A DNA stretch of 50,549 nucleotides from NCBI GenBank assembly GCA_937861115.1, contig CALMBD010000112.1:1-50549 (forward strand). The letters are read 5' to 3'. The position numbers and the translations under genes are program-made. This document shows, in pieces, positions 1 through 50,549 of the stretch; position 1 is the first letter of the stretch, and every line of letters starts with the position of its first letter. Below the pieces are notes generated by a model. It saw nothing but the letters and a program-made list of their open reading frames with translations, was not told the origin of the DNA and did no database searches. This stretch comes from an uncultured Bacteroidota bacterium. Lineage in GTDB: Bacteria > Bacteroidota > Bacteroidia > Chitinophagales > Saprospiraceae.

Positions 1-417
1 ATGGTTTACCGTCCGGGGCCCGGCTATCCCTGGGTGGAGTACCCGACGTATTTTAAAAACAAGCTCAACTCATCGATTGACCGGTATGGCGTTCTTCGAA
101 TAGACCATGTCGTTCCGGGGCAATACACTGTTGCAAAAGGACCATCCATCGTTGGCATAAAGGAGCCGGTCGAGGTTGTTCTTCCGGTAAAGGCCTCGCC
201 TAATCCTGCTGTTTCGTACGTCAGGTTGAGTATGGAGGAGCCTTTTGATATGCTTCATGCGTTCAACGAACAAGGTGAAATGATTCTGGCACAGAATTTT
301 CCGGGTACCACTTCAATACAGGTGCCGCTGGGCGGCGCTGTTCCCGCAGGTAAATATATATTCGTCTTGTATACAAAATCAGGTTACGCATTTTGCCGGG
401 TGGTTGTTGCCCGGTAG
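1..417 (+). CDS. 3' end of a T9SS type A sorting-domain protein (partial)
   Basis: The last ~80 residues (from about residue 60, beginning VVLPVKASPNP) have the layout of a type IX secretion type A C-terminal sorting domain: an SPNP motif, a strand-turn 'NEQGEMI' segment, a 'PAGKYIFVLYT' strand and a final basic residue. Such domains sit at the end of larger secreted proteins and direct them across the outer membrane. No signal peptide is visible and the reading frame is open from the first base. The real gene therefore almost certainly begins upstream of the window and only its C-terminus is seen here. The nature of the secreted passenger cannot be told. The stop codon is at 415-417 and the next gene follows 60 bp later on the same strand. 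Confidence 0.7.
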   Translation: MVYRPGPGYPWVEYPTYFKNKLNSSIDRYGVLRIDHVVPGQYTVAKGPSIVGIKEPVEVVLPVKASPNPAVSYVRLSMEEPFDMLHAFNEQGEMILAQNFPGTTSIQVPLGGAVPAGKYIFVLYTKSGYAFCRVVVAR

Positions 418-477
418 GTTTAACCTTCCCCGTTTTTTCCGTCTAATCCACTTGCAAAAAACAAACCTTTTATCCAT

Positions 478-1119
478 ATGTCCGTATTTTCCAATTACCG
501 GGTAACCACTCTTTTTGCTTTCTTTTACCTGATTCTGTCTGTTTCTCTACAGGCTCAGCAAAAGTCCGCGCCGGCCACGCAAAAACCTGCGCAGGTCCAG
601 CCGAAACAACTCGATTCAATGGCCATTCGAGCCATCGCCCAGATCATTTCCGACTCTTTCGGGGCACAAGTGGACTTGATCGAGGAATTCATCAGGGAAG
701 CCAAACAGTTGGAAACTGACGAGAAAGTGCCGGCGACTGCATTCATCGGCATTGCCATTCTCGAATCAACCGGTTTTACCAGTTACCTTTACCAGAATGC
801 CAAAAACCCCTTTGGCATGAGGGCTACCCCACCCTGGAACGGTGAGACGTTCACCATGTGGCACGAGGGGGCGGATTCGCCATTCCGGAAGTACGATACA
901 CCTTCCGAGGCCGTGCGCGATTTCGCCAGTTTTCTGCAGAGCAGAAAATGGTTTAAGGATGCCTTGAAGTGTTCTGCTACCGACGTGGAATGTTTCATCA
1001 AAGGGCTGAGCGCCAACTGGAAAAAACGCGAGCCCGGCTACGCCAGCGATCCGGAGTGGCCCAACAAGGTGCGCAGGGTGATCAAAACGTACAAACTGGA
1101 AACGCTGACGACAAAATAG
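478..1119 (+). CDS. Exported GH73-type glucosaminidase (peptidoglycan hydrolase)
   Basis: 213 residues. A signal peptide (residues ~1-27, ending SLQAQ) precedes a Q/P/K-rich linker and then a glucosaminidase domain (about residues 70-210). The domain shows 'AILESTGFTSYLYQNAKNPFGM', which corresponds to the family's 'LETGWG...NLFGI' core. Glu96 in AILES is the expected catalytic acid. The 'RKYDTPSEAVRDFASFL' segment and the C-terminal 'KVRRVIKTYKL' also fit the family. Such enzymes cleave the glycan strands of peptidoglycan in the periplasm during growth or separation. The usual LETG is here LESTG, a slightly divergent active-site loop. The gene is convergent with the rhomboid gene, with only 6 bp between stop codons. 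Family assignment is firm; the physiological role is inferred. Confidence 0.85.
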   Translation: MSVFSNYRVTTLFAFFYLILSVSLQAQQKSAPATQKPAQVQPKQLDSMAIRAIAQIISDSFGAQVDLIEEFIREAKQLETDEKVPATAFIGIAILESTGFTSYLYQNAKNPFGMRATPPWNGETFTMWHEGADSPFRKYDTPSEAVRDFASFLQSRKWFKDALKCSATDVECFIKGLSANWKKREPGYASDPEWPNKVRRVIKTYKLETLTTK

Positions 1120-1125
1120 CCGGTT

Positions 1126-1923
1126 TTACCAGGTCTGGCTTTGATTCCAGAAAGGCGGGAAAAAACGATCGTCGTCCTGCCGGTCGCGAAGGCGCGCGGC
1201 TTCCGCTTCGGCCTCTGCAAGGCGTTCGGCTTTTGTTTTGTCAAAAATATCACGCGGCAAAAAATACTGCTTCTCTGCATCGCGCTCTGCGGCAAAAGGA
1301 TGGTCGGCTTCCGCTTCATCGTCTTCCATTTCTCCTTTAAACCAAAAGGAGGTGAAAATGCCGACCAGACTGCCGAGCAGGTGGCTCTCCCAGGATATGC
1401 CTTCCTGGTCCGGGAGTATGCCCATGAACATTCCGCTGTACAGGAGCACGACCAGGGCGGCCAGTATGATGGAGCGCATGCTGCGCCTGAAGATGCCGTT
1501 CCAGAAAATAAACGCTACAAGCCCGTAGATCACCCCGCTTGCGCCGATATGGGAGACAGGGCGTGCAAACAGCCACACGGACATGCCTGTAAGAAAGTAA
1601 ATCATCCAGAACGCACGCATGGCCACCTTGCGGTAGAAATAGATGGATATTGCCGTAAGCACGAACAGGGGGAAAGTATTGGAGATCAGGTGCCCCCAAC
1701 TGCCGTGTACGAGGGGACCGGTAATGATGCCCCGCAATCCCCAGGCCTTTCGTGACATAATGCCATAGAGACCAGGGTCAAAACCGTCGGCAACCTGATA
1801 CAGGTGGACCAGCCAGATCGCCACAACAGCGATCAGCGGGAATTGTATACTTTCATACAAATGCCGCCGGGTAATTTCCAGACTATCGGACTCGCTTTCC
1901 AGGATGGATTTCATATTTTCCAT
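1126..1923 (-). CDS. Rhomboid family intramembrane serine protease
   Basis: 265 residues with about six membrane segments. It contains the rhomboid hallmarks: 'HGSWGHLISN' (the WGHL-N motif of the second transmembrane helix), 'GASGVIYG' (GxSG catalytic serine) and 'SWESHLLG' (catalytic histidine). The enzyme would cut substrate transmembrane helices in the inner membrane. After the last helix comes an unusually long charged tail of ~70 residues, rich in Glu/Ala/Arg and ending in aromatic residues (FFPPFWNQSQTW), presumably cytoplasmic. The start ATG gives a short cytoplasmic N-terminus before the first hydrophobic segment. The upstream DUF5683 gene is on the same strand 27 bp away, so the two may be cotranscribed. 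The substrate is unknown. Confidence 0.9.
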   Translation of the reverse strand: MENMKSILESESDSLEITRRHLYESIQFPLIAVVAIWLVHLYQVADGFDPGLYGIMSRKAWGLRGIITGPLVHGSWGHLISNTFPLFVLTAISIYFYRKVAMRAFWMIYFLTGMSVWLFARPVSHIGASGVIYGLVAFIFWNGIFRRSMRSIILAALVVLLYSGMFMGILPDQEGISWESHLLGSLVGIFTSFWFKGEMEDDEAEADHPFAAERDAEKQYFLPRDIFDKTKAERLAEAEAEAARLRDRQDDDRFFPPFWNQSQTW

Positions 1924-1950
1924 TCCGGCGCGCTTTTATGGCGCCGGGTA

Positions 1951-2610
1951 TTAAGGTGTGCTAAATAACTTCGCAGAGCGCCTAGCGCTATCCCCGAAAC
2001 CCAGGCTGATTCCAAAGCCGAATGCGGGACCGAGTCCCTGCGTCTGATCCAGTTTGGGCTGAAACCGCAAGGTAAGATCGTCGCTCACATCGAAATTGCG
2101 CAAATGCGCATCTACGAACGCATCGGTCACCTGCAACAAATAGACCAAACCAAGCACAAGGGATGTTTGTTCAACATACCGGCGCCATTGATCCCGGTAA
2201 CTCTTCATGGTAGTTGCATCGATACGATCGTATGGCGCCTCCGTCGGGTTCGTATTCGGATCGCCATCTACCAACAGGCGGTAGTTGTCCCGAAGTGCCC
2301 GATACTGCCGTATATTGTCTATCTCCACGTATAATACGCCGCCCAGGGCTCCGTAAACGATCGGCAACTTCCACCAGCGTTTGTTGTATGCCTGACCGGC
2401 GCCGGGCAATATAAGCGACAGTAAAGCGGCCCGGCCGGGCTTGGGATAGTCTGCAGTAAAAAACCTGCGCAATGAAAAAGAATGGGAAGGATGCAGCGAG
2501 TCGGCCAGGGAAATGGCGACTGAATCCGGCAATACGATGACGCTGTCGCGCTGTTGGGCCATGCCCATCGTACCTAAACACAACAAAAGACTGACCAGGG
2601 TGATTCTCAT
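1951..2610 (-). CDS. DUF5683 family exported protein
   Basis: About 219 residues from the ATG at 2610, which gives a clean signal peptide (MRITLVSLLLCLGTMGMAQ). The frame is open further upstream (ATG at 2622 and 2694). A perfect -7 box (TATTTTTG on this strand, 2627-2634) would place the transcription start near 2620, so 2610 is preferred. The DUF5683 domain is recognisable from 'KPGRAALLSLILPGAGQAYNKRWWK' and the following hydrophobic helix 'LPIVYGALGGVLYVEI', with a second helix at 'SLVLGLVYLLQVTDAFVDAHL'. The C-terminus 'GPAFGFGISLGF' looks like a beta-strand end. The family is common and uncharacterised in Bacteroidota and often lies near chromosome-partition and peptidoglycan genes. The function is unknown. 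Confidence 0.8.
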   Translation of the reverse strand: MRITLVSLLLCLGTMGMAQQRDSVIVLPDSVAISLADSLHPSHSFSLRRFFTADYPKPGRAALLSLILPGAGQAYNKRWWKLPIVYGALGGVLYVEIDNIRQYRALRDNYRLLVDGDPNTNPTEAPYDRIDATTMKSYRDQWRRYVEQTSLVLGLVYLLQVTDAFVDAHLRNFDVSDDLTLRFQPKLDQTQGLGPAFGFGISLGFGDSARRSAKLFSTP

Positions 2611-2626
2611 AATCTGCGTCATTGGG

Positions 2627-2634
2627 CAAAAATA
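2627..2634 (-). promoter_or_regulatory. Bacteroidota -7 box upstream of the DUF5683 gene
   Basis: On the minus strand this reads TATTTTTG, an exact match to TAnnTTTG. It is 16 bp before the preferred start codon at 2610, giving a short leader. No clear TTTG is seen at the expected -33 distance. The match of an 8-mer alone is modest evidence. Confidence 0.4.
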
Positions 2635-2715
2635 ACGACGGGAGATGTAAAAACGTTGCGACGGGCAACAACTTGATGTCGTTGCCCGTCGCAAATTTCC
2701 AGGGAGGGTGATCTG

Positions 2716-4068
2716 TTATTGCACCCTTACATCGTCGAAACGCCAGGTGGTGGTATTGCTGGTGGCGTCGCCGGTATATTTAAACCCGATGTAGCCTTTG
2801 CCATTGAATACCGGCAACTGGATGTTACCCGAAGGCACAAAATCGGAGTATCCATTGGTATTGGCAGGCGGCAGGGTGAAGTTTAACTGCGTCCAGGTGG
2901 CTGTTGCCGGGTTCTGGCCGTTGAAATCGGTTGAAACCCAGACGGTGAATCCATCGTGTTTCCAGTAACCCGACGATGTTTCAAAAGTCAGGGTCTTTTG
3001 CGTTTTCAGGTCGAGCGGCGGTGTGATCATCCAGGTTTCCATCGCTGCCAGGCCGGAAGAAAAGGCAGTAGCGGAGGCGAATTTATCGCCGGAGAAGGAT
3101 GCTCCCCTCCAGATACGGTTGCCCTGTACCGATACATTCACCCAGCCCGGCAATTCAATGTCGGCATTGGCCGTTACAGCATCGAATTTTTCGTCGAGAC
3201 TGGCCAGTCCGGGGGCGTTGGGATCAATGGCGCCGCAGCGCAGGCTGTCCATTACTGCGCCCGTTTCGTCGCGCAGGTACAACTGGTAGGTACCGTTGAA
3301 GGCGCCCAGGACTCCCTCGATCGTTCCCTTGCCCGTAGGTGTCTTAAGACTGGCGAAGTCGCAATAACCGCTGGTGCGTACGATGAGTTGAAGGCCGTTA
3401 CAGTCCTGCAGGGTGCGGTTCAGGCTGAATTTGGTAATCGGATCGGCCCAGGTTTTGGCGGTATCTGCCTTGATGAACTCGACATCTGACAGGCGGATGT
3501 AGGTGCTCAACAGGTCGTCGTTTATGTCGGCAACCGACACTTCTTTGGGCGCAACGGGAACGTCGTTGTAAGCGCCTTTTGCAATTTTTTGGCGAACCTG
3601 CGCTTCCGTGAGACCCACATCATTCAACTGGCCGCCTTCCTCGACGGTGCTGCCAATAAGCTGGGTCAGGCCGGCGTAATCCGTCAGGATAAGATCCTGG
3701 CAACGGATGTATACGGTTCTGCCTACGGGCATTTGCTGATACAGGAAGCCGTCGTTGAATTTGACTTCGATTCCGCCTGTTGCATCCTGGATGACCAGTG
3801 TTTTGTAGTAGTTGCCGGAACGGTCGTCCATGACCACTTCACCGCCGATGATGATGTCTTCGGTGATCTTGTCAAAACCGCCGGGGGTTACGTGCAGGGC
3901 CTTGAGTTCCTTGATGGTTTTGTTGACGTTAAGCGTGATGGGTTCTCCGCCTGCCGGGGGCTGGTCGAATTCGGTTTTGACACATGCAGTGAAACCGGCA
4001 ATCAACAACACGGCTGCCAGCAAAGTGGAGAAGAAAGGTATATTTTTCATCGAAAACATGGTTTTCAT
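2716..4068 (-). CDS. DUF5689 / choice-of-anchor J surface lipoprotein
   Basis: 450 residues. The N-terminus has a lipoprotein signal (hydrophobic run then 'AGFTACVKTEFD', Cys29 as probable lipidation site). Residues ~45-270 match the DUF5689 domain ('IIIGGEVVMDDRSGNYYKTLVIQD', 'YIRCQDLILTDYAGLTQLIG'), an OB-like fold often found in secreted Bacteroidota proteins. Residues ~290-450 form a choice-of-anchor J / MAM-like jelly roll ('GWVNVSVQGNRIWRG', 'WMITPPLDLKTQKTLTFETSSGYW', closing 'TTTWRFDDVRVQ'). It lies 42 bp downstream of the TonB-dependent receptor gene in the same direction. It probably acts as the receptor's cell-surface substrate-binding partner, in the position SusD holds in other systems. 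An alternative start is the ATG at 4050. Domain calls are from motif recognition; the ligand is unknown. Confidence 0.75.
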   Translation of the reverse strand: MKTMFSMKNIPFFSTLLAAVLLIAGFTACVKTEFDQPPAGGEPITLNVNKTIKELKALHVTPGGFDKITEDIIIGGEVVMDDRSGNYYKTLVIQDATGGIEVKFNDGFLYQQMPVGRTVYIRCQDLILTDYAGLTQLIGSTVEEGGQLNDVGLTEAQVRQKIAKGAYNDVPVAPKEVSVADINDDLLSTYIRLSDVEFIKADTAKTWADPITKFSLNRTLQDCNGLQLIVRTSGYCDFASLKTPTGKGTIEGVLGAFNGTYQLYLRDETGAVMDSLRCGAIDPNAPGLASLDEKFDAVTANADIELPGWVNVSVQGNRIWRGASFSGDKFASATAFSSGLAAMETWMITPPLDLKTQKTLTFETSSGYWKHDGFTVWVSTDFNGQNPATATWTQLNFTLPPANTNGYSDFVPSGNIQLPVFNGKGYIGFKYTGDATSNTTTWRFDDVRVQ

Positions 4069-4100
4069 ATTGATGTGAAAGACGTGATGATAAGTTGTGG

Positions 4101-4108
4101 CAAAGTTA
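4101..4108 (-). promoter_or_regulatory. Possible internal -7 box before the DUF5689 lipoprotein gene
   Basis: On the minus strand this reads TAACTTTG, an exact TAnnTTTG match in the 42-bp gap after the receptor stop codon. A TTTG at 4134-4137, inside the receptor's last codons, is 25 nt upstream, longer than the 21 nt seen elsewhere in this window. The lipoprotein may thus have some transcription independent of the receptor. The evidence is weak. Confidence 0.3.
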
Positions 4109-4110
4109 AA

Positions 4111-6936
4111 TCAGATACGCAGGGTCAGGGACACAAAAAAGTTGGTGCCATATCCGTAGAGCAGCTCGGAGGTGTAAAACCGCGGATCGCTCACGTCGTT
4201 GCGGAAAGCGTTGCGGTAGGATTCCCTGCCGGAAATAACGATATCCTTGTTGTTCAGGATGTTGTTGACTCCGGCATTGAGATAAATATAATACTTGCGT
4301 TTGATGAGCCACGATTTGCCGCCGAAGAAGTCGAGCGTATAGGCGGAGGGGGCTTTCTGCTGTTCCACGATGGTGTTCCAGATCGGCGATGCAGGCGTAA
4401 GGCCGCTTACAAAACGAGAGGTGCGGCGGGCTCTGTCAAATTCATAGTAGAAATTGTCGGCATAGTTCAGGGTCAGCGAGGCAAACCAGAAACGGCGTGA
4501 TTCGTATTTTATACCCAGGGATGCCGTTGTTTGCGGTGTACGGGGAACGTAGAAGTTTTCCTGGTATACGATACCGCCGTCGAATATCTGCGTGCCGCCG
4601 TTGTCGAGCGACAACAACAGGTTGGGTCGTGCCGTGTAGATGTATTTGCCAACGGATGTGGCTGCGGTGAATACCCAGCTCGGCACTGGCTTTGCCTCGA
4701 TGGCTGCCTCGATGCCTGCATGCCGCCGTTCCACACCCTTGAGGATGGCAGAGCCGAAGAACACGGGTTGTTCGAGGAAACTGGCGTCGTCGCCGAGGTT
4801 TAGCGAGCCGAGATCGAGTTCGTCGATGATCCGGCCTACCGACCAGGCGCTGACAAAGATGTTTTCCGTTTCATTCTTGAATTCTGTCAGATAACCGGTT
4901 ATCCGCGCCTTGTAGTTGGGCGAGCGAAGCAGGTATCCGCCTTCGATACTTTGCACTTTGGATACCTCAAGGTCGGGCACGACAAGATCGCGGGTGCGCG
5001 GGGCGATAAAGGTATTGCGGAACAGCGGCGCTTTGGTGCCGTAATACCCATTGGCATACAGATAGTTGCGGCCGTTCAGTTTCCATGTCGCACCGCCTTT
5101 CGCCGCATAAGTGGTAAAGGAAATCTTCTCCGAATCACCCAGGGAGCGGTTCGGGAAACGGCCGTTTTGCATGTTGCCGGTGCGCCACATCGAGCTTTGG
5201 CCAACTTCCGCACCAAAAAACAACTGCAATTGTGGCAATGAGAACTGGAGTTGAGCCCAGCCCTTGCTGCGTCTGATGTTTTCGTTGTAGTCCCAGCCGA
5301 ATACATCGCCTTCGCCTACAATTCTATTGGGTGTGCGGATGTCGCTGTTGCGCGCCAGGGGATTGGTCTGGTTGTCGAAATTTCCGAAAAAGTCCCAGTC
5401 TACCCAGTAATCACCTCCGAGCAGATCGTCGAGCAATTTGAAGTTTTGGCCTTTGTACCATTGGTATTGACCGCCGCCGTTGAGGCTTACACGCGGGTTG
5501 AATGTGTGGCTCAGGTAGACATTGGCGCCAGCCTCGGTATTTTTAGAGCGCTGATTTTCAACAATATAGATAGAGTTGATGCCTGACACAGTGTTCCCGG
5601 CAACGCCATTGGCATCTGCGATGGTATTAGGATTGTTGAGGTTTGATGCATAGAGGGAGGCCCAGTCCACTTGTCGGAGCGATTCATCCGAGGCGAGCAA
5701 TTCGGCCCAAAGGGCGGCCTGCGCGGGGTCTTCCAGACTGCTGGGCAGGCGCCGGTTGAAATCAGGCGCCGGGTTAAGACCGTTGATAAAGTTCAGGCGT
5801 GTGAAGTCATTGACACCTTTTTGTGCGTAAACCGCTGCCGTAATTTTGGTGCGATCCGAGGGTGCAAGATCGTATCGCAGCATGGCGGTTGGCTGGTGGT
5901 TGTACACGGTAGATGAATTGCGTTTTTCACCATTCCAGTAGCCCCACAACGGATTGTAGTAATTGGTGCCAGCTATGTCGAACATTTCCTGAAACGAATC
6001 TGCAGAACGGCCGCGCCTTGTCGGGGCTCCAAAAACGGTCAGGTTGAGGCTTTGGCGAAGGCCTAGTTTTTTGTCGATGGAAGCAAAATAGGAATAGCCG
6101 TCGTACAGGGTTCCGGGAACGAAGCCTTCCTGTGCCCAGCGTTTGCTGCCCGACAGGGTGACTGCCCAGCCACCCGGCATGAGACCGGTACTGGCTGTCA
6201 GCATGATGCGATTGCGGTAGGTTCTGTTACTTACAGCATACGAGGCGCGGATTTGTTTGCGCTGGACGGCGGCACGGGTGTCTATGGTGGTGGCGCCGCC
6301 GAGGTCGCCAAAGGAAAAATCGGCGGCATCAAGGCCCACTGTACTGGTGCGGATGCGCAAGACGTCATTCAGGCCGCCAAATTCGCCATAAGGGGTAAAT
6401 CCGGTTTCCAGATCATTAAACGGCACACCGTTGATATAGGTCAGAAACAAGCCGCTGTCGTAGCCCCGTTCGCGAAACCGGAAAGGGCTCCAGGCAAACC
6501 CGGAGGTGTTTTGGAAGACATCGCGCGATGCGTGCAGCAGGTTGGCCACCTCGCCGGCGCCGTCCTCCTGCGATTCGGCTTCCGCCAGGGTAATAGTAGG
6601 AATATCAACCTGTTGAATTTCATTGTTCTGTAGTTTGTTCAACAGGATTTCCACCGGTTTTGAGCGGGCATTGCCGGTGATCGTCAAGTCTACAGGCCTG
6701 TATCCGTCGTGTGTGACACTGAGGGTGCAACTGGTGCAACTCAGTCCGGTAATCTTGAAGCGGCCCTCGTTGTCGGTGGCGGCTACCTGGCCCGACCCGG
6801 TTACAACGACTGCAGCATCGGAGAGCGGTTGTTCGCTTTCGGCGTCTTTAACTACCCCCTGCAGGGTTGTTTTCTGCGCACTGACAGTCTGTGCTACTAT
6901 GGTGAGCAGACAGAGAAATAGGAGTTTTCGAATCAT
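4111..6936 (-). CDS. TonB-dependent outer-membrane receptor with CarboxypepD_reg-like domain
   Basis: 941 residues. A signal peptide (1-20, ending TVSAQ) is followed by a carboxypeptidase-regulatory-like domain (about 22-95: 'TTLQGVVKDAESEQPLSDAAVVVTGSGQVAATDNEGRF...'). Next come a plug domain (about 110-235, 'FRERGYDSGLFLTYINGVPFNDLETGF') and a 22-stranded barrel with many aromatic strand ends ('YLNAGVNNILNNKDIVISG', final 'FFVSLTLRI'). It imports an unidentified large substrate across the outer membrane using TonB energy. It is followed by the DUF5689 lipoprotein and faces a divergently transcribed secreted phosphodiesterase-fold enzyme. It lacks an obvious SusD partner, so it is not a canonical SusCD glycan importer. 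Length and domain order fit the family well. Confidence 0.9.
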   Translation of the reverse strand: MIRKLLFLCLLTIVAQTVSAQKTTLQGVVKDAESEQPLSDAAVVVTGSGQVAATDNEGRFKITGLSCTSCTLSVTHDGYRPVDLTITGNARSKPVEILLNKLQNNEIQQVDIPTITLAEAESQEDGAGEVANLLHASRDVFQNTSGFAWSPFRFRERGYDSGLFLTYINGVPFNDLETGFTPYGEFGGLNDVLRIRTSTVGLDAADFSFGDLGGATTIDTRAAVQRKQIRASYAVSNRTYRNRIMLTASTGLMPGGWAVTLSGSKRWAQEGFVPGTLYDGYSYFASIDKKLGLRQSLNLTVFGAPTRRGRSADSFQEMFDIAGTNYYNPLWGYWNGEKRNSSTVYNHQPTAMLRYDLAPSDRTKITAAVYAQKGVNDFTRLNFINGLNPAPDFNRRLPSSLEDPAQAALWAELLASDESLRQVDWASLYASNLNNPNTIADANGVAGNTVSGINSIYIVENQRSKNTEAGANVYLSHTFNPRVSLNGGGQYQWYKGQNFKLLDDLLGGDYWVDWDFFGNFDNQTNPLARNSDIRTPNRIVGEGDVFGWDYNENIRRSKGWAQLQFSLPQLQLFFGAEVGQSSMWRTGNMQNGRFPNRSLGDSEKISFTTYAAKGGATWKLNGRNYLYANGYYGTKAPLFRNTFIAPRTRDLVVPDLEVSKVQSIEGGYLLRSPNYKARITGYLTEFKNETENIFVSAWSVGRIIDELDLGSLNLGDDASFLEQPVFFGSAILKGVERRHAGIEAAIEAKPVPSWVFTAATSVGKYIYTARPNLLLSLDNGGTQIFDGGIVYQENFYVPRTPQTTASLGIKYESRRFWFASLTLNYADNFYYEFDRARRTSRFVSGLTPASPIWNTIVEQQKAPSAYTLDFFGGKSWLIKRKYYIYLNAGVNNILNNKDIVISGRESYRNAFRNDVSDPRFYTSELLYGYGTNFFVSLTLRI

Positions 6937-6999
6937 TCAGTAAATGTAAGTTGTGAGGTAATGTCAAAAAGAGGCGAGATAAAGGCGACTAAAAGCGCA

Positions 7000-7007
7000 C
7001 AAAGGTA
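7000..7007 (-). promoter_or_regulatory. -7 box of the TonB-dependent receptor operon
   Basis: On the minus strand this reads TACCTTTG, an exact TAnnTTTG, 64 bp before the receptor start codon in the 177-bp divergent intergenic region. No good TTTG lies at the -33 distance. On the plus strand a looser candidate for the divergent hydrolase gene (TTG at 7049-7051 and TATTATTTG at 7071-7079, one base too long between TA and TTTG) lies 35 bp before its start codon. Confidence 0.45.
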
Positions 7008-7113
7008 AAAATGCCTTTTATCCCGGCAGCGATTCCGGGATTAATTTATTGTAAGCAGGCGACGGAAAAGTATTATTTGCTGTTCCTTTGCCCCCGGTTA
7101 ACAATTTTGCCGT

Positions 7114-8169
7114 ATGAAGACTTACCTGACGATTATATTTTTTTTGCTCCTTACGCCGCTGGCCTTGGTGGCGCAGAAGGACCGGAATACCGAAGAGTAC
7201 AAACTTGCCGCTATTGGTTTTTACAACCTTGAGAATCTGTTCGATACGATCGATTCGCCCACCACCAATGATGCCGATTTTCTACCCGGCGGCCGATTGT
7301 TGTGGAATACCGAAAAGTATGTTTCCAAGCAGGCCAATATGGCCAAGGTGATCAGCCAGTTGGCCACTGATTTGACGCCGGACGGCGTGGCACTGCTGGG
7401 TGTCGCTGAAGTGGAAAATCGCAAAGTACTGGAAGATCTCGTTGCGCAACCCGAACTGAAAGACCGGAATTATCAGATCATTCACTTCGATTCTCCCGAC
7501 GAACGCGGCATCGATGTGGGCTTGCTGTATCAGCCCAAATATTTCTCCCTTTCCGGCGCCAAGGCCTTCCCCGTGTCGCTGAAAGATCCCAAAACAGGTG
7601 CGGAAGATTTTACCCGCGATATATTATATGCCACCGGCACCATCGATGGCGAGCAGATTCACGTAATGGTAGGCCACTGGCCTTCCCGCAGAGGCGGAGA
7701 GTCTGCATCGGCCTGGGCGCGCGCAGCGGCAGCAGGCGTTTGCCGCCATATCGCCGACAGCCTGCAGGCAGCAGATCCGAATGCGAAGATTCTTGTGATG
7801 GGCGACCTCAACGACGACCCGAACAACAAGAGCGTATCTACTGTGCTTCGGGCAAGGGGGAATACCGAAAAGATGAAAGACGGTGATCTGTACAACCCGA
7901 TGTACGACCTGTTCAAGGAAGGCAGCGGAACGCTCGCCTACAGGGATGCCTGGAACCTGTTCGACCAGATCATCGTGTCTGAGGGCCTGGTGTCGAAAAA
8001 AGTCGGTGGATGGCAGTTATACAAGACTAAGGTCTTTCGCCAGCCCTGGCTGTTGCAAACGGAAGGCGCGTTCCGGGGATACCCGTTCAGAACCTTCGTC
8101 GGTGATATTTTTATCAACGGTTACAGCGATCACCTGCCCGTTTACCTGTTTTTCCTGAAGAAAAAATAA
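7114..8169 (+). CDS. Exported endonuclease/exonuclease/phosphatase (EEP) family hydrolase
   Basis: 351 residues with a signal peptide (MKTYLTIIFFLLLTPLALVAQ). The EEP fold motifs are in order: 'IGFYNLENLFDT' (metal-binding Asn/Glu), 'GVAEVENRKVLEDL' (catalytic Glu), 'DERGIDVGLLYQ', 'VGHWPSRRGG' (catalytic His region), 'VMGDLNDDP' (Asp/Asn pair), 'DQIIVS' and the final 'YSDHLPVYLFF' (SDH). It is an Mg-dependent phosphodiesterase or phosphatase acting in the periplasm or outside the cell; DNase, RNase or lipid phosphatase activity cannot be distinguished. It is divergent from the TonB-dependent receptor/DUF5689 pair. This context suggests it breaks down a phosphodiester polymer whose products are imported, but that is an inference. 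All active-site motifs appear intact. Confidence 0.88.
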   Translation: MKTYLTIIFFLLLTPLALVAQKDRNTEEYKLAAIGFYNLENLFDTIDSPTTNDADFLPGGRLLWNTEKYVSKQANMAKVISQLATDLTPDGVALLGVAEVENRKVLEDLVAQPELKDRNYQIIHFDSPDERGIDVGLLYQPKYFSLSGAKAFPVSLKDPKTGAEDFTRDILYATGTIDGEQIHVMVGHWPSRRGGESASAWARAAAAGVCRHIADSLQAADPNAKILVMGDLNDDPNNKSVSTVLRARGNTEKMKDGDLYNPMYDLFKEGSGTLAYRDAWNLFDQIIVSEGLVSKKVGGWQLYKTKVFRQPWLLQTEGAFRGYPFRTFVGDIFINGYSDHLPVYLFFLKKK

Positions 8170-8174
8170 ACGGC

Positions 8175-8804
8175 CTATCTGACCCGGTACACCTTTACGC
8201 GAAAGTGTCCGTCTTCTACGGGCGCCATGGGGCCTGCCCCGCTGAGCAGAAGCCCGGAGAAAGTGCCCGTAATGGTATCGTTCCGAAAACCGGTGATTTC
8301 GATATTGATATCGTTGCTCACGTCGTTCGATACGCCGGTGTAGTTCAGGGTATCGCGCGGGCTGAACTCTACCCCACCCCAGGCGAAGTTTTTCAACTGA
8401 AGCGTGGCGTAGGCAGGCGTGTAGGGAAAATCCCCGTTTTCCTCGTCAAATTCAAAGCCGAGTGCCATGCCAATGGTTGGCTGCACGGGATTGTCCTGCC
8501 GGATGATCTCTACATATTTTTTCTCCGGATCAAACCAGTTGCTGAGGGTGTCGAGTTTGGCGTTGTTGAAGTTATTCCGGGGCAGGTACCCGCCGGGACC
8601 GCGGCGCATGGGGTGCAGCAGCAACATCTCTCTTTGTTTAAACCGCAAATAGATGCCCGGGGTATCGGGGTCCTGAATGCCGGTTCCTGCCGGGCCGGCA
8701 TTCAGGGGCAGCAACAAAATAAATGGGAGGAATAAACCATACAGATCAGGAACAGCCCAAACTCTTCCGGCTTTCTTCCAGCATTTGAATGCGTTCCAGG
8801 CCAT
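8175..8804 (-). CDS. Small exported protein of unknown function overlapping valS
   Basis: About 209 residues from the ATG at 8804 (a further in-frame ATG is at 8825). Both starts lie inside the 3' end of valS in another frame, so the genes overlap by 59-80 bp. No in-frame ATG lies between valS's stop and the hydrophobic stretch. The overlap is therefore real unless a non-ATG codon is used. After a basic N-region comes a hydrophobic run 'LYGLFLPFILLLPLNAG', which looks like a signal peptide. The mature part is beta-rich and ends 'TITGTFSGLLLSGAGPM...VEDGHFRVKVYRVR'. This pattern of an 'xGTFSG' strand followed by a 'DGxF' strand is seen in small secreted Bacteroidota lipocalin-like proteins. 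No Cys lipobox is present. It is convergent with the EEP hydrolase gene (5 bp between stops). The function is unknown. Confidence 0.6.
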   Translation of the reverse strand: MAWNAFKCWKKAGRVWAVPDLYGLFLPFILLLPLNAGPAGTGIQDPDTPGIYLRFKQREMLLLHPMRRGPGGYLPRNNFNNAKLDTLSNWFDPEKKYVEIIRQDNPVQPTIGMALGFEFDEENGDFPYTPAYATLQLKNFAWGGVEFSPRDTLNYTGVSNDVSNDINIEITGFRNDTITGTFSGLLLSGAGPMAPVEDGHFRVKVYRVR

Positions 8805-11427
8805 CGGCAAGTTTTTTCCGTTCATTTTCTACGATTTCCGGCGGTGCGTTGTTCACAAAACGCTCATTTGAGAGTTTTCCCTCTATCGAACGCACGAATC
8901 CCCGCTGGTAGTCCAGTTCTTCCTTGATCTTGGCACATTCTGCCGCTACGTCAATTTCCTTGTTCAGTACCACATAGAACTTATCGGTACCTGAAATAAA
9001 GGATTTTGCATTGGCAGGCTCTGTGTCCACCAGGCTCAGTTCGCTGAGTACGGCGAGTTTCACTACCATCTCGCGCAGGCCCTCCTGTGCAAACAACGCC
9101 TGCGCGCTGCTGCCGTCCTGCACCTGAAGGACAAGCGGATCGCGTGGTTTGATCTGGTTCTGGTTGCGCAGATCGCGTATTCTGGCAATAATATCCTTGG
9201 CGGCCTCGACCTTCCCGATCAGCGACTGGTCTGATGTGCCGGCCTTTGGATAGCGTTGAACGATGCAATCGTCGCCTTCGGACCGGTCGCGCAGCTGATG
9301 CCACAGTTCTTCGGTGATAAACGGCATAAAAGGATGCAGTGCAACCACAATATCGGAATAAAGGTCGAGTGTAGCAGCGTAGGTGGCCCGGTCGATCGGC
9401 TGTTCGTAGCCAGGTTTGATCATTTCGAGGTACCAGGAGCAGAAATCGTCCCAGATAAAGCCATACAGGGTGAGCAGCCCCTCGCTTAGCCTGAACGTCC
9501 GGAAATCCTCTTCCACCTCGGTCAGCACCTGGTTGAATTTCTCCCGAAGCCAGCGCGCGGCAAGTGCGTTTTTCCGGGCAATTTCTTCACTTTCAGCCGT
9601 CTCGCTCTGTTGCCAGCCTTTTATAAGGCGAAGGGCATTCCAGAGTTTGTTGCAGAAGTTCCGGCCGTTTTCACAGAGTTTGTCATCAAACAGGATATCG
9701 CCGCCGGCAGCAGCGCTCGACATGAGTCCGTATCGCACCCCGTCGGCGCCGAAATCCTCCAGCAGTTTCAGGGCATCGGGTGAATTGCCGAGTGATTTTG
9801 ACATCTTTCGGCGTTGTTTATCGCGCACCATGCCGGTGAAGTACACATCTTTAAAAGGTTTCTGGCCTTTAAACTCAAAGCTTGCCATGATCATACGGGC
9901 AACCCAGAAAAAGATGATATCCCAACCTGTCACGAGTACGTTCGTCGGGTAGTAATACTTGAACTCCCCGTCGGGCTTGTTAAAACCGTCGAACACGCTG
10001 ATCGGCCAAAGCCAGGAAGAAGCCCAGGTGTCGAGTACGTCTTCGTCCTGCCGCAAGTCATCGATGCCGAGATTGGGGTTTCCGGTATCTTTTCTGGCGA
10101 TCTCCAGCGCTTCATCGGCATTTGAGGCAACAAAAACGAATGTTTCCTTGCTGGGGCCTTCCGATTTCAGATACCACGCGGGTATACGCTGGCCCCACCA
10201 CAGTTGACGGGAAATGCACCAGTCGCGGAGGTTTTCCATCCAGTTGCGGTACAGGTTCTGGAAACTGGGCGGGTAAAATTTTACCTGTTCGTCCAGTACG
10301 GCTTTTAGCGCTGGTGCTCCGAGGCTGGTCATGTCGACAAACCACTGCAACGACAACTTGGGCTCTACCACGGCATTGGTGCGTTCGGACCGGCCTATGC
10401 TGGTGGTGTATTCTTCTATTTTTACCAGATTTCCACTGGCCTCGAGCGCAGGTTGCATTTGTTTCCGCGCTTCAAAACGGTCCAGCCCTACAATGGGTTT
10501 GTAGGTGCATACGTCGTTGATCCGGCCGTCGTCGGCAATGGTATCCAGGACTTCCAGGTTGTGACGCTGCCCCACTTCATAGTCGTTCTGGTCGTGGGCA
10601 GGAGTAATTTTGAGGGCGCCTGTTCCGAATTCCACATCCACGTAGTCATCTGCAATTACCGGGATGGGGCGGTCGATAAGCGGAATGCGCACCATTTTTC
10701 CCACCATATTCCTGTATCGGTCATCCTTGGGGTTCACGGCAACTGCCACGTCGGCAAAGATCGTTTCCGGGCGTTGGGTAGCAATCGTAATCCCTTCATT
10801 ATCAGAACCTTCAAGCAGATATTTGATGTAAAACAGATGGGACTGTTCTTCATTGTGCAATACTTCTTCGTTCGACAGTACTGTTTTTGCTTCGGGGTCC
10901 CAGTTGACCATGCGCAGTCCCCGGTACAGTTTTCCTTTTCGATAGAGGTCGACAAAAGTCCGGATCACGTCATCATAGTAACCCTTGTCCATCGTAAACG
11001 CCGTGCGGTCCCAATCGCAGGAAGCGCCGAGTTTTCGCAACTGTTTCAGGATGATGCCGCCGTATTTGTCTTTCCATTGGTAGGCATACTCCATGAACTG
11101 CTCCCTGCTGATATCAGACTTGCGCAGTTTTTTCTCCTTGCGCAGCCATTGCACCACCTTGGCTTCGGTGGCGATGCTGGCGTGGTCGGTGCCGGGCACC
11201 CAGCAGGCATTTTTTCCGTCGAGGCGGGCTTTCCGGATCAGAATGTCCTGGATGGTATTGTTCAGCATATGCCCCATGTGCAACACACCTGTCACATTCG
11301 GCGGAGGTATGACGATCGTGAAGGGTTCTCGATCGTCCGGAACGGATCTGAAATAGCCGCGGCTTTCCCAGTGGGCATACCAGCGCTCTTCGGTTTCGGA
11401 CGGGTTGTAACGGGTGGATAGATCCAT
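8746..11427 (-). CDS. valS: Valine--tRNA ligase
   Basis: 893 residues from the ATG at 11427; the frame extends upstream but those residues are low-quality sequence, and MDLSTRYNPSETEERWYAHW is the canonical beginning. The class I signature 'HMGH' is at residues 50-53 and 'KMSKS' at 541-545. The editing (CP1) domain lies between ('ATQRPETIFADVAVAVNP', 'GTGALKITPAHDQNDYEVG'). The anticodon-binding domain follows ('LHPFMPFITEELWHQL'). A C-terminal coiled-coil arm (last ~65 residues, 'AKIKEELDYQRGFVRSIEGKLSNERFVNNAPPE') is typical of ValRS. The enzyme charges tRNA-Val in the cytoplasm. It has its own well-formed promoter at 11462-11494, and its 3' end overlaps the small exported-protein gene. Confidence 0.97.
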   Translation of the reverse strand: MDLSTRYNPSETEERWYAHWESRGYFRSVPDDREPFTIVIPPPNVTGVLHMGHMLNNTIQDILIRKARLDGKNACWVPGTDHASIATEAKVVQWLRKEKKLRKSDISREQFMEYAYQWKDKYGGIILKQLRKLGASCDWDRTAFTMDKGYYDDVIRTFVDLYRKGKLYRGLRMVNWDPEAKTVLSNEEVLHNEEQSHLFYIKYLLEGSDNEGITIATQRPETIFADVAVAVNPKDDRYRNMVGKMVRIPLIDRPIPVIADDYVDVEFGTGALKITPAHDQNDYEVGQRHNLEVLDTIADDGRINDVCTYKPIVGLDRFEARKQMQPALEASGNLVKIEEYTTSIGRSERTNAVVEPKLSLQWFVDMTSLGAPALKAVLDEQVKFYPPSFQNLYRNWMENLRDWCISRQLWWGQRIPAWYLKSEGPSKETFVFVASNADEALEIARKDTGNPNLGIDDLRQDEDVLDTWASSWLWPISVFDGFNKPDGEFKYYYPTNVLVTGWDIIFFWVARMIMASFEFKGQKPFKDVYFTGMVRDKQRRKMSKSLGNSPDALKLLEDFGADGVRYGLMSSAAAGGDILFDDKLCENGRNFCNKLWNALRLIKGWQQSETAESEEIARKNALAARWLREKFNQVLTEVEEDFRTFRLSEGLLTLYGFIWDDFCSWYLEMIKPGYEQPIDRATYAATLDLYSDIVVALHPFMPFITEELWHQLRDRSEGDDCIVQRYPKAGTSDQSLIGKVEAAKDIIARIRDLRNQNQIKPRDPLVLQVQDGSSAQALFAQEGLREMVVKLAVLSELSLVDTEPANAKSFISGTDKFYVVLNKEIDVAAECAKIKEELDYQRGFVRSIEGKLSNERFVNNAPPEIVENERKKLADGLERIQMLEESRKSLGCS

Positions 11428-11461
11428 GGCAGCAGTATTGCGAATATTAAAATGAGGGCGG

Positions 11462-11494
11462 CAAAGGTAACGCGCCTGAGCGGGAAAGAACAAA
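11462..11494 (-). promoter_or_regulatory. valS promoter, TTTG-N21-TAnnTTTG
   Basis: On the minus strand a TTTG -33 element (11491-11494, within TTTTTG) is followed after 21 nt by TACCTTTG (11462-11469), both exact matches to the Bacteroidota housekeeping sigma consensus. The start codon is 34 bp downstream. The 21-nt spacing is identical to that before the OmpA gene, which strengthens both calls. Confidence 0.65.
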
Positions 11495-11524
11495 AAGCAA
11501 ACAGGGCTTTGTTCCGTAAGGTGC

Positions 11525-11565
11525 AAAAAAAACGTGAGCCATTCCAGGGTTGGAATGGCTCACGT
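11525..11565 (-). terminator. Rho-independent terminator of the OmpA-family gene
   Basis: A perfect 14-bp stem (11532-11545 paired with 11552-11565, ACGTGAGCCATTCC and its complement) with a 6-nt loop is followed on the minus strand by eight T residues (11525-11532). It lies 20 bp after the OmpA gene stop and just upstream of the valS promoter, so it separates the two transcription units. Confidence 0.9.
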
Positions 11566-11584
11566 TGTCTGTAAGAAGGGGTGT

Positions 11585-13012
11585 TTATTTCACGTAAAGT
11601 TCGAATTCAACGCGGCGGTTTTGCGCGCGACCGGCAGCGGTTTTATTGTCGGCAACGGGCTTGGTTTCGCCGTATCCGGCATGTGCCATCCGTCCGGCAG
11701 CGATGCCTTTGCTGACCAGATAGTCGTAGCAGGTCTTGGCGCGGCGCTCGGAGAGCGACATGTTCATTTTGTCGTCGCCTGTTGCATCGGTATGCCCGTT
11801 GATATTGAGGCTGTATTCCGGGTACTGATTCATCACCGACACCACTTCGTCGAGTACGGGGTAGGAAGATTTCAGCAAGGTGGCACTGCCGGTCTGGAAT
11901 TGAACCAGTTTGATGGCCCGCTCCAGTTTGGCTTTGTCTTCCTGCTTGATTTCCGGACAGCCTTTATTGCTGGCGGGGCCGGCCTTATCCGGGCAGCGGT
12001 CGTCTTTATCAGCAACACCGTCGCCATCCTGGTCGGGGCAGCCGCGCATGGCTACGGTGCCTTTTTGATCGGGACAATCATCATCGCCGTCGCGGATGCC
12101 GTCGCCGTCGCGGTCAGGGCAGCCCTGCAGCGTAGCCAGGCCTTTTTGATCAGGACAGCGGTCTTCCCTGTCGACCACGCCGTCGCCGTCGCGGTCAGGA
12201 CAGCCACCGGTAGCAGCGGGCCCTGCTTCTTTCGGGCATTTGTCGTCTTTGTCGGCGATGCCGTCGCCGTCCGTATCGGGGCAACCGAAGAACGTCGCGA
12301 TGCCGGGTTCGTCCGGACACTGGTCGTCGCCGTCGGCTATGCCGTCGCCGTCGCGGTCAGGACAGCCCATCAGTTCGGCAACGCCGGGTACGTCGGGGCA
12401 TTTATCGGTTACGTCAAGGATTCCGTCGCCATCGCGGTCTGCAGGTGGCGGTGGTGGCTCTTCTCCGCCGAAGTAGAAGGTTGCACCCAGACCGTGGTGC
12501 CAGCCCGGGCGATTTTCGAGAGAAAAACGGAATTGGGTTTGAACGTTAACATAGACATTATCGAGGAATTTAAGGCTGAGTCCCACCCCTGCCGGGATAT
12601 TGAAATCAAAGAAATCGTCGTCAATATTCCAGGAGGAGCCTATGCCAAGGTTTGCAAAAGGATTAATGAGGGCATCATGTTTAAAGAAGTGGTGCTGGGC
12701 CAAAACATCGAGGTTTGCAAGCAATTCGTTTTTGCTCTCCAGGCCACTCGGAGAGAGAATACGGCGAGCGGTTCCGATTTTTACCGGCACAACAAGCCAG
12801 GTATGGTTGTCCAAACGGCGGTTATAGGCCAATTCGATACCCCTGCCGTTTGATTGAAAAACGTCACTCCAGTCCTCCCATGCGGGTTCGGGATTATCGT
12901 AATTATACCACAAAGCCCGGAAAGTCAGGCCGTGTTTAGGCTGGGCAAATGCCTCTTGCTGTACCATCAGAAGACAAATTGCCAAAAAGAAAATAGTAAC
13001 GAATTGCTTCAT
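11585..13012 (-). CDS. OmpA-family outer-membrane protein with six thrombospondin type 3 repeats
   Basis: 475 residues. A signal peptide (to about residue 23, EAFAQ) precedes an N-terminal eight-stranded beta-barrel domain (about 24-185). A proline run 'EEPPPPPAD' leads into six thrombospondin-3 calcium-binding repeats (about 190-325, DxDGDGxxDxxDxCP). The OmpA C-terminal peptidoglycan-binding domain (about 350-475) has 'NINGHTDATGDDKMNMSLSERRAKTCYDYL' and the final 'AGRAQNRRVEFELYVK'. The protein anchors the outer membrane to peptidoglycan, with calcium-stiffened repeats as a spacer. The repeats are also visible at DNA level (about 11960-12440, CGTCGCCGTCGCGGTC-like blocks). That periodicity leaves a long antisense frame open, which is not a gene. 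The gene has a consensus promoter and a strong terminator of its own. Confidence 0.93.
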   Translation of the reverse strand: MKQFVTIFFLAICLLMVQQEAFAQPKHGLTFRALWYNYDNPEPAWEDWSDVFQSNGRGIELAYNRRLDNHTWLVVPVKIGTARRILSPSGLESKNELLANLDVLAQHHFFKHDALINPFANLGIGSSWNIDDDFFDFNIPAGVGLSLKFLDNVYVNVQTQFRFSLENRPGWHHGLGATFYFGGEEPPPPPADRDGDGILDVTDKCPDVPGVAELMGCPDRDGDGIADGDDQCPDEPGIATFFGCPDTDGDGIADKDDKCPKEAGPAATGGCPDRDGDGVVDREDRCPDQKGLATLQGCPDRDGDGIRDGDDDCPDQKGTVAMRGCPDQDGDGVADKDDRCPDKAGPASNKGCPEIKQEDKAKLERAIKLVQFQTGSATLLKSSYPVLDEVVSVMNQYPEYSLNINGHTDATGDDKMNMSLSERRAKTCYDYLVSKGIAAGRMAHAGYGETKPVADNKTAAGRAQNRRVEFELYVK

Positions 13013-13056
13013 AATTGATTGGTTTGTTTCATAAAAGTTGGAATCGTTTTCCAGTC

Positions 13057-13089
13057 CAAAAGTAGGAAGTGTTAATGATTTGACACAAA
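13057..13089 (-). promoter_or_regulatory. Promoter of the OmpA-family gene, TTTG-N21-TAnnTTTG
   Basis: On the minus strand TTTG (13086-13089) is followed after 21 nt by TACTTTTG (13057-13064). The start codon at 13012 follows after a 44-bp leader. Element sequence and spacing match the valS promoter exactly in architecture. Confidence 0.65.
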
Positions 13090-13190
13090 ATTTTTAAAGA
13101 TGAAGTTGTTTAAACTTTCCTGTCGGAGAGGAAGGGCAAGAATTTCCGCGTCAGTCGGGATAATAATCCGGACAATTCCGCCCGAACTGC

Positions 13191-13198
13191 TATTTTTG
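13191..13198 (+). promoter_or_regulatory. -7 box upstream of smc
   Basis: TATTTTTG is an exact TAnnTTTG match, 28 bp before the smc ATG. No clear -33 TTTG is found at 21 nt. The position gives a leader of about 20 nt. Confidence 0.45.
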
Positions 13199-13226
13199 CC
13201 CACTTTTCTAAAGTTTAGAGCGTAAA

Positions 13227-16200
13227 ATGCGGTTAAAATCCCTTGAAATAAAAGGCTTTAAGAGTTTTGCCAACGAAACCGTCCTGCACTTCAATTCTGA
13301 CGTGACGGGGGTCGTAGGCCCCAACGGTTCCGGGAAAAGCAATGTTGTGGATGCCATTCGCTGGGTGCTGGGTGAGCAAAAAAGCAGCCAGTTGCGCCTC
13401 GATAAAATGGCTTCGGTCATCTTCAACGGTACTAAAAAGCGCAAGGAAGGTCAAATGGCCCAGGTGACGCTGACTTTCGACAACACCAAAAACATCCTGC
13501 CTACCGATTATAATACTGTGAGTATCAGCCGTATCCTTTACCGCAGCGGCGAGAGCGAATACAGGTTGAACGGCGTTACCTGCCGCCTTAAAGATATCAC
13601 AGCCCTCTTTCTGGATACGGGTATCGGCGCCGACTCCTACGCCATAATCGCCCTGAATATGGTGGAAGACCTGCTCAGCGACCGCGAGGCAGCGCGGCGC
13701 AAAATGTTTGAACAGGCGGCCGGTGTAAGCAAGTACAAGGCCCGCAAGCACGAAACCCAACTCAAACTAGAAGCCACAACGGCCGACCTGGACCGGGTAG
13801 AAGACTTGTTGTTTGAAATTGAAGACCAACTCAAAAAACTCGAAAAGCAAGCCGAGCGCGCGCAAAAATTCTATGCGCTCAAAAGCGATTACAAAAACCT
13901 GAGCATTGAACTGGCCGTGCACAACCTGGCCCGGCACAAGAAATCATTCAAGGAACTGGAAGACCAGATCGCCAGGGAGGAGGATAATTACCGCACCACG
14001 GAGGCGCAGACACGTTTGCTCGAGGCCGATATCGAGTCCAAAAGAAAGACCCATACCGACAAGGAAACCTCGCTCAGTGAACAACAACAGGAGGTGAACC
14101 GCCTGACCGGACGGATACGGGGTAAGGAAAACGAAAAGGGGATGCAGGAGCAGAAGCGCAGTTTCGTCCTGAACGACATCCGCCGCCTCGAAGATCAACT
14201 TACCCAATACAATACCCAGCAGCAGACGCTGGAGCTGGAGGTGACCGGCTATCAAACCGACCTGAATTACGAACGCAATGTTGAGGCGGAACTTGAAGAA
14301 GCACTGAAACAGGCGCAGCAACTGCTCGAAACCGTGCGTTCCGACCATAACCTGCTCAAGGGCAACCTGGACGAGTTCGTCCGGGAGCAACAGGTACTCG
14401 AACGCGAGGTAGTGGAACTGGAAAAGCAGAAAGCCATCCAGAGCAACCAGATTGACAACCTGCGCCGCGACGTGGAGCGCACCCTGACGGATATTGCCGC
14501 CCGCAGGGAGGAGATGAAGGTGCTGGAAAAAAGTATTGCAGAACTCGTCAAAACGGAACAACTCCAGACCGGCAAGATCAACGCCCTGGAATCGGCTGAA
14601 AACAAACGCAAATCGGAAATTGCCGAGACAGAGAAACAACAGGAAATTCTGTTAAAAAAACTCGCCGACCACAACCGCCAACTCGATTCCCGCCGCAACG
14701 AGTTCAAACTCACCAAAAGCATGGTGGAGTCGCTGGAGGGTTTTCCCGAAAGCATCAAATTTCTCAGCCAGCAAAAGGAATGGGCCAAGAACTGTCCGCT
14801 GCTGTCCGACCTGATATACGTCCGGGAAGAGTACCGTGTGGTGATCGAGAATTATCTGGAGCAATACCTCAACTACTACGTGGTGCCCAATGCAGATGAA
14901 GGCGCCCGGGCTATTGCCCTGCTCGGACAAAGTCAGAAAGGGCGCGCCAACTTCTTCCTGCTCGATGCCTTCAGCGGGTACCAGGCGCCGCTCGCCCTTT
15001 TGCCCGGCGGGATCAGGGCGGTGGAACTGGTCGATGTGGAACCGCAATACCGGCCGCTGGTGGAATACCTGCTCGAAAACGTACTGGTTACCGACGAAAC
15101 TACTCCGCCTACCCATATTTCCAATTCCGATGTCGTGCTGCTGTCCAAATCGGGAACATTTGTACGGCGAAAATTCAGCCTGAGCGGTGGGTCGGTAGGT
15201 CTCTTCGAGGGCAAGAAAATCGGCCGGAAAAAGAACCTTGAAATACTGGAAGCAGAAATAAAAAAACTGGAAACCACTGAAAACCAGTACAATACACAAT
15301 TAACTACCCTGCGCAGTCACCTCCAGAGTCTGAAAAACGATGACCAGAGCGCATCGCTGCAACGCGAACGCGAGTCGTTGAACAACCTCAGCCGGGAAAA
15401 AGCGGGGCTACAAGCCAAACTGGATAATATTGCGGCATTCGTGGTCAATTTCGACGTGCAGGCTGGCGACTCCAACGACCGGATCAAGTCGCTCACGGCC
15501 AGCAATGCGCAGATCGAGCGTGACTTGCAGACCAAACAAAAAGCCGCAGCAGCCGTCCGTGAACGGCTCGGAAGCGCCGACGGGTCGTTCCGCGAAGTAG
15601 CGGAACAACTCAGCCAGGCATCCCACGATTTCAACCAGAAAAACATCGAGTTTATCCGGCAACAAAACAAGGTGAACGCCTTCAGACAGGAACTCACCTT
15701 CCGGGAAAAACGGCGGGAGGAATTGCGGCAATCTGTCGCGACCGCTCAGGCTTCACTGGCGCGCAATCGCGATGAAATCGCCCTGCTCGAGGCAGATATC
15801 GAGCGTATCGGACAGGAACTTACAGCCGGTTATGCAGAGAAAAAGGCCAAGGAAGCGACCCTGAGTGCCGTCGAGCAGACCTATTTCAAGGCCCGCAACG
15901 AAATACACGAGTTGGAAAACAAGCAACGGGATAATTTCCGCAAGCAACAGGACCTGCAGGTGCTTGTCAATCGACTGAAAGACAAGTTTTCCGATGTCAA
16001 GTTCGAGATCACCTCCATCGGCGAACGGTTACGGGTGGAGTTCGGCATGGGGGTAAACGACATTATCAACCAGGAGCCCGACCCTGCCTATCAGCGCGAC
16101 AACCTCGAACGCGAGGTGAACAACCTGAAGCGCCGCCTGGATACCTATGGCGAGATCAATCCCATGGCCATCGAGGCATACAACGAGATCAAGGAGCGCT

Positions 16201-16778
16201 ACGACACCATTGCAGGGCAGCGCAACGATATCCTTACCGCCAAGGAAAACCTGATCCAGACCATGAAAGAGATCGAAGAAACCGCTACACAGCGATTCCT
16301 CGAATCCTTCGCCCAGGTGCGGGAAAATTTTATCACGGTTTTCCGGACGCTGTTTACGGAAGAGGATACGGCAGACCTGCTGCTCAGCAATCCCGCCAAC
16401 CCGCTCGAGTCGGACATCAATATCATTGCCAAACCAAAGGGCAAACGGCCTCAAACCATCGCTCAACTTTCCGGCGGGGAAAAAACGCTCACCGCAACGG
16501 CGTTGCTGTTCGCGCTTTACCTGCTCAAGCCGGCACCGTTTTGCATTTTTGACGAGGTGGACGCCCCGCTCGACGACGCCAACATCGAGAAGTTCAACAA
16601 GATCATACGCCAGTTTTCCAAAGACTCACAGTTCATTGTAGTGACGCACAACAAGGCTACCATGGCTGCGGTGGATACGATCTATGGCGTGTATATGCCA
16701 GAGCAGGGCGTTTCTGCCGTCACACCGGTCGATTTCCGGAAACTGGGGCACGAAGCAATGGTATTCGAGGCCGGTTAA
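13227..16778 (+). CDS. smc: Chromosome segregation ATPase SMC
   Basis: 1183 residues, the usual length of bacterial SMC. The Walker A motif GPNGSGKS is at residues 31-38. Long coiled coils (about 170-500 and 680-1020) flank a hinge domain (about 510-670, from 'FPESIKFL' to 'FVRRKFSLSGGSVGLFEGKK'). The C-terminal ABC signature LSGGEK starts at residue 1081 and Walker B 'CIFDEVDAPLDD' contains Asp1109/Glu1110. The dimer, with ScpA/ScpB (not in this window), extrudes DNA loops and organises the nucleoid. The start ATG is the first residue of the conserved 'MRLKSLEIKGFKSFA'. The gene is convergent with the M1 peptidase gene (16 bp between stops). No truncation or missing motif is seen. Confidence 0.97.
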   Translation: MRLKSLEIKGFKSFANETVLHFNSDVTGVVGPNGSGKSNVVDAIRWVLGEQKSSQLRLDKMASVIFNGTKKRKEGQMAQVTLTFDNTKNILPTDYNTVSISRILYRSGESEYRLNGVTCRLKDITALFLDTGIGADSYAIIALNMVEDLLSDREAARRKMFEQAAGVSKYKARKHETQLKLEATTADLDRVEDLLFEIEDQLKKLEKQAERAQKFYALKSDYKNLSIELAVHNLARHKKSFKELEDQIAREEDNYRTTEAQTRLLEADIESKRKTHTDKETSLSEQQQEVNRLTGRIRGKENEKGMQEQKRSFVLNDIRRLEDQLTQYNTQQQTLELEVTGYQTDLNYERNVEAELEEALKQAQQLLETVRSDHNLLKGNLDEFVREQQVLEREVVELEKQKAIQSNQIDNLRRDVERTLTDIAARREEMKVLEKSIAELVKTEQLQTGKINALESAENKRKSEIAETEKQQEILLKKLADHNRQLDSRRNEFKLTKSMVESLEGFPESIKFLSQQKEWAKNCPLLSDLIYVREEYRVVIENYLEQYLNYYVVPNADEGARAIALLGQSQKGRANFFLLDAFSGYQAPLALLPGGIRAVELVDVEPQYRPLVEYLLENVLVTDETTPPTHISNSDVVLLSKSGTFVRRKFSLSGGSVGLFEGKKIGRKKNLEILEAEIKKLETTENQYNTQLTTLRSHLQSLKNDDQSASLQRERESLNNLSREKAGLQAKLDNIAAFVVNFDVQAGDSNDRIKSLTASNAQIERDLQTKQKAAAAVRERLGSADGSFREVAEQLSQASHDFNQKNIEFIRQQNKVNAFRQELTFREKRREELRQSVATAQASLARNRDEIALLEADIERIGQELTAGYAEKKAKEATLSAVEQTYFKARNEIHELENKQRDNFRKQQDLQVLVNRLKDKFSDVKFEITSIGERLRVEFGMGVNDIINQEPDPAYQRDNLEREVNNLKRRLDTYGEINPMAIEAYNEIKERYDTIAGQRNDILTAKENLIQTMKEIEETATQRFLESFAQVRENFITVFRTLFTEEDTADLLLSNPANPLESDINIIAKPKGKRPQTIAQLSGGEKTLTATALLFALYLLKPAPFCIFDEVDAPLDDANIEKFNKIIRQFSKDSQFIVVTHNKATMAAVDTIYGVYMPEQGVSAVTPVDFRKLGHEAMVFEAG

Positions 16779-16794
16779 GGGCGGTCCGTTGCGC

Positions 16795-18651
16795 CTATTT
16801 CCGTTCGTTCTCCCAGGTATTGTTTTCCAGTTCAATATCTGCCATGTGGTGCGAAGGGTCGATCTCGATCCTGACCACGTTTTTCATCGACTCCGGGATA
16901 GAAAATTCATAGGTTGGATCCACCCAGCGGTGATCGGGCAGCACCGTCCGTTTGATATCGCCCTCGGCGGGTTTTTCGCCGCGCATGCTTTCCAGCGGGG
17001 CATAAAAAAGTTCCTGCTTTCCATCTTCGTAGGTCACGAGAATATCGAGCGGCATTGCCATGCGCCCCCGTCTGCCGATCACAACTTTGGTGTTTTTTCT
17101 CCCGTCAGCCATCACCGTATCCACCGCGTAATTGATCGTGTTGGTGGTGTTGACAAAATCTTCCTTGTACCAGTCGAGTTCGAGCCCGCTTTGTTTTTCA
17201 AATACACGGGTGACGTCGTTGGCATTAGGGTGTTTAAATTTCCAGGTGTCGAAATACCGGAGCAAACCTTTTGCAAATGCCTGTTTGCCAATGATATATT
17301 CCATCTGACTGAGGAAAACAGCGCCTTTTACATAAGCGGCCAGGCTGTAGCCAAAACTGGTATTAAAGTGGTCGGCATGGGTGGTGAGCGGTTCTTCCTG
17401 ACCACTGGTAGCCAGGCGGGTATAGGCGCTGTATGTGCCGGCAAAAGGATCGTCGACGGGTGTCTTACCCGATAACATGCCTTCACGGGCCAGTTCGTTT
17501 ATCGTAATATCTTCCGCGTAAGAAGTGAAGCCTTCGTCCATCCAGGCATAGAGGCTTTCATTGGAGCCCAGTACCATCTGGTACCAGGAGTGCAGTTGCT
17601 CGTGAATAGCCACGCCGGCCAGACTATTGGTTCCGCGATTACCGGTAATGAGTGTGGCAAGCGGGTATTCCATGCCGCCGTCGCCACCCTGGATAAAGTA
17701 GTATTCGCGGTAGGGATATTTTCCAAAATGCGCGTTCATGATACTGCGGGCACGGTTCATAATGGCCGGCAGTTTTTCCCACGCTTCGTCGTAGCCTTTG
17801 CCCTTTTGCCAGAAGAAGTGCATGACCGTGCCGTCGTCGGCGTTGATTTTGTTGTGGGTAAAATCAGGGTCGGCAGCCCACACAAAGTCGTGTACATTGG
17901 GGGTTTTGAAGTGCCAGGTCAGTTTGTCGCCGGATGGCCGGTTTACTTGTTGTCCGGCAGCCTCATAGCCGTAACCGATCTCCTGCGGGTTCTGCAGGTA
18001 CCCGCCGGCGGCGACTACATATGACTTATCGATGGAAATTTTCACATCAAAATCGCCCCAAACGCCGTAAAATTCCCGGCCGATGTACGGGTTGGAGTGC
18101 CACCCCTGGTAGTCGTATTCGCACATTTTCGGATACCACTGTGCCATGGAGTACCGGACCCCTTCGCGGTTGTCGCGACCCGAACGGCGGATTTGCAGGG
18201 GAACCTGCGCATCCCAGTCCATTTCAAATATTGTGGTAGCGCCGGGCAGCAAGGGTTCATTCAACGCCACCTCAAGAATCGTTTCACTCACGGTGTATCG
18301 AAGATCCTTGCCGTTATTTTTCAATGAATTGACTTTAATCCAGCCCTGCTCTTCCGGTTGGAGTTTGAAAATCCGGTCGGCCACACGGCCATCGGGGTCT
18401 GCTATGGTCCGCGACCGCACATCCATCATACTGCCGGGCTGAAAAGCATTGAAATAGAGGTGGTAAAACACCTTGTCCAGCGTATCCGGGCTATTATTGG
18501 TGTAACTCAGTCGTTGTGTACCGTGGTATTGATTTCGGGCGACGTCCATGTCCACAGTAATTTCATAGTTGACATGTTGTTGCCAGCGGTCGGCTTGCGC
18601 CCTGGCGAAAAACGATAGGGCGAGAAGGGTGAGCGTGAGCGATTTTTTCAA
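16795..18651 (-). CDS. Exported M1 family zinc metallopeptidase
   Basis: 618 residues with a signal peptide (MKKSLTLTLLALSFFARAQA). The gluzincin site is complete: HEQLH with His350, Glu351 and His354, and the third zinc ligand Glu373 in 'WMDEGFTSYAE', 19 residues after the second His. The substrate-recognition GxMEN-like loop is 'GGDGGMEYPLATLITG', where the usual Asn is Tyr. The N-terminal beta domain ('NYEITVDMDVARNQYHGTQRLSYTNNSPDTLDKVFYHLYFN') is typical of the Bacteroidota subgroup of M1-like peptidases. It probably removes residues from peptides in the periplasm or at the surface. The altered GAMEN motif suggests a changed specificity compared with classic aminopeptidase N. Confidence 0.9.
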   Translation of the reverse strand: MKKSLTLTLLALSFFARAQADRWQQHVNYEITVDMDVARNQYHGTQRLSYTNNSPDTLDKVFYHLYFNAFQPGSMMDVRSRTIADPDGRVADRIFKLQPEEQGWIKVNSLKNNGKDLRYTVSETILEVALNEPLLPGATTIFEMDWDAQVPLQIRRSGRDNREGVRYSMAQWYPKMCEYDYQGWHSNPYIGREFYGVWGDFDVKISIDKSYVVAAGGYLQNPQEIGYGYEAAGQQVNRPSGDKLTWHFKTPNVHDFVWAADPDFTHNKINADDGTVMHFFWQKGKGYDEAWEKLPAIMNRARSIMNAHFGKYPYREYYFIQGGDGGMEYPLATLITGNRGTNSLAGVAIHEQLHSWYQMVLGSNESLYAWMDEGFTSYAEDITINELAREGMLSGKTPVDDPFAGTYSAYTRLATSGQEEPLTTHADHFNTSFGYSLAAYVKGAVFLSQMEYIIGKQAFAKGLLRYFDTWKFKHPNANDVTRVFEKQSGLELDWYKEDFVNTTNTINYAVDTVMADGRKNTKVVIGRRGRMAMPLDILVTYEDGKQELFYAPLESMRGEKPAEGDIKRTVLPDHRWVDPTYEFSIPESMKNVVRIEIDPSHHMADIELENNTWENERK

Positions 18652-18766
18652 CTTAATTCGGTTTGTACAGTTATGAAATCGGTTGCAGGGTACAGGTGTT
18701 TATAATTATGGTCGGCGCAATAATACTCCAATGCCCGTTTCCCACCAAGTAAAGCCCTTAACGTTC

Positions 18767-18774
18767 TATCTTTG
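18767..18774 (+). promoter_or_regulatory. -7 box upstream of the DUF6580 gene
   Basis: TATCTTTG is an exact TAnnTTTG match, 29 bp before the ATG at 18804. The TTT at 18738-18740 is 25 nt or more upstream and is not a convincing -33 element. Confidence 0.45.
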
Positions 18775-18803
18775 CCGGTCAACAGAACTAAAATACAGAC
18801 AAA

Positions 18804-19349
18804 ATGAAATTACGTCTCTCCATAGCACTCGTTTTTGCCGCAGCGCTGACGCGTCTGCTGCCCCACCCCGACAATTTTACGCCTATCGGCGCCATGGCGC
18901 TGTTCGGCGCTGCCTACTTCAGCCGCAATATCGTGACCCTGGCAATTCCTTTCGTTTCCCTGTTTTTGAGCGACCTGATACTCAATAACGTCATTTACAG
19001 CCAGTATTATACCGGGTTTACCCTGATTACTTCCTGGTGGATTTATAGCGGTTTTGCCCTGGTGATGCTGGCCGGATGGCTGCTGCTTCGCAACAACATC
19101 AGTCCTGGACGGGTGATCATCGCCAGTCTTGCGGCTTCTTTGCTCTTTTTTCTGGTGACCAATTTCAGCGTCTGGCAAAGCGGAATGATGTACCCCAGGA
19201 CCGGCGCCGGCCTGATGGCTTGTTATGCCGCGGGGCTTCCCTTCCTGAAAAATACCATAATGGGCGATCTGTTCTTTTCGGCAGTGTTGTTCGGGGCGTA
19301 TGAATGGGCCGGTCGCCGATGGTCAGCAGGTCAGAAAGTGGTGTCTTAA
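18804..19349 (+). CDS. DUF6580 family membrane protein, putative small-molecule transport component
   Basis: 181 residues with five or six hydrophobic segments. The opening 'ALTRLLPHPDNFTPIGAMALFGAAYF' and the 'PFVSLFLSDLIL(N)N' motif are characteristic of DUF6580. This family resembles the substrate-binding S-component of ECF-type vitamin transporters and is sometimes found with cobalamin genes in other Bacteroidota. The conserved C-terminal 'YPRTGAGLMACYAAGLPFLKNTIMGDLFFSAVLFGAYEW' is present. No riboswitch is visible in the ~150 bp upstream. The thioesterase gene follows 38 bp later on the same strand. The transport role is an inference from family resemblance. Confidence 0.75.
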   Translation: MKLRLSIALVFAAALTRLLPHPDNFTPIGAMALFGAAYFSRNIVTLAIPFVSLFLSDLILNNVIYSQYYTGFTLITSWWIYSGFALVMLAGWLLLRNNISPGRVIIASLAASLLFFLVTNFSVWQSGMMYPRTGAGLMACYAAGLPFLKNTIMGDLFFSAVLFGAYEWAGRRWSAGQKVVS

Positions 19350-19387
19350 TTTCAGGAGACTGCTTCTCCCCTTTCAAAACAACAAAC

Positions 19388-19924
19388 ATGGAAAAAAACA
19401 GACTGACCCCGAAAAAAGTCTCCGACAGTAAAACCGTGATGACCGAGCTCATCATGCCGAACGATACCAACCCCATGGGTAACCTCATGGGAGGCTATTT
19501 AATGCGCTGGATGGATATTGCCAGCGCCATTTGTGCCGGAAAACACTGTGAAGCGCATGTTGTGACTGTTGCAGTCGACTATATTTCGTTTCAGAATCCC
19601 ATCCATCTGGGCGACGTGATCACGCTGGAGGCCTCTGTGACGAGGGCGTTCAACACTTCCGTTGAGGTGTATGTGGAAGTGTTCGCCAACGATATAAAAG
19701 GACAACAGCCACGCCGCTGCAACCACGCCTATTTCACCTTTGTGGCGATGGACGACCAGAAAAAAAATCCGATTTCGGTGCCACCAGTGTTGCCGCTCGC
19801 CCATGAAGAACAGCAACTGTTTGAAGGCGCTGCCCGTCGCCGCGAATTGCGGCTGATTCTTTCCGGCAGAATCAAACCCAAAGATGCCAAAGAGGTCCGA
19901 AAGTTTTTCGCAGACCTGGAGTAA
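19388..19924 (+). CDS. Acyl-CoA thioesterase (hotdog fold, ACOT/YciA-like)
   Basis: 178 residues from the ATG at 19388. The frame is open back to 19304, but the conserved start 'MEKNRLTPKKVSDSKTVMTELIMP' fits here. The hotdog domain shows 'MPNDTNPMGNLMGGYLMRWMDIASAICAGKHC' (the Asn/Asp region and central helix) followed by 'VTVAVDYISFQNPIHLGDVITLEASVTRAFNTSVEVYVEVF'. These enzymes hydrolyse acyl-CoA to free acid and CoA in the cytoplasm. A C-terminal ~35-residue basic extension ('ARRRELRLILSGRIKPKDAKEVRKFF') follows the core. The gene is probably cotranscribed with the DUF6580 gene. It is convergent with the large anchored protein gene (10 bp between stops). Confidence 0.9.
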   Translation: MEKNRLTPKKVSDSKTVMTELIMPNDTNPMGNLMGGYLMRWMDIASAICAGKHCEAHVVTVAVDYISFQNPIHLGDVITLEASVTRAFNTSVEVYVEVFANDIKGQQPRRCNHAYFTFVAMDDQKKNPISVPPVLPLAHEEQQLFEGAARRRELRLILSGRIKPKDAKEVRKFFADLE

Positions 19925-19934
19925 ACCAATCGTA

Positions 19935-22559
19935 TTAACGGATGGTGTACGCGTACACGCTGCTGCCGTCGCCGACCACCAGTACCTGCCCGCCTTTTTG
20001 GCGAAAGGCATCGCTGATACTATAGGCCGTTGTGCCGGCAAGCGGGAAATCAGGATGAGGGATTCCGTCGGTTTGCAGCAATTGAATTTGCCGTCGCGAC
20101 CGGTTGAGCGTTCCGATCCGGTGCCCGTCGACGGCAAAAACGGTGTCTTGTTCCAAGGGAAAAGTATGTGAATAGATGGTCCGGATGGTTGATCCGGTAT
20201 AGCCGCTCACCTGTACGGTGCTGCCTTGCGCCACGGCGTATTCGTATCGCGCATCGCCGCTGATCTGGGAAAAAGCAAGATGGGCGGGTTGCCGCCCTCC
20301 GTGTCCGCCCTGGAAGGCGAATGTTTCTCCGGCGAGGTTGCAGACAAATATTTTCCCGGCATTGTTGGCGCAAACGATACGCGGTTGCGCGGAAACGGGG
20401 TCTGCTTGCGGCGCACCGAAGGATTTTCCCGAAAATTGAACGGGCGGGAAACGCATTTCACCGTTGCGTCCGAATACGAAGAGTTTTCCATCCCGATTCA
20501 GCGCTGCGAGATAGTCTTTCTCCCCGCGTTCAAAATGTAAAAGCGGGTGGACGACGCGCCCCACCCCACCCTGCGGATTCCACCCGGGCAAGGGACGCCC
20601 GAAACGGTCGTAGCCGTACAGGTTGCCGTTGGTGCAGGCGATAAAGTAATTGTATCTCCTGTTTTGATCAAAATCGACCGCCACCACCCCGTTCAGGGCC
20701 GGCGATTGCAGGTCAAAGGGGAAACCATCTATGTCCTCTCCCTTATCGTCGAGCAGCCATATGCGATCGGGGGTATTGAACAGGTAACAAGTAGTCTGGT
20801 TATCCCAGAAATCAATGCCATGAATCTCTGAAAGCACAGGGCCTTCCATCTGTCGCTTCCAGATGACCGAACCGCCAGCATCGAGGCGGTATAGCAGGTA
20901 GCCCGCATCCTGGATCAAAACGGCGGGGCCGGGTCGGTCCCCTGCCTGGTTGATGACGAAGGGGCGTGTCAGGGCCGGACTGGCCAGAGGAGTCTTCCAC
21001 AGGATACTTGTGGCCATCTGCTCCTCCGATTGTTGTTGTGTGTTGATGGTCGCCTGCAGTTCGTTCAAGGCTGCCGGTTGCAGGTTAATACCCGTCAGAC
21101 CGGTGTGTGAAAAGGCCTGCATATCGGTGTCGGCGTAGGGGTCCTCCTGCGTTTGGAGCAAGTTATTGACCAGCAAGGGTAAAAAGCCGGAGTTCAGAAA
21201 AAGGTATGCGCCTGTGGTGCCGGCCGGTTGCTTTTGTTGCAAGGATAAAAAGTCTGTGTTGTTCGACAGTGTTTGGTTCACGATATACCGGTCGACCCAT
21301 AATTCGACTGACGGCCTGCTGTTGCCGAACACTACATACCGGCCTATCATGACGCATGCGGGATTGATCAGTTGGACGCCCTTGCCGGACAAAGGTGCAA
21401 GTATGGATTGGCCGGTAAAATCAAATATTTCGAAAGACTGGTAAGGTTCTGCCGGCACCATACCTCTTTCGCGGCCATACGAACGCAACATGTTCATGGC
21501 GCGGGCGCTGTCGCGTACGGAGAATACGACAAACTGGTCGTCGCGCATTTCCTTCGAAAAAGGCTCCGTAAGTACCCAGGCGGCCTCGTTTCCGGCCCAC
21601 GACAACACAAATTGCTCAAAATCGGCGCCACGCCTGTCCGTAATGTTGTTGAAAAAGACATGAGGGTCTGAAAATGTGGCCTTTGCGAGAAGAGCCGTAT
21701 TGTCGGGCAAAATGGAAAATATATCCCGGCTGCCGGTTCCGCCCCAGCCGTACATGCCGCCGAGAAAACCTTTTGTTTCTGCTTGTGCAGTGGTTACCCG
21801 GCCATCCCAGGAGAGACCCAGCCAAACAAGGTTGTTTCGGATGATGTCGGGGATGGCAGCCCAGTTGGATTTCATCGATCCTTCAAATACTGTGGCAATG
21901 GCATCGGGTCTGACCAGAATATGCAACGGCGCATTGGGGTCGAGTTTTTTGGCCAAAGGACGGTCGGCCCACCACGAACTCCGGCCGTCGAGTTGCGTGA
22001 TGGCGTCTTCAACCAGGTAGGAAAACCGGGAAAACAGCAACAGGCGATCTGCAACTGTAAACACAAGACGTTCCTTTTTGGAAATATATACGGTGTAAAT
22101 AGCATGCCCGTGATAGACGGAAGGAAAAACCTTGGCCTCCGGGCTGCCTGCGGTGAGTTCGGCAGGCAGGTTTATTTCCAGACCGGTGTCTACAATAAAG
22201 AGTCCGTGCAAACTATCTGCCCGATTCAGCGTTAGTCCGGTCAACAGCCTGTTGCCGGCAATGGCCTGATACAGCGCACTTTTCTCCTCAAACAATTGCT
22301 TCGCCAGCGACAGGTCATCCCCCAATTGCCGGAAAAGTGCCGTTTGCAGGATTTTGGCCCAGGCAGGGTCTTTCGTTCCGGCTTTCAGGCGCTCAAAAAC
22401 AGCGGGGTCGTTCAAGGCAACCACTACGGCAGCATTGGAAGGCAAAGCGTGGAAGGGACTTGCTTCCCGGCGGACGAGGAAAATGACGGACACTACAGCT
22501 GCACATGCCAGGACTAAAATTCCGATCAGGCGGTAGTTTCCGGAAAAAAATTGCTTCAT
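19935..22559 (-). CDS. Large membrane-anchored DUF3352-like protein with C-terminal propeller
   Basis: 874 residues from the ATG at 22559 (MKQFFSGNYRLIGILVLACAAVVSVIFLV, one N-terminal membrane anchor); the frame extends 90 bp upstream without a plausible protein start. Residues ~35-520 are a repeated alpha/beta region ('ALPSNAAVVVALNDPAVFERL...', 'LLAKATFSDPHVFFNNITDRRG') resembling the DUF3352 family. Residues ~560-874 look like a PQQ/WD-like beta-propeller ('GSVIWKRQMEGPVLSEIHGIDFWDNQTTCYLFNTPDRIWLLDDKGEDIDGFPF', 'NLYGYDRFGRPLPGWNPQGGVGRVVHPLL'). The C-terminal part is periplasmic by topology. The function is unknown; a scaffold or assembly role would fit a propeller. The assignment of the N-terminal domain is by general pattern and is moderately uncertain. 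Confidence 0.65.
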   Translation of the reverse strand: MKQFFSGNYRLIGILVLACAAVVSVIFLVRREASPFHALPSNAAVVVALNDPAVFERLKAGTKDPAWAKILQTALFRQLGDDLSLAKQLFEEKSALYQAIAGNRLLTGLTLNRADSLHGLFIVDTGLEINLPAELTAGSPEAKVFPSVYHGHAIYTVYISKKERLVFTVADRLLLFSRFSYLVEDAITQLDGRSSWWADRPLAKKLDPNAPLHILVRPDAIATVFEGSMKSNWAAIPDIIRNNLVWLGLSWDGRVTTAQAETKGFLGGMYGWGGTGSRDIFSILPDNTALLAKATFSDPHVFFNNITDRRGADFEQFVLSWAGNEAAWVLTEPFSKEMRDDQFVVFSVRDSARAMNMLRSYGRERGMVPAEPYQSFEIFDFTGQSILAPLSGKGVQLINPACVMIGRYVVFGNSRPSVELWVDRYIVNQTLSNNTDFLSLQQKQPAGTTGAYLFLNSGFLPLLVNNLLQTQEDPYADTDMQAFSHTGLTGINLQPAALNELQATINTQQQSEEQMATSILWKTPLASPALTRPFVINQAGDRPGPAVLIQDAGYLLYRLDAGGSVIWKRQMEGPVLSEIHGIDFWDNQTTCYLFNTPDRIWLLDDKGEDIDGFPFDLQSPALNGVVAVDFDQNRRYNYFIACTNGNLYGYDRFGRPLPGWNPQGGVGRVVHPLLHFERGEKDYLAALNRDGKLFVFGRNGEMRFPPVQFSGKSFGAPQADPVSAQPRIVCANNAGKIFVCNLAGETFAFQGGHGGRQPAHLAFSQISGDARYEYAVAQGSTVQVSGYTGSTIRTIYSHTFPLEQDTVFAVDGHRIGTLNRSRRQIQLLQTDGIPHPDFPLAGTTAYSISDAFRQKGGQVLVVGDGSSVYAYTIR

Positions 22560-22584
22560 CGGGTCTGCTTTTAGCGGCGAAATA

Positions 22585-22637
22585 GCCGAATTTTCGGCAA
22601 ATATTTTCAGCCATTTATCCACACTTATAGATAAATG
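22585..22637. promoter_or_regulatory. Divergent intergenic region with two inverted repeats
   Basis: The 101-bp gap between two divergent start codons holds two dyads. A perfect 14-bp palindrome-like hairpin GCCGAATTTTCGGC (22585-22598) comes first. CATTTATC (22612-22619) and its inverted copy GATAAATG (22630-22637) follow, with a 10-bp spacer. Either could bind a dimeric regulator serving both genes. No exact TAnnTTTG box is found here. Confidence 0.35.
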
Positions 22638-22660
22638 ACTGACTATCAATTATATAAAAC

Positions 22661-23071
22661 ATGAATTCAACCTCGCGTTTATTGATCAGGCTGGCTGCTG
22701 CCTTTGGCTTCATTGCCGTAGCGACGGGCGCCTTTGGCGCGCATTTCCTGAAAAACAGGTTTCTGCTGCACCAACTCGATGCAGATCATTTGCTTGATAT
22801 CTATGAAAAAGGTGTGCAATACCAGTTTTACCACAGCTTCGCGCTGGCGCTTGCCGGACTGCTGCTGGCGCATCGACCCGACAGCAAATGGCTGCCCCGG
22901 GCGGGCTGGTTATTTGTAGCAGGGATGGTATTTTTTTCCGGCTCGCTTTACCTGCTCGCGTGCCGCGACCTGCTTTCTTTTCCGGTAACCTGGGCAGGCC
23001 CGGTGACACCGATTGGAGGCGTGTGTTTTATGGGAGGATGGCTGGCAGTGTTTTTGGGTATGCGGGAATAA
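22661..23071 (+). CDS. DUF423 family small membrane protein
   Basis: 136 residues with four membrane helices. The DUF423 hallmarks are present: 'LAAAFGFIAVATGAFGAHFLKNRF', 'YEKGVQYQFYHSFALALAGLL', 'FFSGSLYLLACRDL' and 'WAGPVTPIGGVCFMGGWLAVFLG'. The family is widespread, sits in the inner membrane and has no established activity. The ATG at 22661 begins the usual short N-terminus. It is divergent from the anchored propeller protein and convergent with the M43 protease gene, with a hairpin between. Confidence 0.9.
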   Translation: MNSTSRLLIRLAAAFGFIAVATGAFGAHFLKNRFLLHQLDADHLLDIYEKGVQYQFYHSFALALAGLLLAHRPDSKWLPRAGWLFVAGMVFFSGSLYLLACRDLLSFPVTWAGPVTPIGGVCFMGGWLAVFLGMRE

Positions 23072-23080
23072 CTGGCGGGA

Positions 23081-23131
23081 AATAAAAAGGTGAGACGCTG
23101 AAGGGTAATACTCGAGACCTCAGCGTCTCAC
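23081..23131 (-). terminator. Rho-independent terminator of the M43 protease gene
   Basis: A perfect 12-bp stem (GTGAGACGCTGA at 23090-23101 with its complement at 23120-23131) and an 18-nt loop is followed on the minus strand by CTTTTTATTT. It lies between two convergent genes and may also slow transcription from the DUF423 side. Confidence 0.75.
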
Positions 23132-23142
23132 TTCATGAACAT

Positions 23143-24735
23143 CTACCGCGATACCATCATTTTGCGAACGGTACGGCCACTACCGCTTTCCAGCGTTATA
23201 AGATAGAGTCCTTCTGAAAGCCCTGCGACAGGAAGATCGTATACCATTTCGCCGGCCGGGAAGGTCTGACTGGCCTGGCTCCACACTACGCGACCCACGG
23301 CATCCACGATACGGATATTGGCCTCGAACCCGGTGCTTACCTGCAACAGCAGGCTCGGCTGTTCGCCTGCGTTCACCGGGTTTGGCGCCACCTTGATGGA
23401 CCCGATCTCGGGGATTTCCGCAACGGCAGACACCAGCGAGGTCTTGAACTTGCGTTGGCGTGCAGTAGCACAGGTCACATATTCGTTGAAAGGACGCACC
23501 CGCCAGTAGTAGGTACGGTTCGATTGCAGGTTGGTCATCAGTTTCGAAGTGCCCTGAATGACGAAAGACTGGTAATTGGTAGTGTTATAGAATGTCGAAA
23601 TATCGATTTCGAGCAGGTAATAGTTGGCGCCGGTGACCGACTGCCACTCGAGCAATACCTCATCGTAGTACGGGACGGTGAGGTTGTCCGCAGGGCCGGT
23701 CAACAGATCAGTCGGGGTGTCGATATTGGTAGCCAGGGGCGTAAAATTATTGTCCAGGTAATTGCGCGCAGGCGAAGCGAGGTCGGCCAGAACGACACTC
23801 TGCTGGATAGGTGTAAATACATAGGTGCTGCACCCGATAAAATAACCCATGAAGTTGTTCTCCATCGGGTTTACCTGGACCGCGGAAGGGTCTTTGGCGA
23901 TGCCGGTATAGGGACTGCACGACACTGCGCAATAGCCGAAGTTGTAGTCGGGTGGCGTGTCGGCGATCATATCCGCTGCAGTGGTTCCGTTGGAGCCGTT
24001 CTGGTATTCCGTCAGGATATCAGCGCCATCGGGGTGATACGGCGCGATGACCGGTGCGATCGGCCATCCCGGATCGCCAGGGTCGAAGCAACGCGGTTCA
24101 TTGACATTCTGACCGTCCAGTTCCCAACCGTAAAAGGTATGGCGCAGGCTGAAATAGTGCCCGATCTCGTGTGCGAGTGTACCGTTGCCGGTGCCGTTGA
24201 TCTGGTTGTTGCGGCTGACTACCCAGTCGTCGGGAGTGGAGTAATAGGCCAGTACCCCGTCGTCGTTCTTGCAGGTACCCACAGCGTACACATTGAGCGC
24301 GTTGTTGTGCCGCTTGAGGTTCATCTGGAATATGCTGGACTGCGTGGACTGGGCAGTATAAATATCCTGATTATTGATCGAATAGTCGAAAAGACCATAC
24401 GTCGGGTGTGGTTTCAGGTAAAAACGCATCTCCATGGGTGCGTAGGCATTATTCAGATCGCAGACCTGGTTGAGTACATCGCTGACCTTGTGTTTGCCGT
24501 TGCCACCAGCATCGCCGGTAAGGTGAAAAAAGATCGGGACGTATTGGGTGGCGCTGCGGTCGGATACGGCTGAGCCGTCGCCGGCTTTAGCGACATTTTC
24601 CTGTAGCCGGGCGGTGTAAAGCCACTGATCTTCCGCTGTTGTGCCGCAGGGGCCGGTGGAGATTTGTCCCATCACACTGTAATACACGGCTAGGGAGAGT
24701 GCCAGCATCACCGGCATTTTTTTCATTCTGAACAT
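23143..24735 (-). CDS. T9SS-secreted M43 (cytophagalysin-like) zinc metalloprotease
   Basis: 530 residues. The signal peptide (MFRMKKMPVMLALSLAVYYSVMG; an alternative start is the ATG at 24726) is followed by an M43 metallopeptidase domain. Its zinc site 'HEIGHYFSLRH' has His189, Glu190, His193 and His199, and the Met-turn region is near 'NPMENNFMGYF'. A fibronectin III-like domain (about 350-440, 'PTDLLTGPADNLTVPYYDEVLLEWQSVTGANYYLLEID') precedes a type A T9SS sorting domain ('IKVAPNPVNAGEQPSLLLQVS...GLYLITLESGSGRTVRKMMVSR'). The protein is predicted to be released or displayed on the cell surface and to degrade extracellular protein. A strong terminator follows and a -7 box (24761-24768) precedes it. 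Confidence 0.92.
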   Translation of the reverse strand: MFRMKKMPVMLALSLAVYYSVMGQISTGPCGTTAEDQWLYTARLQENVAKAGDGSAVSDRSATQYVPIFFHLTGDAGGNGKHKVSDVLNQVCDLNNAYAPMEMRFYLKPHPTYGLFDYSINNQDIYTAQSTQSSIFQMNLKRHNNALNVYAVGTCKNDDGVLAYYSTPDDWVVSRNNQINGTGNGTLAHEIGHYFSLRHTFYGWELDGQNVNEPRCFDPGDPGWPIAPVIAPYHPDGADILTEYQNGSNGTTAADMIADTPPDYNFGYCAVSCSPYTGIAKDPSAVQVNPMENNFMGYFIGCSTYVFTPIQQSVVLADLASPARNYLDNNFTPLATNIDTPTDLLTGPADNLTVPYYDEVLLEWQSVTGANYYLLEIDISTFYNTTNYQSFVIQGTSKLMTNLQSNRTYYWRVRPFNEYVTCATARQRKFKTSLVSAVAEIPEIGSIKVAPNPVNAGEQPSLLLQVSTGFEANIRIVDAVGRVVWSQASQTFPAGEMVYDLPVAGLSEGLYLITLESGSGRTVRKMMVSR

Positions 24736-25068
24736 AATTATTGCTTTTTGAATCGACCTGCAAAAGTAGAAAACTTACCTTTAACGGCCTGTCCGTGAAT
24801 GGCAATTCAACCGAATTTGTAACCTTCGGTTCAAAAAAGAGGTCTATTGAATAGATTCAGGGAAAGGAACTGGCACGGTGCAGCATTTGTTCTGTTGAAA
24901 ATTTTCGACAGACTTTAATGTTAACTTTGCAATAATTCTGTTCGGGCGATGTTTTGGAACTTTTAACCAAATATAATTGTTTATATTTTTGCATTTCCGT
25001 AAATTGCATCGCAAACCCACAACTATCCGGGAAACCGATTTTTAATTTCAGAATTAAATTCTGACGCC
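24736..25068. promoter_or_regulatory. 333-bp divergent intergenic region with three -7 box candidates
   Basis: No gene is seen here. On the minus strand TACTTTTG (24761-24768) is an exact -7 box 26 bp before the M43 protease start. On the plus strand TAACTTTG (24922-24929) and TATTTTTG (24984-24991) are exact -7 boxes for the CotH-like gene at 25069, giving long leaders of about 135 and 70 nt. The stretch from 24900 to 25060 is AT-rich. -33 elements are not clear for any of the three. Confidence 0.4.
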
Positions 25069-26100
25069 ATGGACACTAAAATATTTTCTACGACTCATAT
25101 ACGACTTTCCTTGCTTGTTCTTCTCTTTCCAGTGCTGGCATTTGGTCAGGACGCAGGCAAGAAACAGACGATTTATGAGGCGCTTTCACAAAAGGATGCC
25201 GCCAAGATCACGCTGGAGACGGACCTCACTACCATTATCGAGAATAAAAAAGCGGAACAATATTATCCGGGTACACTGACCACAGAGGATGGCAAATCGT
25301 ACCGGATCGAGGTAAAAGCCCGCGGCAAGTACCGGCGGAAAATCGCGGAAATACCGCCTTTGAAGATCAAGTTTAAAAAGAAACTGCTCAAAGACGAAGG
25401 TTTTGATACGCTCAACGAGATAAAACTGGTGCTGCCCACGATGGATAATGCCCAGGGCGACGAACTCCTGATCAAGGAATACCTCGCTTACAAAATGTTC
25501 GAGCACCTCACGTCGGCCAGTGTGCGCGCCCGGCTGGTCCGCCTGACCATCCGCGATATGCACGTGGAAAAATCGCGCAAGATGTACGCCATCCTGCTGG
25601 AAGACGAGGAGGAAACCGTAGCGCGTTTGAACGGTCAACTGATCGAACAGTACGGTATTTCGCCCGACAGCCTCATCATGAACCAGGCTGCCCTGGTGGC
25701 CGTATTTGAGTACATGATCGGCAATACCGACTGGGAGATATCCATGATGCGCAACGTCCGGCTGATCAAGTCGCTGGAATCGGGCAAGGTCCTGGTCGTG
25801 CCCTATGATTTCGACTTTTCCGGTCTCGTATCGGCGCCTTATGCCAGTCCCTCGTCGGAAAGCGGCCTGAAAACGGTCCGCGACCGCTTCATGATGGCCA
25901 ACGGTATCGGCACAGATTATCTGAAACGAGCATTACAAGGGCTCCGGTCGGCAAAAAAAGACCTCCTTGCCATCTGCCGTTCGAAATACCTGCCGAGGGA
26001 AACCTCTATGGACATGATCGCCTACCTGGAGACCTTTTTCCAGCAAATCGAGGAAAAAGACGAGGTGCCGACGTTGTTCAGGATGCCGCAGACTGACTAA
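25069..26100 (+). CDS. Exported CotH-like protein
   Basis: 343 residues with a signal peptide (ending LAFGQ). The body resembles the CotH family: 'SYRIEVKARGKYRRKIAEIPPLKIKFKKKLLKDEGF' (N-terminal beta region with the RxRGxxR/K pattern), 'KLVLPTMDNAQGDELLIKEYLAYKMFEHLT', then 'VAVFEYMIGNTDWEISMMRNVRLI' and 'VLVVPYDFDFSGLVSAPYA'. The last two correspond to the NxDW...N and pYDFDxSG metal/nucleotide-site motifs of CotH atypical kinases. CotH of Bacillus phosphorylates spore-coat proteins; an exported homologue could modify surface proteins, but ATP availability outside the cytoplasm makes kinase activity doubtful. It appears monocistronic; a tRNA gene follows 75 bp later. Family assignment is by motif order, not by search. 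Confidence 0.6.
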   Translation: MDTKIFSTTHIRLSLLVLLFPVLAFGQDAGKKQTIYEALSQKDAAKITLETDLTTIIENKKAEQYYPGTLTTEDGKSYRIEVKARGKYRRKIAEIPPLKIKFKKKLLKDEGFDTLNEIKLVLPTMDNAQGDELLIKEYLAYKMFEHLTSASVRARLVRLTIRDMHVEKSRKMYAILLEDEEETVARLNGQLIEQYGISPDSLIMNQAALVAVFEYMIGNTDWEISMMRNVRLIKSLESGKVLVVPYDFDFSGLVSAPYASPSSESGLKTVRDRFMMANGIGTDYLKRALQGLRSAKKDLLAICRSKYLPRETSMDMIAYLETFFQQIEEKDEVPTLFRMPQTD

Positions 26101-26154
26101 AAATCTGCCCGCCTTTTTGAAATTTTGAAAAGTATGGAATTTTGAAAATTCTGG

Positions 26155-26162
26155 TACATTTG
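26155..26162 (+). promoter_or_regulatory. -7 box of tRNA-Ser
   Basis: TACATTTG is an exact TAnnTTTG match ending 13 bp before the tRNA gene, the right distance for a very short leader. Two TTTTGAAA repeats lie upstream (from 26123 and 26140), but neither is at 21-nt spacing. Confidence 0.5.
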
Positions 26163-26175
26163 CGGCTTCCAGACA

Positions 26176-26260
26176 GGAGGGGTGCCAGAGTGGTTTAATG
26201 GAGCGGTCTTGAAAACCGTCGTACCGAAAGGTACCGGGGGTTCGAATCCCTCCCCCTCCG
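26176..26260 (+). tRNA. tRNA-Ser (anticodon TGA)
   Basis: The acceptor stem GGAGGGG (26176-26182) pairs with CCCCTCC (26253-26259), with discriminator G at 26260 as expected for serine. The anticodon loop CTTGAAA gives anticodon TGA. A class II long variable arm (GTACCGAAAGGTAC, a stem of 5 bp) and the T loop TTCGAAT are present. The 3' CCA is not encoded (the genome continues CAG). It reads UCA and other UCN codons. A strong terminator follows directly. Confidence 0.97.
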
Positions 26261-26270
26261 CAGGATACAA

Positions 26271-26313
26271 AGCAGCGCTTGCAGGTGTAATAGCCTGCAG
26301 CGCTGCTTTTTTT
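26271..26313 (+). terminator. Rho-independent terminator of tRNA-Ser
   Basis: A two-part stem of 14 bp (AGCAGCGC 26271-26278 with 26300-26307, one bulged T, then TGCAGG 26280-26285 with 26294-26299) with an 8-nt loop is followed by seven T residues (26307-26313). It begins 10 bp after the tRNA. Confidence 0.95.
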
Positions 26314-26386
26314 ATCTTCAGGCGGGTGACATAATACCGCTAAGTCCCTTACCTGTTCAGTGGCATGGAACCTTTCAGAAGAAAAA

Positions 26387-26469
26387 AAAAGTGAACTGTA
26401 AGCAGAACTTTTTGTAATACTATTTGTATCAATAGTATTACTTCTAATTACAGTTTAGTACTCACTTTT
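26387..26469. repeat. 83-bp nested inverted repeat upstream of the SPFH gene
   Basis: Three nested arm pairs occur in order. AAAAGTGA (26387-26394) pairs with TCACTTTT (26462-26469). ACTGTAA (26395-26401) pairs with TTACAGT (26448-26454). GTAATACTAT (26414-26423) pairs with ATAGTATTAC (26432-26441), with an 8-nt centre TTGTATCA. The element is AT-rich against its surroundings, has no ORF and ends 13 bp before the SPFH start codon. It could be an operator, an RNA structure in the leader, or a small palindromic mobile remnant. Confidence 0.6.
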
Positions 26470-26482
26470 AAATGCTTGATAT

Positions 26483-27298
26483 ATGAACCACACAACAATT
26501 TACAAGCCGGTGGTCGCATTGGCCGCTGCCGCGCTTTTTCTGGGACAGGGTTGTACGGTCGTTCGACAGGGGGAATTCGGAGTCAAAAGGACGCTGGGCA
26601 AATACAGCGACAAGGTATATACCAGCGGATTGCGCACCTTTAACCCATTCACCAGCAAGATCGTCAAGGTGTCTGCGCAAACAGAAAACCTCGAGGTGTC
26701 GATCAACATCCCATCCCGCGAGGGCCTGACAATCCAAAGCGAGGTTTCCATACTCTACCAGATCATACAAAAAGACGCGCCGGACTTGCTTCGGAACGTA
26801 GGCCTTGACTATGAAGAAACCATCATATTGCCGGTCTTCCGCTCTGCCGTTGCGGATGTCACTTCGAAATACTACGCCAAAGACATGCACTCCGGAAGCC
26901 GAGCGGAAATTGAGACCAGCATTCGCGAACTCATGATGGCTACCTTGAGAAGCAAAGGGGTGATTGTAGAGTCGGTACTACTGAAAAGTATTGTACTGCC
27001 CAGGAACCTGACCAAAGCAATTGAAGAGAAACTGGAGGCGGAGCAACAGGCCCAACGCATGGAGTTTGTGCTTCAGCAGGAGCGACAGGAAGCAGAACGC
27101 AAACGGATACAGGCTCAAGGCGTAAGCGATGCCAATACCATTATTTCTGCCGGTCTGACGCAGGAAATTTTACAGTTCAAAGCGCTGGAAGCCTGGCTGG
27201 ACCTGAGCAAGTCGCCAAATTCAAAAGTGATTATTACCAATGGTACAATGCCAATGGTGTTCAACCCCGATGAACTTACGTCGGCAGCAGGAAAATAA
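26483..27298 (+). CDS. Prohibitin/SPFH-family lipoprotein
   Basis: 271 residues. The SPFH (band 7) domain covers about 25-200 ('VVRQGEFGVKRTLGKYSDKVYTSGLRTFNPF', 'INIPSREGLTIQSEVSILYQI', 'RSAVADVTSKYYAKDMHSGSRAEIETSIRELM'). A coiled coil ('IEEKLEAEQQAQRMEFVLQQERQEAERKRIQAQG') and the family's 'ILQFKALEAWLDLSKSPNSKVII' end follow. These proteins form ring- or cage-like assemblies on membranes and modulate proteases or membrane domains. Here the usual N-terminal membrane helix is followed by a Cys (LGQGC, Cys24), suggesting lipidation. It may be a periplasm-facing lipoprotein, though the lipobox is not perfect. It is monocistronic, between the nested inverted repeat and a hairpin terminator. 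Confidence 0.88.
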   Translation: MNHTTIYKPVVALAAAALFLGQGCTVVRQGEFGVKRTLGKYSDKVYTSGLRTFNPFTSKIVKVSAQTENLEVSINIPSREGLTIQSEVSILYQIIQKDAPDLLRNVGLDYEETIILPVFRSAVADVTSKYYAKDMHSGSRAEIETSIRELMMATLRSKGVIVESVLLKSIVLPRNLTKAIEEKLEAEQQAQRMEFVLQQERQEAERKRIQAQGVSDANTIISAGLTQEILQFKALEAWLDLSKSPNSKVIITNGTMPMVFNPDELTSAAGK

Positions 27299-27394
27299 CC
27301 CTGTTTGGCAACGTTAGTTATGGATATGCGGACAAATGGAGCGCGTTGCCTGAGTACTATATTGCACGGAATCTACATTTGGGAAACTTGTCTG

Positions 27395-27421
27395 CGGGCC
27401 ATGCAACAGCATGGCCCGTTT
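27395..27421 (+). terminator. Probable terminator after the SPFH gene
   Basis: A perfect 10-bp GC-rich stem CGGGCCATGC (27395-27404) with its complement (27409-27418) and loop AACA is followed by a weak T tract (TTTAGTACT). It lies 97 bp after the SPFH stop codon in the convergent gap before the TPR gene and may serve both directions. Confidence 0.6.
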
Positions 27422-27453
27422 AGTACTGCACAACGCGCCTTGTCGCTGAAGAC

Positions 27454-28548
27454 CTACCCTCGCTCTCCGTAAACGGCCCACTGCGTCAACTTCCCGTCTT
27501 TGCCCAAAAAAAGCATAATGGAGGTATACACACGGATCTCCCCCGCAAGGGTTTCAATCGTACGCAAGGGCTTGCCGTAGGCCGTCTCGATTTCGGCGGC
27601 CGAAGCGCCGGATTTTAGTTTTTCAGCCGTAGTGCCGGTATATTCCGGGCCGGTGAGCAGGAAATAGGTCTGCAGACCGGAAGCGGTGTTGTCATTAAAG
27701 TAAAAGCGGCAATTTGCACCCGGGTGCAGGTTGTGGTAAAAATTGATCTGTGTATTCAAGCCAATCTCGCTTTCGGGATCTACTTCGGGAATATTGTACG
27801 GGTCGTCGAGGGTGATACCGTCGATTGATTCATCTTTGTTTATCCTGAACGGCGCATCCGGCTTCTCTTCCTTTTCTCCGTTCAGGATACTCAGGTTGCG
27901 CATTGCCAGGGCGCTACCCTGCCCTGCCGCCGTTTTGAAAGCAGCCTGCGCTTTTTCGTTTTCGCCGCTGCGGGCATACAGGATACCCTGCAGCACCAGG
28001 GCGTCTACGGTTGTTTTTTCATAACCGGATTTACCTGTCGCGGCAGCGGCAGCATTCCGCGCCTGTGCCGTGTCGCCCAACAAGGTGTACGCGCAGGCTT
28101 TATTGAGATAGGCAGGTGCGTAATCGGAGTCAAGCCGGATGGCCGCGTCGAAGTGCGATATGGCTTCCTTCAATTTTTTGTTCCGGACATCCTTTAAATC
28201 CATGACATCGCGTGTACCCACCGATTCGAGATCAAGTTCTACCGGATAGTGGAACCTGACTTCCGGTTCGGTGGGACGAAAATAGTGCAGGGCGTCGAGG
28301 ATAGCCACGATCCCGGCATTGTTGAATACCTGCCGGACAGGCATATCTTTCAAGGCATAAACAAAATAGGCATGGGCGTCCTCGTATTTGCCGATGGCCG
28401 TGAGCAGGTAAGCCGTTTCGAGTATTTCATTGGGTACAGATGCTGAGTCGCCCGCTATCGGCAGAATGGCATCGGGTGATTTTATGTCCCTCGCGGGAAG
28501 ATGCTGCATGCACAGCGGTGTGAAAAGAAGGCAGATAATGTATTTCAT
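27454..28548 (-). CDS. Exported tetratricopeptide-repeat protein with BamE-like C-terminal segment
   Basis: 364 residues from the ATG at 28548, which gives a signal peptide (MKYIICLLFTPLCMQHLPA); the frame upstream adds 16 residues of doubtful value. TPR-like helices occupy about 40-240 ('TAIGKYEDAHAYFVYALKDM', 'KLKEAISHFDAAIRLDSDYAPAYLNKACAYTLLGDTAQARNAA', 'LVLQGILYARSGENEKAQAAFKTAAGQG'). The last ~60 residues ('LKSGASAAEIETAYGKPLRTIETLAGEIRVYTSIMLFLGKDGKLTQWAVYG') look like a BamE/SmpA-type lipid-assembly fold, an inference from the GxP-x-W pattern. It lies 205 bp downstream of the WD40-caspase gene on the same strand with no terminator seen between, so cotranscription is possible. A partner role for the caspase is speculation. 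Confidence 0.7.
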   Translation of the reverse strand: MKYIICLLFTPLCMQHLPARDIKSPDAILPIAGDSASVPNEILETAYLLTAIGKYEDAHAYFVYALKDMPVRQVFNNAGIVAILDALHYFRPTEPEVRFHYPVELDLESVGTRDVMDLKDVRNKKLKEAISHFDAAIRLDSDYAPAYLNKACAYTLLGDTAQARNAAAAATGKSGYEKTTVDALVLQGILYARSGENEKAQAAFKTAAGQGSALAMRNLSILNGEKEEKPDAPFRINKDESIDGITLDDPYNIPEVDPESEIGLNTQINFYHNLHPGANCRFYFNDNTASGLQTYFLLTGPEYTGTTAEKLKSGASAAEIETAYGKPLRTIETLAGEIRVYTSIMLFLGKDGKLTQWAVYGERG

Positions 28549-28753
28549 TTTGGTTGGAATTTTGATTGAATGTTGCTTGTATCTATCTGTAATCAAACCA
28601 GGGTGGCTTGTATGGACAATTTTGACTTAAACTGAAGTTTCAGACAGGATAAATAAGGCAAATTCGCCGGAATAACCTGAAAATTCTGCACATCCTTGTC
28701 AAAAACAATAACGACTGTCAGTTTTGCAATATGGCGGATTTGCGAAAAAACGC

Positions 28754-31700
28754 TCATTTAATCATCCCCGACGCCTTCCCCACAATCGCTTCCGCCAGCG
28801 CGGGCACCGCGTCCTTTTTTCCCGTTACCTGAAAATCGCCTTTGGGTTCTTTTCCCTTGAATAAACGAATATCCACCACCACATCATCGCCCGTCACGGT
28901 ATAGCGCCCATTCATCTTCCAGGCGTTTTCGTATGCATCGACATCAACAAATATCAGTTCGGCTTTTGCACCTTTGGCCGTAATACGTCGAAGCTGGTCG
29001 CTCAGTGCAGTATTCAGGCCCAAAACGTCGTCGAAAGCATTTACATCCTGAAACCCGTTGCGGATAAACACCGGCTTCACCTGCGATACCGGAATCTTTA
29101 CCCCTGCGTCGACGATGGCAATATCGAAACTGGCGCCGGTGGCCGGAAATGCCAGTACGGGCGTCTGGATTCCACCGATGCCTTTGGCCAGTTCCGGCAC
29201 CTTGTCGCGGGCGTACTGGAAGAGGGTCATGACGTCTACCCGTTTGTCTTCTGTAAGTGCCAGTCCGCTCATGCCCTGCAGTAAGGTGTAGGTGAGCAAC
29301 CCCTGACCAAACTCGCTGGCCTCGTAACTCACCTTGTCCGCCGCACTGCCGGTCAGGATAAACATGCCGGTGCGGTCTTTCATTCGGTCGAGCGCGCGCA
29401 CCTGCGACGAACTGAGGTCTTTCCGGCCGGCGGCCACATCCTGCACCAGTTTGCCGGAATTGCAGGCATCGAGCACCAGCACCTGCTTGAGGGCCGCGAT
29501 GGATTTGACCCAATCCGTGAATTCGGTTGAAGAGACGGCATAGTTCTGCCGGATTTCGGGATCGCTGAGGTTTTCACTGGCAATATCCTTGGTCAGGTAA
29601 TAGAACTGGGAGTTCTCTGCAGTGCCGTAGTTGACGCCGTGTCCGGAACAGTATACGAGCAGGACATCCTGCGATTCCGCCTCGCCTGCAATGTCTTCAA
29701 AGGCCTTTTGAATGTTTGCTTTACTCGAAACATCCTGCCGGGTAGCATCCTGATCGTCGGTATTGAGGAGGGTGACGTACACCCGGTCGCCAAACACCCT
29801 GGGTGCGGCAGCACGAATCGCCTGGCTGATGCTGGTGGCGTCGCGGTCGGCAAACTGCAGATCGAGTTTGTCGCCGGCGTAGTTGGCGGTGCCAACGACA
29901 ACCGCGTATAACGCCGGTTTTTTGCGTGTCGCCGGTCCGGTTTTTGGGGGGCCGGCAGGTGGGAAATACTCCAGTTCCAGCGCCTGGCTTTTGAGCCAGC
30001 CCGCGCTGTTGTATACACGCAAGGCCAGTTTATTGGACTGCCCGGGCAGACAATAGCGGGAGTATCCGTTAAGATCAATGCCCAGGGAGGAAACGCGTTG
30101 CGGGTTGGCGTCATCCAGCACTTCCTTGTCGTTGATAAAAACACTGAGTTTTCCGATGCCGCCGCTACGGGGGATCAGGTCGACCTGCAACCGGGAACCT
30201 TTCAGTTGTGCCTTCATTTCCGGATAAAGCGCAACGGTTTTAAAGGCTTCTACCGAGCGAGCGGGGTCCTGGTTTTGGCCGGTTTCCTTGGACAACAAGC
30301 CGGGTTCGTAATAACGCTCTTTGAGTTGCTCCAGTTCGACCACCTCCAGGCCAACGACAAAATGCATCATGTTCATAGCTCCGGGCGAGGCATCGAAAAG
30401 ACCCGAAGGCGTAGTTACTACCCAGTCATTGGAATCGATAGCCATCAGCGTGGCGATCTCCTTGCCGCCGGAGGCCTGCCAGAGTCTGGCGGTATTGTCC
30501 AGGCTTCCGGTGAGCACGAACTTGCCGTCGGGCGAAAAGGCCGCGCCGTATACTTCTTTCGCATGCCCGGAAAAGGTTTGTTGGACGCGCCCGTCCAGCG
30601 TCCATAATTTTGCCGTATGATCATAACCGCCGGTCAGCACCTGTTTGCCATCGGGCGAAAAGGACACCGAACTGATTCCTTTCCCATGCCCGGTGAAGGT
30701 TTGAAGGAGTTGGCCGTCAAGCCCCCACATCTTGGCTGTTTTGTCGTTGCTGCCGGTCAGAATTTTTGTTCCGTCAGGCGAAAAGGCAACCGAAGTCACC
30801 CAGTTGTCGTGGCCGGTAAAGGTTTGTACGGTCTGACCATCGGCATCCCACAACTTCGCTTCCATCCCGCTACCGGTCAGTACCTGTTTGCCGTCGGGCG
30901 AAAAAGCCACGGCAGTTATGATGGATTCATCGTCAGTAAAAGTTGTTATTTCTTGCCCGCTCTGATTCAATAGTTTTGCTTCGGTTCCGCTTCCGACAAG
31001 GATTTGATTGCTTCCATTTGTGGTCAAAAAGGCCACAGAATTGACCGCACCGGGGTTCTCGATGCTCAGCGGTTTTTTGCCTTTGGCGTCCCATAGTTTT
31101 GCGGTATAGTCTTTACTGCCAGTCAGAACCTTGTTTCCGTCGGGAGAAATGGCCACCGAGGTCACCCAGTCGGTATGGCCATAATAGACCCGGACATCCA
31201 CTCCGGTGAGGCTCCACAGGTTAGCCGAGCCATCGACGTTGCCCGTCAGAATTTGTTTGCTGCCGTTTGCGGATGAAATTGCCACGGCGCAAATCCCTTT
31301 GGCATGTCCTTCAAAAGTCTGGATGACGCGGCCATCCAGACTCCACAGTCGCGCAGTGCCGTCCTTGCTGCCGGTCAGCACATATTTTCCATCGGGTGAA
31401 AAGGCTACCGTGACCCGTGTCGGTGTATTGGGTGGGCCGTTAAAGGTTTGAACAAGTTGGCCGTCAGGTTTCCACAATTTTGCCTTCTGGTCGTGGCTGC
31501 CGGTCAGGATAAAGTTTCCGTCGGGCGAGAACACGGCCATATTGACCTGGTCCGTGTGGCCGGTAAAAGTCTGGACCATGCGACCGTCAAGGCTCCACAA
31601 TTCTGCCGTATTGTCGTCGCTGGCAGTGAGCACCTGTTTGCCATCGGGTGAAAACACCGCCGATTTGACTTTGCCCTTGTGGCCCGAAAAAGTTTGGACA

Positions 31701-32260
31701 ACTGTTCCGTTCAGGCTCCATATTTTGGCAGTACCGTCTTTGCTGCTGGTCAATATTTGCTGTCCGTCGGGTGAAAAAGCGACCGTATTGATGTCTTTTT
31801 CGTGCCCCTTAAAGGTCTGGATTTCGCGCCCGTCGAGATTCCACAACCTGGCGTCGTTGTCCCGCCCTCCCGTCAGCACCTGTTTGCCGTCGGGTGAAAA
31901 GACAACCGATTCGATATATTTTTTATGCCCTGAAAAGGTCCGGAGTATCTTCCCGCTGATATCCCATAATATAGCCGTACCGTCCATGCTGCCGGTAAAC
32001 ACCTGTTTGCCGTCTGGCGAAAAAGTCACTGAGCTGACACCATCGGTATGTCCGGTAAGGGTCAGGATTTCGTGTCCTTTGGTGTCCCAGAGTTTGGCAG
32101 TGTTATCGGTGCTGCCTGTCAGTATGTATTTGCCGTCCGGCGAATAGGCAATAGACTCTATACCCCCGGTATGTCCTACGGGAGCAATCAACCGGGGTGT
32201 CTGGGAGAAAATATTGCCTGTCATAAAGGCAAATAAAAGAGGAAGGGCTGTTTTCTTCAT
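28754..32260 (-). CDS. Exported WD40 (14 blades)-caspase protein
   Basis: 1168 residues from the ATG at 32260 (signal peptide MKKTALPLLFAFMTGNIFSQ); the open frame upstream of it is unlikely to be translated. Fourteen WD40 repeats (about 22-605, each ~41 residues, 'GHxxxVxSVxFSPDGKxxLTGSxDxTAKLWxxDGxxxQT') make two seven-bladed propellers. A linker typical of such proteins follows ('SNDWVVTTPSGLFDASPGAMNMMHFVVG'). A C14 caspase/metacaspase domain (about 780-1040) starts 'KKPALYAVVVGTANYAGDKLDLQFADRDA' and has the catalytic dyad His874 (YCSGHG) and Cys933 (LDACNSG). A ~125-residue C-terminal domain of unknown type ends the protein. It should be a periplasmic or surface caspase-like protease, with propellers for target binding. 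It is divergent from the HTCS gene. Confidence 0.92.
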   Translation of the reverse strand: MKKTALPLLFAFMTGNIFSQTPRLIAPVGHTGGIESIAYSPDGKYILTGSTDNTAKLWDTKGHEILTLTGHTDGVSSVTFSPDGKQVFTGSMDGTAILWDISGKILRTFSGHKKYIESVVFSPDGKQVLTGGRDNDARLWNLDGREIQTFKGHEKDINTVAFSPDGQQILTSSKDGTAKIWSLNGTVVQTFSGHKGKVKSAVFSPDGKQVLTASDDNTAELWSLDGRMVQTFTGHTDQVNMAVFSPDGNFILTGSHDQKAKLWKPDGQLVQTFNGPPNTPTRVTVAFSPDGKYVLTGSKDGTARLWSLDGRVIQTFEGHAKGICAVAISSANGSKQILTGNVDGSANLWSLTGVDVRVYYGHTDWVTSVAISPDGNKVLTGSKDYTAKLWDAKGKKPLSIENPGAVNSVAFLTTNGSNQILVGSGTEAKLLNQSGQEITTFTDDESIITAVAFSPDGKQVLTGSGMEAKLWDADGQTVQTFTGHDNWVTSVAFSPDGTKILTGSNDKTAKMWGLDGQLLQTFTGHGKGISSVSFSPDGKQVLTGGYDHTAKLWTLDGRVQQTFSGHAKEVYGAAFSPDGKFVLTGSLDNTARLWQASGGKEIATLMAIDSNDWVVTTPSGLFDASPGAMNMMHFVVGLEVVELEQLKERYYEPGLLSKETGQNQDPARSVEAFKTVALYPEMKAQLKGSRLQVDLIPRSGGIGKLSVFINDKEVLDDANPQRVSSLGIDLNGYSRYCLPGQSNKLALRVYNSAGWLKSQALELEYFPPAGPPKTGPATRKKPALYAVVVGTANYAGDKLDLQFADRDATSISQAIRAAAPRVFGDRVYVTLLNTDDQDATRQDVSSKANIQKAFEDIAGEAESQDVLLVYCSGHGVNYGTAENSQFYYLTKDIASENLSDPEIRQNYAVSSTEFTDWVKSIAALKQVLVLDACNSGKLVQDVAAGRKDLSSSQVRALDRMKDRTGMFILTGSAADKVSYEASEFGQGLLTYTLLQGMSGLALTEDKRVDVMTLFQYARDKVPELAKGIGGIQTPVLAFPATGASFDIAIVDAGVKIPVSQVKPVFIRNGFQDVNAFDDVLGLNTALSDQLRRITAKGAKAELIFVDVDAYENAWKMNGRYTVTGDDVVVDIRLFKGKEPKGDFQVTGKKDAVPALAEAIVGKASGMIK

Positions 32261-32391
32261 AAATTTGCGCTGTTGAGGGGAAGCACTTGGCGTGGTTATT
32301 TTTACGCTGATATTGTTGGTTTGGTCTTTTATAGAAGGCCCAACTTTACGTCGAAAATAGGTGAAACCGCTAATTATCTCCCATATTTTAC

Positions 32392-32399
32392 TACATTTG
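32392..32399 (+). promoter_or_regulatory. -7 box of the HTCS gene
   Basis: TACATTTG is an exact TAnnTTTG match in the 160-bp region between the divergent WD40-caspase and HTCS genes. It gives a leader of about 15-25 nt. No TTTG lies at the 21-nt distance. No equally good box is seen for the WD40-caspase gene on the other strand. Confidence 0.45.
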
Positions 32400-32420
32400 A
32401 TTTGAGTTGCAATTTTGAGG

Positions 32421-35400
32421 ATGACTAAAATGGAGCAGTTTAGCAACAGGTTTGCACCGGCAAACAGGTGGCGGGAAAGCGTATTCATTGCTTGTACAGC
32501 GATACTATTGCTGCCCCTTGTTCTTACTGCGCAGTTTTCGGGAGGTTCGGCTTTTTTTTCACACCTCACCACAGAAAACGGGTTGTCCAATTCGCGTGTC
32601 CGAACCTTTCTTCAGGACAGCACGGGTTTTATCTGGATCGGCACTGAGGGCGGTCTGAACCGGTATGACGCCTGTAATTTTTCAGTTTTCAAGCAATCTC
32701 CCGGCAATACGTTCAGCATCAACAACAACTCCATTCCAGCCATTTTGGAAGACCGGCGAAAAAACTTCTGGGTCGGCTCAAAGGAGGGGCTGCAATTGAT
32801 GGATCGGGATAAAAATATCTTTTTCCCGGGTCGAACCGACAATGAGAATCCGTTGAAAGATATTGGCGCTGTGCTGAGTTTGTATGAAGACAGTCGCGGC
32901 AACATTTGGGTCGGCACAACGGCAGGTTTATTCCGGCTTGACATCCGGGCAACAGAAGCGTTTTCGAAAAAATCCCTTCAAAATGCTCTTAAGGAGGGCC
33001 AATTGCAGGTTACGCATTTTAGTCGGGAGGCAGCAGAAGGGATGAAGTTGAGTCACAACCAGGTTTGGAGCATCACGGAAGACCACAAAGGCAAAATCTG
33101 GATTGGTACGGGACGGGGATTAAACATACTTGACCCGGCGACCGGCACGCTGCAACAATGGCTGAACAACGACGACTCACTCGAAGCGGCAACCATCAAC
33201 ACCCTGGTGGCGGACCGTGCCGGTTTTTTATGGGTGGGAACGGCAAACGGGCTTTACCGGATAAAACCGGACCGGCGCACGACAGCAGTATTCAGGGCAA
33301 GTGTCGGACACCCCAATGGCCTGAGCAACAATTTCATTACGAAAATTGTACAGGACCGGCAGGGGAATATCTGGATCGGGTCTGATGGCGGCGGCCTGGA
33401 TCTCTGGCGACCGGAGACCGGAACATTTATCCATCACCGCCACGACCCCAGCAACCCTGGAAGCCTGAGCGACAACAATATTGAAGCCTTGTATGCTGAC
33501 AGGAACGGCGGACTTTGGGTAGGCAGCCACAAAGGCATCAGTTACCTCAATAAATACAGAAAGCCGTTCCATTACTACCGGAACACAGGCGTGCGCAACG
33601 CCCTCACCCCAGGTACCGTTACTTGTTTTTGGGAAAGGCCGGACGGCAAAATCTGGATCGGGATCGACGACGGCGGCATGGACCTGTTCGACAGACATAC
33701 CGGTGTTTTCACACATTTCAGACACCTGCCCGGCAACTCGCAAAGTATTTGCAATGACGACGTTGTGGCCATATGCGAAGACCGGCGCGGGGAGGTGTGG
33801 ATCGGCACCTGGAGCGGCGGCCTGTCCCGGCTCACCCCCCGGGGCGCCGGAGGTGTTTATACGCATTATTGTCCGGACGGGCGTCCCGGAAGCATCGGTG
33901 ACAACGATATCTGGACTTTTTTTGAAGACGGCAGAGGGACGATCTGGATCGGTACTGTCGATGACGGACTGAATCGATACGACCGGGCAACCGATACATT
34001 CCGGTCTTTCAGGTGGAAGTCGAACAACCAGAGCAGTCTATTCCGGAACTGGGTGTTTGATATTTGTGAGGACCCGAAGGGCAATATCTGGATTGCAACG
34101 GCAGATGGTATTAGCCGGCTCGATCAGGAGACCGGTGAGTTTGTCGCCTACCCCGTTCCGGGGCAGGGAAAGATGGATCGCGTTTATGTAATCTTGCCCA
34201 ATCCTTCAGGCGGTTTTTGGCTGGGTACCGACAATGGCCTGCTGGCCGTTGATCCTGAAAGGCAGACAACCAAAAAATGGCAGGAACAGGACGGGCTGGC
34301 AGACAATCTGGTGAACAGCATTCTGGAAGACGGTCGCGGCAACCTTTGGCTGGGTACCGGAAAAGGTATTTCTGTATTCAACCCCGGGACAGGATTGTTT
34401 CGAAATTTCGATGCCCGTGACGGCCTGCAAAGCGGCGGTTTTTCCGGCGCCTGCCTGAAATCCGCTTCGGGGGTGTTCTTTTTTGGCGGGATCAACGGGT
34501 TCAATGTCTTTCATCCAGATAGTATTCGGGATAACCCCGTCGTCCCACGCGTCGTGATTACGGATTTCATGTTGTACGGTAAATCAGTGCCCGTTCAAGG
34601 CACTGTTGGCGATACCCTTTCATTTGATTCGCCGCTGCACAGTCAAATATTCAATCTGACCGAAATTACGCTTCCATATTGGCAAAACGACCTCTCCTTC
34701 GAGTTTTCAGCCCTGAATTACCTGAGCCCCGAAAAAAATCAGTTCAGGTACCAACTGGAAGGCTATGCGGACCAGTGGATCACGGCCGAACCCGGTCGAA
34801 ATTTTGCCAACTATACCGGATTGGACCCCGGCACCTATACTTTCAGGGTAACTGGCTCCAACAACGACGGTGTTTGGGATGAAAAAGGCGCCACCCTTCG
34901 CATCACTATTACCCCACCCTGGTGGAAAACCTGGTGGGCCTATTCTTTGTTTTCCGTGGCGATCAGCGCCTTACTCTACTTCTCCGTACGTTATGAACTC
35001 CGTCGCCAGCAGTTGAAACACGCCCTGGAAATGGAACACCTGGAAGCGGAGCAACTGAAAGAACTGGATAAAACCAAGTCCCGCCTGTACGCCAACATTA
35101 CCCATGAATTCCGAACCCCTTTGACCGTCATACTCGGCATGACGGAACAACTGGACAAGGAAGTTCGCAAACTGGAGGACCCGCAGTCGCAAAAATCCGC
35201 GCCAGATGTCGAATGCCTCCATGCCACCACTGCCCTCATCCACCGCAACGGCAGCCAGCTCCTGACCCTGGTCAACCAAATGCTCGACCTCTCCAAACTG
35301 GAATCGAACCGGATGGAAATACACAATATCCAGGGTGATATTGTTGCGTATGTGAAGTATATCACCGAGTCTTTTCATTCGCTGGCAGAGGCAAAAGACC

Positions 35401-36689
35401 TGAGCATAAGGGTATGCAGTACACCGGAATCGATTACCATGGATTATGACCCTTCCAAAATCATGCATATCGTTTCCAATTTGTTGTCCAATGCTATCAA
35501 GTTCACGATGCCGGGCGGAGAAATCGCCGTTCAACTTTCGGAAGAGCAGGCAACTAACGATGGTGAAAAGTATGCCGTACTGGTCGTCAGCGATACGGGT
35601 GTCGGTATTGCGGCTGATCAGTTGCCGCATATTTTTGACCGCTTCTATCAGGCGCCGGCAGCGTCCAGGTTAAAAGAAGGAGCGTTGCCGCCAACCGGTT
35701 CGGGTATCGGGTTGGCATTGGTCCGGGAACTGGTCAAATTGTTCAACGGCCGGGTTGACGTGGAAAGCGCAGCTGGCGAAGGGACGCGTTTTACTGTCCG
35801 GTTGCCGATCCACCGCGATGCGCCGGCAGGAACAAGCACAACGACCCCGATGTCTCCGGATTTGATCAAACAACGGCCAGGCCATATTACCGGATTCAGC
35901 AGGAAAGACGCGGCGCCGGCCAGCGAAGACCTGCCATTGCTCCTGGTTATTGAAGACAATCCGGATGTAATGACCTTCCTGATCAGTTGCCTGGAAGATC
36001 ATTACCGTATTGAAACGGCAATCAACGGACGGGTTGGCGTCGAAAAAGGGCTTGAACTGGTTCCCGATATCATCATCAGCGATGTGATGATGCCCGAAAT
36101 GGACGGTTTTGAAGTGTGCGATACACTCAAAAAGGATTCGCGCACCAGCCATATCCCTATTGTTATGCTGACAGCCCGGGCAACCGTGGAGGACCATATT
36201 GCGGGTATGAAGCGCGGCGCCGACGCGTATATGGCCAAACCCTTTCATCAGGGAGAACTCACTGTTCAATTGGAAAACTTGCTCGAATCGCGTCGACGCC
36301 TGCAGGAGCGATATAGAAGCCTGGACATCTCCGTAGAAGAGGCCAGTCTGCGTGACAAAGCGGAGGATGCCTTTTTGATAAAACTGCGCGGTTTCATCGA
36401 AGCCGAGATCAATGACGCCGATCTCTCCATTGATGATCTTTGCCGTAAAATGGCCATGAGCCGGATGCAACTCCACCGCAAGATCAAGGCGCTAACAGAC
36501 CGTTCCACTGCCCTCTATATCCGGAGCATTCGATTGCAACATGCGCGCCACTTGCTGACAACGTCTGATATCAATGTTTCGGAAGCAGCCTACCAGGTGG
36601 GCTTCGACGACCCCAAGTATTTCAGCAGGGTTTTTATCGAGGAATTCGGTGTGGCGCCCAGCGAAATGAAATCGAATCCGGCAAAATAA
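32421..36689 (+). CDS. Hybrid two-component system (HTCS): sensor propellers, kinase, receiver and AraC regulator in one protein
   Basis: About 1422 residues (ATG at 32421; ATG at 32430 is also possible). Domain order: signal/anchor; about 14 two-component regulator propeller blades (to ~residue 700, 'IWIGTxxGLNRYD' pattern); a Y_Y_Y domain (about 750-830); a transmembrane helix ('WWAYSLFSVAISALLYFSV'); a HisKA domain with phospho-acceptor His in 'NITHEFRTPLTVI' (~residue 895); a HATPase ('SDTGVGIAADQLPHIFDRFYQ', 'GSGIGLALVRELV'); a receiver with 'IISDVMMPEMDGF' and 'MLTARA'; and a C-terminal AraC-type HTH ('LSIDDLCRKMAMSRMQLHRKIKALT...VGFDDPKYFSRVFIEEFGVAPSEM'). It senses a periplasmic ligand and directly controls transcription. 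Most HTCS flank polysaccharide loci; here the neighbours are proteases. Confidence 0.95.
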   Translation: MTKMEQFSNRFAPANRWRESVFIACTAILLLPLVLTAQFSGGSAFFSHLTTENGLSNSRVRTFLQDSTGFIWIGTEGGLNRYDACNFSVFKQSPGNTFSINNNSIPAILEDRRKNFWVGSKEGLQLMDRDKNIFFPGRTDNENPLKDIGAVLSLYEDSRGNIWVGTTAGLFRLDIRATEAFSKKSLQNALKEGQLQVTHFSREAAEGMKLSHNQVWSITEDHKGKIWIGTGRGLNILDPATGTLQQWLNNDDSLEAATINTLVADRAGFLWVGTANGLYRIKPDRRTTAVFRASVGHPNGLSNNFITKIVQDRQGNIWIGSDGGGLDLWRPETGTFIHHRHDPSNPGSLSDNNIEALYADRNGGLWVGSHKGISYLNKYRKPFHYYRNTGVRNALTPGTVTCFWERPDGKIWIGIDDGGMDLFDRHTGVFTHFRHLPGNSQSICNDDVVAICEDRRGEVWIGTWSGGLSRLTPRGAGGVYTHYCPDGRPGSIGDNDIWTFFEDGRGTIWIGTVDDGLNRYDRATDTFRSFRWKSNNQSSLFRNWVFDICEDPKGNIWIATADGISRLDQETGEFVAYPVPGQGKMDRVYVILPNPSGGFWLGTDNGLLAVDPERQTTKKWQEQDGLADNLVNSILEDGRGNLWLGTGKGISVFNPGTGLFRNFDARDGLQSGGFSGACLKSASGVFFFGGINGFNVFHPDSIRDNPVVPRVVITDFMLYGKSVPVQGTVGDTLSFDSPLHSQIFNLTEITLPYWQNDLSFEFSALNYLSPEKNQFRYQLEGYADQWITAEPGRNFANYTGLDPGTYTFRVTGSNNDGVWDEKGATLRITITPPWWKTWWAYSLFSVAISALLYFSVRYELRRQQLKHALEMEHLEAEQLKELDKTKSRLYANITHEFRTPLTVILGMTEQLDKEVRKLEDPQSQKSAPDVECLHATTALIHRNGSQLLTLVNQMLDLSKLESNRMEIHNIQGDIVAYVKYITESFHSLAEAKDLSIRVCSTPESITMDYDPSKIMHIVSNLLSNAIKFTMPGGEIAVQLSEEQATNDGEKYAVLVVSDTGVGIAADQLPHIFDRFYQAPAASRLKEGALPPTGSGIGLALVRELVKLFNGRVDVESAAGEGTRFTVRLPIHRDAPAGTSTTTPMSPDLIKQRPGHITGFSRKDAAPASEDLPLLLVIEDNPDVMTFLISCLEDHYRIETAINGRVGVEKGLELVPDIIISDVMMPEMDGFEVCDTLKKDSRTSHIPIVMLTARATVEDHIAGMKRGADAYMAKPFHQGELTVQLENLLESRRRLQERYRSLDISVEEASLRDKAEDAFLIKLRGFIEAEINDADLSIDDLCRKMAMSRMQLHRKIKALTDRSTALYIRSIRLQHARHLLTTSDINVSEAAYQVGFDDPKYFSRVFIEEFGVAPSEMKSNPAK

Positions 36690-36715
36690 TTCCCCGCGCT
36701 TATTGAGAATGCCCT

Positions 36716-36793
36716 TTGTAACACGTCTGTTACAATAGTCCACCTTTTTGATACAATAGTGGGAAGGTCGTTACACACCGGGCCGCACCTTTG
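36716..36793 (+). promoter_or_regulatory. Putative HTCS operator and promoter of the C1-caspase operon
   Basis: Three direct half-sites G(T/A)TACA begin at 36729, 36750 and 36770, i.e. 21 and 20 bp apart (about two helical turns). The first two share 10 of 11 bases (GTTACAATAGT/GATACAATAGT). The first half-site is also the right arm of a dyad TTGTAAC-6-GTTACAA (36716-36735). CACCTTTG at 36786-36793 is one base off the TAnnTTTG box and has no -33 element. A weak promoter with phased upstream repeats would suit an AraC-type activator such as the adjacent HTCS; this is an inference. Confidence 0.5.
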
Positions 36794-36856
36794 TGTCTAT
36801 CACGCTCCGTTACTTCTGCTTTTTTAGGGTATTCACATTGAACAAACCGTATCAAT

Positions 36857-38605
36857 ATGAACAGACGCTGTATGAAACGTCCGCTTTTGTCCTGGTTATT
36901 GTGCGTGATGATTGGTCAGGTACTACCGGCCCAGGAGTATAATACCGGCCTGATTCTCGACGAGGAAGGATTTGAACGGGAGGTAGAAATGACTCCCGGA
37001 TTTTCAAACGATGGCCGCAGGGCCGGCGACATGCCGTTGAAGGCAAGCCTGCGTCCCTATTGCCCCATTCCAAAAAATCAGGGGGAGATCAGTTCCTGTA
37101 TCGGTTGGGCCATGGGTTACGGGGCCCTTACCATCAGCCATGCTTACCGGGAAGGCAATACCGACCGGGAAGCTATAACTAAAAAGGCCTTCTCCGCGCT
37201 GTATTTGTATAACCAGTCGAAAATGGGCAATTGCATGGACGGCGCCAACATTCAACTGACGGCTAAAATCCTCAAAGACAAGGGTGATTGCCCCAGCAAA
37301 GCATTTGACTCGCCTCTGGCCGACTGTGATCGGGAACCGAGTGCAACGCTGATCGAGGAATCGCGTGAAAATGCCATCAAGGACTATATCGCCCTCTTCA
37401 CCAACAGATCGTTGCCACGGGAAAAAGTAGTCCGAACCAAAAGAAGTCTTGCCGAAGGCAAACCCGTCGTCATCGGCATGAAAATAAAGGAAAGTCTGAA
37501 GAACCTTACCGGAGAAACCACGGTATGGAAACCCGGGGATGATTCGGATAAACCTATGGGCGGTCACGCGCTGGTGGTCGTGGGGTATGATGATTCATCG
37601 GGCGAGTTTGACATCATGAACAGTTGGGGACCCAACTGGGGCGACAATGGTTTTTTTCAGATGAAATACCCTGATTACGCCAGCAATGTAGCCCAGGGTC
37701 TGCAACTTATTTTGCCTGAAGAAAACCTGACGCCGGATCAGATCGCCGCCCTGAAGGCCCAATACCAGAAGGCGGACGGGATCAAAAAGGCGGCCGAAGT
37801 AAAGCAGGAAGAGGCTGCCCGCCAAAAAGCAATTGCCGCCGAAGCGCTAAAAAATGCAGAATCAACCAATGCCGAACAGAATATCAAAGCGGCACAGATG
37901 CAACTGGAGCAGGCGACCAAACAGGAACAGGCCGCACTGGAACAGCAAAAACAGGCTGAAGAGATTATTGCAGAGGCATCTGATCGTATCGTCGCCCTGT
38001 ATGGCGAGTTTTTGGTGCGCATGCCCGAGACGGATGAATACGGCACCCTGCTCACCAATGCGCAAGGGGAGCAGAAATTCATAGACCTGCACCCCACCTG
38101 GAATGGTCGCTATTACACCCTCGATAAAACAGACTGGCAAGAAGGTGACGGCTTCCAGGTTATCGCCCGGAACATCAAAAAAGATCGCTACGTCTACCTT
38201 TTCAGTTTTGACAGTGATAATAAACTCGAGGTACACTGGCCCCGAAGCCTGCGTGCTGAATTCATGGGCGAGCCCGTTACCAGTGGCGCCGAAAGCGCAC
38301 TCGTTGCACACAAGGGCGCCGAAATCATCATACCTGACAACAATGGGGTGCTCACCCGCGAGAACCTTTACGACGACAACATCTGTGTCCTGTACGCTTT
38401 CGACAAAATTACAGACATCAAGGAACGGCTGGGCAAGTTGAGTAAATTATCCGGGCCCTTTGAAAATCGACTCCAGCAGGCTTTCGGTGATCTGTTTATC
38501 CCGCAAAACCTGATAGACTACGGACAAGACCAAATGATCTGTAAAACAACGACAACAGGACAAGGATCGGTCATTCCGATTCACGTGAAGATCCAGAACC
38601 AATAA
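36857..38605 (+). CDS. Exported papain-like (C1) cysteine protease with C-terminal DUF4384 domain
   Basis: 582 residues with a signal peptide (ending VLPAQ; ATG at 36872 is an alternative start). A C1 papain-like domain (about 60-290) has the oxyanion Gln75 ('PKNQGEISSC'), catalytic Cys81, His237 ('MGGHALVVVGYDD') and Asn255 ('NSWGPNWGDNGFFQM'), so the triad is complete. A ~90-residue Ala/Gln/Glu-rich coiled coil (about 295-385) follows. A DUF4384-type beta domain (about 395-525, 'WQEGDGFQVIARNIKKDRYVYLFSFDSDNKLEVHWP', 'KGAEIIIPDNNGVL') ends the known regions. No propeptide is evident. DUF4384 is often fused to caspase domains in Bacteroidota; here it is on a papain-like protease, 33 bp upstream of a caspase gene. 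The two are probably one operon acting outside the inner membrane. Confidence 0.88.
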   Translation: MNRRCMKRPLLSWLLCVMIGQVLPAQEYNTGLILDEEGFEREVEMTPGFSNDGRRAGDMPLKASLRPYCPIPKNQGEISSCIGWAMGYGALTISHAYREGNTDREAITKKAFSALYLYNQSKMGNCMDGANIQLTAKILKDKGDCPSKAFDSPLADCDREPSATLIEESRENAIKDYIALFTNRSLPREKVVRTKRSLAEGKPVVIGMKIKESLKNLTGETTVWKPGDDSDKPMGGHALVVVGYDDSSGEFDIMNSWGPNWGDNGFFQMKYPDYASNVAQGLQLILPEENLTPDQIAALKAQYQKADGIKKAAEVKQEEAARQKAIAAEALKNAESTNAEQNIKAAQMQLEQATKQEQAALEQQKQAEEIIAEASDRIVALYGEFLVRMPETDEYGTLLTNAQGEQKFIDLHPTWNGRYYTLDKTDWQEGDGFQVIARNIKKDRYVYLFSFDSDNKLEVHWPRSLRAEFMGEPVTSGAESALVAHKGAEIIIPDNNGVLTRENLYDDNICVLYAFDKITDIKERLGKLSKLSGPFENRLQQAFGDLFIPQNLIDYGQDQMICKTTTTGQGSVIPIHVKIQNQ

Positions 38606-38638
38606 CAATCGCATCGTCCGGCAATTTTCAAATAAAGA

Positions 38639-41422
38639 ATGATGAAAAAGATACTGGTCCTTTTGTGCATTATTCCTGTTTTGGCGCATGGGCAGACCAA
38701 AGAGGCGCCAAACGTAACATGGAAACATATTTACGGCGGAAAAAAATCGGAAGCCGCACACTGTGTGATCTCCAACTACGTGGGGCAAATACTCGTGGCC
38801 GGGGAAACGAATTCTCCGCCAGCCCAAAAAACAGACGGCTTTCTTATGCTGCTTGGCCCCAAGGGCGATACCATATTTCAAAAAATGTACGGTGGGGCCG
38901 GCGACGATGTCATCGAAGCCATGGTGCAAACCTACGACGGCAATTTTGTGCTCGCCGGTAATACCACGTCATTCGGGAACGGCCAGGCAGATGCCTGGAT
39001 ATTAAAGGTAAACGAACTGGGCGATACACTCTGGCAAAGGGCCCTCGGCAGCAGCGGCAACGACGAATTCCGGGATATCATCCAGACCTCCGACGGTCAC
39101 CTGGTGGCGGTTGGCTCTACTTCCGCCAATGGCCGGGAAGATACCTGGGTATATAAGATGTACGACGACGGCGGATTGATCTGGCAACAGACCTTCGGCA
39201 ACAGAGGGCTGGACAAAGCCACGGGTATTGCAGAAGGAAAGGACGGCAATTACGGTATAACAGGTATTACCTCCTCCGGAAAAGGCAGTCGCAACATCTG
39301 GCTTTTTGTGCTGAACAAAGAAGGCAAACCCCAGTACCACCAACTATTCGGCTCCCGCCAGTACGACGAGGTATTCAGTATCGTGGCAACTACCGACGGC
39401 GGTTACGCGCTTGCAGGTTATGCCAAAACGGTTTCGGAAAACCAGGGATCGGGCCTGAAGGACATGTGGGTGATCAAAACCGACTACGACGCGCAGGAAA
39501 TATGGTCGAAGACTTATGGCGGCAAAAGCAATGAAGGCGCGTTCGATATGGTGGAAACGCCGGATGGCGGTTTGGTATTGGCAGGATATACGTACTCCCA
39601 TGTCATGGGCGCCAACACGCCCAAAGCCATGCTCATTAAGGTGCAAGGCCAGACCGGGAAATTAATTTGGGAACAAAAGCCGGAATTCGGCGGTACCGGA
39701 ACGGATGAACTTCATGCCCTGGTGCTTATGCCCGATGGCAGTCTCGTGCTCGCGGGTCAGACGGACTCCAAGCAGGAGGGTGCGAAAAGCCAGGATATCT
39801 GGGTCATCCGCCTCGACCCGGAGTATATCCCGACGACGACACTGGAAACGAATGTTGTGGTGAAGGACATACAGATCAAAGGCATCAAAAACGGTGTGCT
39901 GACGGAACACGACGATGCCTACCTGCTTTTTACGCTTGAAAACAGCGGCACCCAGGATGCCTATGCCATAGACATTGCCCTGCAGGACAAAGCGGGTGTT
40001 CCGGGCTTTAGTTTTCCCAAAGTTGTCAGAGCCGGGTTTCTCGGCATCGGCCAATCCAAAAAATTCAACCTTCCCCTCCGGGCAAAAAAAGTGGAGAAGG
40101 TGGCAACAGCCCGTCTGGAGATACAGTATTCCGACGAAAGCCGCAGCCGTGGAAAATCGGATGAAATACCCGTAACGATTCAACCGGCTGTGGTGCCTTC
40201 CAACTTTCTCCAGATCGAGTGGGTAAACCCCGGGCGTGAGGAATTTCCTGCAGGAAGGAAGGACGTGAAAATGGAGAAGGTGAGCATAAAGGTGCTTGCA
40301 AGAAGCGATAAGCCCCTGAAACCCAGCGACTTCACTGTTTACCTGAACAATAAACCCTATAACGTAGGCCAGAAATCAGGTGAAGCAGGATTGCGACCCA
40401 AAAACAACCAGCAAGACGCCAGTGGCATGTACCTGTATAACTATACCCGCCTGATTACGGTTGGTTTGGGAACAAACGAACTTGAGGTAGTTGTGGCCAA
40501 CGACGCAAAAAAAGAAAGCACGGGGAAGTTTACCATCGTGTACAATGACAAGCCTAATCTGCACGTCATTTCCCTCGGCATTCAACACGATGATCTGCTG
40601 TTCACCACCAAGGACGCTCAGGACTTTGCCGCCAGTTTTCAAAAACAGGATGGCGCTGTGTTCGACAAGGTGTACATGCGCACACTCATCAGCGGCGACA
40701 GTACCAGGGCGGGTCAGATTCAGACCGACGGCGATATTATCAAACAGGCCTTTGCCGACCTGAAGGAAAAATACAATTATACCATTTACGAGCGCGACTT
40801 CCTGGTGCTGTTTATTTCCTCGCACGGCAGGAGTGTCAACAATTCATTCAAAATCGTACCCACCGACTTTGTGATGGTGGGTGAAAAGGCGCTGATCGAC
40901 TTCCAGAGCGATGTCATCGAGCAGATCGACAAGATCACCTGCAACAAGTTGATTTTCATAGACGCCTGCCAAAGCGGCACCATTGGCGTTGCCGGCGGTA
41001 CAGCAGCGGCAAGCAGCCTCAGTCCGGAAGACCTGGCCAAGGAACAGGCCAAAGAAAAAGCCCGGCTGCAGGCGCAGGCCAAGACCATTGTGGCGGAGAG
41101 CAACAAAGCGGCCACGACAAGCACCCTCGCTTCCTGCGACGCCAACGAATCTTCCTGGGAGGACAAGGAATGGGGCAACGGCGCTTTCACCAGGGCCATC
41201 CTAGGCGCCTTTCACAACGAAGAATTCAAGGACGATGGCGGCCCTTTCCGTCCGAGTGCCGATGATGACGTGATTACCCTTGGCGAACTGGTTGCGTATA
41301 TCGATCGCAGGGTCCCGCAAATGATCAAGGACGCCGGGAAAAACGGAACCCAGCACCCCTTCATCTCCCAGGAGCAGTTATTAAAAGTGAAAGACATTCC
41401 ACTTTTCAAGATAAACCAATAG
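38639..41422 (+). CDS. Exported caspase protein with N-terminal seven-bladed propeller
   Basis: 927 residues with a signal peptide (MMKKILVLLCIIPVLAHGQT; ATG at 38642 is equivalent). Seven blades (about 25-400) of the pattern 'xxYGGxxxDExxxxxxTxDGGxxLAGxTxSxGxxxxDxWxxKxxxxGxxxW' form a propeller like those in other secreted Bacteroidota proteins. Two Ig-like domains follow (about 410-640). A C14 caspase domain begins 'PNLHVISLGIQHDDLLFTTKDAQDFAASF' and has catalytic His729 (FISSHGR) and Cys777 (IDACQSG). A long Ala-rich insertion between the Cys strand and 'STLASCDANESSWED' could be a processing linker. It is the second gene of the operon with the C1-DUF4384 protease. Substrates are unknown; Arg/Lys specificity would fit the metacaspase group. 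Confidence 0.9.
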   Translation: MMKKILVLLCIIPVLAHGQTKEAPNVTWKHIYGGKKSEAAHCVISNYVGQILVAGETNSPPAQKTDGFLMLLGPKGDTIFQKMYGGAGDDVIEAMVQTYDGNFVLAGNTTSFGNGQADAWILKVNELGDTLWQRALGSSGNDEFRDIIQTSDGHLVAVGSTSANGREDTWVYKMYDDGGLIWQQTFGNRGLDKATGIAEGKDGNYGITGITSSGKGSRNIWLFVLNKEGKPQYHQLFGSRQYDEVFSIVATTDGGYALAGYAKTVSENQGSGLKDMWVIKTDYDAQEIWSKTYGGKSNEGAFDMVETPDGGLVLAGYTYSHVMGANTPKAMLIKVQGQTGKLIWEQKPEFGGTGTDELHALVLMPDGSLVLAGQTDSKQEGAKSQDIWVIRLDPEYIPTTTLETNVVVKDIQIKGIKNGVLTEHDDAYLLFTLENSGTQDAYAIDIALQDKAGVPGFSFPKVVRAGFLGIGQSKKFNLPLRAKKVEKVATARLEIQYSDESRSRGKSDEIPVTIQPAVVPSNFLQIEWVNPGREEFPAGRKDVKMEKVSIKVLARSDKPLKPSDFTVYLNNKPYNVGQKSGEAGLRPKNNQQDASGMYLYNYTRLITVGLGTNELEVVVANDAKKESTGKFTIVYNDKPNLHVISLGIQHDDLLFTTKDAQDFAASFQKQDGAVFDKVYMRTLISGDSTRAGQIQTDGDIIKQAFADLKEKYNYTIYERDFLVLFISSHGRSVNNSFKIVPTDFVMVGEKALIDFQSDVIEQIDKITCNKLIFIDACQSGTIGVAGGTAAASSLSPEDLAKEQAKEKARLQAQAKTIVAESNKAATTSTLASCDANESSWEDKEWGNGAFTRAILGAFHNEEFKDDGGPFRPSADDDVITLGELVAYIDRRVPQMIKDAGKNGTQHPFISQEQLLKVKDIPLFKINQ

Positions 41423-41588
41423 CAGACAATGTACCCGATGCAACGAATATCCAAATGAATGCAACCAATTGACACAGCGGATGAGCCCGTCTGCGCTCAT
41501 CTTGCGCTGTGTAATTGCCCGGTAGACAGGAAACCAAATGAAAGCCAGGCACAAAAACCGGTTTGCGTTCACTTTAAATGTCAAGATC

Positions 41589-44500
41589 ATGATGAAACGA
41601 AAAACGAGTGTGCCTTCATTATTCCTGGTTACTGCATTGATGTTTATCGGCGCCAGCCAATGGAGCCAACTGCTGGCGATAGACTGGATTGTTACCAATG
41701 TGAATGATTCGGGCGCCGGTTCTCTTCGGAGTGCGATCAATTTCGCAAACGGGTCAGCCAACGGCTCCAATATCATTTTTGCGATACCCGGTAGCGGTCC
41801 GCACACCATCACCCTGATCACCCCGCTTCCCATCATACTTCAATCCCAGACGGTCATCGATGGCTCGACACAACCGGGCATCGAGATCGTGCCGGCGGGA
41901 ACAATGGCCAGCGGCATACGCATCCAGGCCGAATCCTGCACGGTCAAGGGGCTGCGCATTAGCGGTTTTGATGTGGGCATAACCATATTCGGCGACATCT
42001 GCAGCACCCTGATCGAGGATTGCATCATCGACCACAACCTGAAAAAGGGCATCGACTCCGGATCGGCCACCAATACACAATTCCGGAGAAACACGATGTA
42101 TTGCAATGGCGCAGCCCCGGGAGGAGACCCTGTGCTGCCTTCTTCCAACGCTCAACAGCCACCGTCGATTACGAGTGCGACAGCGACTACCATTTCCGGT
42201 ACGGCAACCTATAAACCGCCGGCGCCGGGCGTAGATAACGTTGTGGAAGTGTTTATTGCCGGTGACACGTCGTGTCAAACCGTCGGCGTACAGGGCAAAA
42301 CCTACCTTGACCAGGCCATCGTTAATCCCGACGGCACCTGGTCCATCTCGGGTAACTTCCCAACCGGAGTACCGCTCACGGCAACCGTTACCAACCCGGC
42401 CCCATGCCCTATTCCCTGCCTGTTGTATGCGGATTTCGGCTATAGTATTCTCACTGGCACAACCGTTCAGTTCACCGATATGACAGTGGGTGGCACGCCG
42501 ACTTCCTGGCAATGGGATTTTGGCGACGGTACGACCTTCAATGGAAAGTTTCCGCCCGTACATGTATACGATGATTATATTTCCTACCACGTTACCCTCA
42601 CGGTTTCGTTGATCGACGCGAATGGCGAAGTTTGTCAAAGTGTGGCTGAGATAGACATTGATCTCAACTGCCCGCTGATGCCCGAATTCGAGTCCTATCC
42701 TGATTTGGATTATTACGACCTCATTTATTTTAAGGATCTATCGTCGGGTAGCCCGGATACCTGGTCGTGGGACTTTGACGATCCGGCCAGCGGTCCGGAC
42801 AACTATTCCAATGAAGCAGAGCCTTATCATATATTCTCATCTCCCGGCACATATAATGTCTGCCTTGACATATCAGTGCTGATCAACGGCGTATCGTGTG
42901 AGGACTATATTTGCCAGGATGTAGTGGTTGAAGATCCTTGTGAAACGTTGGTGCCAGACTTTATAGCAACACCGATTGGCGGGCATTGTGTGGTAGATTT
43001 CGAAGATAATTCACTTGGCGGTCCGACTGCCTGGTTCTGGGATTTTGGTGTGCAAGGTATCTCCAGTGATACCAGCACACTTCAAAACCCTTCGTATGCT
43101 TTTCCCGGGTTTTCAGCCCATTATGTTTGTCTCACTGTTTATACTGATGCGCCATATCCATATTGCGAAAAGACTACCTGTCAATGGGTCAATCCTTATT
43201 GTGATACTTATATCACTGATAATGATTCCATCGCTACGCCATCCGGCAGTAAAGCGGCTTCTGCATACCTCCCTCCTGCCAATGCTGTGACGTCGGATTT
43301 CTCACCTGTGTTCTGCATCGGTGTTGCCGATACTACGTCTGTCAGTATTTGCGAAAACGAAACTTATCCGTTTTATGGTAACCTTTTAAACAGCTCCGGC
43401 ACCTATGACACGGTATTCGTCGCGGCAAACGGTTGCGACAGCACAATTGTGCTCATACTGACGATCAACCCGCTGCCTGTGGTCGATCTTGCCGGCGACC
43501 TGGATATTTGCTCGGGACAAACCACCCTGCTTACTGCTTCCGGCGGCGTAAGCTACCTGTGGAATACTCTGGAATCCACCACAAGTATCACTGTTGGCTC
43601 CGCCGGTATTTACAGTTTTGTTGCCACCGATATCAATGGATGCACAAACAGTATCTCTGCTACTGTAACAGTTATTAATACACCGACAGCAGATGCACCG
43701 GCAGATGTGGTGACCTGCGACAGTTATACGCTGCCCTCCCTCGGAGTAGGCAACTATTTTACCGGTTCAGGCGGTACAGGCTTTCCTCTGAATGCCGGTG
43801 ATGCGATCACCAGTACACAAACTATCTATGTGTTTGCGGAATCAGGAACAACACCCAATTGCACGGACGAAAACAGTTTTACCGTTACCATAAACGCTAC
43901 GCCAACGGCTGATGCACCGGCAGATGTGGCGGCCTGCGACAGTTATACATTGCCTGTGCTTGGCGTGGGGAATTACTTTACGGGTCCAGGCGGTACAGGT
44001 TCGGCATTAAATGCAGGTGATGCAATTACCAGCACACAAACCATTTATGTGTATGCGGAGACCGGTACAACGCCCAATTGTACAGACGAAAATAGTTTTA
44101 AAGTAACCATTAACGCTACGCCAACGGCTGATGCGCCTGCAGATGTAGAGATTTGCGATAGTTACATCCTCCCAGCCCTTGGCACAGGCAACTATTTCAC
44201 AGGTCCGGGTGGTACAGGTTCAGCGTTAAATGCCGGTGATGCGATCACCAGTACACAAACTATCTATGTGTTTGCGGAATCGGGAACAACACCCAATTGC
44301 ACGGACGAAAACAGTTTTACCGTTACCATAAACGCTACGCCAACGGCTGATGCACCGGCAGATGTGGCGGCCTGCGACAGTTATACATTGCCTGTGCTTG
44401 GCGTGGGGAATTACTTTACGGGTCCAGGCGGTACAGGTTCGGCATTAAATGCCGGTGACGCGATCACCAGCACGCAAACTCTCTATGTGTATGCGGAGAC

Positions 44501-47500
44501 CGGCACAACGCCAAACTGCACAGACGAAAATAGTTTTACCGTAACCATTCTGCCCGCACCAACAGCCGATGCTCCGGCAGATGAAACAGCCTGCGACAGT
44601 TATACATTACCCGCCCTTGGCGTGGGGAATTACTTTACAGGCCCAGGCGGTACAGGTTCGGCACTAAATGCCGGTGATGCAATAATTACCAGTTCGCAAA
44701 CTCTATATGTGTATGCAGAAACAGGTACAAACCCAAACTGTACAGACGAAAACATCTTTACCGTTACCATTCTTCCTCCACCGACAGCCGATGCGCCGGC
44801 CGATGAAACAGCCTGCGACAGTTATACTTTACCCGCCCTTGGCGTGGGGAATTACTTTACAGGTCCCGGCGGTACGGGTTTGGCATTAAATGCCGGTGAT
44901 GTGATCACTAGTACGCAGACTATTTATGTTTATGCGGAAACGGGCACAACACCCAATTGCACGGACGAAAACAGTTTTACGGTAACGATTAATACCACCC
45001 CGACGGCCGATGCACTCGCAGATGAGGCGGCTTGCGATAGTTATACCCTGCTATCCCTTGGAACGGGCAACTATTTCACGGCGCCGGGCGGAACAGGTAC
45101 TCCCCTCAGTGCCGGTGACGCGATCACCAGTTCGCAGACCGTTTATGTGTATGCGGAGACGGGAACAACACCCAACTGCTCTACAGAGACCAGTTTTGAT
45201 GTGACGATCAACACCACCCCGACGGCCGATGCACTCGCTGATGAGGCGACTTGTGATAGTTATACCTTGCTATCCCTTGGAACAGGCGACTATTTTACGG
45301 CTCCGGGCGGCACGGGAACTTTGCTCAGCGCAGGTGACGCGATCACCAGTTCGCAGACGGTCTATGTGTATGCCGAGTCCGGGACAATACCCAATTGCGT
45401 TTCGGAGACCAGTTTTGATGTGACAATCAATACCACCCCGACGGCTGATGCACTCGCTGATGAGGCGACTTGCGACAGTTATACCCTGTTATCCCTTGGA
45501 ACGGGCAATTATTTCACGGCGCCGGGCGGAACAGGTACTCCGCTCAGTGCAGGGGATGCAATCACCAATTCGCAAACCATTTATGTGTATGCAGAGTCGG
45601 GAACAACACCCAACTGCTCTACAGAGACCAGTTTTGATGTGACAATCAATACCACCCCAACAGTAAACGCACCGGCAGACGTCGTGGCGTGCAACGGTTA
45701 TACCTTGTTGTCTCTTGGGGCAGGCGATTATTATACTGCACCCGGTGGTGCGGGCACTTTGTTGAACGCAGGCGATCTGGTCAGCAGCACACAAACCATA
45801 TATGTGTACGCAGCGTCAGGCACAACGCCAAACTGTGTCAGTGAGGAAAGTTTTACGGTGACAACTGCGCCTGTTGTCGACGCGCCGGCAGACGTTGAAT
45901 TTTGTGACAGTTATACGCTTCCTGCGCTTGTTTCCGGCAATTATTTCACCGGACCGGGTGGCACAGGCACTGCATTGAATGCAGGAGACCTGATCAGTAG
46001 TTCGCAGACGGTTTATGTGTATGCGGAGACGGGTACTACACCAAATTGCATTGACGAAAACAGTTTTGCCATTACGATCAATGCAACACCGACAGTTGAT
46101 GCCGTTTCGGACGTAGCGGCATGCGACAGTTACACCCTGTTGTCTTTGGGAACGGGCAATTATTTCACCGGACCGGGTGGCACAGGTACCGCATTGAACG
46201 CAGGAGACCTGATCAGCAGTTCGCAGACCGTTTATGTGTATGCAGAAACGGGAACCACGCCCAATTGTGCCGATGAGGCGAGCTTTACGGTAACGGTCAA
46301 TGCAACACCGACTGTCGACATCCTCACGGATGAGGCGGTGTGCGACAGTTACACCTTGCTTCCGCTCGGATCAGGCGCCTATTTCACCGGACCAGGTGGT
46401 ACGGGCAATATTCTGAATGTGGGTGATGCCATCCTGAGCACCCAGATGGTATATGTGTATGCGGAGACGGGTACCACACCGAATTGTGCAGATGAAAGCA
46501 GTTTTACGGTTACTGTCAGTAATACGGTTGTGGCTGATGCCCCGGCGGACGTGGCGGCCTGCGACAGTTACATCCTGCCTGCCCTCGGTGCGGGAAATTA
46601 CTTTACAGGATCGGGGGGGACAGGCTTATCACTAAGTCCCGGCGACACCATTATCAGCACACAGACACTTTTTGTCTATACAGAATCGGCTACAACGCCG
46701 AACTGTACGGATGAAAACAGTTTCACCGTCACCATTTCGCCTAGTCCTGTCGTCAGTGCTCCTCTGGACGTGACCGCGTGCGACAGTTATACACTGCCCG
46801 ATCTGAATGCGGGTAAATACTTTACCGGTCCGGGCGGCACAGGCAGCCAGTTGAACACCGGCGATGTGATTACCGGTACACAAACGATCTATGTATTTGC
46901 CGCATCGGCAATTAACACGGCCTGTACAGACGAGAATAGTTTCATCGTAACAATCATACCGGCACCAGTAGTCGATGAGCCGGCAAATGTGATCAGTTGC
47001 GGCAATTATACGCTCCCTGCATTGGGAGTAGGCAACTACTTTACCGGTCCGGGTGGTACGGGTACCGCATTGAGTGCCGGAGATGTCATTACCAGCGCAC
47101 AGACCCTCTATGTATACGCCGAAACCGGAACAATCCCGAATTGTACGGATGAGCACATTTTCACCGTAACCACTACCCTCATGGTGAATGCGCCGGCTGA
47201 TGCGGCTGTCTGCGACAAGTATATTCTTCCGGACCTGACCCTGGGCAATTATTTTACCAATACCGGAGGCGGCGGTGACGAGTTGTTTGCAGGAGACACC
47301 ATCAGCAGCACACAGACAATATATGTGTATGCACAAACGGCAACAACGCCCAACTGCACGGATGAAGCAACCTTTACTGTAACCGTAACCGGTCCGCCGA
47401 CCGCTGCAATCCTCGGAGACACGGATATTTGTAAAGGAGATATCACAACCTTCACCGCTACCGGTGGTACGGCTTATGTTTGGAATACTTCAGCCAATTC

Positions 47501-49427
47501 GGATGCTATCAGCGCTGACACGGCGGGCACCTACAGTGTCACCGTCACCGATGCAAACGGCTGCACTGATGCAACTGCCGTCAACCTGACCGTCAACCCC
47601 CTGCCGGTTGTAGCCATTGCCGGTGATCTGACCCTCTGTCCCGGCGAAAGCACCACCCTTTCCGCCTCTGGCGGCTTAAGTTATTTGTGGAGTACCACTG
47701 AAACGTCAATGTCTATTACAGTCAGTGCTGCCGGAGACTACTCGGTTGTCGCGACGGATGCGAATTCATGCACCGCAGCCGAAACGGCAACGGTTACGGT
47801 TGTCAACTGTGACGACCTGACTGCCGATTTTACCGTCAGTCAGGATATTGCCTGTGTAAAGCATCTGGTATATTTTACTGACCAGTCGTCGCCCAATACA
47901 ACGAACTGGTTCTGGGATTTCGGCAACGGCAACTACAGCAACAGCCAGAATCCATTCGATATTTACCCGGATACGGGAACCTACACTGTTACGCTTATCG
48001 CAACCGACAGTGTCACCTCCTTCTCGGATACCTCCTACCATCAGATTTATGTCTATCCGCACGTAGTCGCGGATTTTATCTGGGCCATTCCGGATAGTTG
48101 TAATTCGAACATGGTTGACTATACCGATATTTCACAGTCGTTGTTCCCGATCGCCAGTTGGAAATGGAATTTTGGAGACGGCAATTATACATCCGAACAA
48201 AACCCGACAAACACATATGCCGAATACGACATTGAAAATGTCGGCCTCGTGATCATTGATATTTACGGCTGTGTGGATTCGATTAACCTGGATGTTCCTG
48301 TCCTGAATCTCGCCTCTCCGGGAGATAAGGCCAATGCAGGGGAAGACCTCCTGCTTTGCCAGCAGCCGTCGGTGGTCAACCTGGCTTCTACACCGTCTTC
48401 GTTGCCCAATGTGACCGGATATTGGTCGCAATCGCAGGCCCAGGCGCAGGCAGGTGTCGTTATTGCCGATCCGACAAACCCCAATACAGAGGTTTCGGGA
48501 TTGCAATCAGACAATATCTACACCTTTACCTGGACGCTTAGCGCCAGTCCCTGCGGCGATTACGCTTCCGATGAGGTAGTCGTCGACCTGACGGCCGGAT
48601 TCCTTGAACAGGCCAACGCAGGCGCAGACCAGCACACCTGCCCGCAGGAAACGAATGTGTTGTTGCTTGCCAACGCGCCTGCCGGCACGACTGGTATGTG
48701 GACGACGGTCGGTACAGCAACCATTGATTCGCCGGTAGATGCAGAAACTGCCGCCAGTAACCTGTCGACCGGGGAAAACATGTTTATCTGGACACTTTCT
48801 TCCGATGATTGTCCCGACTACTCCTCCGACACCATGTTGGTATCGGCCTATGGTGATTTGGTGGTGTTGAACGACACGTTTTTCAATCTGGGCAATCCGC
48901 CCAACGTCCGGCTTTATATCCTGGCCAACGATATTTTGCCCAATTCGCCGGAAATTAATGTTGACTTGATCACAACGCCATTGGGAGGAAATCTGAGTGC
49001 CAATCCCGACGGCAGTTACACCTTTACCGCACCTTCGGAATTGACCGAAAACAGCCGGTTTATTTACCAGGTTTGTGTGGAGGACTGCCCTGCTTTGTGT
49101 GCCACCGCCGAAGTAACCCTGCTGGCGAGGCTGCCATCCAGCCCCATCCCGCCGTTGGAGCCGCCGGCTAACGTCATTACCCCGAACGGCGACGGAACCG
49201 GTGATGCTGCAATCATTCCCAACCTTCAGGATTACCCGAACGGCGTGGAATTTATCGTCCTCAGTCGCTGGGGTGATGTGGTATTCCAGACAAAAAATTA
49301 CGACAACAACTGGAAAGGCACCAACAACAGCGGAAAAGCATTGCCCGATGGCACTTACTACTATATCATCCGGGCAGGCGTACAGGATGAACAGGTTTTA
49401 CAAGGCACCATAACCATCCTGAGATGA
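41589..49427 (+). CDS. Giant T9SS type B adhesin with 17 tandem modules
   Basis: About 2612 residues from the ATG at 41589, which gives a signal peptide (MMKRKTSVPSLFLVTALMFIG...LLA); 41538 is an alternative start. Layout: a short beta-helix region (about 35-180, 'VTNVNDSGAGSLRSAINFANGS'); an Ig-like and three PKD domains (to ~560, 'WQWDFGDGTTF'); Ig-like domains; 17 tandem ~73-residue modules (nt 43689-47402), each with a conserved Cys pair (CDSYTLP and PNC); two more Ig-like domains; two PKD domains ('WFWDFGNGNYSNSQNP'); further Ig-like and cadherin-like domains. A gliding-motility/CHU_C domain ends it ('NVITPNGDGTGDAAIIPNL...LPDGTYYYIIRAG'). It resembles SprB-type adhesins and should be displayed on the surface by T9SS. 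The SprF-like gene follows within 37 bp. Confidence 0.9.
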   Translation: MMKRKTSVPSLFLVTALMFIGASQWSQLLAIDWIVTNVNDSGAGSLRSAINFANGSANGSNIIFAIPGSGPHTITLITPLPIILQSQTVIDGSTQPGIEIVPAGTMASGIRIQAESCTVKGLRISGFDVGITIFGDICSTLIEDCIIDHNLKKGIDSGSATNTQFRRNTMYCNGAAPGGDPVLPSSNAQQPPSITSATATTISGTATYKPPAPGVDNVVEVFIAGDTSCQTVGVQGKTYLDQAIVNPDGTWSISGNFPTGVPLTATVTNPAPCPIPCLLYADFGYSILTGTTVQFTDMTVGGTPTSWQWDFGDGTTFNGKFPPVHVYDDYISYHVTLTVSLIDANGEVCQSVAEIDIDLNCPLMPEFESYPDLDYYDLIYFKDLSSGSPDTWSWDFDDPASGPDNYSNEAEPYHIFSSPGTYNVCLDISVLINGVSCEDYICQDVVVEDPCETLVPDFIATPIGGHCVVDFEDNSLGGPTAWFWDFGVQGISSDTSTLQNPSYAFPGFSAHYVCLTVYTDAPYPYCEKTTCQWVNPYCDTYITDNDSIATPSGSKAASAYLPPANAVTSDFSPVFCIGVADTTSVSICENETYPFYGNLLNSSGTYDTVFVAANGCDSTIVLILTINPLPVVDLAGDLDICSGQTTLLTASGGVSYLWNTLESTTSITVGSAGIYSFVATDINGCTNSISATVTVINTPTADAPADVVTCDSYTLPSLGVGNYFTGSGGTGFPLNAGDAITSTQTIYVFAESGTTPNCTDENSFTVTINATPTADAPADVAACDSYTLPVLGVGNYFTGPGGTGSALNAGDAITSTQTIYVYAETGTTPNCTDENSFKVTINATPTADAPADVEICDSYILPALGTGNYFTGPGGTGSALNAGDAITSTQTIYVFAESGTTPNCTDENSFTVTINATPTADAPADVAACDSYTLPVLGVGNYFTGPGGTGSALNAGDAITSTQTLYVYAETGTTPNCTDENSFTVTILPAPTADAPADETACDSYTLPALGVGNYFTGPGGTGSALNAGDAIITSSQTLYVYAETGTNPNCTDENIFTVTILPPPTADAPADETACDSYTLPALGVGNYFTGPGGTGLALNAGDVITSTQTIYVYAETGTTPNCTDENSFTVTINTTPTADALADEAACDSYTLLSLGTGNYFTAPGGTGTPLSAGDAITSSQTVYVYAETGTTPNCSTETSFDVTINTTPTADALADEATCDSYTLLSLGTGDYFTAPGGTGTLLSAGDAITSSQTVYVYAESGTIPNCVSETSFDVTINTTPTADALADEATCDSYTLLSLGTGNYFTAPGGTGTPLSAGDAITNSQTIYVYAESGTTPNCSTETSFDVTINTTPTVNAPADVVACNGYTLLSLGAGDYYTAPGGAGTLLNAGDLVSSTQTIYVYAASGTTPNCVSEESFTVTTAPVVDAPADVEFCDSYTLPALVSGNYFTGPGGTGTALNAGDLISSSQTVYVYAETGTTPNCIDENSFAITINATPTVDAVSDVAACDSYTLLSLGTGNYFTGPGGTGTALNAGDLISSSQTVYVYAETGTTPNCADEASFTVTVNATPTVDILTDEAVCDSYTLLPLGSGAYFTGPGGTGNILNVGDAILSTQMVYVYAETGTTPNCADESSFTVTVSNTVVADAPADVAACDSYILPALGAGNYFTGSGGTGLSLSPGDTIISTQTLFVYTESATTPNCTDENSFTVTISPSPVVSAPLDVTACDSYTLPDLNAGKYFTGPGGTGSQLNTGDVITGTQTIYVFAASAINTACTDENSFIVTIIPAPVVDEPANVISCGNYTLPALGVGNYFTGPGGTGTALSAGDVITSAQTLYVYAETGTIPNCTDEHIFTVTTTLMVNAPADAAVCDKYILPDLTLGNYFTNTGGGGDELFAGDTISSTQTIYVYAQTATTPNCTDEATFTVTVTGPPTAAILGDTDICKGDITTFTATGGTAYVWNTSANSDAISADTAGTYSVTVTDANGCTDATAVNLTVNPLPVVAIAGDLTLCPGESTTLSASGGLSYLWSTTETSMSITVSAAGDYSVVATDANSCTAAETATVTVVNCDDLTADFTVSQDIACVKHLVYFTDQSSPNTTNWFWDFGNGNYSNSQNPFDIYPDTGTYTVTLIATDSVTSFSDTSYHQIYVYPHVVADFIWAIPDSCNSNMVDYTDISQSLFPIASWKWNFGDGNYTSEQNPTNTYAEYDIENVGLVIIDIYGCVDSINLDVPVLNLASPGDKANAGEDLLLCQQPSVVNLASTPSSLPNVTGYWSQSQAQAQAGVVIADPTNPNTEVSGLQSDNIYTFTWTLSASPCGDYASDEVVVDLTAGFLEQANAGADQHTCPQETNVLLLANAPAGTTGMWTTVGTATIDSPVDAETAASNLSTGENMFIWTLSSDDCPDYSSDTMLVSAYGDLVVLNDTFFNLGNPPNVRLYILANDILPNSPEINVDLITTPLGGNLSANPDGSYTFTAPSELTENSRFIYQVCVEDCPALCATAEVTLLARLPSSPIPPLEPPANVITPNGDGTGDAAIIPNLQDYPNGVEFIVLSRWGDVVFQTKNYDNNWKGTNNSGKALPDGTYYYIIRAGVQDEQVLQGTITILR
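43689..47402 (+). repeat. 17 tandem ~219-bp repeats within the giant adhesin gene
   Basis: Period is ~219 bp (73 codons, small variations). Modules 1-2 and 3-4 share a nearly identical tract (from about 43803 and 44241, exactly 438 bp apart, one mismatch seen in ~217 bp), which shows a recent two-module duplication. Modules 7-9 (from about 45000) form a second homogeneous group with 'ADALADEA' and 'STETSFDV' variants. Modules 13-17 are the most divergent. All 17 keep both Cys. This is coding, not CRISPR: units lack spacers and the frame is preserved throughout. Confidence 0.9.
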
Positions 49428-49463
49428 TTGAACCTCCTTCCAACCATTTTCTCCACCAGAAAA

Positions 49464-50417
49464 ATGAAAATCATGGCAAAATATATAGTTCTTTTCCTGC
49501 TTTGCGGCCTGTTTTCCACGGGCCTTGGCGCACAACAGTTGCCTGTTTTTAACCAATATACCGAATTGCAGAACTACCTGAATCCGGCCGGCATTCCGGT
49601 CGATTACCTGCAATACAACCAGACCAGGGTGGCTGGCATCAGTTTCCGCCGCCAATGGGTGAACATCAAGGATGCGCCGGCAACCGGACTCGCACATTTC
49701 AATTACATCCGGGAGGATGCCAATCTGTCTGTATTCGGGGGTTTACTGGTCAATGACCAGACCGGCCCGACCGGAACAACCGGGTTGTACGCCCGTTATT
49801 CCTACCAGATCAGGCCCTCGACCCGCGAAAACCTGCTTATTGGATTTGGGTTAAGTGCGGGCCTCGTACAGCACCGCGCCCGTGCCGCAGAATTGCAATT
49901 CGATCCGGATGACCTCCTGTCCGGCATCAGGCAGGGTAATTTTCTGCCCGATTTTGGCATGGGCATTAATGTGGTCTATTACCCGGAAAAAGGACGGAAG
50001 TACTATGCCGGCTTGTCCATGCCGCAGACTGCGGGTATACGGGCAAAATTTAAAGGCTTGGGTGGCAGCGATTTGTCCATACAACAGGCGGCGCATATCT
50101 ACCTTAATGGCGGGGTTATTTTCCCGTCCGGCCAGAACGGGTTTATTGAGCCCTCTTTCTGGTTGAAATATGCGCCCAACGTACCGATGCACCTCGATAT
50201 TAATATCAGGCAGAAATTTGCCAACAACTTCTGGATCGGCGGCGGATACTCCACTTCCAATGCCATTCACATTGAAACCGGCATCATTCTCACCCAATTG
50301 TTGCGGCTCGAAAACTCGCTTGTGCGGGTCGGGTACAGCTTCGATTACAACATTTCCAGTTTTGGCAATGTATTCGGAACGAGCCATGAATTGACGGTGA
50401 GTTATGCGTGGAACTGA
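49464..50417 (+). CDS. PorP/SprF family T9SS outer-membrane protein
   Basis: About 317 residues from the ATG at 49464 (ATG at 49473 possible). A signal peptide ends 'GLGAQQLPVFNQYTELQNYLNPAG', the conserved N-terminus of PorP/SprF proteins (QxPxFxQYxxxxxxxNPA). The body is a beta-barrel with 'RRQWVNIKDAPATGLAHFNY', 'VFGGLLVNDQTGPTGTTGLYARYSYQI', 'LIGFGLSAGLVQHRARA', and the C-terminal 'SYDFNISSFGNVFGTSHELTVSYAW'-like strand set (here VGYSFDYNISSF...). SprF of Flavobacterium johnsoniae is needed for export of the adhesin SprB encoded just upstream. The gene order here is the same, so this protein is the probable export or anchoring partner of the preceding giant adhesin. Confidence 0.93.
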   Translation: MKIMAKYIVLFLLCGLFSTGLGAQQLPVFNQYTELQNYLNPAGIPVDYLQYNQTRVAGISFRRQWVNIKDAPATGLAHFNYIREDANLSVFGGLLVNDQTGPTGTTGLYARYSYQIRPSTRENLLIGFGLSAGLVQHRARAAELQFDPDDLLSGIRQGNFLPDFGMGINVVYYPEKGRKYYAGLSMPQTAGIRAKFKGLGGSDLSIQQAAHIYLNGGVIFPSGQNGFIEPSFWLKYAPNVPMHLDINIRQKFANNFWIGGGYSTSNAIHIETGIILTQLLRLENSLVRVGYSFDYNISSFGNVFGTSHELTVSYAWN

Positions 50418-50424
50418 GTGGTTG

Positions 50425-50546
50425 ATGGCACACTGATGACGCTATATATGGCACGCTGATGACGCTGATTAAGCGGATTGGCGCAGATTAATATGTAGAG
50501 TGGATGGCACGCTGATGACGCTGATTAAGCGGATTGGCGCGGATAA
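50425..50546 (+). repeat. Short tandem intergenic repeat, continuing out of the window
   Basis: Two copies of a 37-bp core (ATGGCACGCTGATGACGCTG then ATTAAGCGGATTGGCGC) lie at 50448-50484 and 50504-50540, 56 bp apart. A shorter first copy (ATGGCACACTGATGACGCT) is at 50425-50443. Each full copy continues as GCGCAGATTAAT or GCGGATAAAT. Similar 'CGCTGAT...GCGGATTGGCGCAGAT' strings are dispersed between genes in many Bacteroidota. No ORF is supported. The array is cut by the window end. Confidence 0.85.
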
Positions 50547-50549
50547 ATG

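Follow-up and report, generated by a model that had tools for sequence, protein, structure and literature searches.

The pairing of a papain-like C1 protease gene (C1) with a caspase gene is the strongest result of this work, and its frequent recurrence in related bacteria makes it look like a real conserved system of the Bacteroidota. The window, i.e. the whole stretch of DNA analyzed here (50,549 nucleotides from an uncultured member of the Saprospiraceae), contains two conserved exported-caspase units placed head to head: in one of them C1 is followed by a caspase with a propeller (Casp2), and in the other a WD40 beta-propeller caspase (WD40-caspase) is followed by a TPR protein. An HTCS regulator and a candidate operator ahead of C1 complete the arrangement and suggest that the first unit may be under sensor control.

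Organization of the locus

A preliminary description of this DNA placed a WD40-caspase, an HTCS, C1 and a second caspase within positions 28754..41422. The four genes were recovered at those positions, with Pfam and ORF coordinates in agreement, but the borders turned out to be too narrow, as a conserved TPR gene, which had been missed, and a giant type-B protein with its PorP neighbour lie outside them (Table 1). Further upstream, the window encodes a CotH-kinase-like protein (25069-26100) and, at 23143-24735, a protein that carries a T9SS type-A sorting tail and weakly matches reprolysin-like metallopeptidases.

Table 1. Features of the locus. Residue numbers of the HTCS count from the TTG at 32415.
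Feature	Position	Strand	Basis and remarks
TPR protein, probably exported (by eye)	27454..28596	(-)	Pfam TPR; downstream partner of WD40-caspase
Weak match (two mismatches) to the repeat preceding C1, ahead of the TPR gene; tentative	28704..28731	(+)	
Exported WD40 beta-propeller caspase, H874/C933	28754..32260	(-)	Probable ATG at 32260; ORF open to 32590
HTCS	32430..36689	(+)	Probable ATG at 32430; Reg_prop propeller, Y_Y_Y, HisKA H897, HATPase_c, Response_reg D1223, AraC HTH
Direct repeat TACAATA-N14-TACAATA, 21-bp period; putative operator	36731..36758	(+)	98 bp upstream of the annotated C1 start
Exported papain-like protease C1, C81/H237/N255, with coiled coil and DUF4384-like C-terminal domain	36857..38605	(+)	Pfam Peptidase_C1, model
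Casp2: exported propeller, two beta-rich domains, caspase H729/C777	38639..41422	(+)	Pfam Peptidase_C14, DUF5122; 33 bp after C1
Giant protein, T9SS type-B sorting domain	41538..49427	(+)	TIGR04131, 37.9 bits, cut-off 35; same position in G022
PorP/SprF-family outer-membrane protein	49428..50417	(+)	PF11751, TIGR03519

Two genomes of the same genus, G022 and G030, carry the closest relatives of the locus. In G022 the gene order is that of the window, with the WD40-caspase and TPR genes running in one direction and the HTCS, C1, Casp2, giant and PorP genes in the other; identities to the window proteins are 59% for TPR, 73% for WD40-caspase, about 67-68% for the HTCS, 73% for C1, 77% for Casp2 and 80% for PorP, while the giant protein is found in two pieces (43 and 71%). 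A second WD40-caspase lies past the PorP gene of G022 (L042:5363-7790); it consists of two ORFs and is possibly a broken gene. G030 has kept the TPR, WD40-caspase, C1 and Casp2 genes, the last one up to the contig end, but the HTCS is missing from between them. We therefore discarded the idea of one fixed four-gene cassette, since in G030 the WD40-caspase, C1 and Casp2 occur without an HTCS between them.

Conservation of the C1-caspase pair

The window C1 had matches in 29 of 60 relatives searched, and an order-wide search with a C1 profile (A1, E<=1e-15) matched at least 130 of 298. This profile was built mostly from caspase-bearing loci, so its top matches are biased to that kind; among its listed matches of at least 300 bits, neighbourhoods were obtained for 42 of 46 (window included), with at most four candidates per genome scored. 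Neighbourhoods were fetched for the better C1 matches and for a control set with a shorter match to the profile, and a C1 tree was built. The control clade, comprising 22 loci, was delimited on the tree afterwards; the other 61 loci form a grade on this midpoint-rooted tree. Of 20 loci fetched as controls by the shorter profile match, 19 fell inside the control clade and one, L114, outside it.

A same-strand caspase was present within three ORFs downstream of C1 in 40 of the 52 loci with room, meaning at least 3.5 kb of downstream sequence (nine of the 61 had less and are excluded, among them L043, which is paired), and in 34 of the 40 it was the immediately following gene. When both sides were considered the count rose to 43/52. 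Conversely, none of the 20 control-clade loci with room had a caspase downstream, and only one had it on either side (L120, other strand). The 12 loci without a caspase within three ORFs downstream include L114, where one lies one ORF upstream. The 40 paired loci span 34 genomes and 15 genera; as the 61 loci include several from one genome as well as close relatives, the 52 cannot be taken as independent events. In a less selected set, made of the C1 relatives from the 60-genome search, 15 of 22 loci with room were paired, and three of the seven unpaired ones belonged to the control clade. Genes were called as stop-to-stop ORFs of at least 110 aa with home-made HMMs, a procedure that missed, and so did not count, the known C1 of G020 (L045), which is masked by an overlapping ORF and has a TPR hybrid kinase after it.

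The association was also detected from the side of the caspase: among the best 23 caspase-region matches of a Casp2 profile (at least 297 bits, window included), 18 had a C1 match alongside; of the others, that of G254 was cut by the contig end and L090-L093 had no C1 in the fetched stretch. A phylum-wide search of 395 genomes (E<=1e-50) found C1 in 19, 13 of them outside the order, where a caspase lay within three ORFs of C1 in 9 of 13 loci from 12 genomes, six downstream and three upstream (the count disregards a 22-bit match in L141, and the matching genome G523 lies outside the fetched set). The expectation that the association would recur in unrelated genera was thus borne out for C1 and its caspase; the two units adjoin each other in only three genomes of one genus. 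In L135, one of the loci outside the order, four caspase genes in tandem come after a single C1 gene.

The partner caspases fall into two types: in 24 pairs they are Casp2-like and in 17 they are not, several of the latter being WD40-like. In L062 and L067, C1 is followed by a separate DUF4384 protein (above the cut-off in L062, similar by eye in L067) and then by a propeller caspase, so that the function of DUF4384 may be split or duplicated there. In L097 an FGE-sulfatase-domain protein (7071-8438) follows a C1 without a caspase. In the window, the 33-bp gap between C1 and Casp2 indicates that both genes probably belong to one transcript.

Active sites, domains and export of the proteases

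The catalytic residues proposed earlier for the three proteases are correct and intact, as judged from alignments and, for the WD40-caspase, from a start at 32260, with which its dyad is H874/C933. C1 has a PF00112 domain with the Gln/Cys/His/Asn set of the papain family: Q75, C81 and H237 were found in 29 of 29 C1 sequences (window included) and N255 in 27, the remaining two having Ser. Likewise, PF00656 with a His/Cys dyad assigns the caspases to C14; in an alignment of 24 rows the His is present in 23 and the Cys in 22, and the gaps correspond to sequences ended by the contig or the fetch limit. In the WD40-caspase PF00656 places the caspase domain at window 29150-29908, and Pfam gives WD40 repeats. 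D775 of Casp2, two residues ahead of the catalytic Cys, was invariant in 10/10 sequences; an Asp at this site is typical of narrow Arg/Lys-specific enzymes. Orthocaspases have specificity for positively charged residues (PMC6426788), and D775 would fit a specificity of that type.

The label of a C1-DUF4384 fusion has to be weakened, because the DUF4384 match of C1 scored 14.9 bits, below the Pfam cut-off of 27. The structural model (pLDDT 87) comprises the papain domain, a coiled coil (293-378) and a beta domain (381-582), and the C-terminal domain is better called DUF4384-like, predicted to stand behind a long coiled coil. The best PDB match of this model was xylellain (3ois; Foldseek E 3.6e-15, TM 0.77 by target), a bacterial papain-like protease from which C1 differs by its coiled coil, DUF4384-like domain and caspase partner. 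For Casp2 the model was of moderate quality (pLDDT 75, pTM 0.55), with a propeller, two beta-rich domains and the caspase region; its fold matches, among those listed, were mostly propellers and none was a caspase.

Signal peptides had been assigned to all three proteases, and reading by eye supports them, with a Gln following each: PAQ in C1, HGQ in Casp2 and FSQ in the WD40-caspase, as well as TAQ in the HTCS. A Gln after the signal peptide is the Bacteroidetes Q-rule of Sec/signal-peptidase-I exports (PMC5837995, PMC10653852). No T9SS type A or B sorting domain was found on C1 or Casp2 with Pfam and NCBIfam, nor on the WD40-caspase with NCBIfam and among the 25 of 60 Pfam families listed for it. 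The Sec-type signal peptides together with the lack of a sorting domain make C1 and Casp2 most likely periplasmic, and the WD40-caspase, having no reported sorting domain, would be placed in the periplasm as well.

T9SS type-B and PorP neighbours

The adjoining type-B giant (TIGR04131) and PorP/SprF-family protein of the window are not a peculiarity of this contig. According to our home-made HMMs, a type-B protein and/or a PorP lies within four ORFs of C1 in 19 of the 24 Casp2-type pairs, L041 and L043 being scored without them only because the stretch or the contig ends, and in 0/19 control loci. Among the 17 pairs with other caspases, PorP was found in one and a type-B protein in one; since these pairs mostly lack such neighbours, T9SS substrates cannot be what the system targets in every case. 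PorP-like proteins have been reported as binding partners of type-B proteins, and the window arrangement resembles SprB/SprF and PG1035/PorP, in which a type-B CTD protein adjoins a PorP/SprF-family protein (PMC9143113); the two genes of the window differ in coming after two exported cysteine proteases.

The HTCS and other regulators of the pair

HTCS regulators normally control polysaccharide utilization loci (PULs). The window HTCS has the same domain set, a Reg_prop/Y_Y_Y sensor, HisKA, HATPase, receiver and AraC HTH in one chain, with the His and the Asp present, but it stands beside caspases. As had been noted before, there is no SusC/SusD or glycoside hydrolase among the window proteins scanned (eight plus five with Pfam, the giant with NCBIfam only), and its membership in an HTCS-controlled PUL was rejected on this basis.

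Among 11 genomes searched, orthologues of the HTCS were found in G022 and G030 (55% in the latter), the next match by score having 39% identity. In G030 the orthologue is on a separate contig, where it follows, on the same strand and at a distance of about 150-180 bp, a different WD40-caspase, 41% identical to that of the window. HTCS orthologues are, accordingly, not always beside glycan loci. Of three lower-scoring HTCS paralogues inspected, that in L157 has a SusC-like plug protein and SusD as neighbours, that in L156 a TonB-dependent receptor and that in L155 a protein containing an alpha-amylase domain. That the HTCS, unlike these paralogues, stays with a WD40-caspase implies that it goes with caspases, a conclusion drawn from three genomes of one genus, and in view of the neighbours of the relocated gene the idea that it is unrelated to them was rejected. 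The proposal that HTCS and proteases form one system holds in part: the adjacency of HTCS and WD40-caspase survives relocation, but in G030 the C1-caspase locus lacks the HTCS. The proteolytic cascade outside the inner membrane that the preliminary description had proposed, with zymogen activation, surface-protein turnover or a death/defence response as examples, stays hypothetical. The AraC HTH is more conserved than the propeller, being 86 and 76% identical in G022 and G030, with 79 and 71% for the receiver and 67 and 50% for the propeller; the HTHs of four other HTCSs are 41-57% identical to that of the window.

In some other lineages the pair is accompanied by other regulators. A same-strand regulator within two ORFs upstream of C1 was found in 12 of 44 loci with 4 kb on both sides versus 0/19 controls; 32 of the 44 had none there. 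Nine of the 12 combined an ECF-type sigma factor with a TPR membrane protein (domains assigned by Pfam in one example), loci that are related on the tree and hence stand for few events, and three were kinase/receiver loci, namely L041, which is the G022 HTCS, and L100 and L110, with a TPR histidine kinase and a LuxR-type regulator. Extending the search to four ORFs on both sides gave 16/44 versus 2/19 controls. A TPR histidine kinase/LuxR-type pair lies just downstream in L068, and L084 has a Reg_prop/Y_Y_Y histidine kinase after the caspase.

These data bear on a nutritional role for the locus, in which the HTCS, with a peptide or glycoprotein signal instead of a glycan ligand, would switch on periplasmic peptide-digesting proteases, as a PUL analogue for protein. 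The nutrient-type neighbourhoods of the three paralogues and the apparent export of the proteases agree with such a role, but the locus has no SusC/SusD among the proteins scanned, the invariant D775 points to a narrow enzyme and the pair is found beside quite different regulators or none; we regard this role as unlikely.

A conserved direct repeat upstream of C1

The TACAATA repeat is the element that would connect the HTCS with C1. Exact copies in the seven genomes searched were four: one before C1 in each of the window genome, G022 and G030, and one about 70 bp past the relocated HTCS of G030. The 28-bp repeat before C1 is identical in G022 and has one base different in G030, while the flanks have diverged. 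With one mismatch allowed the seven genomes gave 16 matches versus 12 for the reversed control (not split by mismatch), so the one-mismatch matches are background. An extended repeat with up to two mismatches was found six times in 42 genus genomes, always in the same three, and 0 times in 42 for the reversed control, the pattern having been derived from the same four sites that the search then recovered. The three genomes are those with close C1 orthologues (the C1 search covered 37 of the 42), and all of them carry an HTCS orthologue. The G030 copy after the HTCS may be a relic, because only a methyltransferase follows, about 310 bp on.

The two extra G030 copies, with two mismatches, are not beside proteases: one precedes, by about 60 bp, the probable start of a protein that is probably exported and has no Pfam family (L192:55-1158), a possible further target, and the other has no clear target at the site. 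The match at window 28704, ahead of the TPR gene, is suggestive only; two or more matches occurred in 0/100 shuffles. That the repeat is an HTCS terminator was rejected, as it is kept before C1 in G030 without a preceding HTCS and its four copies are predicted to fold differently. The region upstream of C1 was also aligned in five more distant relatives in search of a footprint, but the alignment was too poor for reading.

Direct repeats with a period near 21 bp are used by AraC-family dimers and by LytTR regulators alike. We infer that the repeat belongs to the HTCS, an assignment favoured by the copy adjoining the G030 HTCS, and the comparison of the three genomes gives genomic support to a putative sensor control. 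Alternatively, the C1-caspase pair would be real, with the HTCS merely inserted nearby and the repeat belonging to another regulator. The absence of the HTCS from the G030 pair locus, the fit of such repeats to LytTR regulators and the fact that the link is informed by three genomes would agree with this alternative; however, the confinement of the extended repeat to the 3 of 42 genomes with close C1 orthologues, the presence in all three of an HTCS orthologue, with no other close one among the 11 genomes searched, and the exact copy beside the G030 HTCS make it improbable.

The WD40-caspase and its TPR partner

The second unit is also conserved. In 13 of 19 loci with downstream sequence the WD40-caspase, or the last one in arrays, has a TPR-protein relative behind it; this tally, made by eye, includes a weak, truncated example (L159) and two with one intervening ORF (L164, L174), and leaves out L160, L168, L169 and L170 (contig ends) and L176 (unclear). 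The partner is lacking in L042, L153, L161, L171, L173 and L175. In a genus search of 41 genomes, WD40-caspase relatives were present in 17, several as tandem arrays. Arrays of at least three genes were seen in G021:C23 (L166, L167), G017:C523 (L165) and G010:C96 (L176), with the TPR partner following two of them (L165, L167).

A role in envelope death or defence, where the caspases would be executioners released once the sensor detects an attack on the envelope, is suggested by the caspase fold and by the partial match of the WD40-caspase to the PADLOC 'caspase' model, its match to HEAT-ARM_XIII through the repeats and its match to the EACC1-associated caspase NF047832, which at 71 bits is below the cut-off of 140, so that membership of that family was rejected. 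In addition, a NACHT-EAD11 protein (L161:6460-8937) lies directly after two tandem WD40-caspases. Against this role, the proteins look exported, no NTPase adjoins them in the window, PADLOC gave no match to Casp2 at E<=0.01, and no pore-former or nuclease was recognized among the scanned neighbours, so that we consider it quite improbable. A chance neighbourhood of common gene families is very improbable as far as the two pairs are concerned, although the two units, adjoining in three genomes, may have come together in this way: caspases are many in the window genome (8 PF00656 matches, in a list missing Casp2) and WD40-caspases are multi-copy in the genus, but the 40/52 versus 0/20 of the C1-caspase pair, its recurrence outside the order and the WD40-caspase-TPR counts speak against it.

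Comparison with described systems

In agreement with the preliminary description, which knew of no system of this composition, no description of such a composition was found among the open-licence PMC papers searched. One near likeness is provided by the prokaryotic caspase homologues (metacaspases and orthocaspases), whose genes lie in predicted operons with sensor, sigma-70 and proteolysis domains, 23 operons having other proteolysis domains, with 28 metacaspases in Haliscomenobacter (PMC3501461). The word papain does not occur in the main text of that study, and no HTCS or T9SS genes are named in the sections used here; a C1 neighbour may nevertheless be among the 23 operons. Caspase-linked conflict systems also join a caspase-family peptidase to a second gene, an alpha/beta-hydrolase or, in a two-gene system, a membrane protein, but most of them are NTPase-centred and no papain-caspase pair appears in the relevant sections (PMC7159879). 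Nor is such a pair described in the corresponding parts of PMC10380794 and PMC4933709.

A model for the locus and its implications

We tentatively favour a reading, quite possibly the right one, in which the window contains two head-to-head exported-caspase units, with the HTCS acting on the C1 promoter, C1 and Casp2 forming a periplasmic two-protease module, and the type-B protein and PorP as its likeliest targets. The HTCS would sense a ligand in the periplasm and its AraC domain would act on the repeat before C1, altering the expression of C1 and Casp2; it might perhaps also act, on weaker grounds, on the shared WD40-caspase promoter. C1 and Casp2 would work in one periplasmic pathway, either with one setting the activity of the other or with both acting sequentially on the same targets, which in this branch, judging from synteny, would most likely be the neighbouring envelope and surface proteins.

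A wider proposal, conceivable but somewhat unlikely in its full form, is that the Bacteroidota possess a family of exported papain-caspase switches with interchangeable sensors (HTCS, TPR-histidine kinase/LuxR-type or ECF-type sigma/TPR membrane protein), the activity of one protease being licensed by its partner; those of the Saprospiraceae branch would mature, release or turn over T9SS type-B surface adhesins, constituting a signal-gated envelope protease cascade.

To our knowledge, little is established about the roles of caspases in bacteria. The locus offers a small set of genes for functional tests: a conserved caspase that looks exported, its papain-type partner, a regulator and a putative operator. 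Furthermore, if the link to T9SS is true, type-B surface proteins would seem to undergo a proteolytic step that is itself regulated.
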